NCBI GenBank assembly: GCA_017458005.1
Contig: JAFTGH010000050.1
Span: 1 to 39,813 of the forward strand
Reading direction: 5' to 3'
From: Prevotella sp.
GTDB taxonomy: Bacteria > Bacteroidota > Bacteroidia > Bacteroidales > Bacteroidaceae
DNA: 39,813 nucleotides
Below, piece after piece: positions 1-39,813 of this stretch. Every line of letters begins with the position of its first letter. Position 1 is the first letter of the stretch. The notes beneath the pieces are model-generated. The model did no database searches, was not told where the DNA came from, and worked only from the letters and a program-made list of their open reading frames with translations. The position numbers were made by a program, and so were the translations under genes.

Positions 1-181
1 CGCTCGTCGTATATCCGGTAGTTTGAAGCACACCAATGTCATTGACGGTTTGTTCTTCTACCCGAGTAAGACCCGAAAGTCCCACTCGCTTCTTGTACTA
101 CTTTCTTCTCTGTCTTATGTAAATCCTCTCAAAGAACGCTTTCTTGTACGCCACGCGCCGTTTTTGGCGCGAAAGCGGGTG
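1..181 (-). other. Long untranslated leader of a leftward transcript, possibly rRNA operon leader
   Basis: Read on the minus strand, this follows a strong promoter and runs at least 175 bases to the window edge without a convincing start codon and reading frame. A GC-rich hairpin (stem CGCGCC/GGCGCG, 154-171) sits just after the expected transcription start. A GTTCTTTGA motif follows, resembling the boxA-like sequences found in Bacteroidota rRNA leaders and spacers. A long structured leader with boxA suggests an rRNA operon starting just left of the window, but this is inference. The leader of a highly expressed protein gene is the alternative. The short plus-strand frame at 23-268 is not supported as a gene. 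Confidence 0.35.
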
Positions 182-212
182 CAAAGGTACGAACTTTTTC
201 CAAAACAGCAAA
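182..212 (-). promoter_or_regulatory. Bacteroidota-type promoter, leftward
   Basis: On the minus strand a -33 TTTG (209-212) is separated by 19 bases from a -7 TACCTTTG (182-189). This matches the Bacteroidota consensus TTTG, 19-21 bases, TAnnTTTG. It drives transcription out of the left edge and is divergent from nothing in this window. Confidence 0.75.
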
Positions 213-310
213 TATTTTCGGGACTTTTTTTCAAAAATAAGCGAAAAATCTTCTTCCTGTTGATTTAAATCAACCGCAAGAATGCTTACACCTTATTATA
301 TTATAAAATA

Positions 311-345
311 AAAGGGAGCCACATCATGGTGATGTGACTCCTCTT
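311..345 (-). terminator. Terminator of the left susC-susD operon; hairpin shared with the repeats at 12.2-14.4 kb
   Basis: A 12-bp stem (315-326 with 330-341, loop of 3) is followed on the minus strand by a T-run. The single imperfect pair is a G-U wobble in the leftward transcript and a C-A mismatch in the rightward one, so it is best formed as the terminator of susD. The same hairpin, differing by a base or so, stands after the right-hand susD (12245-12271) and heads the repeats at 13.8 and 14.29 kb. Confidence 0.75.
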
Positions 346-366
346 TATTAATTTATTCGGTATTGA

Positions 367-2280
367 CTACTCCTCTGTAGTAGTACCTGCGTAAGCAGGA
401 TTCTGCTTCAGAAGCGTGTTCTTCATCAACTCGTCAGCAGGAATAGGCATATCCATCTTGTTGATGTCGAAGGTGAAGGTACGCTTTGACCAAGGATAGT
501 TAGCATAGTCTGAGCCACCGTCATCCTTTGGATAGTTATACTCGATGTGATCCTCGATATATCCAGACTTGATCATATCCGGGCAGAGACACCACTCAGA
601 GTTGAACTCCTTACGACGCTCCTCGTTGACAGCAACCTTCCAAGCAGGAGAGGTGTGCTTATAACCTTTACGGTTAGCCTTAGCCTGAAGTGCTGTGTAG
701 TATGTCTTTGCAGAAGGAACAGTAACTGTAGCAGTCAGTACACCAACAGGATACTCTGTCATGGTAACACCTTTCTGACCATTGAACTCATATACGGTGT
801 TGTAGTGAGCATAGTACTTGCTGTAGTCCTGACCAACGGTCAAGTTACCCCATGCACGGTTACGAATCTCATCGATGGCAGCCCAACCTGCGGCAGAGTT
901 CTCTCCCTCTGTGCGGAAGCAGCACTCAGCGTAGTCAAGCAGCACGTTCGCATAACGCTTGCCGTAGATGATAGTTGGAGCCCACATCTGACCACCCCAA
1001 GAGTTACCATCAGCACGTGCACTACGCCACATCTTGGTGGTCCAGATAGCAGGAGCGAACTCACCATTGGTGAAGTGGAACTGCATGGTCTTTGTTCCAG
1101 ACAGAACACCTTCTGCATTTTTGAAAGGCTTCACTACGTGCCCATCATCATCTTTAGTTCCAAGAGAGTCCTTCAGGTATGGATTGTATCCATATACAGA
1201 CTCAGACTTCTCGATGCCATACTTGGCAAGGTCTGCCTCAGGCACAGCACCTGTAGCACAAGATGCGTCACGACGGGTGTCGCCAGACTCATAACTTGCA
1301 TACCACTCCCATGAGAGGTACTGGGCACCCCAGCCACCGTTCTCAGGACAAGCGCAGAACCACTTCAACATGTTAGGATTAGCGAAGGTGATAGTACGGT
1401 CACCACCCCAACTACTCCACTCATTACCCTCATCAGATACCAAAGCCCAGATACACTCCTCGTTCCAGAATCCTGCGGGATCCCAGTTAGTAGCGAAGTT
1501 GGTAGAGAGTTTATAGGTACCACTGTCGATGATGCTCTTCAACTCAGCCTTAGCCTTGGCATAGCAGTCGGCTGCGGCTGAAGGAACACGGTAAGCCTTC
1601 CACATATAAGCGTCAGCGAGGTAAGCCTTAGCCATACCCTTGGTGCAACGACCATACTGACCGTTGTATGGAGTCCAATTCAGAAGGTCTGCAGCCTTAG
1701 AGAAGTCCTCGATGATGAAGTCCCACATCTCCTCGTAGGTCTCAGCGGCAGCCTTGTTAGGCGTATTGCTGAAGTCCTCACCTGTGGCAAGCATAGGCAC
1801 ACGACCGAAGGTAGTGGCAAGCCATGTGTAGAAATAGCCACGGAGTGCGCGAGCCTCACCTTCACAAAGTGCCTTGGCCTCAGGGCTTACATTCTCAGCC
1901 TCCTCCAGACCAGCCAGATAGAGGTTAGCACGGCTGATGGCTGCGTATGCATGAGCCCAGCCCTGACCGAGTTCACCTACGTTAGCGTCCCAGGTCTGGT
2001 CAAGGAACTTCACGTCCCAACCCGTACACTGGGTATCCATCGTCGGGTGGCTACCGGTAAACATATTTGGTTTGTAGCCCCAGCAGTCATCCTGCTTGCT
2101 GACATTGTTATAGGCATAGATACCGTTCAAGCCGAGGCGAGCATTGTCGTCACTCTCAAACTGAGCCTCAATGGCAAGAATGTCATATTGTGTAACGTCC
2201 AGGAACTTGTCGTTGTCACATGAAGTCAGTGCAACGCATCCCAAACCTACCAATGCAAAATATTTAATTGATTTTTTCAT
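367..2280 (-). CDS. SusD/RagB family outer-membrane nutrient-binding lipoprotein (left copy)
   Basis: A 637-residue SusD-like lipoprotein, expected on the cell surface as the lid of a SusC-type TonB-dependent transporter. The N-terminus is a lipoprotein signal with a lipobox ending LTSC (Cys21), followed by DNDKFLDV, typical of SusD family openings. Helical TPR-like SusD regions follow, and the C-terminus has the usual NPAY-type ending. It starts 18 bases after susC, so it is co-transcribed. It is almost co-linear with the 636-residue copy at 10.3-12.2 kb; differences cluster near the signal peptide and at residues around 520-560. No glycoside hydrolase, sulfatase or sigma/anti-sigma pair is next to it, so the substrate cannot be inferred. 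Family assignment is secure. Confidence 0.93.
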   Translation of the reverse strand: MKKSIKYFALVGLGCVALTSCDNDKFLDVTQYDILAIEAQFESDDNARLGLNGIYAYNNVSKQDDCWGYKPNMFTGSHPTMDTQCTGWDVKFLDQTWDANVGELGQGWAHAYAAISRANLYLAGLEEAENVSPEAKALCEGEARALRGYFYTWLATTFGRVPMLATGEDFSNTPNKAAAETYEEMWDFIIEDFSKAADLLNWTPYNGQYGRCTKGMAKAYLADAYMWKAYRVPSAAADCYAKAKAELKSIIDSGTYKLSTNFATNWDPAGFWNEECIWALVSDEGNEWSSWGGDRTITFANPNMLKWFCACPENGGWGAQYLSWEWYASYESGDTRRDASCATGAVPEADLAKYGIEKSESVYGYNPYLKDSLGTKDDDGHVVKPFKNAEGVLSGTKTMQFHFTNGEFAPAIWTTKMWRSARADGNSWGGQMWAPTIIYGKRYANVLLDYAECCFRTEGENSAAGWAAIDEIRNRAWGNLTVGQDYSKYYAHYNTVYEFNGQKGVTMTEYPVGVLTATVTVPSAKTYYTALQAKANRKGYKHTSPAWKVAVNEERRKEFNSEWCLCPDMIKSGYIEDHIEYNYPKDDGGSDYANYPWSKRTFTFDINKMDMPIPADELMKNTLLKQNPAYAGTTTEE

Positions 2281-2298
2281 AATGTATTTCCTTTTAAA

Positions 2299-5200
2299 TT
2301 AGAAGGTGATATTAAGACCACACTGGAATGTGCGAGGAGTTGCATAACGACCAGTATCAAGACCGGTGTAGATAACAGAACCCTGACCAACCTCAGGATC
2401 TCCGTACTTGGTGTAAGGAGAAATAGTGGCGAGGTTGTTGACGGCAACATATACACGTGCGCTCTGGAGATAGAGTTTCTTAGCGATCTCACGTGGCAGT
2501 GTGTAACCAACCTGGATATTGGAGATCTTCAAGAAGTTACCGTTCTCAATCCAAGCGTCGCTGATACGGCTGTTCTTATTGTTGTCCAGACGAGTCAGAC
2601 GAGGCAATGTACCATTAGGATTATCGTCACTCCACATAGCAGCGTAACTATCTACGCCAAGAGCAGGAGTCCAAGAGTCATCCGATGGGTTCATGATGCT
2701 CATACGCATCTTAGAGTAAGAGAGGATGTCCATACCGAGTACACCATAGGTGTAAACGCTGAAGTCCCAGTTCTTGTAAGAGGCGCTGAGGTTCAGACCG
2801 AAGTTGAAGGAAGGCAGACCATTGCCGAGGATGACACGGTCTTCGTCGTCCAGCGTGCCGCTTCCATCGGTATCCACGAAGAGGAAGTCACCCATTTCTG
2901 CATCCTGGCCCTGAGCCAAAGCCTTATCCAAGTCCTCCTGAGTCTTGATGATGCCGGCAACCTTGTAGCCATAGTAAGAACCTACAGCCTCACCCTCACG
3001 GCAGATAGAGTGGTTGTTCCATACAAAACCAGTTCCACTGATAGCACCGAGGTTAGAACCGTCGATGTCATCTGCTGAGTAAGTGCTGTTGCCACCGCTA
3101 CAGGTAGAGGTGTAGTCAACACCCATCTTCTTGATCTCGTTCTTCAAGGTAGAACCGTTGAAGGCAACGTTGATAGTCCAGTCCTTGTTCAGACGCTTGT
3201 TGTAGTTCACAGAGAACTCCAGACCGTAGTTGTTGATCTGACCAAAGTTGGTGTAGATAGAGGTGTTACCTGCAGAAGGACGAATCTGACGCTCCAGCAA
3301 CAGATCCTTGGTCTTACGGGTGAAGTAGTCGATGGTAACAGTCAGGTCGTTGTTCAGGAAACCGAGGTCGATACCGAAGTTCAACTGCTCGTTGGTCTCC
3401 CACTTCAGGTTGGTGTCAACCAGCGGAGCATAGAAGCCCTGAACACGGTCGAAAGAACCGGTTGGACCACCACCACCGTTCAACTGATAGAACTGATACT
3501 TAGTGTCTACAGAAGAAAGGGCATAGGTAGAGCGACCAGCGATACCACCAGCGTTACCTGTCTGACCCCAACCGAGACGAAGTTTAGCGTTGCTAAGCCA
3601 CTTGACATCCTTCATGAAAGGTTCCTCAGTGATACGCCATGCGAAGGCTGCTGATGGGAAAGTACCCCAACGGTTGCTAGAAGAGAAGTTAGAGGAACCG
3701 TCACGACGTACGGTAGCGGTCAGGATATAGCGGTCGAAGAGACTGTAGATCAAACGTCCGTAGTAAGAGATCGTCTTCACCTGGGCATTGAAACCACCGT
3801 TGCTTGGGTTAATGGTCTCTGCAAGAGAGATCAAACGGTTGTCTGCGGAGAGGAATGTGTGTCCTGATCCACTTACCCAAGAGCCCTCGTACTTGCTGAC
3901 AGAGTTACCGACCATCAGGGTCAGGTTGTGGAAATCAGTATTCCAGTTGTAGGTCAGGTAAGTCTCGATACCCTTGGAGAGGCCCTTGCTCTGACCGAGA
4001 CCGAAACTGTAGTACTCCTGGTCACGACCCTGATAAGTAACTGGGGTCATCTTACCGCCAATCATGTTGTAACGCTTGTACATACCAGAGAACTCGTCGT
4101 TGTCAGAGTTAGTCTGAGTCCAAGAGGCGATAGAGTGGAGGTTCAAGGTGTGCTCTTTCAGTTTGAGCAGTGTGATGTCGATGTAGGGGTTGATCGAGAT
4201 GCGTGAGTTACGGGTCTCACGACCGATCTCCATCTGAGAGGCGTAGGGGTTCTGAGCACCGGCGGTCATACCCTCCCAACCATCAGGCGTGGGAGCCTTA
4301 CTTGCACCGTATGTGCCGTCGGGGTTCACTACATTTACTTTCACGTGCTCACCAGTAACATCGTCGATGTAGTCGAGTGACGGAGCCATCTGGGCGATAT
4401 CACGCTGTGAGGACAGGTTGGCGTTGTTGCCAAGACCGATGTTGTTACCCTTAACGGTAGAGTACATATAGTTGATGTCGCCACCGAACTCGATGTAGTC
4501 GTTCACCTTAGACTTGATGCTGGCACGTGAGGTCAGACGGTCATAGTGTGTGTTGGCGATAATACCCTTCATGTCAAGGTATCCAACAGAGAAGTTGTAC
4601 TGAGTCTTGTCTGTACCACCAGAAGCGGAGATACCATACTGCTGACGAAGACCTGTCTGATACATCTGGTCCTGCCAGTCGATATAGTTGCGCTTGCCGT
4701 CGTATGCCTCAGACCAGATCTGGTTGTTCAGAGTAGCACCGTCGTTTTTCTTTGACTCACGGATAGAGCGGGCATAGTCGTCACCAGTCAGGGTGTCGAG
4801 TTTCCAAGGTAGTGTCTGGAGACCCCAGTCTGCGGTGATATTGACGTTCATCTTACCCTTCTGACCATGCTTGGTGGTGATCATGATGACACCGTTGGCA
4901 CCTGCGGAACCGTAGATGGCACTTGCGGAAGCATCCTTCAAGATCTCGATGTTCTCGATGTCTGAGGGGTTCACAAAGTCAGCGTTGTTACCAACCTGCA
5001 CACCGTCTACGACATACAGAGGCTGAGCATCACCGTTGATGGTTCCGATACCACGGATACGGATTGCTGACTTTGAGCCAGGAGCACCGTCCTGATTGGT
5101 AACCATCACACCGGCTGCGGCACCCTGCAGTGCCTGGGCGATGTTAACGGGAATCTTACGCTCCATCTGCTCCTTGTTGATCGTTGCAACAGATCCGGAG

Positions 5201-5565
5201 ATGTCGCTCTTCTTCATCGTACCGTAACCGATGACTACCACGTCGTTCAACGTGTTGGTGTCCTCCTTCAAGGTTACGCTGATGTTGTTTCTGCCACCAA
5301 CACTTACCTGCTGAGAAACATAGCCCACATAGGAGATGTTGAGTGTGGCGTTGGAAGCGGCGTTGACGCTGAACTGACCGTTGAAGTCAGTGATAGCACC
5401 CTCGTTGGTTCCTTGCACTTTGACGGTAGCACCGATGATAGGTTCACCAGTCTCGTCGTTTACAGTTCCTTTCACGATGCTTTGAGCCATAGCCCCCAGT
5501 GGGAACAAACAAAGCAGGAACAGAAAAACCAATGGCTTTTGAAGTAATTTAATTTTTCGATTCAT
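2299..5565 (-). CDS. SusC/RagA family TonB-dependent outer-membrane transporter (left copy)
   Basis: A 1088-residue SusC-type porin that imports a ligand captured by its SusD partner, powered by TonB. Visible in order: a signal peptide ending in AMAQ; a carboxypeptidase-regulatory-like beta-sandwich (about 30-110, VKGTVNDETGEP...); a plug domain beginning near VVVIGYGTMKKSDISGS with the IRIRGIGTINGDAQPLYVVDG region; and a large beta-barrel ending in the aromatic C-terminus GLNITF. It is about 90% alike to the copy at 6989-10261. Differences concentrate in stretches likely to be surface loops (for example near residues 555-580 and 680-720). It points left, and no consensus promoter is visible between its start and the divergent recombinase. 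It may therefore be silent in this orientation. Confidence 0.93.
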   Translation of the reverse strand: MNRKIKLLQKPLVFLFLLCLFPLGAMAQSIVKGTVNDETGEPIIGATVKVQGTNEGAITDFNGQFSVNAASNATLNISYVGYVSQQVSVGGRNNISVTLKEDTNTLNDVVVIGYGTMKKSDISGSVATINKEQMERKIPVNIAQALQGAAAGVMVTNQDGAPGSKSAIRIRGIGTINGDAQPLYVVDGVQVGNNADFVNPSDIENIEILKDASASAIYGSAGANGVIMITTKHGQKGKMNVNITADWGLQTLPWKLDTLTGDDYARSIRESKKNDGATLNNQIWSEAYDGKRNYIDWQDQMYQTGLRQQYGISASGGTDKTQYNFSVGYLDMKGIIANTHYDRLTSRASIKSKVNDYIEFGGDINYMYSTVKGNNIGLGNNANLSSQRDIAQMAPSLDYIDDVTGEHVKVNVVNPDGTYGASKAPTPDGWEGMTAGAQNPYASQMEIGRETRNSRISINPYIDITLLKLKEHTLNLHSIASWTQTNSDNDEFSGMYKRYNMIGGKMTPVTYQGRDQEYYSFGLGQSKGLSKGIETYLTYNWNTDFHNLTLMVGNSVSKYEGSWVSGSGHTFLSADNRLISLAETINPSNGGFNAQVKTISYYGRLIYSLFDRYILTATVRRDGSSNFSSSNRWGTFPSAAFAWRITEEPFMKDVKWLSNAKLRLGWGQTGNAGGIAGRSTYALSSVDTKYQFYQLNGGGGPTGSFDRVQGFYAPLVDTNLKWETNEQLNFGIDLGFLNNDLTVTIDYFTRKTKDLLLERQIRPSAGNTSIYTNFGQINNYGLEFSVNYNKRLNKDWTINVAFNGSTLKNEIKKMGVDYTSTCSGGNSTYSADDIDGSNLGAISGTGFVWNNHSICREGEAVGSYYGYKVAGIIKTQEDLDKALAQGQDAEMGDFLFVDTDGSGTLDDEDRVILGNGLPSFNFGLNLSASYKNWDFSVYTYGVLGMDILSYSKMRMSIMNPSDDSWTPALGVDSYAAMWSDDNPNGTLPRLTRLDNNKNSRISDAWIENGNFLKISNIQVGYTLPREIAKKLYLQSARVYVAVNNLATISPYTKYGDPEVGQGSVIYTGLDTGRYATPRTFQCGLNITF

Positions 5566-5601
5566 ACCTTAGTTATTTAATAAGAATTACACTTAAGTAT
5601 T
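5566..5601. repeat. Left inverted repeat bounding the recombinase segment
   Basis: Reading out from the left susC start, the upstream sequence contains AATACTTAAGTGTAATTCTT (5582-5601 on the opposite strand). It is identical over 20 bases to 6955-6974 upstream of the right susC. The remaining bases up to the start codon also match (TAAATAACTAAGGT), apart from a 2-base indel. Homology stops abruptly on the inner side. The block holds an ACTTAAGT palindrome. It may be a recombination site for the enclosed recombinase, or just conserved 5' leader of a duplicated gene. Confidence 0.6.
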
Positions 5602-5668
5602 AAGTTTTGACGTTAGTTTTACAGAACCCAAATCAATCAATGTTACATTAATAGTTTATTTTTTGATC

Positions 5669-6664
5669 ATGAAACAGTCACGGAAAAAGGAGAAAGTACC
5701 TACATTACTCAAAGTCTTTGATGCCGACAATGAACAATTTTACCAGAGGGTCGGCACGGATCGTTCTAGACACACTTATAATATAAAGGTACGCGCGAGA
5801 GAATATGTCGCTGATTATATACAAGCAGAAGTGCATCAGGCAGATGTGCCCTTGAACTATCTGACCTTGGAGTTTATCCAGCGTTTCAGTGTCTATCTTA
5901 GTGTGCGCCGTGGTTTGCATGGCGGCACCATCTGGTTAAACTGTATGATGCTAAAAGGGGTGGTTATCCGTGCTCATAAAAGGGGCATCGTTCGCACCAA
6001 TCCCTTTGCGGAGTTCCATGTGGCTAAAAACATCCGAGAACGGCAATACCTGACAGAAGAGGAACTCCATCAATTGATGTCATACCATTTCGCGGATTCC
6101 AGACAGACCTATACCCGTGATCTCTTTGTCTTTTCAGCCTTTACGGGGATGTCATTTGTTGATATCTATCATTTACGGAGGTCAGACATTCAATGTATTG
6201 ATGGGAATGTGTGGATTATCGCTTCACGTCAGAAGACAGGCATTCCCTTTAAAGTCAGACTTCTGAAACAGTCTTTGGCTATCATCCGGAAATATGCGGC
6301 AGATAACAAAGAGTCTATCTTCGACAGACTAAAATATCATGCTATCGCCAAGCGGTTGCCCGTCGTTCTTAGGGAATGTGGTATTGAGAAACCGGTTACC
6401 TTCCATTGCGCCCGTCATACTTTTGCTATTATGGCAATGAATCAGGGAATGCCTATTGAAAGTATCAGTCACATTTTAGGTCACTCTAATATCAAGACGA
6501 CCCAAATATATGCCCGTATCACCATGAAGAAACTGGATAGTGACTTTGTCCGCTTAGAGAAACGGTTGGATTCTGCACTTGACGACATGAAGCGAAAACG
6601 TTTGCGTAAAAAACATCCATTTTTATATTTTTTTATATCTCGTTTGCTGGCAAAAGGGGCATGA
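5669..6664 (+). CDS. Short tyrosine site-specific recombinase (invertase candidate)
   Basis: A tyrosine recombinase of about 331 residues when started at the ATG at 5669; an upstream TTG adds two residues. From the ATG it carries a SAM-like core-binding domain (about 25-110) and a catalytic domain with Lys189, HCAR (His246, Arg249), LGH (His272) and nucleophile Tyr281. The box I arginine is Ser162 (FTGMSFVDI), as in IntDOT-type Bacteroidota integrases. It lacks the roughly 100-residue arm-binding domain present in the integrase at 31937-33160, which is otherwise similar. That domain plan fits invertases acting on short inverted repeats better than element integrases. The tail is lysine-rich then hydrophobic. 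It lies between two divergent susC genes inside a 20-bp inverted repeat, suggesting it flips its own segment. It has no consensus promoter of its own. Confidence 0.88.
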   Translation: MKQSRKKEKVPTLLKVFDADNEQFYQRVGTDRSRHTYNIKVRAREYVADYIQAEVHQADVPLNYLTLEFIQRFSVYLSVRRGLHGGTIWLNCMMLKGVVIRAHKRGIVRTNPFAEFHVAKNIRERQYLTEEELHQLMSYHFADSRQTYTRDLFVFSAFTGMSFVDIYHLRRSDIQCIDGNVWIIASRQKTGIPFKVRLLKQSLAIIRKYAADNKESIFDRLKYHAIAKRLPVVLRECGIEKPVTFHCARHTFAIMAMNQGMPIESISHILGHSNIKTTQIYARITMKKLDSDFVRLEKRLDSALDDMKRKRLRKKHPFLYFFISRLLAKGA

Positions 6665-6988
6665 AATGTTAAAAAAGCGTGGAAAAACACCAAAAACGCA
6701 AGATTTTTTAAAAAAAAATCAAGAAAAAGCGATACCAATTCATAAATTTTTTTTATTTTTGCACGGTGAAATGAAGCATTCACACCCAATAATGAACACT
6801 AACTATTAACATATTATAAATATTAAACTAACAGAAATGCTATAAGAGAAAAAAAGAGACATCAGCCATTGCGGGTCCTAGGGGCTTGGCATGGAAGGGG
6901 ATTTTTCTCCGAAAACTAATAACCAAAAATGTATTTAACCAATCATCAAAGAAAAATACTTAAGTGTAATTCTTTAAATAACTAAGGT
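6665..6988 (+). promoter_or_regulatory. Right susC promoter and ~220-base leader
   Basis: There is no gene in this AT-rich gap. A TATTTTTG -7 element (6754-6761), followed by GC, fits the Bacteroidota TAnnTTTG consensus, but no TTTG -33 element lies 19-21 bases upstream, so it may be weak or need an activator. Transcription from it would give a leader of about 220 bases that includes a GC-rich patch (6867-6900). The stretch 6702-6720 can form an A/T-only hairpin after the recombinase gene, a poor terminator. The leader ends in the right inverted repeat. No comparable -7 element is seen on the left susC side. Confidence 0.55.
6955..6988. repeat. Right inverted repeat bounding the recombinase segment
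   Basis: AATACTTAAGTGTAATTCTT at 6955-6974 is the perfect inverted partner of 5582-5601. The following bases up to the susC start codon match too, with a 2-base indel. With the left copy it encloses 1.35 kb containing the recombinase gene and the susC promoter. Confidence 0.6.
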
Positions 6989-9900
6989 ATGAATCTAAAA
7001 ACTAAATCACTTCAAAAGCCATTGGTTTTTCTGTTCCTGCTTTGTTTGTTCCCACTGGGGGCTATGGCTCAAAGCATCGTGAAAGGAACTGTAAACGACG
7101 AGACTGGTGAACCTGTCATCGGTGCTACCGTCAAAGTGCAAGGAACCAACGAGGGTGCTATCACTGACTTCGATGGTAACTTCAGTGTGAAGGCTGCTTC
7201 GAATGCCACCCTGAGTGTTTCTTACGTGGGTTACATCACCCAGCAAGTAGCAGTGGGTGGTCGTAGCACTATCAACATTGTACTTAAGGAGGACACCAAC
7301 ACGTTGAACGACGTGGTAGTCATCGGTTACGGTACGATGAAGAAGAGCGACATCTCCGGATCTGTTGCAACGATCAACAAGGAGCAGATGGAGCGCAAGG
7401 TTCCCGTTAACATCGCCCAGGCGCTGCAGGGTGCCGCCGCCGGTGTGATGGTTACCAATCAGGACGGTGCTCCTGGTACTGCATCAGCCATCCGTATCCG
7501 TGGTATCGGAACCATCAACGGTGACGCTCAGCCTTTGTATGTTGTAGACGGTGTGCAGGTTGGTAACAACGCTGACTTCGTGAACCCCTCAGACATCGAG
7601 AACATCGAGATCCTGAAGGACGCCTCCGCAAGTGCCATCTACGGTTCCGCAGGTGCCAACGGTGTCATCATGATCACCACCAAGCACGGTCAGAAGGGTA
7701 AGATGAACATCAATGTTACCGCAGACTTCGGTATCCAGACACTGCCTTGGAAACTCGACACCCTGACAGGTGACGACTACGCCCGCTCAATCCGTGAGTC
7801 AAAGGCTAACGACGGTGCTACACTGAACAACCAGATCTGGTCTGAGGTTTATGACGGCAAGCGTAACTATATTGACTGGCAGGACCAGATGTATCAGACT
7901 GGCTTCAAGCAGCAGTATGGTATCTCCGCTTCTGGTGGTACTGACAAGACACAGTATAACTTCTCTGTCGGATATCTGAACAACAAGGGTATCGTTGTCA
8001 ACACCAACTATGACCGTCTGACCGCTCGTGCCAGCATCAAGTCTAAGGTGAACGACTACGTTGAGTTCGGTGGTGACGTTAACTACATGTACTCTACCGT
8101 TAAGGGTAACAACATCGGTCTTGGCAACAACGCCAACCTGTCCTCACAGCGTGATATCGCCCAGATGGCTCCGTCACTCGACTACATCGACGATGTTACA
8201 GGTGAGCATATCCTGGTGAATGTGGTGAACCCCGACGGCACATACGGTGCAAGTAAGGCTCCCACGCCTGACGGTTGGGAGGGTATGACAGCCGGCGCTC
8301 AGAACCCCTACGCCTCTCAGATGGAGATCGGTCGTGAGACCCGCAACTCACGTATCTCGATCAACCCCTACATTGACATCACACTGCTCAAACTGAAGGA
8401 GCATACCTTGAACCTCCACTCTATCGCCTCTTGGACACAGACCAACTCCGACAACGACGAGTTCTCTGGTTTGTACAAGCGTTACAACATGGTTGGCGGC
8501 AAGATGACACAGGTTACCTATCAGGGCCGTGACCAGGCCTACTATAGTTTCGGCCTCGGTCAGAGCAAGGGTCTCTCCAAGGGTATCGAGACTTACCTGA
8601 CTTACAACTGGAACACAGATTTCAACAACCTGACCCTGATGGTCGGTAACTCTGTCAGCAAGTACGAGGGCTCTTGGGTAAGTGCCAGTGCACACTCATT
8701 CCCATTTGCAACCAACCGTCTGATTTCTCTGACCGAAGATAAGGAATCAATCAATGGTAATGGTGGTTTCAATGCCCAAGTGAAGACTATCTCTTACTAT
8801 GGACGTTTGATCTACAGTCTCTTCGACCGCTATATCCTGACTGCTACCGTACGTCGTGACGGTTCCTCTAACTTTGGTTCAAAGAATCGTTGGGGTACCT
8901 TCCCATCAGCAGCCTTCGCATGGCGTATCACTGAGGAGCCTTTCATGAAGGATGTCAAGTGGCTCAACAACGCAAAACTGCGTATCGGTTGGGGTCAGAC
9001 AGGTAATGCCGGTAATATTGCGGGGCGTGCAGACTACGCTCTTGCTACAGCGGAAACTACTTACCAGTTCTACAAAGAAGGCCAAGGCGGTGGAACAAGT
9101 GGTGATTTCACTCGTTATATAGGTGCTTATGCTCCTCTGGTTGATAACAACCTGAAGTGGGAGACCAACGAGCAGTTGAACTTCGGTCTTGATCTCGGTT
9201 TCCTGAACAACGACCTGACAGTTACCATCGACTACTTCACCCGTAAGACCAAGGACCTGCTGCTCGAGCGTCAGATTCGTCCATCTGCAGGTTACTCTTC
9301 TATCTACACCAACTTTGGTCAGATCAACAACTACGGTCTGGAGTTCTCTGTGAACTACAACAAGCGTCTGAATAAGGACTGGTCTATCAACGTCGCCTTC
9401 AACGGCTCTACCCTGAAGAACGAGATCAAAAAGATGGGTGTTGACTACACCTCTACAGCCAGTGGTGGCAACAGCACTTATTCTGCCGATGACATTGACG
9501 GTTCTAACATCGGTGCTATCAGTGGTACAGGTTTCGTTTGGAACGACCACTCTATCTGCCGTGAGGGTGAGGCTGTAGGATCTTACTATGGCTATCGTGT
9601 GGCTGGCATCATCAAGACTGAGGAAGACCTTGCCAAGGCTAAGGCTCAGGGACAGAATGCCGCTATGGGTGACTATCTTTTTGTAGACACCGATGGTAAT
9701 GGAACGCTGAACGATGCTGACCGCGTGATTCTCGGCAATGGTCTGCCTTCCTTCAACTTTGGTCTGAACCTCAGCGCCACTTACAAGAACTGGGACTTCA
9801 GCGTTTACACCTATGGTGTACTCGGTATGGATATCCTCTCTTACTCTAAGATGCGTATGAGCATCATGAACCCATCGGATGACTCTTGGACTCCAGCCCT

Positions 9901-10261
9901 TGGCGTTGACAGTTACGCTGCTATGTGGAGCGAGAGCAATCCTAACGGCTCACTGCCTCGCCTGACTCGTCTGGACAACAACAAGAACAGCCGTATCAGC
10001 GACGCTTGGATTGAGAACGGTAACTTCCTGAAGATCTCCAACATCCAGGTTGGTTACACACTGCCACGCGACATCGTCAAGAAACTGTTGATTCAGAATG
10101 CCCGCGTATACTTCGCTATCCAGAACCTCGCTACTATTTCTCCTTACACCAAGTACGGAGATCCTGAGGTTGGTCAGGGTAGTGTCATCTACACTGGTCT
10201 TGATACTGGTCGTTATGCAACTCCTCGCACCTTCCAGTTCGGTCTTAATATCACATTCTAA
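6989..10261 (+). CDS. SusC/RagA family TonB-dependent outer-membrane transporter (right copy)
   Basis: A 1090-residue SusC-type transporter with the same domain order as the left copy: signal peptide ending AMAQ, regulatory-like beta-sandwich, plug, barrel, C-terminal GLNITF. The first ~55 codons are almost identical to the left copy at the DNA level, including silent positions. Other stretches differ mainly in probable loops (around residues 555-580 and 685-720) and near the C-terminus. It is the copy facing the recognisable promoter at 6754-6761, so it is probably the expressed one in this orientation. It is followed after 47 bases by its susD. No neighbour indicates the substrate. Confidence 0.93.
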   Translation: MNLKTKSLQKPLVFLFLLCLFPLGAMAQSIVKGTVNDETGEPVIGATVKVQGTNEGAITDFDGNFSVKAASNATLSVSYVGYITQQVAVGGRSTINIVLKEDTNTLNDVVVIGYGTMKKSDISGSVATINKEQMERKVPVNIAQALQGAAAGVMVTNQDGAPGTASAIRIRGIGTINGDAQPLYVVDGVQVGNNADFVNPSDIENIEILKDASASAIYGSAGANGVIMITTKHGQKGKMNINVTADFGIQTLPWKLDTLTGDDYARSIRESKANDGATLNNQIWSEVYDGKRNYIDWQDQMYQTGFKQQYGISASGGTDKTQYNFSVGYLNNKGIVVNTNYDRLTARASIKSKVNDYVEFGGDVNYMYSTVKGNNIGLGNNANLSSQRDIAQMAPSLDYIDDVTGEHILVNVVNPDGTYGASKAPTPDGWEGMTAGAQNPYASQMEIGRETRNSRISINPYIDITLLKLKEHTLNLHSIASWTQTNSDNDEFSGLYKRYNMVGGKMTQVTYQGRDQAYYSFGLGQSKGLSKGIETYLTYNWNTDFNNLTLMVGNSVSKYEGSWVSASAHSFPFATNRLISLTEDKESINGNGGFNAQVKTISYYGRLIYSLFDRYILTATVRRDGSSNFGSKNRWGTFPSAAFAWRITEEPFMKDVKWLNNAKLRIGWGQTGNAGNIAGRADYALATAETTYQFYKEGQGGGTSGDFTRYIGAYAPLVDNNLKWETNEQLNFGLDLGFLNNDLTVTIDYFTRKTKDLLLERQIRPSAGYSSIYTNFGQINNYGLEFSVNYNKRLNKDWSINVAFNGSTLKNEIKKMGVDYTSTASGGNSTYSADDIDGSNIGAISGTGFVWNDHSICREGEAVGSYYGYRVAGIIKTEEDLAKAKAQGQNAAMGDYLFVDTDGNGTLNDADRVILGNGLPSFNFGLNLSATYKNWDFSVYTYGVLGMDILSYSKMRMSIMNPSDDSWTPALGVDSYAAMWSESNPNGSLPRLTRLDNNKNSRISDAWIENGNFLKISNIQVGYTLPRDIVKKLLIQNARVYFAIQNLATISPYTKYGDPEVGQGSVIYTGLDTGRYATPRTFQFGLNITF

Positions 10262-10308
10262 AAGTATTGTAATAAAGAATAGACGAAATAAACATAAAAG
10301 ACTTTATT

Positions 10309-12219
10309 ATGAAAAGAAAATCAATATATAGTTTGATTGCAGGAGCACTGGTATTGGCTGGATTCTCCTCCTGTGACAACGACAAGTTTCTGGACGTAGA
10401 TCAATATGACGTTGCAGACCTTAAGTATCAGTTTGAGAGCGATCATGCAGCACGTGTCAGTTTGAATGGTATTTATGTATACAATAACGTAAGTAAACAG
10501 GATAATTCCTGGGGATACAAACCCAATATGTTTACCGGCAGCCACCCGACAATGGATACCCAGTGTACGGGTTGGGACGTGAAGTTCCTCGATCAGACAT
10601 GGGACGCTAACGTAGGTGAACTCGGTGAGGGCTGGGCCCATGCTTACGCTGCTATCTGTCGCGCTAACCTCTATCTGGCTGGTCTGGAGGAGGCGGAAAA
10701 CATTAGTGCTTCAGCCAAGGCTCTTTGTGAGGGTGAGGCTCGTGCACTCCGTGGCTATTTCTACACATGGCTTGCCACGACTTTCGGTCGTGTGCCTATG
10801 CTTGCCACTGGTGAGGACTTTAACAACACGCCTAACAAGGCTGCTGCTGAGACCTACGAGGAGATGTGGGACTTCATCATCGAGGACTTTACTGCTGCTG
10901 CTAATCTCCTGGATTGGACTCCTTATAACAAAGAGTATGGTCGTTGCACCAAGGGTATGGCTAAGGCTTACCTCGCTGATGCCTATATGTGGAAGGCTTA
11001 CCGTGTTCCATCAGCAGCAGCCGACTGCTATGCCAAGGCAAAGAGTGAGTTGAAGAGCATCATCGACAGCGGTACCTATGAACTTTCTTCTAACTTCGCT
11101 ACCAACTGGGATCCCGCAGGATTCTGGAACAAGGAGTGTATCTGGGCGATGTGTTCTGATGAAGGTAACCAGTGGAGCAGTTGGGGTGGCGACCGTACCA
11201 TCACTTTCTGTAATCCTAACATGCTGAAGTGGTTCTGCGCTTGTCCTGAGAACGGAGGCTGGGGTGCCCAGTACCTCTCATGGGAATGGTATGCAAGTTA
11301 TGAGTCTGGTGACACCCGTCGTGACGCGTCTTGCGCTACAGGTGCTGTTCCTGAGGCAGACCTTGCCAAATATGGTATCGAGAAGTCTGAGACTGTATAT
11401 GGATACAATCCTTACCTGAAGGACTCTCTTGGAACTAAAGATGATAATGGTCACGTTGTGAAGCCTTTCTACAATGCTGAAGGTGTGCTGTCTGGAACCA
11501 AGACCATGCAGTTCCACTTCACCAATGGTGAGTTCGCTCCTGCTATCTGGACAACCAAGATGTGGCGTAGTGCCTATGCAGATGGTAATTCTTGGGGTAC
11601 TCAGATGTGGGCTCCAACTATCATCTACGGCAAGCGTTATGCTAACGTGCTGCTTGACTATGCAGAGTGCTGCTTCCGCACTGAGGGAGGGAACTCTGCC
11701 GCAGGTTGGGCTGCTATTGATGAGATCCGTAACCGTGCATGGGGTAACTTGACAGTTGATCAAGACTACAGCAGGTACTATGCTCACTACAATCAGGTTT
11801 ATGCAGGCAATGGTAAGGATCTTACTATGACCGAGTATCCTGTTGGTGTGCTGACTGCTACAGTTACTGTTCCTGATGCAAAGACCTACTACGAAGCACT
11901 TGCCGCTAAACCAAACCGTGTAGGTTATGTTCACAAGTCTGAGGCTTGGAAGGTCGCTGTCAACGAGGAGCGTCGTAAGGAGTTCAACTCTGAGTGGTGT
12001 CTCTGCCCGGATATGATCAAGTCTGGTTATATTGAGGATCACATTGAGTATAACTATCCAAAGGATGATGGTGGCTCAGACTATGCAAACTATCCTTGGT
12101 CAAAGCGTACCTTCGACTTCGACATCAACAAGATGGATATGCCTATTCCTGCTACAGAGTTGTTGAAGAACACGCTCCTGAAGCAGAATCCTGGCTATGC
12201 AGGTGCTTCGGAGGAATAA
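10309..12219 (+). CDS. SusD/RagB family outer-membrane nutrient-binding lipoprotein (right copy)
   Basis: A 636-residue SusD-like surface lipoprotein. The signal peptide ends in a lipobox GFSSC (Cys22), followed by DNDKFLDV as in the left copy. The mature proteins are near-identical through most of the length. They diverge in the first ~50 residues and in a segment around residues 515-560 that may line the ligand site. It belongs to an operon with the upstream susC (47-base spacing) and is terminated by the hairpin at 12245-12271, which is also the first part of repeat copy 1. Large antisense frames inside the gene (for example 11278-12042) are coding-strand shadows. Confidence 0.93.
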   Translation: MKRKSIYSLIAGALVLAGFSSCDNDKFLDVDQYDVADLKYQFESDHAARVSLNGIYVYNNVSKQDNSWGYKPNMFTGSHPTMDTQCTGWDVKFLDQTWDANVGELGEGWAHAYAAICRANLYLAGLEEAENISASAKALCEGEARALRGYFYTWLATTFGRVPMLATGEDFNNTPNKAAAETYEEMWDFIIEDFTAAANLLDWTPYNKEYGRCTKGMAKAYLADAYMWKAYRVPSAAADCYAKAKSELKSIIDSGTYELSSNFATNWDPAGFWNKECIWAMCSDEGNQWSSWGGDRTITFCNPNMLKWFCACPENGGWGAQYLSWEWYASYESGDTRRDASCATGAVPEADLAKYGIEKSETVYGYNPYLKDSLGTKDDNGHVVKPFYNAEGVLSGTKTMQFHFTNGEFAPAIWTTKMWRSAYADGNSWGTQMWAPTIIYGKRYANVLLDYAECCFRTEGGNSAAGWAAIDEIRNRAWGNLTVDQDYSRYYAHYNQVYAGNGKDLTMTEYPVGVLTATVTVPDAKTYYEALAAKPNRVGYVHKSEAWKVAVNEERRKEFNSEWCLCPDMIKSGYIEDHIEYNYPKDDGGSDYANYPWSKRTFDFDINKMDMPIPATELLKNTLLKQNPGYAGASEE

Positions 12220-12240
12220 AGCAATACTTAGATAGTAATA

Positions 12241-12341
12241 AAAAGGAGTCACATCACCACGATGTGGCTCCCTTTTGTTTTTCCCTCTCCCAAAGTTTTT
12301 CTGGGAAAGTTTGGAAGATTGGAAATAATATTATACCTTTG
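12241..12341 (+). repeat. Terminator-promoter repeat, copy 1
   Basis: Three parts in order. First, an 11-bp hairpin (12245-12255 with 12261-12271, one G-T wobble) with a T-rich tail, ending the susD transcript. Second, a conserved block TCCCAAAGTTTTTCTGGG plus AAAGTTTGG. Third, a promoter with -33 TTTG (12310-12313), a 20-base spacer and -7 TACCTTTG (12334-12341). The promoter lies 28 bases before the ORF6N gene. Three more copies follow downstream. Confidence 0.8.
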
Positions 12342-12368
12342 CAGATGAAATAGAAGTATATCAACAAA

Positions 12369-12947
12369 ATGACAGATTTATTACTCATACAAAGCAGAAT
12401 TTTCGAGATAAGAGGAATTCGTGTCATGCTTGACCGTGATTTGGCTTCACTTTACGGAGTGGAAACGAAGGTGTTGAATCAAGCGGTAAAACGCAATATC
12501 AGAAGATTTCCATCCGACTTTATGTTTCAATTGACTAAAGAAGAATTAAATAATTGGAAGTCACAAATTGTTACCTCCAATTCGGACAAGATGGGACTAC
12601 GACGCCCACCTTATGCCTTTACAGAACAAGGAGTTGCTATGCTAAGTGGGGTTTTGAATTCTAATGCCGCTATTGATACAAACATAAAGATTATGCGAGC
12701 CTTCGTCGCTGTTAGGAGAATGTTAGCATTACCAGATACTTCTGATAGAATCTCTAAGTTGGAGGAGGAGTTGGAATCGCTCAAAAAAGACATGAACGAT
12801 TCCTTAGCAGACCAAAATGACATAAATGAGTCAACTCGTGCCCAAATTGATGCTATTAGTACCGCATTGGCAGAACTGCAAGTTCCTACAGAAAAGAAGA
12901 AATACAAACCTATCGGCTTTGTAATACCTAATGATGATAAAGAATGA
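12369..12947 (+). CDS. ORF6N domain-containing DNA-binding protein
   Basis: A 192-residue protein with an N-terminal ORF6N domain (about 8-95). Typical motifs are IRGIRVMLDRDLASLYGVETKVLNQ written across residues 15-40, RFPSDFMFQLT, and the PYAFTEQGVAMLSGVL stretch. A charged coiled-coil-like segment follows (about 125-165), then a basic tail. ORF6N proteins are frequent in Bacteroidota accessory regions and phages and are thought to bind DNA; the exact role is unknown. It is transcribed from its own copy of the terminator-promoter repeat and has no partner gene, unlike the toxin-antitoxin units that follow. Confidence 0.88.
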   Translation: MTDLLLIQSRIFEIRGIRVMLDRDLASLYGVETKVLNQAVKRNIRRFPSDFMFQLTKEELNNWKSQIVTSNSDKMGLRRPPYAFTEQGVAMLSGVLNSNAAIDTNIKIMRAFVAVRRMLALPDTSDRISKLEEELESLKKDMNDSLADQNDINESTRAQIDAISTALAELQVPTEKKKYKPIGFVIPNDDKE

Positions 12948-12980
12948 GAACTCAATCCCTCACTTTTATAAACTGCTCCG

Positions 12981-13071
12981 CATCACCACGATGTGACTCC
13001 CTTTTGCTTCCCCACCCTCCCAAAGTTTTTCTGGGAAAGTTTGGGACTTACAATTTTTCTTCGTACATTTG
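12981..13071 (+). repeat. Terminator-promoter repeat, copy 2 (left hairpin arm degraded)
   Basis: It shares CATCACCACGATGTGACTCC and the conserved TCCCAAAGTTTTTCTGGG plus AAAGTTTGGG block with the other copies. The left arm of the hairpin is altered, so only about four pairs remain and termination is probably lost. The promoter is intact: TTTG (13040-13043), 20-base spacer, TACATTTG (13064-13071), 27 bases before the antitoxin start. Confidence 0.75.
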
Positions 13072-13097
13072 CAACCGAAGAGAAAAAGTAAAGAAGT

Positions 13098-13370
13098 ATG
13101 GCAACTATAACATTGAACCAAACTATATACAATCATGCTAAGAAATATGCAGAATCGCAGAATCTTAGTGTGGATGAGTTTATAGTGTCTCTTATTAACA
13201 AGTTTGTTCCATCTAAAAGAAAGAAGAAATACCAAATGAAATCAATAGACGAATTGTCACCTGAACTCCAAGAAATTATTGGCTTTGCCAAACCGACAGG
13301 TGAAGACAGGGATGACATTAACGGAGATAATGCCAGAATGGGGTATCTTTCTGAGAAATACAATTTATGA
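13098..13370 (+). CDS. Antitoxin of a VapBC-type pair (DUF6364-like)
   Basis: A 90-residue protein. The N-terminal half (ITLNQTIYNHAKKYAESQNLSVDEFIVSLINKF) has the pattern of a ribbon-helix-helix DNA-binding fold seen in many antitoxins. The charged C-terminal half would neutralise the toxin. It overlaps the next gene by four bases (ATGA), the usual antitoxin-toxin arrangement. It is probably autoregulatory with its toxin at the repeat-borne promoter just upstream. The family name is tentative; the antitoxin role is inferred mainly from context. Confidence 0.75.
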   Translation: MATITLNQTIYNHAKKYAESQNLSVDEFIVSLINKFVPSKRKKKYQMKSIDELSPELQEIIGFAKPTGEDRDDINGDNARMGYLSEKYNL

Positions 13371-13789
13371 AAAAGATTTTCTTAGATACTAACATCTTAC
13401 TCGATGTCATAGAAGGACGTCCAAAATTTCTTGTTGCATCTTCTAATGTTTTGGATTTTGCTATAAGGAAAAAGATACAACTATTTGCCACTTCTCTAAC
13501 TTTTGCAAATTGTGCTTATATAGCACGAAAAAATGTTGGATACGAAAACGCTATAAAAGGCTTAATTGCTTTAAAGAAACTAATCACTATAGCACCCATG
13601 GATGACCAACAATGTGAGAAAGCATTGCATTCGGTAGCACCAGATTTTGAAGATATGCTTCAATATATGGCTGCTCAGGCTGCAGAATGTGAGATCATTG
13701 TAACAAGAGATTACAACAGACACTTCCCTACTGATGGAATCCCTATCATGTCCCCAGAATCTTTCCTTGAAACTTTTGCTAAAGAATAA
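13367..13789 (+). CDS. PIN-domain ribonuclease toxin (VapC-like), intact
   Basis: A 140-residue PIN domain protein, full length for the family. Acidic metal-binding residues are visible: Asp7 in FLDTNILLD, Glu95/Asp96 in DFEDMLQY, and Asp115 in IVTRDYNRHF. PIN toxins cleave RNA, often tRNA, when freed from their antitoxin. The gene overlaps its antitoxin gene by four bases and is followed immediately by repeat copy 3. It is the only complete toxin among the units of this array. Confidence 0.88.
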   Translation: MKKIFLDTNILLDVIEGRPKFLVASSNVLDFAIRKKIQLFATSLTFANCAYIARKNVGYENAIKGLIALKKLITIAPMDDQQCEKALHSVAPDFEDMLQYMAAQAAECEIIVTRDYNRHFPTDGIPIMSPESFLETFAKE

Positions 13790-13796
13790 GTAATAA

Positions 13797-13899
13797 AAGC
13801 GGAGTCACATCACCACGATGTGGCTCCCTTTTGTTTTTCCTACTCTCCCAAAGTTTTTCTGGGAAAGTTTGGAAGATATTTAGAAAATAGTTATCTTTG
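13797..13899 (+). repeat. Terminator-promoter repeat, copy 3
   Basis: A complete copy: an 11-bp hairpin beginning GGAGTCACATC at 13801 with a T-rich tail, the conserved TCCCAAAGTTTTTCTGGG plus AAAGTTTGG block, and a promoter TTTG (13868-13871), 20 bases, TATCTTTG (13892-13899). The stretch from the conserved block through the -7 element and the next few bases (CAAACGA) is identical to copy 4. This suggests copies 3 and 4 are the most recent duplicates. Confidence 0.8.
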
Positions 13900-13928
13900 C
13901 AAACGATAATACTAATAAAAGTGAGAAT

Positions 13929-14078
13929 ATGCCAACAAAAACTATTAGAAGGAGGAGATTGACTCCTGAGGAGAATAGAGCAATTAATGCTACCAAACCT
14001 GCATTGAACAGGAGTATGCAGGCTTTTAGAACGCACAGAGGCGAACTGAAAGTTTATGATCCCGCCTTACTTATGTAG
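13929..14078 (+). CDS. Small antitoxin-like protein (49 aa)
   Basis: An ATG frame of 49 codons, starting 30 bases after the repeat-borne -7 element. The N-terminus is strongly basic (TIRRRRLTPEEN). The C-terminus FRTHRGELKVYDPALLM resembles the tails of small Bacteroidota antitoxins encoded before PIN toxins. The remains of a PIN toxin follow directly, so an antitoxin role is inferred. It could itself be a shortened remnant. Confidence 0.5.
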   Translation: MPTKTIRRRRLTPEENRAINATKPALNRSMQAFRTHRGELKVYDPALLM

Positions 14079-14098
14079 GTCGGTGTTTTTCTAAACAC

Positions 14099-14269
14099 AT
14101 GGAAACTTTTTCTCGCTTACGAGTAAACTCTGCTCAGGGACACAAAGACCCGTCGGACCACGTTATCATTTCGCATGCTATAACAGAGAAATTACCATTG
14201 GTTTCCAGCGACACAAGATTCCCTTTTTATAAGAAACAAGGTCTTGATTTGATTTTAAATGAAAGATAA
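14099..14269 (+). pseudogene. Truncated PIN toxin (C-terminal fragment)
   Basis: An open frame of 56 codons encodes only the C-terminal third of a VapC-type PIN domain: GHKDPSDHVIISHAITEKLPLVSSDTRF spread over residues 15-42, then YKKQGLDLILN. The DPSDH and SSDT motifs carry the second and third acidic positions. The N-terminal LDTHxLxW part that every active PIN toxin needs is absent. No matching sequence is present between the small antitoxin gene and this fragment, so an internal deletion removed it. It is in a different frame from the upstream gene. Confidence 0.75.
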
Positions 14270-14289
14270 GTAAATATCGAATATTATTA

Positions 14290-14391
14290 AAGCGGAGTCA
14301 CATCACCACGATGTGGCTCTCTTTTGATTTTCCACTCTTCCAAAGTTTTTCTGGGAAAGTTTGGAAGATATTTAGAAAATAGTTATCTTTG
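14290..14391 (+). repeat. Terminator-promoter repeat, copy 4
   Basis: A complete copy: hairpin from 14294, T-rich tail, conserved block (first base pair changed to TTCCAAAG, which keeps the small stem through a wobble), then promoter TTTG (14360-14363), 20 bases, TATCTTTG (14384-14391), 25 bases before the next antitoxin gene. Confidence 0.8.
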
Positions 14392-14415
14392 CAAACGAAA
14401 AAAAATGAATAGAAT

Positions 14416-14658
14416 ATGAATACGTCAACATCTATATCCACTACCGACAGTTATTGGAACATGCTGAAGCATTTAAGTGATGATGTCAAAATAGACCTCA
14501 TTACTTTATTGTCAAGTTCATTAAAGAAAAAAAAGGAGAAGTCAGTTTCAGCCAGTAACTTCTATGGAATTTGGGGGGATGATGGGATGACTACTGAAGA
14601 GTTTGTTGACGAGATACGATCTTTTCGTAGATTTAATCATGATATAGTGGAATTATAA
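14416..14658 (+). CDS. Antitoxin of a second VapC-type pair
   Basis: An 80-residue protein. It has the layout of small Bacteroidota antitoxins paired with PIN toxins: a YWNMLKHLSDDVKIDLITLLSSSL helical N-terminal segment, a lysine run, then SNFYGIWGDDGMTTEEFVDEIR and a charged tail. That recognition is from memory of the family, not from a search. It is intact, has its own repeat-borne promoter, and ends 3 bases before a PIN gene that is broken. Confidence 0.7.
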   Translation: MNTSTSISTTDSYWNMLKHLSDDVKIDLITLLSSSLKKKKEKSVSASNFYGIWGDDGMTTEEFVDEIRSFRRFNHDIVEL

Positions 14659-14661
14659 ATC

Positions 14662-14941
14662 ATGAAAAATTATTTGCTGGATACAAATATTTGTGTATTT
14701 CTTTTGCGAGGAATGTATGAGGTAGACCAGAAGATTAATCATGTTGGTCTAAATAGAAGCCTTGGACTTTTGTGCAAAAGAAAAAATTCGTCTTCGCTTA
14801 GTTGGTACACCTGCAGAGGATGACTTTGATTTACTAATCGGGTGTACTGCGGTAGTCAGTGATATGACTATGGTAACAGAAAACATTAAACATTTTAAGA
14901 ATATTGATGGTATTCATTTAGAAAACTGGATAAATCGTTAA
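14662..14941 (+). pseudogene. PIN toxin with internal deletion and frameshift
   Basis: The first 29 codons give a good PIN start (MKNYLLDTNICVFLLRGMYE), with the first acidic residue in LDTN. The frame then runs into unrelated sequence. The C-terminal part resumes in another frame (ALDFCAKEKIRLRLVGTPAEDDFDLLIGCTA across 14758-14850, then MTMVTENIKHFKNIDGIHLENWI). About a third of the domain is missing between them. The DDFDLLIG and TEN motifs are recognisably VapC. The product cannot be an active nuclease, while its antitoxin remains open. Confidence 0.78.
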
Positions 14942-15160
14942 TAAGTAATTTAGAATGATGCCTTCCATCACGTGTTAGTAAGCCTCCATCGCAAGATTGT
15001 CATGCCTCCGATTGAGGAACGGACGGTCTCCAATGGCTGATGAGAGGCTCTCACGTCAAGGATGGAATACTCTTGTCTTCACTATCGGAGGCTTTAGTAA
15101 TGGAAAACCTCCTAAAACACATGAAAAGAAAGTTCGTCGAACTCACGCTACTTTAACGCT
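14942..15160. other. Unexplained 219-base intergenic element with inverted repeats and an 18-codon frame
   Basis: This gap lies between the broken PIN gene and the convergent aldolase gene. GCCTCCGAT (15004-15012) pairs with ATCGGAGGC (15084-15092), GAGAGGCTCTC is a local hairpin, and a further GCCTCC lies at about 14981. An 18-residue frame (15100-15156; MENLLKHMKRKFVELTLL) begins in the right half. It feels familiar from Bacteroidales intergenic regions, but I cannot name it. It could be a structured RNA, the end of a mobile remnant, or the end of the array. No copy of the terminator-promoter repeat is present. Confidence 0.3.
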
Positions 15161-16192
15161 TTACGCATCCAGTATTCTCTCTAATTCCCTCAATTCTTCC
15201 TCCGTCGTTGCCCAACTCGTCACAAAGCGGCAGATGGTACGATGTCCTGGGGCTTGTCCCCAATGGGTGAACTCTATCTGCTGGGAGAGCCTTTCCACTA
15301 CCGCATCAGGCAGGATGACAAACTGCTGGTTGGTGGGGGAATCGAGGTAGAACTCAAAGCCAAGACGCTTGAACAGTTCTTTCATCCGCTTTGCCATCTC
15401 ATTGGCATGACGTGCCAGTTGGAAGTAGAGGTCGTCAGTAAATAACGCCTCAAACTGCAGTCCTATCAAGGCACCTTTGGCAATCACGGCACCATGCTGC
15501 TTCTGAATAGAGAAGAAATGCTTATGCGCACGTCGATTGGTGAAGACGACAGCCTCACCGCAGAGGGCACCAATCTTGGTGCCACCAATATAGAACACAT
15601 CACAATGACGAGCAAGGTAAGGCAGGGTGATGTCGTTACCCTCTGCCGTCAGTCCGTAGCCCAGACGAGCGCCGTCGATATACAAGGGAATCTCATAATG
15701 CTGGCATACTTGGTAGATATCGTCCAGTTCTTTCGCCGTATAGAGTGTTCCCAACTCCGTGGGGAAGGTGATATACACCAAACCTGGGAACACCGCATGG
15801 GCATTATTTCCATCGTGCATGAAGTCGTCGAGATACTTATCAAGCACTTTCGGGTCCATCTTCCCCTCCGTACCAGGCAGGGTGATAATCTTATGTTCCG
15901 TAAACTCGACGGCACCCGCCTCATGGACGTTGATATGCCCTGTCTCCACACAGATCACGCCTTCATACTGGTAAAGCATAGAGTCGATGGTGGTAGCATT
16001 GGTCTGAGTACCTCCAGTCAAGAAGAAAATCTGGGCATCAGGCATGCCACATGCCTCACGGATGCGCTCTTTTGCCCGCTCACTAAACTCATCGAAGCCA
16101 TAAGGGGTCGTCCTTACGTCATTATACCTCACGAGGTTTTCCAGCACCTTCGGGTGAGCCCCGTTGTTATAGTCACACTCAAATGAAATCAT
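15161..16192 (-). CDS. ltaE: Low-specificity L-threonine aldolase / beta-eliminating lyase family PLP enzyme
   Basis: A 343-residue fold-type I PLP enzyme of the threonine aldolase family, which cleaves L-threonine or allo-threonine to glycine and acetaldehyde. Visible: the N-terminal ECDYNNGAHPKVL opening, GGTQTNATTIDSML (cofactor phosphate region), the YIDGARLGYGL motif with Asp173 against the pyridine nitrogen, and the PLP lysine in YIGGTKIGAL (Lys206). It is the last gene of the arginine/proline cluster, 14 bases after argF', and is probably co-transcribed. Its relation to arginine or proline synthesis is not obvious. The exact substrate is uncertain because this family is often named loosely. 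Confidence 0.82.
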   Translation of the reverse strand: MISFECDYNNGAHPKVLENLVRYNDVRTTPYGFDEFSERAKERIREACGMPDAQIFFLTGGTQTNATTIDSMLYQYEGVICVETGHINVHEAGAVEFTEHKIITLPGTEGKMDPKVLDKYLDDFMHDGNNAHAVFPGLVYITFPTELGTLYTAKELDDIYQVCQHYEIPLYIDGARLGYGLTAEGNDITLPYLARHCDVFYIGGTKIGALCGEAVVFTNRRAHKHFFSIQKQHGAVIAKGALIGLQFEALFTDDLYFQLARHANEMAKRMKELFKRLGFEFYLDSPTNQQFVILPDAVVERLSQQIEFTHWGQAPGHRTICRFVTSWATTEEELRELERILDA

Positions 16193-16206
16193 AACTATGA
16201 ACTAAA

Positions 16207-17193
16207 TCAAAGAGTCTCCAGCATGCGCTTGATGACAACAGAACAACTAATCTCACGGTTGGCCGCCTCTGGGATGACGATAGAGTTAGGACTCTCAATC
16301 ACATCATCGGTCACAATCAAGCCACGGCGAACAGGTAGGCAATGCATGAACTTACCATTGTTGGTCCATGACATGTGCCCGGTATCTACGGTCCATGACA
16401 TATCCTTGGAGGTAATCTTACCATAGTCGGCAGGATTCGTCACGCCAGGATTACTCCAGTTCTTGGCATAGATGAAGTCGGCACCCTCGAACGCCTTGTG
16501 CTGGTCGTATTCCACGCGAGCATTACCCACAAACTTCGGGTCCAGTTCATAACCCTCTGGATGGGTGATGACGAAATCGACATCAGCGGCGTTCATCCAT
16601 TGGGCAAAGGAGTTAGGTACTGCCTGTGGCAGGGCACGGCAGTGAGGTGCCCAGGTCAATACTACTTTGGGCTTCGCTGCGACGGAGGCGCTGCATACGG
16701 GGCGATGCCAGTACTCCTCAATGGTGATGAGGTCGGCAAATGCCTGAAGAGGGTGGACAGTTGCTGTCTCCATTGCGAAGACAGGCTTGCCACTATACTT
16801 GATAAACTGGTTAAGCACCGTCTCGGCATAGTCGTATTCACGATCTGTCAAACCAGCGAAAGAACGGACACCTATCATATCACAGTAGCAACCCATCACG
16901 GGAATAGCCTCCAACAGGTGCTCGCTCTTGTCGCCATCCATGATGACCCCACGCTCCGTCTCCAGTTTCCATGCTCCAGCATTGACATCGAGCACAATGA
17001 CATTCATGCCCAAGTTCATTGCCGCTTTCTGGGTGGAAAGGCGAGTACGCAGTGAGTTATTGAAGAAAATCATCATCAGGGTCTTGTTCTTGCCCAGATG
17101 TTGAAATTTAAAACGATCGTTCTTTATCTCTTGTGCTTCCGCCAGCGCTTTCTCCAACGGACCGATATCTTCTACGTTGATGAAGGTTTTCAT
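16207..17193 (-). CDS. argF': N-succinylornithine carbamoyltransferase
   Basis: A 328-residue transcarbamylase. It transfers a carbamoyl group to N-succinyl-L-ornithine in the Bacteroidota variant of arginine synthesis. The carbamoyl phosphate loop is FFNNSLRTRLS (about 44-54), HPLQAFADL is intact, and HCLPVRRG carries the catalytic Cys. The sequence closely follows the Bacteroides fragilis enzyme. In that enzyme, as I recall it, residue 90 (GDKPEHLLEAIP) is the proline that selects succinyl- over acetyl-ornithine. Here the same position is Ser90 (GDKSEHLLEAIP). It is preceded by proA in the operon with an octamer-repeat spacer. Confidence 0.9.
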   Translation of the reverse strand: MKTFINVEDIGPLEKALAEAQEIKNDRFKFQHLGKNKTLMMIFFNNSLRTRLSTQKAAMNLGMNVIVLDVNAGAWKLETERGVIMDGDKSEHLLEAIPVMGCYCDMIGVRSFAGLTDREYDYAETVLNQFIKYSGKPVFAMETATVHPLQAFADLITIEEYWHRPVCSASVAAKPKVVLTWAPHCRALPQAVPNSFAQWMNAADVDFVITHPEGYELDPKFVGNARVEYDQHKAFEGADFIYAKNWSNPGVTNPADYGKITSKDMSWTVDTGHMSWTNNGKFMHCLPVRRGLIVTDDVIESPNSIVIPEAANREISCSVVIKRMLETL

Positions 17194-17202
17194 AATTATT
17201 CT

Positions 17203-17247
17203 TTTTTTGCGATATAACGATATTGCGATATTTCGATATAACGATAT
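17203..17247 (-). repeat. Octamer tandem repeat (ATATCGNN)5 at the proA-argF' junction
   Basis: On the minus strand the spacer reads ATATCGTT, ATATCGAA, ATATCGCA, ATATCGTT, ATATCGCA: five units of exactly 8 bases in which the last two positions vary. It lies between the proA stop and the argF' start. A change in unit number would alter the stop-to-start distance by 8 bases. Confidence 0.8.
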
Positions 17248-17253
17248 GGCGAG

Positions 17254-18501
17254 TTATGGGCGGATTTGTCCTTCGCCCTCTATCAGCCACTTATAAGTAG
17301 TGATCTCCTCTAATGCCATGGGACCGCGAGGACCAAGTTTCTGGGTGGAGATACCTATCTCCGCACCTAATCCGAACTGGGCACCATCGGTGAAAGAGGT
17401 GGGTGCATTCCAATAGACACAGGCAGCATCGACATGTTGCTGGAACTTTCGTGCCACTTCCTCGTTTTGAGTGATGATTGCCTCACTATGTCCAGAACCA
17501 TGTTGGTCGATATGCTTCAACGCCTCCTCTAGAGAGGAAACTGTCTTAACAGCCATCTTATAGTCCATGAACTCCGTGCCAAAAGAATCGGAAGTGGCAG
17601 GACGGAGAAGAATCTCCGGATAATGTCCTGTCAGCAACTGATAGGCAGGAGCATCCGCATAGATGGTCACCTTATGGTCGAGTAAGGGCTTCACCAATTC
17701 TAACAAGTCACCTAATCGCCTCTCGTGGATGATTAAGCAGTCAAGTGCGTTACAGACACTGACACGACGGGTCTTGGCGTTACATATAATCGCCTTGCCC
17801 ATCTCCAAGTCGCCATCTTTGTCGAAATAGGTGTTCACGACCCCAGCACCTGTCTCAATGACAGGTATGCGAGCCGTATCACGTACAAAGTCAATAAGAC
17901 GTCTGCCGCCACGCGGGATACAAAGGTCGATATAACCGACAGCATTCAACATCTCACCTGTTGCCTCATGGGTTGCGGGTAGTAATGTCACCACATCAGG
18001 GTTAACATCAAAACGCTCCAGTACCTCATGGATGAGTTGTACGGATTCTTGATTCGACAGATCGGCATCGCTTCCACCTTTCAGGACACAGGCGTTACCA
18101 CTCTTAAAACAAAGGGAGAAAACGTCAAACGTCACATTAGGACGCGCCTCGTAAATCATGCCGATAACTCCAAAAGGTACGGACACACGACAGAGGCGCA
18201 GCCCGTTTGGCAATGTTTTCTCCTTTGTGATATGTCCCAAAGGAGATGGAAGAGAAGCGACATTACGCATATCCGAGGCGATATCGTCCAGTCGTTTCTC
18301 TGTAAGTTGTAAACGATCATAGAGCGGATTCTTGACATCCATCTTTGCCAAGTCCTTCTCATTAGCGACAAGGATACGCTCTTTGTAGTCTACAATGGCA
18401 TCTGCGACAGCCATCAATATCTCGTTCCGCTGCGCATCAGAGAGAAGAGCCAAACTCTTACTCGCCATTTTGACACTCTTGAAAGTATTTATCAGGTCCA
18501 T
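17254..18501 (-). CDS. proA: Gamma-glutamyl phosphate reductase
   Basis: A 415-residue aldehyde-dehydrogenase-fold enzyme, the normal length for ProA. It reduces gamma-glutamyl phosphate to glutamate-5-semialdehyde with NADPH, the second step of proline synthesis. Motifs include [31 protein letters not shown] and the catalytic cysteine in [14 protein letters not shown] (Cys250), and LGPRGPMAL near the C-terminus. It follows proB with a tandem-repeat junction and precedes argF'. Glutamate-5-semialdehyde made here cyclises to the substrate of ProC, encoded in the same cluster. Confidence 0.96.
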
Positions 18502-18548
18502 AGTAATAATGGGTTAAATGGGTCTAATGGGGTTAATGGGTGGTTGGG
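18502..18548 (-). repeat. Tandem repeat of ACCCATTA-type units at the proB-proA junction
   Basis: On the minus strand the spacer is built of ACCCATTA, ACCCCATTAG, ACCCATTTA and ACCCATTATT units with a period of about 8-10 bases. The proB stop codon lies inside the repeat, and the last codons of proB (PPTTH) are translated from its first bases. Confidence 0.75.
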
Positions 18549-19312
18549 GGAATGAACTCCGTATGGGGGACACTCTCCTTTCTCTCAACGAGATCAATCA
18601 GAATGTTATCCCGCTCACCATTGGCAATGATGACACGGATGCCATTCTGAGACACCTTGCTCGCTGTAGTATATTTAGAATGCATACCACCCCTGCCAAA
18701 AGCGCTTTTCTCTGTTTGGATATACTCACTGAGATCAGTACCCGGCTCTACCCGACTAATCAGTTGGGAGGCGGGATCATCAGGTTGTCCCGTATAGATA
18801 CCGTCAATATTCGACAGCAAGATAAGGGTGTCGGCATTCATCATCTGGGCAATCAGTCCTGACAACTCATCGTTATCGGTGAACATCAACTCAGTGACAC
18901 TTACCGTATCGTTCTCATTGACGATGGGAAGGACATCGTTCTCCAGCATCACGGTCATACAAGCCCGTTGGTTACGATATTGCTCCCCTGGCTCGAAATT
19001 CTCCTTCATCGTCAGCACTTGTCCCACATGAATACCGAACTCACGGAACAAGTCATAGTAAAGTCCCACCAGTTTAACCTGTCCTACTGCGGAAAAGAGT
19101 TGTCGCTGCTCTACAGAGTCGAGAGAATGGTCGACCTTCAGTTCTCCACGTCCTGAAGCCATGGCACCTGACGACACCAGAATGACCTCATTGTTGTGCT
19201 GTCGCAGCCATGCGATCTGGTCGACCAATGCCGACATGCGTGTCACATCCAGTTTACCATCTAGACGGGTCAAGACGTTTGAGCCGACTTTTACTACGAT
19301 ACGATGTCTCAT
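18533..19312 (-). CDS. proB: Glutamate 5-kinase, short form without PUA domain
   Basis: A 259-residue amino-acid kinase domain protein that phosphorylates glutamate, the first step of proline synthesis. Visible: VVKVGSNVL, LVSSGAMASGR, PIVNENDTVSV, FTDNDELSGLIA and GRGGMHSKYTTA, all standard ProB motifs. The C-terminal PUA domain of the longer enzymes (about 360-370 residues) is missing. The C-terminus runs into a tandem repeat, so part of the end may be unstable, but single-domain forms are known and functional. It overlaps the acyl-CoA ligase gene by four bases, which implies translational coupling. Confidence 0.94.
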   Translation of the reverse strand: MRHRIVVKVGSNVLTRLDGKLDVTRMSALVDQIAWLRQHNNEVILVSSGAMASGRGELKVDHSLDSVEQRQLFSAVGQVKLVGLYYDLFREFGIHVGQVLTMKENFEPGEQYRNQRACMTVMLENDVLPIVNENDTVSVTELMFTDNDELSGLIAQMMNADTLILLSNIDGIYTGQPDDPASQLISRVEPGTDLSEYIQTEKSAFGRGGMHSKYTTASKVSQNGIRVIIANGERDNILIDLVERKESVPHTEFIPPTTH

Positions 19313-20967
19313 TGTTTCTTATCTTTATTACGAATCTCCACACGACGTATCTTACCACTGATGGTCTTTGGCAGTTCATCAACAAACTCCACAATACGCG
19401 GATACTTATACGGAGCCGTCTCTTTCTTGACATGTTGCTGGAGTTCTTTGATAAGGTCCTCACCAGCCTTGTCTTTCCATTCCTTGCCAAGCACGACCGT
19501 CGCCTTGACCACCATTCCACGGATATCGTCAGGAACACCAGTGATGGCACACTCCACTACGGCAGGGTGAGTCATCAAGGCACTCTCCACCTCAAAAGGA
19601 CCAATGCGATAACCACTCGATTTAATGACATCGTCGATACGACCCTCAAACCAATAGTAGCCATCCTCATCACGCCAAGCCATATCGCCCGTGTGATAAA
19701 TACCATCATGCCATGCCTCTTTGGTCAGTTCCGCGTCACGGTAGTATTCTTTAAATAGTCCGATAGGTTTCTTATCGCCCACACGAACAACTATCTCACC
19801 TTTCTCACCATCCTCACAAGAGGTACCGTCGGCACGGATGAGGTCAATGTCATACTGGGCATTGGGAATTCCCATACTACCGGGTTTTGGGGTCATCCAC
19901 GGGAAAGTACCCAAGGTCATCGTGGTCTCTGTCTGTCCAAAGCCCTCCATCATCTGAATACCAGTCTTTTCCTTGAACTTATCAAAGACCGCGGGATTCA
20001 GCGCCTCACCTGCTGTCGTACAATATTCCAATGACGAGAGATCGTATTTCGACAAATCCTCACGAATCATGAAACGATAGATGGTAGGAGGAGCGCAGAA
20101 AGAGGTCACATGATATTTCTCTATCTGACGAAGTAATGTGTCTGCATTAAACTTCTCATGGTCGAAGACAAAGACGGTAGCACCAGCGAACCACTGTCCG
20201 TAGAACTTACCCCACACAGCCTTTCCCCAGCCTGTATCAGCGACTGTCAGATGCAAAGAGCCCTCATGCAAGTTGTGCCAGAAAACACCTGTTGTCAGAT
20301 GTCCCATGGCGTACAGGTAGTCATGAGCCACCATCTTAGGCTCTCCACTAGTGCCACTAGTAAAATACATCAGCATGGTATCCTCATTGGTATTGACAAA
20401 GGCGGGGCGCTGGAACTTCGGTGCCTTGTCGACCTCATTGAGATAGTCGTGGAAGCCCTCAGGGATATGCTGACCGACAGCAACATATTGAGTTACCGTG
20501 GGACTCTCCTCCTTTGCTAACTGAATCTGCTCTGTCACATAAGCATCATCCACACAGATAATCGCCTTGACTGAGGCACGGGTGTTACGATAGACGATGT
20601 CGTGTTTGGTCAACATATGAGTAGCAGGAATGACAATGGCTCCTATCTTATGCAGAGCGAGCATCACCACCCACCATTCATAACGTCGCTTCAATATCAG
20701 CATCACGGGATCGTTCTTTCCAATGCCCAAACTCTGTAGATAGGAAGCGGCCTGGTCGGTCTGTTCCTTCAACAGGGCAAAGGTGGTACGAATCTCCTCG
20801 CCTTGGTCGTTGGTCCACAACAAGGCGAGACCGTCGGGTTTCTCCTTTGCCCACACGTCCATCACATCATAAGCGAAATTGAAGTTCTCGGGGATGATGA
20901 ACTCCAAATTCTTATTGTAGTCCTCCACAGATGTGAAGGTTGTCTGCTTTAGAAATCTTTCTACCAT
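19309..20967 (-). CDS. AMP-forming acyl-CoA ligase (acetyl/medium-chain acyl-CoA synthetase-like)
   Basis: A 552-residue adenylate-forming enzyme that activates a carboxylic acid via an acyl-AMP to the CoA thioester. Visible: YFTSGTSGEPKM (ATP loop), TVADTGWGKAVWGKFYGQW, the EGFGQTETT motif, YHTGDMAWRDEDGYYWFEGRIDDVIKSSGYRIGPFEVE (hinge region) and the terminal PKTISGKIRR lysine motif. It closely resembles the ACSM-type medium-chain ligases. It is placed between an XRE-cupin regulator and proB with only small spacers. Its contribution to arginine or proline synthesis is not evident, and the substrate is unknown. The regulator/ligase pairing is a neighbourhood I believe recurs in this phylum. 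Confidence 0.88.
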   Translation of the reverse strand: MVERFLKQTTFTSVEDYNKNLEFIIPENFNFAYDVMDVWAKEKPDGLALLWTNDQGEEIRTTFALLKEQTDQAASYLQSLGIGKNDPVMLILKRRYEWWVVMLALHKIGAIVIPATHMLTKHDIVYRNTRASVKAIICVDDAYVTEQIQLAKEESPTVTQYVAVGQHIPEGFHDYLNEVDKAPKFQRPAFVNTNEDTMLMYFTSGTSGEPKMVAHDYLYAMGHLTTGVFWHNLHEGSLHLTVADTGWGKAVWGKFYGQWFAGATVFVFDHEKFNADTLLRQIEKYHVTSFCAPPTIYRFMIREDLSKYDLSSLEYCTTAGEALNPAVFDKFKEKTGIQMMEGFGQTETTMTLGTFPWMTPKPGSMGIPNAQYDIDLIRADGTSCEDGEKGEIVVRVGDKKPIGLFKEYYRDAELTKEAWHDGIYHTGDMAWRDEDGYYWFEGRIDDVIKSSGYRIGPFEVESALMTHPAVVECAITGVPDDIRGMVVKATVVLGKEWKDKAGEDLIKELQQHVKKETAPYKYPRIVEFVDELPKTISGKIRRVEIRNKDKKQ

Positions 20968-21000
20968 TTTTACCTTTTTACTCTTTTACCTTTTTACCTT
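20968..21000 (-). repeat. Octamer tandem repeat (GGTAAAAA)4 before the acyl-CoA ligase
   Basis: On the minus strand the junction reads GGTAAAAA, GGTAAAAG, AGTAAAAA, GGTAAAAA, running right up to the ligase start codon. The units also supply the A/G-rich sequence expected upstream of a start codon. Confidence 0.75.
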
Positions 21001-21557
21001 TACTCGACTGTAAAAGCAAGGAACTTCACTGCCTTATCACCAATGGCAAGCATACCATGTGGCTTTGTGGAATCGAAATAGATGCTATCGCCCTCCTCAA
21101 GGACAATGGTCTTACCTCCAATATAGAGTTCCATAGAGCCTTCGAGTACCAAATTGAACTCCTGACCACTATGTGTATTTTTGTAGATAGTACGAGCACC
21201 TGGCTTGGGCTCAACGGTGACGATAAAGACATCTGCCTTATGATCGACAAAGCCACTCACCAGACTCTGATATTTATATGCCTTGGTACGTTCCACGCTC
21301 ATACCCTGCCCCTTGCGTACTACAAAGTAAGACTTCATATGCGCTGACTCCGCGAACATCAGTTCCTCCGCAGAGATACCATATTTATGGGCTATCTTCA
21401 TCAGATTGGAGATCGTGATATCCAACTCTCCTGCCTCTATCTTCTCATACTTCTCCGTAGAGACACCTATCGTCTCTGCCATCTCACTCACGGGAATGTC
21501 AAGCACGTCACGTAGTCCACGCAAGCGTTCCCCTATTTGTCTTAGTTGTTCGTCCAT
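21000..21557 (-). CDS. XRE-family transcriptional regulator with C-terminal cupin
   Basis: A 185-residue protein. An N-terminal helix-turn-helix of the XRE type (about 5-62, LRGLRDVLDIPVSEMAETIGVSTEKYEKIEAGELDIT) is followed by a cupin_2 barrel (about 105-180, HSGQEFNLVLEGSMELYIGGKTIVLEEGDSIYFDSTKPH). Such proteins sense a small ligand in the cupin and regulate adjacent metabolic genes. It is encoded just before the acyl-CoA ligase, the likeliest target, and inside the proline genes. The ligand is unknown. Confidence 0.9.
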   Translation of the reverse strand: MDEQLRQIGERLRGLRDVLDIPVSEMAETIGVSTEKYEKIEAGELDITISNLMKIAHKYGISAEELMFAESAHMKSYFVVRKGQGMSVERTKAYKYQSLVSGFVDHKADVFIVTVEPKPGARTIYKNTHSGQEFNLVLEGSMELYIGGKTIVLEEGDSIYFDSTKPHGMLAIGDKAVKFLAFTVE

Positions 21558-21595
21558 ATCCCTTTACTTTTTTACCTTTTTACTTTTTTACCCTT
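21558..21595 (-). repeat. Octamer tandem repeat (GGTAAAAA/AGTAAAAA) between proC and the XRE-cupin gene
   Basis: On the minus strand the spacer reads GGGTAAAAA, AGTAAAAA, GGTAAAAA, AGTAAAG, GG, then the XRE-cupin start. It starts at the proC stop codon. It is the same repeat family as at 20968-21000 and 25763-25800. Confidence 0.75.
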
Positions 21596-22376
21596 ATTTC
21601 GCTCCTGCTTTCAGTCCACGGATGACAGAAGAGGTAAATCCTGCATGCTCCATCTCGTTGAGTCCCTTGATCGTTACACCACCAGGAGTCGTCACCAAAT
21701 CAATGGCGGCTTCTGGGTGTAAGCCACTTGCCTGTAACAACTCCACAGCCCCCTTCATGGTCTGCATCACAATCTGCTTGGCGTCATCAGCCTTAAAACC
21801 TAACTCCACACCACCCTCTGAGGCTGCCCGGATATAGCGCATGGCATAGGCAATACCACAGGAGGCGAGGGTTGTTCCTGCTGCAAGATGCTGCTCGTCA
21901 GTGATGATGGTCTGCCCCATCTCATCGAAGATGCCCTTCACCAGTTCTGTCTGCTGCTGTGACACAGCAACACACGGGACGAGGAAGGTCATAGAAGCAA
22001 GTTGGGCGATGGCGATATTGGGAATACACAAGAACAGGGGAGGACAGTCGGGGAGCCATTCCTTGATCTTTGCTGACGGAACGCCAGCAGCGATGACGAT
22101 GAGAATCTGCTTTTGAGGATTCAACACACCCTTGATACCAGTCAGCACCGATTCTACCAACCATGGCTTTACACAGACACAAACGATGTCTGCATTCTGT
22201 GCCGCCACCTGATTATCTGTGGTCACAGACACGCCCTGTCGGGCAAATTTGTCCACTACCTGTTGTGACGGATCAGCCACTGTGATGTCCTCATTTTTAA
22301 AATACTCACCCTTGATGAGTCCTTCCACCGTTGCGCCACCCATGGCGCCGGCGCCAATCATTGCTATCTTCATCAT
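21594..22376 (-). CDS. proC: Pyrroline-5-carboxylate reductase
   Basis: A 260-residue enzyme that reduces pyrroline-5-carboxylate to proline with NAD(P)H. The N-terminus has the nucleotide-binding glycine motif MIGAGAMGG (about 6-14). The conserved C-terminal dimerisation and active-site segment is visible (LASCGIAYAMRYIRAASEGGVELGF, then LVTTPGGVTIKGLNEMEHAGF). Length is typical. It overlaps argD by four bases, so the arginine and proline genes form one transcript here. Confidence 0.95.
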   Translation of the reverse strand: MMKIAMIGAGAMGGATVEGLIKGEYFKNEDITVADPSQQVVDKFARQGVSVTTDNQVAAQNADIVCVCVKPWLVESVLTGIKGVLNPQKQILIVIAAGVPSAKIKEWLPDCPPLFLCIPNIAIAQLASMTFLVPCVAVSQQQTELVKGIFDEMGQTIITDEQHLAAGTTLASCGIAYAMRYIRAASEGGVELGFKADDAKQIVMQTMKGAVELLQASGLHPEAAIDLVTTPGGVTIKGLNEMEHAGFTSSVIRGLKAGAK

Positions 22377-23518
22377 GATGCTAATACTTTCTTTAATTTC
22401 TCAATAAACAGGTCTGCCTCGCCTTTTGTCAGACAAAGTGGCGGCAACAAACGCAGGATATTAGTACCCGCACATCCCGTGAAGCAGTGTTCCTGATAGA
22501 TGAGGGGCTGGCGCACGTCCTTATGGGGAATGTCGAGGTCAATACCGATCATCAAGCCACGCCCACGGATATCCTTGATGTGTGTAGTTGTGGCACAACT
22601 ACATACTGAGCGTAGTTCTTCCATGAGGTATGTTCCTACCTGGTTGGCGTTCTCCACCAAGTGCTCCTCCTCGAAGACATCCAGTACGGCAAGGGCTGCG
22701 GCACAGGCAAGATGATTGCCGCCAAAGGTGGTACCCAGTTGCCCATAGACGGGCTCGAAGACTGGAGAGATCAAGACACCACCCATAGGGAATCCATTTG
22801 CAATGCCCTTCGCTACCGTGATGATATCCGGCTTGATATCCAACCACTGATGGGCAAAGAACTTTCCGCTTCTTCCATAGCCACATTGTATCTCATCGCA
22901 GATGAGTACCGTGTTATACTGCCTACAAAGTTTCTCTATTCCCTGAGCGAACTCCTTAGTGGCAAGTTTGATACCACCTACACCTTGAATACATTCCAGG
23001 ATGACGGCACACACATCACCTTTCTGCAATTCCTGCTCCCAAGCATTCAGGTCGTTCAGGGGCAGATAGGTCACATGTCCATTGGCATTGATAGGAGCGA
23101 TAATCTTCGGATTATTAGTCACCTCCACGGCAAGTGAGGTTCGCCCATGAAAAGCCTTCTCGGCTGAGAGCACACGAGTTCTGCCATTGGTAAACGAGGC
23201 GAGTTTTAGCGCGTTCTCGTTCGCCTCTGCGCCACTATTGATAAGGAACAACTGATAGTCCTCATAGCCACTGAGTCTACCAAGTCGATCCGCGAGTTCC
23301 ACCTGCAATTTATTAATGACGGAATTGGAATAGAACCCTATTTTGTTAAGTTGTTCCGTCACCTTTTCTATATAATGAGGATGGGAGTGTCCGATGCTAA
23401 TAACAGCATGACCACCATAAAGATCAAGATACTCCTGTCCCTGATCATCCCAAACCTTACAACCCTGTCCCTTCACGATATTGACATCAAACAGGGGGTA
23501 TACGTCGAATAATTTCAT
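22373..23518 (-). CDS. argD: Acetyl/succinyl-ornithine aminotransferase
   Basis: A 381-residue class III PLP aminotransferase. It converts the N-acylated glutamate semialdehyde to N-acylornithine, in this lineage probably the succinyl form. Visible: INSGAEANENALKLA (cofactor phosphate), FHGRT, DEIQCGYGRSGKFFAHQ (Asp208) and the PLP lysine in TVAKGIANGFPMGGV (Lys237). It is translationally coupled to proC by a 4-base overlap. It is separated from argC by 79 bases holding a candidate second promoter, so the distal half of the cluster may also be transcribed on its own. Confidence 0.95.
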   Translation of the reverse strand: MKLFDVYPLFDVNIVKGQGCKVWDDQGQEYLDLYGGHAVISIGHSHPHYIEKVTEQLNKIGFYSNSVINKLQVELADRLGRLSGYEDYQLFLINSGAEANENALKLASFTNGRTRVLSAEKAFHGRTSLAVEVTNNPKIIAPINANGHVTYLPLNDLNAWEQELQKGDVCAVILECIQGVGGIKLATKEFAQGIEKLCRQYNTVLICDEIQCGYGRSGKFFAHQWLDIKPDIITVAKGIANGFPMGGVLISPVFEPVYGQLGTTFGGNHLACAAALAVLDVFEEEHLVENANQVGTYLMEELRSVCSCATTTHIKDIRGRGLMIGIDLDIPHKDVRQPLIYQEHCFTGCAGTNILRLLPPLCLTKGEADLFIEKLKKVLAS

Positions 23519-23541
23519 TTCTATAAACCTTCTTTAGTCGA

Positions 23542-23556
23542 TGCAAATATACTGCA
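23542..23556 (-). promoter_or_regulatory. Candidate internal promoter / ArgR site before argD
   Basis: On the minus strand a -7 element TATATTTG (23544-23551) is followed by CA. It is overlapped by TGCAGTATATTTGCA, which resembles ARG-box half sites and the arms found before argR. No clear TTTG -33 element lies 19-21 bases upstream. It sits in the 79-base argC-argD gap. Confidence 0.4.
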
Positions 23557-23597
23557 AATATCTGACAAAACGATGATTTCCTGTCACATTTTATTGT

Positions 23598-24563
23598 TTA
23601 GAATGCGGAGGCTTTCAGTCGCAGCCCCGCCGTCTCGTCGATACCGAACATCAGATTCATGTTCTGCACGGCCTGCCCCACGGCTCCTTTCAACAGATTG
23701 TCGATGGCTGCGGTAATCAGCAACTTATCGCCATATTTCTCTACATGTACTACAGCCTTGTTGGTGTTTACCACTTGTTTCAGATCAATGCTCTTCTCAC
23801 TGTAATGGGTAAAGGCGGCATCCTTGTAGAAATCTTGGTAAGCATCGATAATATCCTCAACAGGAGCCTTGGTCTTAACGACCATTGTAGCGAAGATGCC
23901 ACGGGCAAAGTCTCCACGATAAGGGATGAAGTCGATATCAGCATCCAGATAGCCCTGCACTTGTCTCAATGACTGTTTGATCTCAGCCAGATGCTGATGG
24001 GTAAAGGGCTTATAGATGCTCAGGTTATTGTTACGCCATGAGAAATGCGTGGTGGCACCAGGTTTCTGTCCTGCACCTGTTGAGCCTGTAATAGCATTGA
24101 CGGCAACATCCTCTTTCAAGAGGTTTAGGTTTGCCGCCGGCAATAGTCCGAGTTGGATACAGGTGGCGAAACAACCTGGATTGGCGATATGTTTCGCTTT
24201 AGCGATTTCCTCCTTGTTAATCTCAGGCAAACCATATACATAGTCATGGTCACCCTTGATACGGAAGTCCTGGGCGAGGTCGATAATCTTCACATTGGCG
24301 GGAATCGTATGCTCTTTCAGAAAAGCCTCACTCTTGCCATGCCCGAAGCAGAAGAACACAACATCCACTTGGTCGAAAGGCATAGCATCAGTAAACCGCA
24401 GGTCCGTCTCCCCTATCAGCCCCTCATGGACGTCACTGACCAGATTACCCGCATTGCTCTCTGAGTTGGCAAAGACAATCTCCGCCTCAGGGTGGTTCAG
24501 CAACAGGCGGATAAGTTCTCCACCTGTATAGCCCGCCGCTCCCAATATACCTATTCTAATCAT
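23598..24563 (-). CDS. argC: N-acetyl(succinyl)-gamma-glutamyl-phosphate reductase
   Basis: A 321-residue enzyme that reduces the acylglutamyl phosphate to the semialdehyde. It has an N-terminal Rossmann motif GILGAAGYTGGELIRLL (4-20) and the catalytic cysteine in ANPGCFATCIQLGL (Cys131), with HxxLAEI downstream. Length matches the short ArgC type. It overlaps argG by four bases (24560-24563). The acyl group handled is inferred from the succinylornithine-type argF' in the same cluster. Confidence 0.95.
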   Translation of the reverse strand: MIRIGILGAAGYTGGELIRLLLNHPEAEIVFANSESNAGNLVSDVHEGLIGETDLRFTDAMPFDQVDVVFFCFGHGKSEAFLKEHTIPANVKIIDLAQDFRIKGDHDYVYGLPEINKEEIAKAKHIANPGCFATCIQLGLLPAANLNLLKEDVAVNAITGSTGAGQKPGATTHFSWRNNNLSIYKPFTHQHLAEIKQSLRQVQGYLDADIDFIPYRGDFARGIFATMVVKTKAPVEDIIDAYQDFYKDAAFTHYSEKSIDLKQVVNTNKAVVHVEKYGDKLLITAAIDNLLKGAVGQAVQNMNLMFGIDETAGLRLKASAF

Positions 24564-25762
24564 CTCTTCTCGCCCTTATGAATTCCGTAGTAAACTCTAA
24601 GAGGAGTGGAACTTACTTTGATAAAGCCTTTTGCCTCATCGGCTGTCCAACCCGTCTGGGTCTCGCCATACTCACCCAGTTTCGATTTTGTCAGGTCGTT
24701 GTCGGAATCGATACCAACCGTCTCAAAGCCATAGGGACGAAGTTTTAGAATAGCCGTACCCGTCACGTTACGCTGTGAGGAAGTCAGCATTGCCTCAATA
24801 TCGGGCATCACTGGCTCCAGATACTGGCTCTCATGCAAGAACATGCCATACCAGTTGGCAACTTGATCCTTCCAATATTGCTGCCATTTGCTCAGTGTTG
24901 ACTTCTCCAACAGACGGTGTGCCTCAATAATCAGTTTCGGGGCTGCTGCCTCAAAACCAACACGTCCCTTAATACCGATAATGGTATCGCCAACGTTGGC
25001 ATCACGTCCGATGGCATAGGAGGCACCAATCTCCTCAATCTTTTGGATAGCCTTTATCTTATCATCGAACTTTTCTCCATTTACACCAACAATCTCACCT
25101 TTCTCAAATTGTATCTTCAACAGCGATTCCTTCTCGGGATTGGTGACATGCTTCAAATAGGCTTCCTCTGGAAGCCCCTGAGTAGGATCGAGCAACTCAC
25201 CACCACAGATACTGGTGCCCCAGATTCCTACATTATAGGAATATTTCAATTTAGTGAAGTCTGCAAAGAAGCCATGCTCGTTCAGATAGTCTACCTCCTC
25301 CTTACGAGTCAGTTTCCTATCACGGGTCAGCGTGATAATCTCCACACCTGGAGCCATCACAAGGAAAGTCATGTCGAAGCGAATCTGGTCATTGCCAGCG
25401 CCCGTGCTTCCATGGGCGATAGCATCGGCACCAATCTCCTTAGCATAGCGGGCAATGGCTATTGCCTGGAAAATACGCTCAGAACTAACGGAGATGGGAT
25501 AACAGTTGTTGCGGAGCACATTACCAAAAATCATATATTTCAGAGATTTCTCGTAATACTCCTGCGTCACGTCAAGAGTTACATATGCCTTGGCACCCAA
25601 CTTATAGGCGTTCTCCTCATTCGTCTTCAATTGCTCGGCACTGAAACCACCTGTATTGGCGCATGCCGCATATACATCCCAGCCATCCTGGGTCAGTTTC
25701 ATCACGGTGTAGGAGGTGTCAAGACCTCCCGAAAATGCTACTACTACTTTCTTGTTAGCCAT
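24560..25762 (-). CDS. argG: Argininosuccinate synthase
   Basis: A 400-residue ATP-dependent ligase that joins citrulline and aspartate. The N-terminal P-loop is VVAFSGGLDTSYTV (about 6-19). Other family motifs are GSTGAGNDQIRFD and the LFHESQ-like FLHESQYLEPVM. Length is typical. It follows the GNAT gene with an octamer-repeat junction and overlaps argC. argH, argB and argE' are not in this window. Confidence 0.95.
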   Translation of the reverse strand: MANKKVVVAFSGGLDTSYTVMKLTQDGWDVYAACANTGGFSAEQLKTNEENAYKLGAKAYVTLDVTQEYYEKSLKYMIFGNVLRNNCYPISVSSERIFQAIAIARYAKEIGADAIAHGSTGAGNDQIRFDMTFLVMAPGVEIITLTRDRKLTRKEEVDYLNEHGFFADFTKLKYSYNVGIWGTSICGGELLDPTQGLPEEAYLKHVTNPEKESLLKIQFEKGEIVGVNGEKFDDKIKAIQKIEEIGASYAIGRDANVGDTIIGIKGRVGFEAAAPKLIIEAHRLLEKSTLSKWQQYWKDQVANWYGMFLHESQYLEPVMPDIEAMLTSSQRNVTGTAILKLRPYGFETVGIDSDNDLTKSKLGEYGETQTGWTADEAKGFIKVSSTPLRVYYGIHKGEKR

Positions 25763-25800
25763 ATCTTATCTGTTTTTTACTTTTTTACCTTTTTACTTTT
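25763..25800 (-). repeat. Octamer tandem repeat (GGTAAAAA/AGTAAAAA) at the GNAT-argG junction
   Basis: On the minus strand the junction reads AAAAGTAAAAAGGTAAAA, then AAGTAAAAAAC, before the argG start. The GNAT stop codon is the first TAA inside the repeat. It is the same repeat family as the two junctions around the XRE-cupin gene. Confidence 0.72.
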
Positions 25801-26398
25801 CATCCAACGCTTTGATGCGTGCAATTACATCCTCAGGGATCTTTGCCGGGAGATGCTCCTCTGGGTCGTAAAGCATAGCAGTACAGATGCAGTATTTGCG
25901 ACCTGTACGATGCAGTACATCCACATTGACACATCCCTCGCAGCCTCGCCAGAAAGCCTCATCATCCGTCAGATCAGCAAAGGTCACTGGCTGGTAGCCC
26001 AACTCCGTGTTCATCTTCATGACAGCAGCGCCACTCGTCAGCGAGAAGATTTTGGCATGAGGCCAACGGGTTCTCGCCAAGGAGAAGGTCATATCCTTGA
26101 TCTTCTTTGCCACGCCAAGTCCCCGAAAGTCGGGATGAACTATCAGACCACTTGTCGTCACATATTGTTTGTTACCCCAAGTCTCAATATAACTGAAACC
26201 AGCAAAACGGTTATCACTCAGGGCAATCACGGCTTTTGCCTCCTTCATCTTTGTAGTGAGATACTCATGAGTACGTTTGGCTATACCCGTACCACGTACC
26301 TTCGCAGCATCGGCAATAGTCTGAAGGATGGTATCAACATACTTCTCATGCTCTGGTCCTGCTACTAATACTTGTATTTCTTTTTCTTGTTGTTCCAT
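25793..26398 (-). CDS. GNAT acyltransferase, probable N-acylglutamate (succinylglutamate) synthase
   Basis: A 201-residue GNAT-fold protein with the acyl-CoA binding motif GLIVHPDFRGLGVAKKI (around residues 84-101). It lies between argR and argG, and no classical argA or argJ is visible. Bacteroides homologues in this position were proposed, from fitness data as I recall, to make N-succinylglutamate, the first committed intermediate. That would match the succinyl-type argF' here. The C-terminal half is rich in cysteine and unlike ordinary GNATs. The function is inferred from position and family. Confidence 0.75.
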   Translation of the reverse strand: MEQQEKEIQVLVAGPEHEKYVDTILQTIADAAKVRGTGIAKRTHEYLTTKMKEAKAVIALSDNRFAGFSYIETWGNKQYVTTSGLIVHPDFRGLGVAKKIKDMTFSLARTRWPHAKIFSLTSGAAVMKMNTELGYQPVTFADLTDDEAFWRGCEGCVNVDVLHRTGRKYCICTAMLYDPEEHLPAKIPEDVIARIKALDEK

Positions 26399-26415
26399 CT
26401 CTACTTCGAACCTCT

Positions 26416-26892
26416 TTACTTCATATTTGGTACAACTTCGCTCAAGGCATCGATTACCACATTTTTATTGATACCTTGCTTAATGACAATAAAGATTGTG
26501 TCATCACCTGCTATCGTGCCAAGTATCGACTCTATATGATTGTTGTCAATATTGTAGGCAATACTACTGGCATAACCTGGACGTGTCTTGATAACCCCCA
26601 TATTACCAGAGAAATTGATGCTTACAAAACCGGGCACCTGCATCATCTCTTTGGCACTTTGAGGTGTACTGACACGTTTATACATTGTCTCATTAGGCAA
26701 TACATAGACATAATTGCCACGCATGGAAGCGGCTTTGGCAACCTTCAACTGCTTTAAGTCACGACTCAAAGTGGCTTGAGTAAGTTGAAATCCCTCATTC
26801 TTCAACGCTGTCAGCAACTCTTCCTGACTGCCTAACTCCTGACTGGAGATAATCATTCGCAGTGCCTCTAATCTGTCATTTTTTACTTTCAT
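26416..26892 (-). CDS. argR: Arginine repressor
   Basis: A 158-residue ArgR. It has a winged helix-turn-helix N-terminus (SSQELGSQEELLTALKNEGFQLTQATLSRDLKQLKV, about 15-50) and a C-terminal arginine-sensing hexamerisation domain with the GTIAGDDTIFIVI motif (about 124-137). It is the first gene of the cluster and is expected to repress the cluster when arginine is plentiful, including itself through the palindromic arms in its own promoter. Confidence 0.95.
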   Translation of the reverse strand: MKVKNDRLEALRMIISSQELGSQEELLTALKNEGFQLTQATLSRDLKQLKVAKAASMRGNYVYVLPNETMYKRVSTPQSAKEMMQVPGFVSINFSGNMGVIKTRPGYASSIAYNIDNNHIESILGTIAGDDTIFIVIKQGINKNVVIDALSEVVPNMK

Positions 26893-26919
26893 CCTTGGTA
26901 TATTTATTCAAATGGCGGT

Positions 26920-26971
26920 GCAAAATTATACATTTTTCTGCATATACACAAACTTTTTTGTATAATTTTGC
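26920..26971 (-). promoter_or_regulatory. argR operon promoter with a perfect 13-bp inverted repeat (candidate ArgR operator)
   Basis: On the minus strand TTTG (26949-26952) lies 20 bases from TAATTTTG (26921-26928), a good Bacteroidota promoter. GCAAAATTATACA (26920-26932) and TGTATAATTTTGC (26959-26971) form a perfect 13-bp inverted repeat separated by 26 bases; the proximal arm covers the -7 element. Each arm resembles the ARG box consensus (TGAATwwwwATTCA-like). ArgR autoregulation here is inference. Confidence 0.7.
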
Positions 26972-26989
26972 CTTCACCGACTATAAATA

Positions 26990-27655
26990 CTAAGGAAGGA
27001 AGATACGCTCTATCATTCCATCATAGGTCGGAAGGGTCAGTCGGATAGTATCTAACTGTACCGTATCGGGTAGAAGAATGCTCACATAGCGACGAGTCGT
27101 ATAATACTCGGGAATACCTGCTTGGTCATGCAGGAAGCGAAAACAGGCTGTTCGAGTTTGGTCGGCATTAAGCCGGATGGTATCTTGCGCCAGTCCCACA
27201 CTATGCACACCATCCTCTCCATCCACCTGTCCCGTCTTCAGCAATAATCCAAGATTGACATATTTTCCACTATGACTGAGCCATGCACTCTCCACGCCAA
27301 TAGGGTCTTCGGGTTGTTTCTCCAGTTTCCAATGCTCACGAGCACGAAGGGTGGGAACAGTGCCAAGAGACACAGCCTCGGCAGTCGCATCACTAAGTAT
27401 ATTAAAATAGAGGACGGCACGATAGGTGGTATCCGCCTTTTGTATCCATGAGGCTGAGACAGATGGGGTCAATGTATAGCGATTACCGTCATCGGTCAAG
27501 AAGTTCGTTGCCTCCTTTTGGGAGTTAATCGTCAAATCAACTAACTCTGCCTGCATCAAGGAGTATTTCCCCTCTCCTTTGTCATAGGCATCCGTCGTGC
27601 ATGCCGTGAATACAGACAGCCATAACAGGGCTGTATACCATAACGTTTTTCTCAT
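26990..27655 (-). CDS. NigD-like lipoprotein
   Basis: A 221-residue protein with a lipoprotein signal (lipobox VFTAC, Cys19). The body has the layout of NigD-like Bacteroidota proteins, with an OB-fold-like first half (YTLTPSVSASWIQKADTTYRAVLYFNI) and a beta-rich second half. It is probably anchored in the cell envelope; the function is unknown. It overlaps the acyltransferase gene by four bases and is the last gene of that operon. Confidence 0.75.
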   Translation of the reverse strand: MRKTLWYTALLWLSVFTACTTDAYDKGEGKYSLMQAELVDLTINSQKEATNFLTDDGNRYTLTPSVSASWIQKADTTYRAVLYFNILSDATAEAVSLGTVPTLRAREHWKLEKQPEDPIGVESAWLSHSGKYVNLGLLLKTGQVDGEDGVHSVGLAQDTIRLNADQTRTACFRFLHDQAGIPEYYTTRRYVSILLPDTVQLDTIRLTLPTYDGMIERIFLP

Positions 27656-28821
27656 CGGGCGGCAAGGTAATTACGGAGAGGGTTAGCATACATTGTCAGC
27701 ATCCGTTCCCGGAGAAAAGCCTCATCCTTGTTAGGGATGTTGATCTTCGCCAACTGAGCGGAGAGGTATTCCTCGAAGCGGGTAACATCAGCGGGAGTGT
27801 AATTCTCAGAAGAACTAGTATCCTTAGTAGAGCCAGAATTCTCCAAGAGGTCCAGTGCGATATAGTTACAAGGGTACAGGTGGTAGTGGCGATGTATCTC
27901 CATATCCATCCGCTGCGCCACCGTTTTGAAGAAATCATTCTTAGGAAAATCTTTCAACTCATCCATCCACTCATTAATAGGAGTCCCACAATGATAATGT
28001 ACCCTACCCTTATAGCCGAAGATGCCCGTCTTCATATTGTCGAGATCATCCTGTTTGCTCTTCTTAAAAGAGGGATTGTCACGCTTCTGCTGAAACTCCT
28101 GCGCTTTCAGATAGTCACAAGGATCATACTCATAACTAATGGTCAAGGGTACGATATTCAAATCGCGTAATTGGTCAGTGAAAGACCCCTCGCCACCCAT
28201 GGCGAGCATCTTCAGTACAGAATCCTGAGTACGGTCGTCAGAGTCTTTTGCCCTACCCTCTCGTTGAGCAATCCATATATTCTCTTTCTTTTGTGTGACG
28301 GCATAGTGGATATAGCGACTCATCAACTGACTACTGCGCATCATCTCATGGGCAGTCAGTCCACGACGAACCGTAAATGCCTTGTTCATCCTCACCAGTC
28401 GCCTGATCCACGGATAGATGAGCAGGTTATCACCAATACCAATCTCTACCGTTGTCGGATAGCCATGCCGATTGAGCAGTACATCCAAGAAAGCGGAGTC
28501 AAGCACTATGTCACGATGATTGCTGACAAACGTGAAACGTTGCTCTGGCTGTTGACAGAGTGCAGAGTCATTGAATGTGAGACCATCTGAATGCTTCCGA
28601 ATGATATAATTGACGATGGGCTTCATAAAACGAAGTTGGAAGTCAAGAGGTGTCTTTATCCCTGTGAAGGCAAGGCGCAACAAGCCATTACGTATCGTCT
28701 TCGGCAACCAAGGCACAAAACCCTGGAGTATCTTTGAGAACTGGCGGTCATTGATCAGTTCCTCAAACGCCTGCTTCATCTCCCCCTCCTCGTAAGGGCG
28801 TATCTCATCAAACTCGTTCAT
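27652..28821 (-). CDS. Glycerolipid acyltransferase family protein (PlsC/PlsB-like)
   Basis: A 389-residue protein with acyltransferase motifs: SNHRDIVLDSAF (variant of HX4D, about 99-110), an AQREGRAKDSDDRTQD stretch similar to the EGxxxS substrate block, and LNIVPLTISYEYDP. It is annotated in relatives as a 1-acylglycerol-3-phosphate acyltransferase. Length and insertions suggest a distinct branch. It would act at the inner membrane in phospholipid or envelope lipid acylation. It lies between ddl and the NigD-like gene in a tight operon. Confidence 0.8.
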   Translation of the reverse strand: MNEFDEIRPYEEGEMKQAFEELINDRQFSKILQGFVPWLPKTIRNGLLRLAFTGIKTPLDFQLRFMKPIVNYIIRKHSDGLTFNDSALCQQPEQRFTFVSNHRDIVLDSAFLDVLLNRHGYPTTVEIGIGDNLLIYPWIRRLVRMNKAFTVRRGLTAHEMMRSSQLMSRYIHYAVTQKKENIWIAQREGRAKDSDDRTQDSVLKMLAMGGEGSFTDQLRDLNIVPLTISYEYDPCDYLKAQEFQQKRDNPSFKKSKQDDLDNMKTGIFGYKGRVHYHCGTPINEWMDELKDFPKNDFFKTVAQRMDMEIHRHYHLYPCNYIALDLLENSGSTKDTSSSENYTPADVTRFEEYLSAQLAKINIPNKDEAFLRERMLTMYANPLRNYLAAR

Positions 28822-28822
28822 T

Positions 28823-29815
28823 CTAAGAGAATTGGTTTTCTACTATATCTGTCAATACATCTGTCATAGAGAGACCTGCCGCACGTACTTGCTGAGGTAT
28901 GAAACTAGTAACGGTCATTCCTGGTGTCGTATTCACCTCCAGCATGGATATCCTACCTTCAGGAGAAATGATGTAATCAATACGGATGATGCCATTGCAA
29001 TGCAGAATGTCATAGATATGACTGGTAATCTCACGAACACGGCGGGTGATACTCTCCGACAGTCGTGCCGGGGTAATCTCCTGAACTTGTCCGTTATATT
29101 TAGCGTCGTAGTCGAAGAACTCATTCTGTGTCACCACCTCAGTAGCGGGGAGCACGACAGATTTCTCCTTCGTCTTATAGACACCAATAGATATCTCCGT
29201 ACCCTCCAAGAACTGCTCCACCATCACCTCAGGACTTTCCATCATCGCCTTACGGATTGCAGGAGCAAGTTGGTCCTTCTCCTTGACCTTCGACACTCCA
29301 AAGGATGAGCCGTCGGCGGCAGGCTTGACGAAACATGGCATACCAATACGCTGCTCTATTTCATCGTCACTGACCAGTTCCTCATACCCCTTACGAATCA
29401 AGAGGGAGTCTGCGACAGCAATACCATAGCCACGCAAATATTGATTGAGGACGAACTTGTCAAACGTCATCGCCTCCACCAAGACACCACTGGTACTATA
29501 GGGAACTCCTACCAGATCAAAGTAGCCTTGCATGATACCGTTCTCACCTGGCGTGCCATGGATTGTGATATAAGCATAGTCGAAGCGCATTGCCTTTCCG
29601 TTCTCCATAAAAGAGAAATCGTTACGGTCGATGCGTGCCGTCGTTCCATCGTGCAACTCGACATTCCAGTTCTGTCCTTTCACATCGACGATATATACAT
29701 TATAGCGATCTTTGTCGAAAAAAGAATAAAGACCTTGTGCAGAGCGCAATGAGACATCATGCTCAGAAGAGTCGCCGCCACAGACAATAGCAATAACACG
29801 TTTTAAATTTTTCAT
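28823..29815 (-). CDS. ddl: D-alanine--D-alanine ligase
   Basis: A 330-residue ATP-grasp ligase that makes D-Ala-D-Ala for peptidoglycan. Visible: IVCGGDSSEHDVSLRSA (N-terminal domain), the HGTPGENGIMQGYFDLVGVPY loop, FVKPAADGSSFGVSKV (ATP-binding), and LEVNTTPGMT at the end. The length is standard. It starts 1 base from the acyltransferase gene and 4 bases after the rluD-type gene, so it lies within a housekeeping operon. Confidence 0.96.
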   Translation of the reverse strand: MKNLKRVIAIVCGGDSSEHDVSLRSAQGLYSFFDKDRYNVYIVDVKGQNWNVELHDGTTARIDRNDFSFMENGKAMRFDYAYITIHGTPGENGIMQGYFDLVGVPYSTSGVLVEAMTFDKFVLNQYLRGYGIAVADSLLIRKGYEELVSDDEIEQRIGMPCFVKPAADGSSFGVSKVKEKDQLAPAIRKAMMESPEVMVEQFLEGTEISIGVYKTKEKSVVLPATEVVTQNEFFDYDAKYNGQVQEITPARLSESITRRVREITSHIYDILHCNGIIRIDYIISPEGRISMLEVNTTPGMTVTSFIPQQVRAAGLSMTDVLTDIVENQFS

Positions 29816-29819
29816 ATAT

Positions 29820-30878
29820 TTAGTTTTTTTCGATATTACGATAATAATTTCTCCATTTCTCTATCAACGCCTCCATATCCTCCGCAAGAGGAGACGTGAA
29901 ATCCATCTGCTCCCCTGTCACTGGATGAACAAAGCCCAAAGTACGGGCATGCAGTGCTTGACGGGGACACCGTTTGAAACAATTCTGGATATATGCCTTA
30001 TAGGAGGCGGTACGCTCTCCCCGCAAAATCTCCGTTCCGCCATAACGCTCATCACCAAAGAGCGGATGCCCGATATGTTTCATGTGGGCTCGTATCTGAT
30101 GCGTCCGTCCTGTCTCCAAGCGGCATTCCACCAATGTGACATAACCGTAGCGCTCCAGTACCTTATAATGGGTGATGGCACTCTTTCCTATCTCTGAGCC
30201 AGGAGGGAAGACTGCCATCCGCAGCCGGTCTTTCGGGTCTCTCCCGATATTTCCCTCTATACGCCCTGTGTCCTCTGTGAAGTTTCCCCATACCAGCGCA
30301 TTATAACTGCGATGTGTATCATGGTTGAAGAACTGCGCACCCAGTTCCGTCTTCGCCTCTGGTGTCTTGGCTATGACCAGCAGTCCACTGGTGTCCTTGT
30401 CAATACGATGCACCAGCCCCACCGACGGGTCGTTGGGGTCATAAGAAGGCAGGTCACGCAGATGCCATGCAATAGCATTGACCAGTGTGCCATGGAAATT
30501 CCCACATCCTGGATGCACTACCAGTCCTGCAGGTTTATTAATCACCATCAACTGGTCGTCCTCATAGACAATATCCAGTGGGATATCCTCTGGTTCTATT
30601 GTTGTATCATAATGCGGACGGTCTAGCATCAAGGTGATGACATCTCCTGGACGCACTTTATAATTGCTCTTGACGGGTTTGCCATTGACCTGTATAAAAC
30701 CAGCGTCAGCGGCTTTCTGGATACGATTGCGAGAAGAGTGCTGGACATGCTCTGACATGTACTTGTCGATACGAACAGGCTCCTGACCGCGATCTACTTC
30801 CATCCGTAGATGTTCATAGAGCGCGCCTTGCTCCTCGTCATCCTCCATCAAGGTGATATCTTCCAGTTCCTCGGTCAT
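29820..30878 (-). CDS. rluD: RluA/RluD family 23S rRNA pseudouridine synthase
   Basis: A 352-residue protein with an N-terminal S4 RNA-binding domain (about 35-87, VRIDKYMSEHVQHSSRNRIQK) and the catalytic domain with HRIDKDTSGLLVIAKT (catalytic Asp160). It isomerises uridines in 23S rRNA. The symbol is the nearest subfamily; the exact target cannot be read from the sequence. It overlaps the PASTA gene by four bases. Its last codons (RNIEKN) come from a short ATATCG-type octamer tract like that at the proA-argF' junction. Confidence 0.92.
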   Translation of the reverse strand: MTEELEDITLMEDDEEQGALYEHLRMEVDRGQEPVRIDKYMSEHVQHSSRNRIQKAADAGFIQVNGKPVKSNYKVRPGDVITLMLDRPHYDTTIEPEDIPLDIVYEDDQLMVINKPAGLVVHPGCGNFHGTLVNAIAWHLRDLPSYDPNDPSVGLVHRIDKDTSGLLVIAKTPEAKTELGAQFFNHDTHRSYNALVWGNFTEDTGRIEGNIGRDPKDRLRMAVFPPGSEIGKSAITHYKVLERYGYVTLVECRLETGRTHQIRAHMKHIGHPLFGDERYGGTEILRGERTASYKAYIQNCFKRCPRQALHARTLGFVHPVTGEQMDFTSPLAEDMEALIEKWRNYYRNIEKN

Positions 30879-31567
30879 GGTGCTGTTACCTCCTCAAAGT
30901 CATCCACCTCATCTGCCGTAGACGGCTCATTCATTCCCTCTGTTGGATCTGCCTCATAGGTAGGCTCCACATAGTCGCTTATCGCGCCATCATCCTCGTC
31001 ATACGAACCTGTTCCTATCATCAGTGTCAATGGATAATCAATAGGAATACGGTCACCATTCGACACCCGTCGACCTCGGCAGATAATGCCATATACCCAG
31101 TCTTTCTCTCCCACAACCTTCTGTGGCTCTGTCAGTTTAAAACCCATCGCCATCAACTTAGCCTCCGCCTCACGGAAACTGGAGTTGTCCACAATATCAG
31201 GGATTGCGAAAGTAGGAGAAGAGGGAGAGTTGACCGTCACATAAATAGTATGTCCCGACTTCACCTTTGTACCGACACCTGGTGTCTGCGCCAAGATACA
31301 ATCAGCAGGAACCGTCTTCACATAGCCAGAATCGCTGACCACGATATTCAGGTCATTTTCCTCCAGCAAGAGTCTTGCTTTCAGGTAAGACATACCTTTC
31401 AAGTCGGGCACGTCAATGCCTTCTCCATGATGGGTGTAAAGAGCCAGACCGAATTTCACGCCCATACATAACAATATGATGACCACCACCATGGCAAGCA
31501 GGTTAATAGGCACATAAAAACGTCCCATCTTACTGCCTATCTTGCTAAAGAATTCCTTCGCGTTCAT
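30875..31567 (-). CDS. PASTA-domain membrane protein
   Basis: A 230-residue protein with one N-terminal membrane segment (about 19-40, LLAMVVVIILLCMGVKFGLAL). Two PASTA repeats follow (about 50-118 and 119-190; for example VPDLKGMSYLKARLLLEEN, and FAIPDIVDNSSFREAEAKL), then an acidic tail of about 45 residues. PASTA domains bind peptidoglycan fragments. Its kinase domain is absent, as usual for this Bacteroidota family. As first gene of the operon with ddl it fits a cell-wall role. Confidence 0.88.
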   Translation of the reverse strand: MNAKEFFSKIGSKMGRFYVPINLLAMVVVIILLCMGVKFGLALYTHHGEGIDVPDLKGMSYLKARLLLEENDLNIVVSDSGYVKTVPADCILAQTPGVGTKVKSGHTIYVTVNSPSSPTFAIPDIVDNSSFREAEAKLMAMGFKLTEPQKVVGEKDWVYGIICRGRRVSNGDRIPIDYPLTLMIGTGSYDEDDGAISDYVEPTYEADPTEGMNEPSTADEVDDFEEVTAP

Positions 31568-31600
31568 TATTATATATTATATATACAATTATCCAAACGG

Positions 31601-31631
31601 CAAAAATACGAAGAAAAGTTGAGATAACAAA
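31601..31631 (-). promoter_or_regulatory. Promoter of the PASTA-rluD-ddl operon
   Basis: On the minus strand TTTG (31628-31631), a 19-base spacer and TATTTTTG (31601-31608) match the consensus. It lies 34 bases before the PASTA start, which sets the right-hand limit of the housekeeping operon. Confidence 0.75.
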
Positions 31632-31936
31632 GCGAATTTGGAAGTTTAACGCAGTTCAGCCCATAAATAAAGGCAATACAGGGAAAAACGAGGAAGTTCA
31701 ATTTTGGGCTGAAAGCAAATTTGGGAGGATTGAAGAAGTAGTTAGGTTGCCAAATCGTAACCCCGAAAGTAGCCAAAACAGCGAGTTAAACTTTGTTAAG
31801 TGGCTACGCAATTCTAGGTAAAACAGGGCACCTTTCACCGCCCGTTTCTAATGCCTCATACTGCTACATTTTGCATAGCGATGGATTCAAAAAAAGAATG
31901 TAGTTTTGCAGCCAGAATTTAAAATGTAAGTGAAGT
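31632..31936. other. Intergenic boundary between the host operon and the integrated element
   Basis: This 305-base gap has no supported gene; the minus-strand frame 31570-31776 overlaps the promoter and is rejected. The left attachment site of the element should lie here, since the integrase starts at 31937. No direct repeat with the window's right end is apparent, so the site is not identified. A TAGTTTTG -7-like element lies about 20 bases before the integrase gene, without a clear -33 element. Confidence 0.4.
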
Positions 31937-33160
31937 ATGAGTAGATCAACTTTCAACATCCTCTTTTATGCCAATAAGAGCAAAGAGAAAAACGGAATTG
32001 TCCCCATCATGGGACGTGTGACAATCAACGGCACTCAAAGCCAGTTCAGTTGTAAGAAAAGCATTCCACTGGAAATGTGGGACGTGAAAGGCAACTGTGC
32101 CAAAGGTCGTAGCAAGGAAGCCTTGCAACTTAACCGTGACCTTGACAACATCAAGGCACAGATTATCAAGCACTATCAGCATCTTTCGGATAGAGAGGCT
32201 TTCGTGACGGCAGAAATGGTGCGCAATGCTTATCAGGGCTTGGGCAACGAGTACGAGACATTGTTAGGTGCATTCGACAAAGATAATGCCAAGTTGCTAC
32301 AACGTGTGGGAAAAGACCGTTCAATGGCAACATACAGGACATTGGTACGCGCCAGGAACCATGTGGCTGTATTCGTCAAAAGCCACTATAAGCGAACTGA
32401 TATTGCCATGAAGGAACTTACCCCCGACTTCATCAAGGACTTCTCCGTGTTCCTGGCCAATGAGCGGAATCTCCATTACGGCTCAATTTGGACAACCGTC
32501 ATCTGGGTGAAGGGTGTCGTAATGAGAGCGCATCAAAACGGACTGATTCCCCGCAACCCGTTTGCGCAGTTCCATCTGCCCCGCAATGTAAAGGAGCGTG
32601 AGTATCTGACGGAGGACGAACTGAAGCAGGTGATGATGCATCCGTTCGAGAATGCCGAACTTGCTTTCATCAGAGACATCTTCGTGTTCGCCTCATTCAC
32701 GGCATTGTCGTTTGTGGATATTCAGGAACTGACCACCGACGAGATTGTTGATGTGAACGGTGACAAATGGATTATCGGTAAACGACGCAAGACAGGCATA
32801 CCATTTCAGGTGAAAATGATGGATGTTCCCTTGCAGATTATCGAGCGATACAAGCATCTACAGGAAGACAACCTGGTATTTGGCAAGATTAACTACTGGA
32901 CGGTCTGTAAGAAGATAAAGACCGTTATATCTGAGTGTGGCATCACAAAGTCCATCTCAATGCACTGTGCGAGACATGGCTACGCGACCTTGGCACTTTC
33001 AAAAGGGGTTCCTATTGAGAGCGTAAGCAGTGTCTTGGGTCATACGAACATCATCACGACTCAGATATATGCGAAAATCACAGCACAGAAGTTGGACACT
33101 GACTTGACCATGCTGAACGACAAACTCAACGCATCATTCAGTAATATCAAAATGGCATAA
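31937..33160 (+). CDS. Tyrosine-recombinase integrase of a mobilizable element
   Basis: A 407-residue integrase with an arm-binding domain (about 1-100, STFNILFYANKSKEKNGIVPIMGRVTI), a core-binding domain (about 105-210) and a catalytic domain. Catalytic residues visible are Lys285, His343 and Arg346 (HCARHGY), His369 (LGHT) and Tyr378 (QIYAKI). The box I arginine is replaced by Ser258 (FTALSFVDI), as in IntDOT of Bacteroides. It integrates or excises the downstream mobilization genes. Beyond residue ~105 it is clearly related to the shorter recombinase at 5669-6664. Confidence 0.92.
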   Translation: MSRSTFNILFYANKSKEKNGIVPIMGRVTINGTQSQFSCKKSIPLEMWDVKGNCAKGRSKEALQLNRDLDNIKAQIIKHYQHLSDREAFVTAEMVRNAYQGLGNEYETLLGAFDKDNAKLLQRVGKDRSMATYRTLVRARNHVAVFVKSHYKRTDIAMKELTPDFIKDFSVFLANERNLHYGSIWTTVIWVKGVVMRAHQNGLIPRNPFAQFHLPRNVKEREYLTEDELKQVMMHPFENAELAFIRDIFVFASFTALSFVDIQELTTDEIVDVNGDKWIIGKRRKTGIPFQVKMMDVPLQIIERYKHLQEDNLVFGKINYWTVCKKIKTVISECGITKSISMHCARHGYATLALSKGVPIESVSSVLGHTNIITTQIYAKITAQKLDTDLTMLNDKLNASFSNIKMA

Positions 33161-33164
33161 CATT

Positions 33165-33527
33165 ATGGAGCAGAGAAACATCATCAAGTGGAACGACGAC
33201 AACACACTGTCAATCCCTACAGGCGAGATATGGATGAGCGAGACCGAACTAGTTGACCTCTTCGGCGTTTTCATTCCCAAGTTGAGAAACGCCATAAATG
33301 CCCTATACAAAGAGGAACAGGTTAGACCTTACGAGGCAGAGCGGACTATCAAGGTGCAGCGGAATCTATATCTTACCGTCTATAACTTCGAGGTCGTGCT
33401 GTTACTGGCCTTCCGTCTCAATTCCTATCAGACGAGGGCTGTCCGTAGGGAACTGATGGAGCGAATCAACCGAGATCACAAGCCTTTCGAGATTATCCTC
33501 ACCGCCACAAGAGGAACGGGAAACTGA
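33165..33527 (+). CDS. RhuM-like fragment / conserved element protein
   Basis: A 120-residue protein starting 4 bases after the integrase, so co-transcribed. The first half (WNDDNTLSIPTGEIWMSETELVDLFGVF) and the YNFEVVLLLAFRLNSYQTRAVRREL stretch resemble the N-terminal part of virulence RhuM-family proteins, which are more than twice as long. Small forms are common next to Bacteroides integrases. The function is unknown. Confidence 0.65.
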   Translation: MEQRNIIKWNDDNTLSIPTGEIWMSETELVDLFGVFIPKLRNAINALYKEEQVRPYEAERTIKVQRNLYLTVYNFEVVLLLAFRLNSYQTRAVRRELMERINRDHKPFEIILTATRGTGN

Positions 33528-33547
33528 GGCTGACAGTAAACATCAAA

Positions 33548-33593
33548 GCAGAAAGACGAATGATTAGCGATAGTCTGTCATTCGTCTTTCTGC
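33548..33593. terminator. Bidirectional terminator between integrase and excisionase genes
   Basis: A perfect 16-bp inverted repeat (33548-33563 with 33578-33593, GCAGAAAGACGAATGA and its complement, 14-base loop) separates two convergent transcripts. The stem is long and T/A-flanked rather than followed by a clean U-run. Confidence 0.75.
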
Positions 33594-33624
33594 GTCTTAA
33601 TCCTCTTGGGGGAAGAACTATCCA

Positions 33625-33930
33625 TTACTTGCCATCTTGCCGACGTGCCGGATGATAGCAACTTTGCAGCAGATTCTCCAAATCACTCTCCCTATAAAGC
33701 ACCTTCCCACCCAGCAAGACATACGGTAGCGTTCCGTCATTGCGGTACTCCTGCAAAGTGCGTCGGCAGACCTTCAGGACTTTGGAAGTCTCATCATCTG
33801 TCAGATAGCGTTCACCGTTGAGCATAGGACGGTAATTCTCGGTCACCTGCTTACACAGGTTACGCAATTCATTCATGGTGTCCCTCATTCTCTTGACACT
33901 TGGGTTTTGTGGTAATATCAGTTCATTCAT
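33625..33930 (-). CDS. Helix-turn-helix (excisionase-type) protein 1
   Basis: A 101-residue protein. The C-terminal half has the MerR-like excisionase helix-turn-helix pattern (RYLTDDETSKVLKVCRRTLQEYRNDGTLPYVLLGGKVLYRESDLENLL, about 42-90), as in Bacteroides element proteins annotated as HTH_17. Such proteins assist excision or regulate mobilization. It follows a second protein of the same fold, 32 bases away. Confidence 0.85.
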   Translation of the reverse strand: MNELILPQNPSVKRMRDTMNELRNLCKQVTENYRPMLNGERYLTDDETSKVLKVCRRTLQEYRNDGTLPYVLLGGKVLYRESDLENLLQSCYHPARRQDGK

Positions 33931-33962
33931 AATCGCTAATGTCTTTAGTTCCTACTCTCTGT

Positions 33963-34292
33963 TTACTTGCTATGCTTACTACGCTTACGCCAGATGGCAT
34001 CCTTCTTGTAGTCTTCCACGTCCTGCAAGATGGCTTGCACATCCTCAGGCTTATAGAAAATCTTTCGCTCTATCTGGGTATATGCCAGTTTCCCGTTGTC
34101 ACGGAAGGTCTGCAAGGTTCTTTGACTGATTTTCAACGTGTCACATACATACTTGCTGTCAACCCACTCCCCAAGACGCTTATCAGTGTCTGCGCCCCTG
34201 TTAAGCATTGTTCTCATTTCTTCTGCAAACTTCTCAAAGTCCGTCTGCATTTCGTTGAACGTGTTACGTTCGATTCCAACTAATTCTATCAT
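33963..34292 (-). CDS. Helix-turn-helix (excisionase-type) protein 2
   Basis: About 109 residues if begun at the ATG at 34292 (MIELVGIERNTF). The longer frame to 34445 extends through tandem promoter-like repeats and is unlikely. It has an N-terminal helical stretch and an HTH segment YVCDTLKISQRTLQTFRDNGKLAYTQIERKIFYKPEDVQAIL in the second half, with a lysine-rich end. It is paired with HTH protein 1, a typical layout in Bacteroides mobilizable elements. Confidence 0.8.
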   Translation of the reverse strand: MIELVGIERNTFNEMQTDFEKFAEEMRTMLNRGADTDKRLGEWVDSKYVCDTLKISQRTLQTFRDNGKLAYTQIERKIFYKPEDVQAILQDVEDYKKDAIWRKRSKHSK

Positions 34293-34335
34293 TCTTCTTA
34301 ATATTTTATTTGTTACTATTTTTTCTTTTTGTCGG

Positions 34336-34640
34336 CAAAGGTATGTCGAACTTTCGAGACAGACTTTCAACATTATATAATCTGAAAGAACTTTTTCCCG
34401 AGTTTTAACATTCTCGCCTCTGTTTTCGCCTGCAAAAGTAGGCATTTGAACTTATATCAATTCCCACCTTTGTACAACCTTGGGAAAGATTTCCATTCAT
34501 TTTTAACATTCAGCCTCTATTTGACGCTGCAAAGGTATGTCTATCTTTCGAGACTGAAGTTCAACCGTGTACAACGTGAAGAAACTTTTTCCCGAGTTTT
34601 AACATCCTCAATCCTTTTTTCTTGGACGCTGCAAAAGTAC
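34336..34640 (-). repeat. Tandem 97-base-period repeat carrying four leftward promoter elements
   Basis: Minus-strand -7 elements TACCTTTG (34336-34343), TACTTTTG (34433-34440), TACCTTTG (34530-34537) and TACTTTTG (34632-34639) recur every 97, 97 and 102 bases. Shared words include TTAACAT at about 34401-34412, 34502-34508 and 34597-34603, and TTTCGAGAC near 34352 and 34547. Units 1 and 3 are most alike. No TTTG -33 element is present at the usual distance. They lie upstream of HTH protein 2. Confidence 0.65.
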
Positions 34641-34649
34641 CTCGTTTAG

Positions 34650-35158
34650 TTCGTATGACAATGCCTTCTGTACCCTGTGACGATATAAGGCGTTTCACTG
34701 GCAGCATTTGTCACCTCGCTGTTCCTCGGTTTCCTTTTGCGAGTGCAAAGATAGGCGGTTTTTCCTTCCTTTGACTGCTTTGTTTTCCATTGGCTGTTAG
34801 TGGCGGTGAATTGGCTGTAACTGGCGGGACTTACCGACCTACGCTGCAATGTAGGGACGTTGGTATGTACCTACGGACGAAAGGATGGATGGACTGCGGG
34901 AAGACACTGTATTCAATTTATCCAGAGTATTCAAAGACCACACAGAACACATTGAAGACACAGCCCATTCAGGATATTTACTTGGCTGAATACAGAAGTA
35001 ATCACGCTCTCAGAAAGCATCTTGTAGGTACAGTCGGCAGAATGGGGCAACAGAATCCAAACGCTTGGCAGTATTGGCAGGGCACACTACTTTTGCACAC
35101 GATAATCGGTCAGCAGTGCAGACTCTGACCATAGTATTAACTTCATAAATAATGTATT
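34650..35158. other. Intergenic region with direct repeats and hairpins between the HTH and DUF3408 genes
   Basis: No gene is supported here; the frames 34646-34849 and 34790-35128 are rejected. It holds two 17-base direct repeats, TTGGCTGTTAGTGGCGG (34790-34806) and TTGGCTGTAACTGGCGG (34811-34827), 21 bases apart. A small hairpin CCTAC/GTAGG follows at about 34838-34855 with a second CCTAC beyond (34869-34873), so two alternative foldings exist. A minus-strand TATCTTTG -7 element is at 34746-34753. The repeats could bind an accessory protein of integration or transfer. Confidence 0.45.
35088..35095 (+). promoter_or_regulatory. Promoter -7 element before the DUF3408 gene
   Basis: TACTTTTG followed by CA, 63 bases before the ATG. 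A TTGG lies about 20 bases upstream as an imperfect -33 element. It would drive DUF3408 and possibly the mobilization genes. Confidence 0.5.
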
Positions 35159-35635
35159 ATGACTACAAGAAAACAGACAGAGGCAAGTGCCGAGAACTTT
35201 GACTTCAGAGACTTTCTCCCTGACGGCAACCGCTGCAAGGAGGGAGTAAGCGACCCAACAGAAACCCCGGTCGGAGTAACGGAGGAACAAAAGGAAGTTG
35301 CGCCAACAGCCGACACTCCATCCGAGGTGTTGAAAGAACAGGAGGAAGCACCAGCAGCCCACAAGCCAGAGACCGCCCCATCCGTTGCCCGACGTGTCAG
35401 CAGCAAGCAGCGCAAGTTGTCACTCGATGAGTACCGTGCCACCTTCCTTCAGGTGCCGAGGATCGTCAACCGCCGTCCCGTATTCGTCAGCGAGGAAGTG
35501 CGCAAACAACTTGACCTGATAGTCCTACGACTCTCAGAAACGCGACGGATGAGTGTTACGGGACTACTTGAAAACATCTGCCGCCACCACATCGAGACTT
35601 ACAAAGACGACATTGAACAGTGGCGTAAATTGTGA
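35159..35635 (+). CDS. DUF3408 domain protein of the mobilizable element
   Basis: A 158-residue protein with a proline/glutamate-rich disordered N-terminal half and a C-terminal DUF3408-like domain (about 85-155, RKLSLDEYRATFLQVPRIVNRRPVFVSEEVRKQLDLIVLRL, then a compact helical end). DUF3408 proteins accompany mobilization genes in Bacteroides elements and resemble ribbon-helix-helix DNA-binding proteins, so it may bind near oriT. It is followed by the candidate oriT and the MobC and relaxase genes. Confidence 0.78.
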   Translation: MTTRKQTEASAENFDFRDFLPDGNRCKEGVSDPTETPVGVTEEQKEVAPTADTPSEVLKEQEEAPAAHKPETAPSVARRVSSKQRKLSLDEYRATFLQVPRIVNRRPVFVSEEVRKQLDLIVLRLSETRRMSVTGLLENICRHHIETYKDDIEQWRKL

Positions 35636-35867
35636 GCGATAAGACCATACCGATGAGCGACGGAAGCGTCTTTCAACGCTGAAAGCGATTAGCCACGGAA
35701 AACGTCGTTTGGAGTGGAAGCAAGGTTGTGTTTTCGCAACCCGAAAACTACCTTGCTCCACACTCCAGGGAGTCGCATGGAGGGGAATCCGCTCCCGATG
35801 GTCGCAGATTCTACAGTCTGGTTACTGGCGTAAGACAACAATAAGAACAGAGTAAACAAAGAATACA
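35636..35867 (+). other. Candidate origin of transfer (oriT) with a compound hairpin
   Basis: A gene-free stretch just before the mobilization genes. A long hairpin spans 35711-35766: outer GGAGTG/CACTCC, middle AGCAAGGT/ACCTTGCT, inner GTTTTCG/CGAAAAC with loop CAACC. It is followed by a GGGAG/CTCCC stem at about 35768-35794. Position and structure fit an oriT bound by the MobC-like and relaxase proteins. The nick site cannot be read from the sequence. Confidence 0.6.
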
Positions 35868-36248
35868 ATGACAACATCTACGAAACAGCACAAGGGAGGC
35901 AGACCGACACTCCCTCAAGCCCGCAGACGGTCGAAGTCCGTCACCGTCAAGTTCTCAAAGATTGACTACGAGACGCTTCGGATCAGAAGCCGAAAGGCAA
36001 ACAGGCGACTGGCGGAGTATATTCGAGAGACGGCACTACAGACGGAGCCGCCTGCACCGCATACGACGGTGGACGCTGGTGTGTTCCGCAACCTTGCAGG
36101 AGTGGCGAACAATCTCAACCAACTGACAAAACTCACCCATCAGACGAGCCTCTACCGTACCAACTACAGACTGAATGAGGTTCTTGACGGGGTGATGGAG
36201 ATAATCAACGACTACCGTCAGGAAAAGGAGAAAGGACAGACTGCATGA
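35868..36248 (+). CDS. MobC-like relaxosome accessory protein
   Basis: A 126-residue basic protein with a ribbon-helix-helix-like stretch (KSVTVKFSKIDYETLRIRSRKANRRLAEYIRETAL, about 23-57) and a MobC-type helical tail (NLAGVANNLNQLTKL). MobC proteins help the relaxase open oriT. It overlaps the relaxase gene by four bases, and the candidate oriT lies directly upstream. Confidence 0.85.
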   Translation: MTTSTKQHKGGRPTLPQARRRSKSVTVKFSKIDYETLRIRSRKANRRLAEYIRETALQTEPPAPHTTVDAGVFRNLAGVANNLNQLTKLTHQTSLYRTNYRLNEVLDGVMEIINDYRQEKEKGQTA

Positions 36249-37177
36249 TAGCCAAGATAGTAAAGGGAGCCTCTTTCAAGGGGTGCGTCCAGTATGTGAC
36301 GGGTAAGGACAATGCGACAGTGCTTGCATCCGATGGTGTTTTGTTGGGCTCCGTCAGCGAGATAGCAGACAGTTTCGAGTACCAGAGACTGCTTAATCCG
36401 AGGGTGTCAAAGCCTGTGGGGCATATCGCGCTGAGTTTCAAACCGGAGGATAAGGACAAACTGACGGACGGGATGATGACTAAAATCGCACTTGAGTACA
36501 TGGAACTGATGGGCATCAGGGACACGCAGTTTATCCTTGTCAGGCACCAAAATACGGCAAATCCGCATTGTCATTTGGTGTATAACCGGGTGGATAATAA
36601 CGGCAAAACCATCTCGGATAGGATGGAGCGCAGACGCAGTGAAAAGGTCGTAAAGCAGTTGAAGGACAAGTACGGGCTGACGTATTCCGACGGCAAGGGA
36701 CAGACCAGAACGGAACGGCTACACTATACCGAGCGCACGAAGTTTGAGATTCAGAATGCAGTCAAGGCTGCATTGAAGGACTCCAAGGACTGGCGTGACT
36801 TCATACGAAAGTTACAGCAGAGAGGCGTTGAAGTGGAGTTCAAGAAACGACGGGGAAACGATGATGTGATAGACGGTATCACGTTCATCAAGGACGGCGT
36901 GAGGTTCAAAGGCTCGCAGATTGGGCGGCAATTCTCGTATGCAAAACTGAACGAGAGACTGACGAATGACGAGCAGGGACAGACGGTTAATCGTGAGCCG
37001 ACAAACAGGAATGAGCAGCCGAGACAGGAGCCTGTTCAGGAGCAGCACCATAGCCGTGAGCCGTCATTCGATTTCTCCTTGGGTCTGTTCGATACTAACA
37101 ATCCCGTCTATGACCCAGCCGAGGAAGAGTTCCGTAGACGGATGCAGCGCAAGAAGAAGCGTGGACCGAGGCTATAA
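36245..37177 (+). CDS. Relaxase / mobilization nuclease (MobB/VirD2-like)
   Basis: A 310-residue relaxase. Visible: the N-terminal MIAKIVKGASFKGCVQYVTGK, with the probable nicking tyrosine near residue 18, and the HUH-type metal motif in NPHCHLVYNRVDNNGKTIS (about 99-115). The C-terminal part (about 200-310) is charged and low in complexity. It nicks oriT and leads the strand into a recipient using transfer machinery of a helper conjugative element, since no coupling or tra genes are present here. Confidence 0.9.
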   Translation: MIAKIVKGASFKGCVQYVTGKDNATVLASDGVLLGSVSEIADSFEYQRLLNPRVSKPVGHIALSFKPEDKDKLTDGMMTKIALEYMELMGIRDTQFILVRHQNTANPHCHLVYNRVDNNGKTISDRMERRRSEKVVKQLKDKYGLTYSDGKGQTRTERLHYTERTKFEIQNAVKAALKDSKDWRDFIRKLQQRGVEVEFKKRRGNDDVIDGITFIKDGVRFKGSQIGRQFSYAKLNERLTNDEQGQTVNREPTNRNEQPRQEPVQEQHHSREPSFDFSLGLFDTNNPVYDPAEEEFRRRMQRKKKRGPRL

Positions 37178-37219
37178 GCAAAACAGATAATAAGAATTAT
37201 TCACAAAACAAAAAAACAG

Positions 37220-37942
37220 ATGAAAGAAGAAATGATTGAAAGCATCTTCGGTTGCCTGGAGCGTATCGAAGAGAAGTTAGACAAACAGCCTGTTCAAAAT
37301 GAGCAGGGCGAGAGTGAGAACAACAGAAATCTGGCAGAGGCATTATCGCCTTTGGTTGACTCCATGAATCGGACAAATCGGAATCTCTGTGTCCTTCGTG
37401 ACGGCTTGAAGATTATCTCAGACCGTCAAAAGAAGGACAAGGGAGAACTGATGGTTACCGTCAAGCAGGAAGTCCAGACATTTGCCAACAAGAATAACGG
37501 TGCCTTGTCCGATGAAGTACACAACCTCAAACGTGATGTTTTGGAACAACTCAGTAAGCCCCAACACAAGAAAGTCACCCACGACCTGACTACTAACACA
37601 TGGTGGTTAATGGGTATCGGCATCGTCCTTTTTTTCCTTATCTTCTTCTTGACAGTCCAAATTTACGACCAGTCAAAGGAGATTGACCGTCTTGAATTAA
37701 GCGACTGGAAGTACCGTGCTTTACGTGCTACCTTGCCGTCGAACAACGTCAATGTCGTTTGGCTGGAGCGCAATGTCTGGCGAGGCAACGACAAAGGCAT
37801 CCGCCAGTGCCAGCAGTTCGTCATCAATTACGAGGACTCTATCCGCCGCCGCTATCAGATGGAACAGGAAGCCGCTATGCGCGACAGCATCGGACGCCTG
37901 ATGATACGGCAGTCGCAGGACATCAAGAAGAAACTGAAGTAA
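37220..37942 (+). CDS. Membrane-anchored mobilization accessory protein
   Basis: A 240-residue protein. It has an acidic, coiled-coil-like N-terminal half (about 1-125), one transmembrane helix (about 131-153, WWLMGIGIVLFFLIFFLTVQI), then a basic C-terminal part rich in arginine. Similar proteins are encoded after the relaxase in Bacteroides mobilizable elements; the function is not established. It is 42 bases after the relaxase gene and followed by a strong terminator. Confidence 0.72.
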   Translation: MKEEMIESIFGCLERIEEKLDKQPVQNEQGESENNRNLAEALSPLVDSMNRTNRNLCVLRDGLKIISDRQKKDKGELMVTVKQEVQTFANKNNGALSDEVHNLKRDVLEQLSKPQHKKVTHDLTTNTWWLMGIGIVLFFLIFFLTVQIYDQSKEIDRLELSDWKYRALRATLPSNNVNVVWLERNVWRGNDKGIRQCQQFVINYEDSIRRRYQMEQEAAMRDSIGRLMIRQSQDIKKKLK

Positions 37943-37964
37943 ATTCTATAGACATTTCCAATCC

Positions 37965-38008
37965 TATCTTCCATATCCTGTAGAAGTTCCACAGGATTTT
38001 GGAAGATA
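37965..38008. terminator. Terminator of the mobilization operon
   Basis: A long hairpin with TATCTTCCA and ATCCTGT arms pairs with ACAGGAT and TGGAAGATA; the loop is about 9 bases. It follows the mobilization accessory gene by about 23 bases and precedes the Schlafen-type gene. Confidence 0.72.
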
Positions 38009-38094
38009 GAATTTATATTTTGAGAGTCTATATTACAGAAAAAGCTATCCCAGAACAGAAATAAATGCTCATAAATGCGAAAAAAACTCAAAAG

Positions 38095-38126
38095 TTTGGG
38101 TGTCTAAGGGATTCTGAGTACCTTTG
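38095..38126 (+). promoter_or_regulatory. Promoter of the Schlafen/AlbA-type gene
   Basis: TTTG (38095-38098), a 20-base spacer and TACCTTTG (38119-38126) match the consensus. The promoter lies inside the longer open frame that begins at 38065, which rules out that start and supports the ATG at 38146. Confidence 0.8.
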
Positions 38127-38145
38127 CACACAAATAAATATCACA

Positions 38146-39654
38146 ATGACAAAGGATGAACTTCTGCAAAGACTGACAGATATAGAGTGGGACGACTTCG
38201 AATGCAAAGCTGCACTCGACAAGATGCCTGAAGACGTATGGGAAACGGTTTCTGCTTTCTCAAACACTTCTGGCGGATGGGTTGTATTCGGCATCAGGCA
38301 GCATGGGAAACGGTTTGAAGTACAGGGTGTGAATAATGGCGAGAAAACCGAGTCCGACTTTCTCAATAATCTGCGTAATGGTCAGAAGTTCAATTTTAAG
38401 ATATTTCCGAGGTCGCAAAAATATGAGATAGACGGTAAACTGATACTCGCATTCTTTGTACCATCCTCTGCGGTCAAGCCTATCTACTTTGGCAATCCCG
38501 TTAATACTTTCATCCGCTCCGGTAGTTCTGACCGCAGAGCCAATGAGATGGAGATTGCAGCCATGATGCGTGATCAGGCTTTCGGGTCAAAAAGCGAGAT
38601 GGTCATACAAGGCACAAGCATTGCCGATTTGAATCCCAGTTCGCTTGACAGTTATCGTAACTACCTCAGAGGCTTTAATCCAGGACTACCATTCAACGAT
38701 TTTGACAACGAGACCTTCTGTGACCGCGTTGGCGTTACAGTTGACGGAGAATTGACATACGGCGGTTTGCTGATGTTGGGCAAAGCAGATGTTGTGCGTA
38801 GATATGTTCCCAACTTCTGGATTGACTATATTGAGATTCCAGGAACCAGTTACTCCGACGCATCTGTTCGCTATACCTATCGGATGCCAGAACTGGATAA
38901 TATCTGGGAGTGCTACAATGTGATATACCAACGACTGCGTATCTATGCAGACAATCCCTATCAGGCTAACCCAGATGGCAATGCTTCAGAAAATGAAAGT
39001 CGCCTCTATGCTTTACGCGAAGGTTTGGTAAACCTGTGTTCTCACTCCGATTATTTCAGCCCTGCCCATCCTACAATCCGTGTGTTCACAGACCGCATCA
39101 TGTTCCAGAATCCGGGTAAGTTCATGATTGACCCTAATGATGTCACTCAACGTTTGCAGTCCCTTCCTCGTAATCCAACGATTATCCGTTTGTTCCGCCA
39201 TGCCAAGATTAGCGATAATGGCGGCTACGGTATTGACAAGATGCTGCTATGGAAGGAATTGACAGGCAAGAATGTGCTCTTTAAGACCGATTTGCTCCTG
39301 ACAGAAGTAACCTTCTATCGTCAGGACTATAATGGAACTGTCCCCAGTTTGTCCCCAGTAAATGTCCCCAGTTCGTCCCCAGCTGTCTCCAGTCTGGCCA
39401 AAATTTGTCCCCAGTTTAATGCTACTCAGTTGGAGAAAGCTGAAAAGATATTGGAATATCTGAAATCCAAGAATGGCAGTATAACAGACTTGATGGAAAT
39501 CTCGGGCGAAAAGAACAAGAATCGCCTTCGTCAAAAGATTCTATATCCTTTGATTGGTGCTGAATTGATAGAGCCGACCATCAAAGATACGCCCAATAGT
39601 CCTAAGCAGAGTTACACTTTGACAGAGAAGGCAAAAGCATTAAATCTGAAATGA
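38146..39654 (+). CDS. AlbA_2/Schlafen-type ATP-binding transcriptional regulator-like protein
   Basis: About 502 residues from the ATG at 38146. The N-terminal AlbA_2 (Schlafen-like) domain is recognised by FECKAALDKMPEDVWETVSAFSNTSGGWVVFGI (about 16-48) and VNTFIRSGSSDRRANEMEI. A middle domain holds ESRLYALREGLVNLCSHSDYF and the GGYGIDKML motif of the COG2865/AAA_4 type. A repeat-encoded linker (about 397-425) is followed by a winged-helix-like C-terminus (KILEYLKSKNGSITDLMEISGEKNKNRLRQKI). It has its own promoter after the mob operon terminator and is probably cargo. Relatives act in defence or regulation; the role here is unknown. Confidence 0.82.
   Translation: MTKDELLQRLTDIEWDDFECKAALDKMPEDVWETVSAFSNTSGGWVVFGIRQHGKRFEVQGVNNGEKTESDFLNNLRNGQKFNFKIFPRSQKYEIDGKLILAFFVPSSAVKPIYFGNPVNTFIRSGSSDRRANEMEIAAMMRDQAFGSKSEMVIQGTSIADLNPSSLDSYRNYLRGFNPGLPFNDFDNETFCDRVGVTVDGELTYGGLLMLGKADVVRRYVPNFWIDYIEIPGTSYSDASVRYTYRMPELDNIWECYNVIYQRLRIYADNPYQANPDGNASENESRLYALREGLVNLCSHSDYFSPAHPTIRVFTDRIMFQNPGKFMIDPNDVTQRLQSLPRNPTIIRLFRHAKISDNGGYGIDKMLLWKELTGKNVLFKTDLLLTEVTFYRQDYNGTVPSLSPVNVPSSSPAVSSLAKICPQFNATQLEKAEKILEYLKSKNGSITDLMEISGEKNKNRLRQKILYPLIGAELIEPTIKDTPNSPKQSYTLTEKAKALNLK
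39340..39414 (+). repeat. Six GTCCCCAG words inside the Schlafen-type gene
   Basis: GTCCCCAG (one copy GTCTCCAG) occurs at 39340, 39351, 39364, 39375, 39385 and 39407, spaced 10-13 bases apart (the last by 22). It encodes a Ser/Pro-rich linker (VPSLSPVNVPSSSP). Spacing is not in threes, so copy loss could change frame. Confidence 0.75.
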
Positions 39655-39813
39655 CAATAGTTCTTCCAAAAAAGGGCAGATATCAGTCCAAACTGGTGTT
39701 GTCCATTTTGTTTTTTACACTATTATGAAGGAAATTTGAAAAAAGTTATCGTTTTGCTTAGTTTTTCGGTTCGCTGAATCGTCCTTGTTGTGTATGAATG
39801 ATAATTATGACGA
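39655..39813. other. Right-end intergenic sequence
   Basis: A 159-base AT-rich tail after the Schlafen-type gene, without a gene or a clear hairpin. I see no copy of the sequence flanking the integrase side, so the right end of the element is probably beyond the window or unrecognisable here. Confidence 0.5.

Follow-up and report, generated by a model that had tools for sequence, protein, structure and literature searches.

A putative self-encoded promoter-inversion switch between mirror-image SusC-SusD operons in Prevotella

Described phase-variable importers and the Prevotella locus

According to published accounts, SusC/SusD genes of Bacteroides fragilis phase-vary by DNA inversion (PMC4747536, PMC12632263), and the Tsr0667 system consists of one invertase that acts on three SusC/SusD clusters and nine other regions in a shufflon-type manner (Nakayama-Imaohji 2009, as cited in PMC4747536). 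In B. intestinalis, entire TonB/SusD clusters are reported to invert (PVR3 and others), often flanked by a dedicated recombinase (PMC8375218), and Mpi, which controls invertible capsule promoters, is presented as a global serine invertase that acts on many promoters elsewhere in the B. fragilis genome (PMC4747536, PMC12632263). Invertible regions near susC/susD have also been reported in inflammatory bowel disease cohorts, in a paper whose main text does not mention Prevotella (PMC10939037), and searches of open-licence papers gave none that, judged by its title or the opening of its abstract, describes a SusC/SusD inversion in Prevotella.

Here, we analyzed a stretch of 39,813 nt (hereafter the window) of Prevotella sp. 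(assembly GCA_017458005.1 of 3.05 Mb, contig JAFTGH010000050.1, positions 1-39,813, forward strand), in which two susC-susD pairs diverge from a 1.42-kb centre (Table 1). We consider it highly likely that the segment from ~5599 to 6957 is an invertible promoter cassette, which its own recombinase would invert at two ACTTAAGT sites, so that transcription reaches one importer or the other. The cassette would thus be a compact, self-contained form of the known phase-variable SusC/SusD systems, with a Hin-like layout built on a tyrosine recombinase. Indeed, in the Hin/fljBA switch of Salmonella, a serine recombinase gene and a promoter lie inside one ~1-kb invertible segment, the promoter driving an operon and a repressor, and the present locus likewise places a promoter and its own recombinase gene inside the putatively flipped piece. 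Unlike Hin, it combines a tyrosine enzyme with two mirror-image operons, and no repressor would be needed.

Compared with the other systems described in the sources above, the proposed switch resembles Tsr0667 by its site-specific recombinase, DNA inversion and alternative SusC/SusD outer-membrane proteins, PVR3 by a dedicated recombinase beside phase-variable nutrient-uptake operons, and the Mpi capsule promoters by invertible promoters for surface structures. In contrast to Tsr0667, one recombinase sits here inside the 1.36-kb segment, and the several genomic targets of a single invertase were not found: a 17-bp part of the site (ACTTAAGT plus nine gene-side bases) has exactly two matches in the whole assembly at up to two mismatches, both at this locus, in a search that would miss sites having other gene-side bases. 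A separate search for AAAAATACTTAAGT followed by the start context gave one match only. In contrast to B. intestinalis, the promoter, leader and recombinase would invert here and the importer genes would stay put. The initial annotation had set this locus against known Bacteroides switches as ones using separate invertases, which is too broad, since dedicated recombinases are published; it holds insofar as these are described as flanking the inverted genes (PMC8375218).

Table 1. Features of the central locus, by position in the window (a slash marks a joint)
Feature	Positions	Strand	Remarks
Left susD	367-2280	-	637 aa; PF07980 + PF14322
Left susC	2299-5565	-	1088 aa; PF07715 + PF13715; clade A
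20-bp inverted repeat, left arm	5582-5601	+	inner junction CTTAAT/ACTTAAGT
ACTTAAGT 8-bp palindrome, left site	5591-5598	.	common to 13 junctions compared
Tyrosine recombinase	5669-6664	+	331 aa; PF00589 + PF13102; inside putative invertible segment
-7 element TATTTTTG	6754-6761	+	TAnnTTTG motif search; faces right susC
Leader	6762-6957	+	~220 nt; conserved CCATTGCGGGTCCYAGGGRCTTGGCRTGG hairpin sequence + second predicted hairpin
20-bp inverted repeat, right arm	6955-6974	-	inner junction AAGAAAAAT/ACTTAAGT
ACTTAAGT palindrome, right site	6958-6965	.	junction comparison
Right susC	6989-10261	+	1090 aa; PF07715 + PF13715; promoter now faces this copy
Right susD	10309-12219	+	636 aa; PF07980; first residues resemble clade-B SusDs

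Both pairs have the composition of SusC-SusD importers (a SusC with TonB plug and CarbopepD_reg domains and an adjacent SusD_RagB protein), and the left and right proteins of the window are 90% (SusC) and 88% (SusD) identical, so that coordinates, domains and identities agree with the two near-identical pairs facing away from a 1.4-kb centre that were first proposed. Both susC frames are open, with dN 0.061 and dS 0.386, whole-gene averages that give no support to positive selection on the pair; the amino-acid differences are concentrated in two stretches, aligned residues 566-592 and 682-714. The recombinase of the centre matches PF00589 (E 1.4e-21) and has the K, H-x-x-R, H and Y residues of tyrosine recombinases. 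Residues K189, H246, R249, H272 and Y281, which we take to be catalytic, are kept in the six aligned recombinase rows that cover them, and the usual first Arg is Ser in TGMS, as in IntDOT-like enzymes of Bacteroidetes. The arm-binding domain PF17293 gave no match in this 331-aa protein and is present in the 407-aa integrase at 31937-33160, which bears out the short recombinase without an arm domain noticed at the outset.

The promoter asymmetry stood in part. The -7 element TATTTTTG faces the right susC as claimed, and no conserved promoter faces the left susC in the present orientation. However, the further statement that no TAnnTTTG faces the left copy is literally untrue, since a minus-strand match at 6503-6510 faces the left susC from ~940 bp away, over the recombinase codons for the conserved TQIYA. 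This match is found at the same place in one of the five relatives checked (RUG14585); other minus-strand matches in relatives are scattered, and RUG11506 has none. Note that TAnnTTTG is common in the window (33 occurrences versus 21.7 expected), so that one occurrence by itself says little for or against a promoter. In all 13 related susC leaders examined (7 with recombinase and 6 without an intact one), a TAnnTTTG precedes the leader motif by 109-127 nt, and a strict TAnnTTTG just upstream of the recombinase gene occurs in RUG037 only.

The 20-bp inverted repeat at the edges of the centre is perfect, and an 18-bp part of it has two matches in the window at up to three mismatches versus 0.03 expected. 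The repeat nevertheless runs on into a 1757-nt inverted repeat of 90% identity formed by the two susC starts. Within the window alone, it is thus no independent evidence of a recombination site and could be a plain duplication.

Cassette junctions and orientation among relatives

Scanning the genome collection gave seven loci from six genomes, all Prevotella or Prevotellaceae: RUG037, RUG14585, RGIG3765, UBA2754, RUG11506 and RGIG4438 (two contigs), with one assembly per species (L016/L065, L017/L061 and L067 were treated as copies of L009, L011 and L010 because their contigs are equally long, and L062 is identical to L015; each was counted once). Their recombinases are 58-69% identical to that of the window. 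In all six relatives, the 5′ side of the recombinase adjoins an outward-facing susC and its 3′ side the leader and the other susC, and the order recombinase, promoter, leader and right site is the same in 7/7 cassettes. Five of the seven have nothing else between the two susCs. The exceptions are RGIG3765, with ~4.5 kb of other DNA between recombinase and leader, and RGIG4438, whose recombinase is split over two contigs by an apparent insertion (L013 6416-6536, L015 1-140); the outer flanks of both RGIG4438 contigs match the left and right flanks of the window. The additional DNA of RGIG3765 includes frames of 453 and 614 aa on the minus strand (L011 9004-12609), inside the putative invertible segment. 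The system is rare, since recombinase searches detected it in 3 of 299 same-genus genomes at E <= 1e-100 and in the same three of 397 at E <= 1e-105, the genome of the window included.

The comparison of junctions provides the evidence on the site that the window alone cannot give. On the promoter side, the joint AAGAAAAAT/ACTTAAGT is present without change in 7/7 right junctions (window and six relatives), and the recombinase-side joint CTTAAT/ACTTAAGT occurs in the six left junctions found, junctions being classed as right when AAAT precedes the palindrome and as left otherwise, a classification that agrees with the recombinase position at each locus. In these 13 junctions, sequence outside ACTTAAGT follows the gene and sequence inside follows the side of the cassette. 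Since ACTTAAGT is common to all 13 and the flanks differ by gene or cassette side, crossover likely takes place at 5591-5598 and 6958-6965, and ACTTAAGT is the probable crossover region.

The orientation of the cassette relative to its arms was compared through the SusC clades. Clade A contains both SusCs of the window, RGIG4438_left, UBA2754_right and RUG11506_right (85-94% identical; the left SusC of the window is 94% identical to RGIG4438_left), clade B contains RGIG4438_right, UBA2754_left and RUG11506_left (71-84% identical), and a third group is more distant. The recombinase side is occupied by the clade-A SusCD in RGIG4438 and by clade B in UBA2754 and RUG11506, and the promoter side by clade B in RGIG4438 and by clade A in the other two genomes, even though these opposite-side SusCs remain 85-87% (clade A) and 71-84% (clade B) identical. 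SusDs group as SusCs do, more weakly for RUG11506_left (53-55% identity to other B SusDs, 44-45% to A). As DNA, the alleles can be aligned only up to the site (L012 9264-14539 with L013 5608-378; L012 2515-7925 with L015 6109-695). The contrast sets one genome against two; it is seen with contig L013 alone and with L015 alone, and thus stands whether or not the two contigs form a single locus. The window, with clade A on both sides, is silent on this contrast. In addition, RUG037_left and RGIG3765_right SusCs are 82% identical on opposite sides, a case that arm replacement could explain since the partner arms are only 47% identical. Because clades A and B occupy swapped sides among relatives, the cassette lies in opposite orientations relative to its arms, most simply because it inverted one or more times in the A/B group while the arms stayed in place. 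A fixed orientation in all relatives, named initially as an argument against a switch, was not seen when RGIG4438 was compared with UBA2754 and RUG11506.

The conserved joints and the opposite orientations in relatives thus lend support to the promoter-inversion switch first suggested for this locus, with both orientations found between species only, relative to orthologous arms, and with a recombinase gene and an outward promoter in one segment bounded by inverted sites. In the proposed mechanism, the recombinase would pair the two inverted sites and invert ~1.36 kb, after which promoter and leader would feed the susC-susD operon on one side, right or left, the other operon being without a conserved promoter. 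The inverted state would join CTTAATACTTAAGT to the right-arm spacer GTAATTCTTTAAATAAC and AAAAATACTTAAGT to the left-arm spacer GTAATTCTTATTAAATAAC; no such extra junction is present in the assembly of the window, as expected of a consensus. Since the leader ends at the site and both susCs share the start context ACTAAGGTATGAAT (palindrome to ATG, 25 nt on the left and 23 nt on the right), the mRNA start should be equivalent in the two orientations. In addition, the recombinase, being inside the segment, would always move with its sites and, if transcribed from inside it, could be expressed in both states. We infer that this recombinase catalyzes the reaction, that the strain still undergoes inversion and that orientation governs expression. 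If active, the locus would constitute a one-recombinase, two-site, two-state nutrient-importer switch in Prevotella-like bacteria. It would then offer a way to test what Bacteroidales gain from phase-varying their importers, be it substrate choice, an altered phage receptor or immune evasion, and would provide a compact inversion module that is built on a tyrosine recombinase and has well-defined sites.

Leaders, lost recombinases and competing readings

The leader motif (up to three mismatches) was found in 11 of 398 same-genus genomes, one copy each, and the RNA model R1 of the leader matched in 7 of 100 genus genomes (one R1 match, in G061, with 31/58 positions, was left out of the leader counts). 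Ten leaders with no intact recombinase in the DNA retrieved around them were retained, six from the motif search and four from the R1 search, with at most ~1.5 kb of DNA on each side. Exact AAAAATACTTAAGT is present in one and the palindrome in four of these ten, versus 7/7 for leaders with recombinase, a contrast that favours the inversion mechanism but is no formal test since the leader loci are related to each other. In G687, a relic of the recombinase C-terminus (residues 280-313) lies beside the leader, which is probably a dead switch.

These losses bear on a first alternative, namely that an ancestral switch is now locked in this strain with the right operon on and the left silent; we hold this to be unlikely, and its chances overlap with those of the inversion mechanism itself. 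The altered sites of most leaders without recombinase and the G687 relic go in its direction, as do the damaged cassettes of relatives: RUG11506 is without the left site and the recombinase N-terminus, the broken recombinase of RGIG4438 is a possible natural locked switch, and the damage in these two and in RGIG3765 represents either assembly faults or locked switches. The window itself, however, has an intact recombinase and two intact sites, and its susCs have both stayed open at the dN and dS given above, which speaks against a locked state.

A role of the leader as regulatory RNA was also considered. Each of the 13 short leader segments has two predicted hairpins, but the 212-nt leader of the window folds no better than its shuffles (z 0.20), none of the pairs has substitutions in both partners and columns pair equally often after shuffling, so that covariation does not prove the structure; a comparison with Rfam gave no match (six sources searched). 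Positions 6866-6923, which carry the CCATTGCGGGTCCYAGGGRCTTGGCRTGG motif and the second predicted hairpin, have counterparts in 13 related susC leaders, and a two-codon frame (ATG, one codon, stop) stands just 5′ of the leader motif in 9 of the 13, being exactly ATGCCATAA in five.

A second alternative accepts the inversion and attributes it to RecA, through homologous recombination of the two inverted susC starts, with the recombinase as a passenger or the relic of an inserted element. The 1757-nt repeats that flank the centre would offer the substrate, and since clades A and B share 83% identity in the first ~790 bp, orthology can confine the crossover only to the interval from the site to about codon 100, so that recombination in the gene starts could flip the cassette. 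The arm starts are also homogenized in two of the three diverged A/B loci, an effect that gene conversion alone can produce. Indeed, in RGIG4438 and RUG11506 the two arms are 94-100% identical over codons 1-60 and 48-83% afterwards (the corresponding values for orthologues between genomes are 77-100% in codons 1-60 and 61-89% past codon 100), which we read as exchange near the site and count in favour of the inversion cassette as well; UBA2754 (93, 96 and 83%) has no clear excess over orthologues. This second explanation nevertheless seems improbable to us, given that recombinase and joints stay together in seven genomes despite the divergence of the recombinases, that the joints are kept even where the arms are poor repeats (SusC identity of 54% in RUG037 and 50% in RGIG3765), and that all six relatives from the scan sit at this kind of locus.

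The last reading takes the recombinase for the integrase of a mobile element that landed between duplicated susCs, and the repeats for duplicated 5′ leaders only. It can draw on the wider recombinase relatives, which are longer integrases (frames of ~400-470 aa, two of them in the genome of the window at 45% identity), and on the right site, which resembles the normal end of related susC leaders, but it is very hard to reconcile with the five of seven cassettes that hold no other DNA between the susCs, the arm domain not found, the same position and joints in seven genomes and the opposite orientation relative to the arms. A family-wide profile search gave matches in 54 of 399 genomes at E <= 1e-90; among the matches listed outside the recombinase of the window, most are ~400-470-aa frames, which we take by their length to be arm-bearing. 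Seven relatives with frames of 369-372 aa had no SusC near any of them (three of the stretches ended at contig ends) and were dropped, and the viral contigs searched contained no relative.

Module reuse and neighbouring features

The same kind of module is found between SusC pairs that are only ~30% identical to each other, and RUG14585 displays a mixed composition. Over codons 1-30, its left SusC has 87-96% DNA identity to clades A and B and 39-46% to RUG037 and RGIG3765, and over codons 101-160 it has 87% to RUG037_left and 46-52% to A/B. Across the same codons, the right SusC shares 96-98% with the left, which makes both arms mixed. The recombinases of RUG14585 and RUG11506 are 84% identical, although the SusCs of the two are overall only 33-34% identical. 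Cassette and gene starts therefore seem to have been reused with different importer bodies. We give an even chance to the suggestion that this unit, made up of the recombinase, promoter and leader plus the first ~30-60 codons of either susC, is a portable either/or selector that has been reloaded with different importer pairs over evolution.

In the window, the right SusD begins (10309-10360) with the N-terminus MKRKSIYSLIAGALVL, as in RGIG4438_right and nearly as in UBA2754_left, on a clade-A body. The right pair thus looks like a B position overwritten by A, and this clade-B start on a clade-A SusD may be taken as a sign of gene conversion between the arms.

Outside the centre, a shared hairpin (GGAGCCACATC...GATGTGACTCC) recurs at 305-358, 12236-12281, 12981-13005 and 13784-13837, i.e., after the susD genes and twice further right; these hairpins are probably terminators copied with the operons. 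An ORF6N-domain protein and a PIN-domain protein lie right of the right operon (12369-13789). Further away, 31937-37177 is probably an integrative mobilizable element, with an arm-bearing integrase and matches to the mobilization proteins MbpA and MobB below their curated cut-offs, and five minus-strand TAnnTTTG motifs stand at ~100-bp spacing in 34335-34760, two of them within 93-nt copies that are 80% alike.
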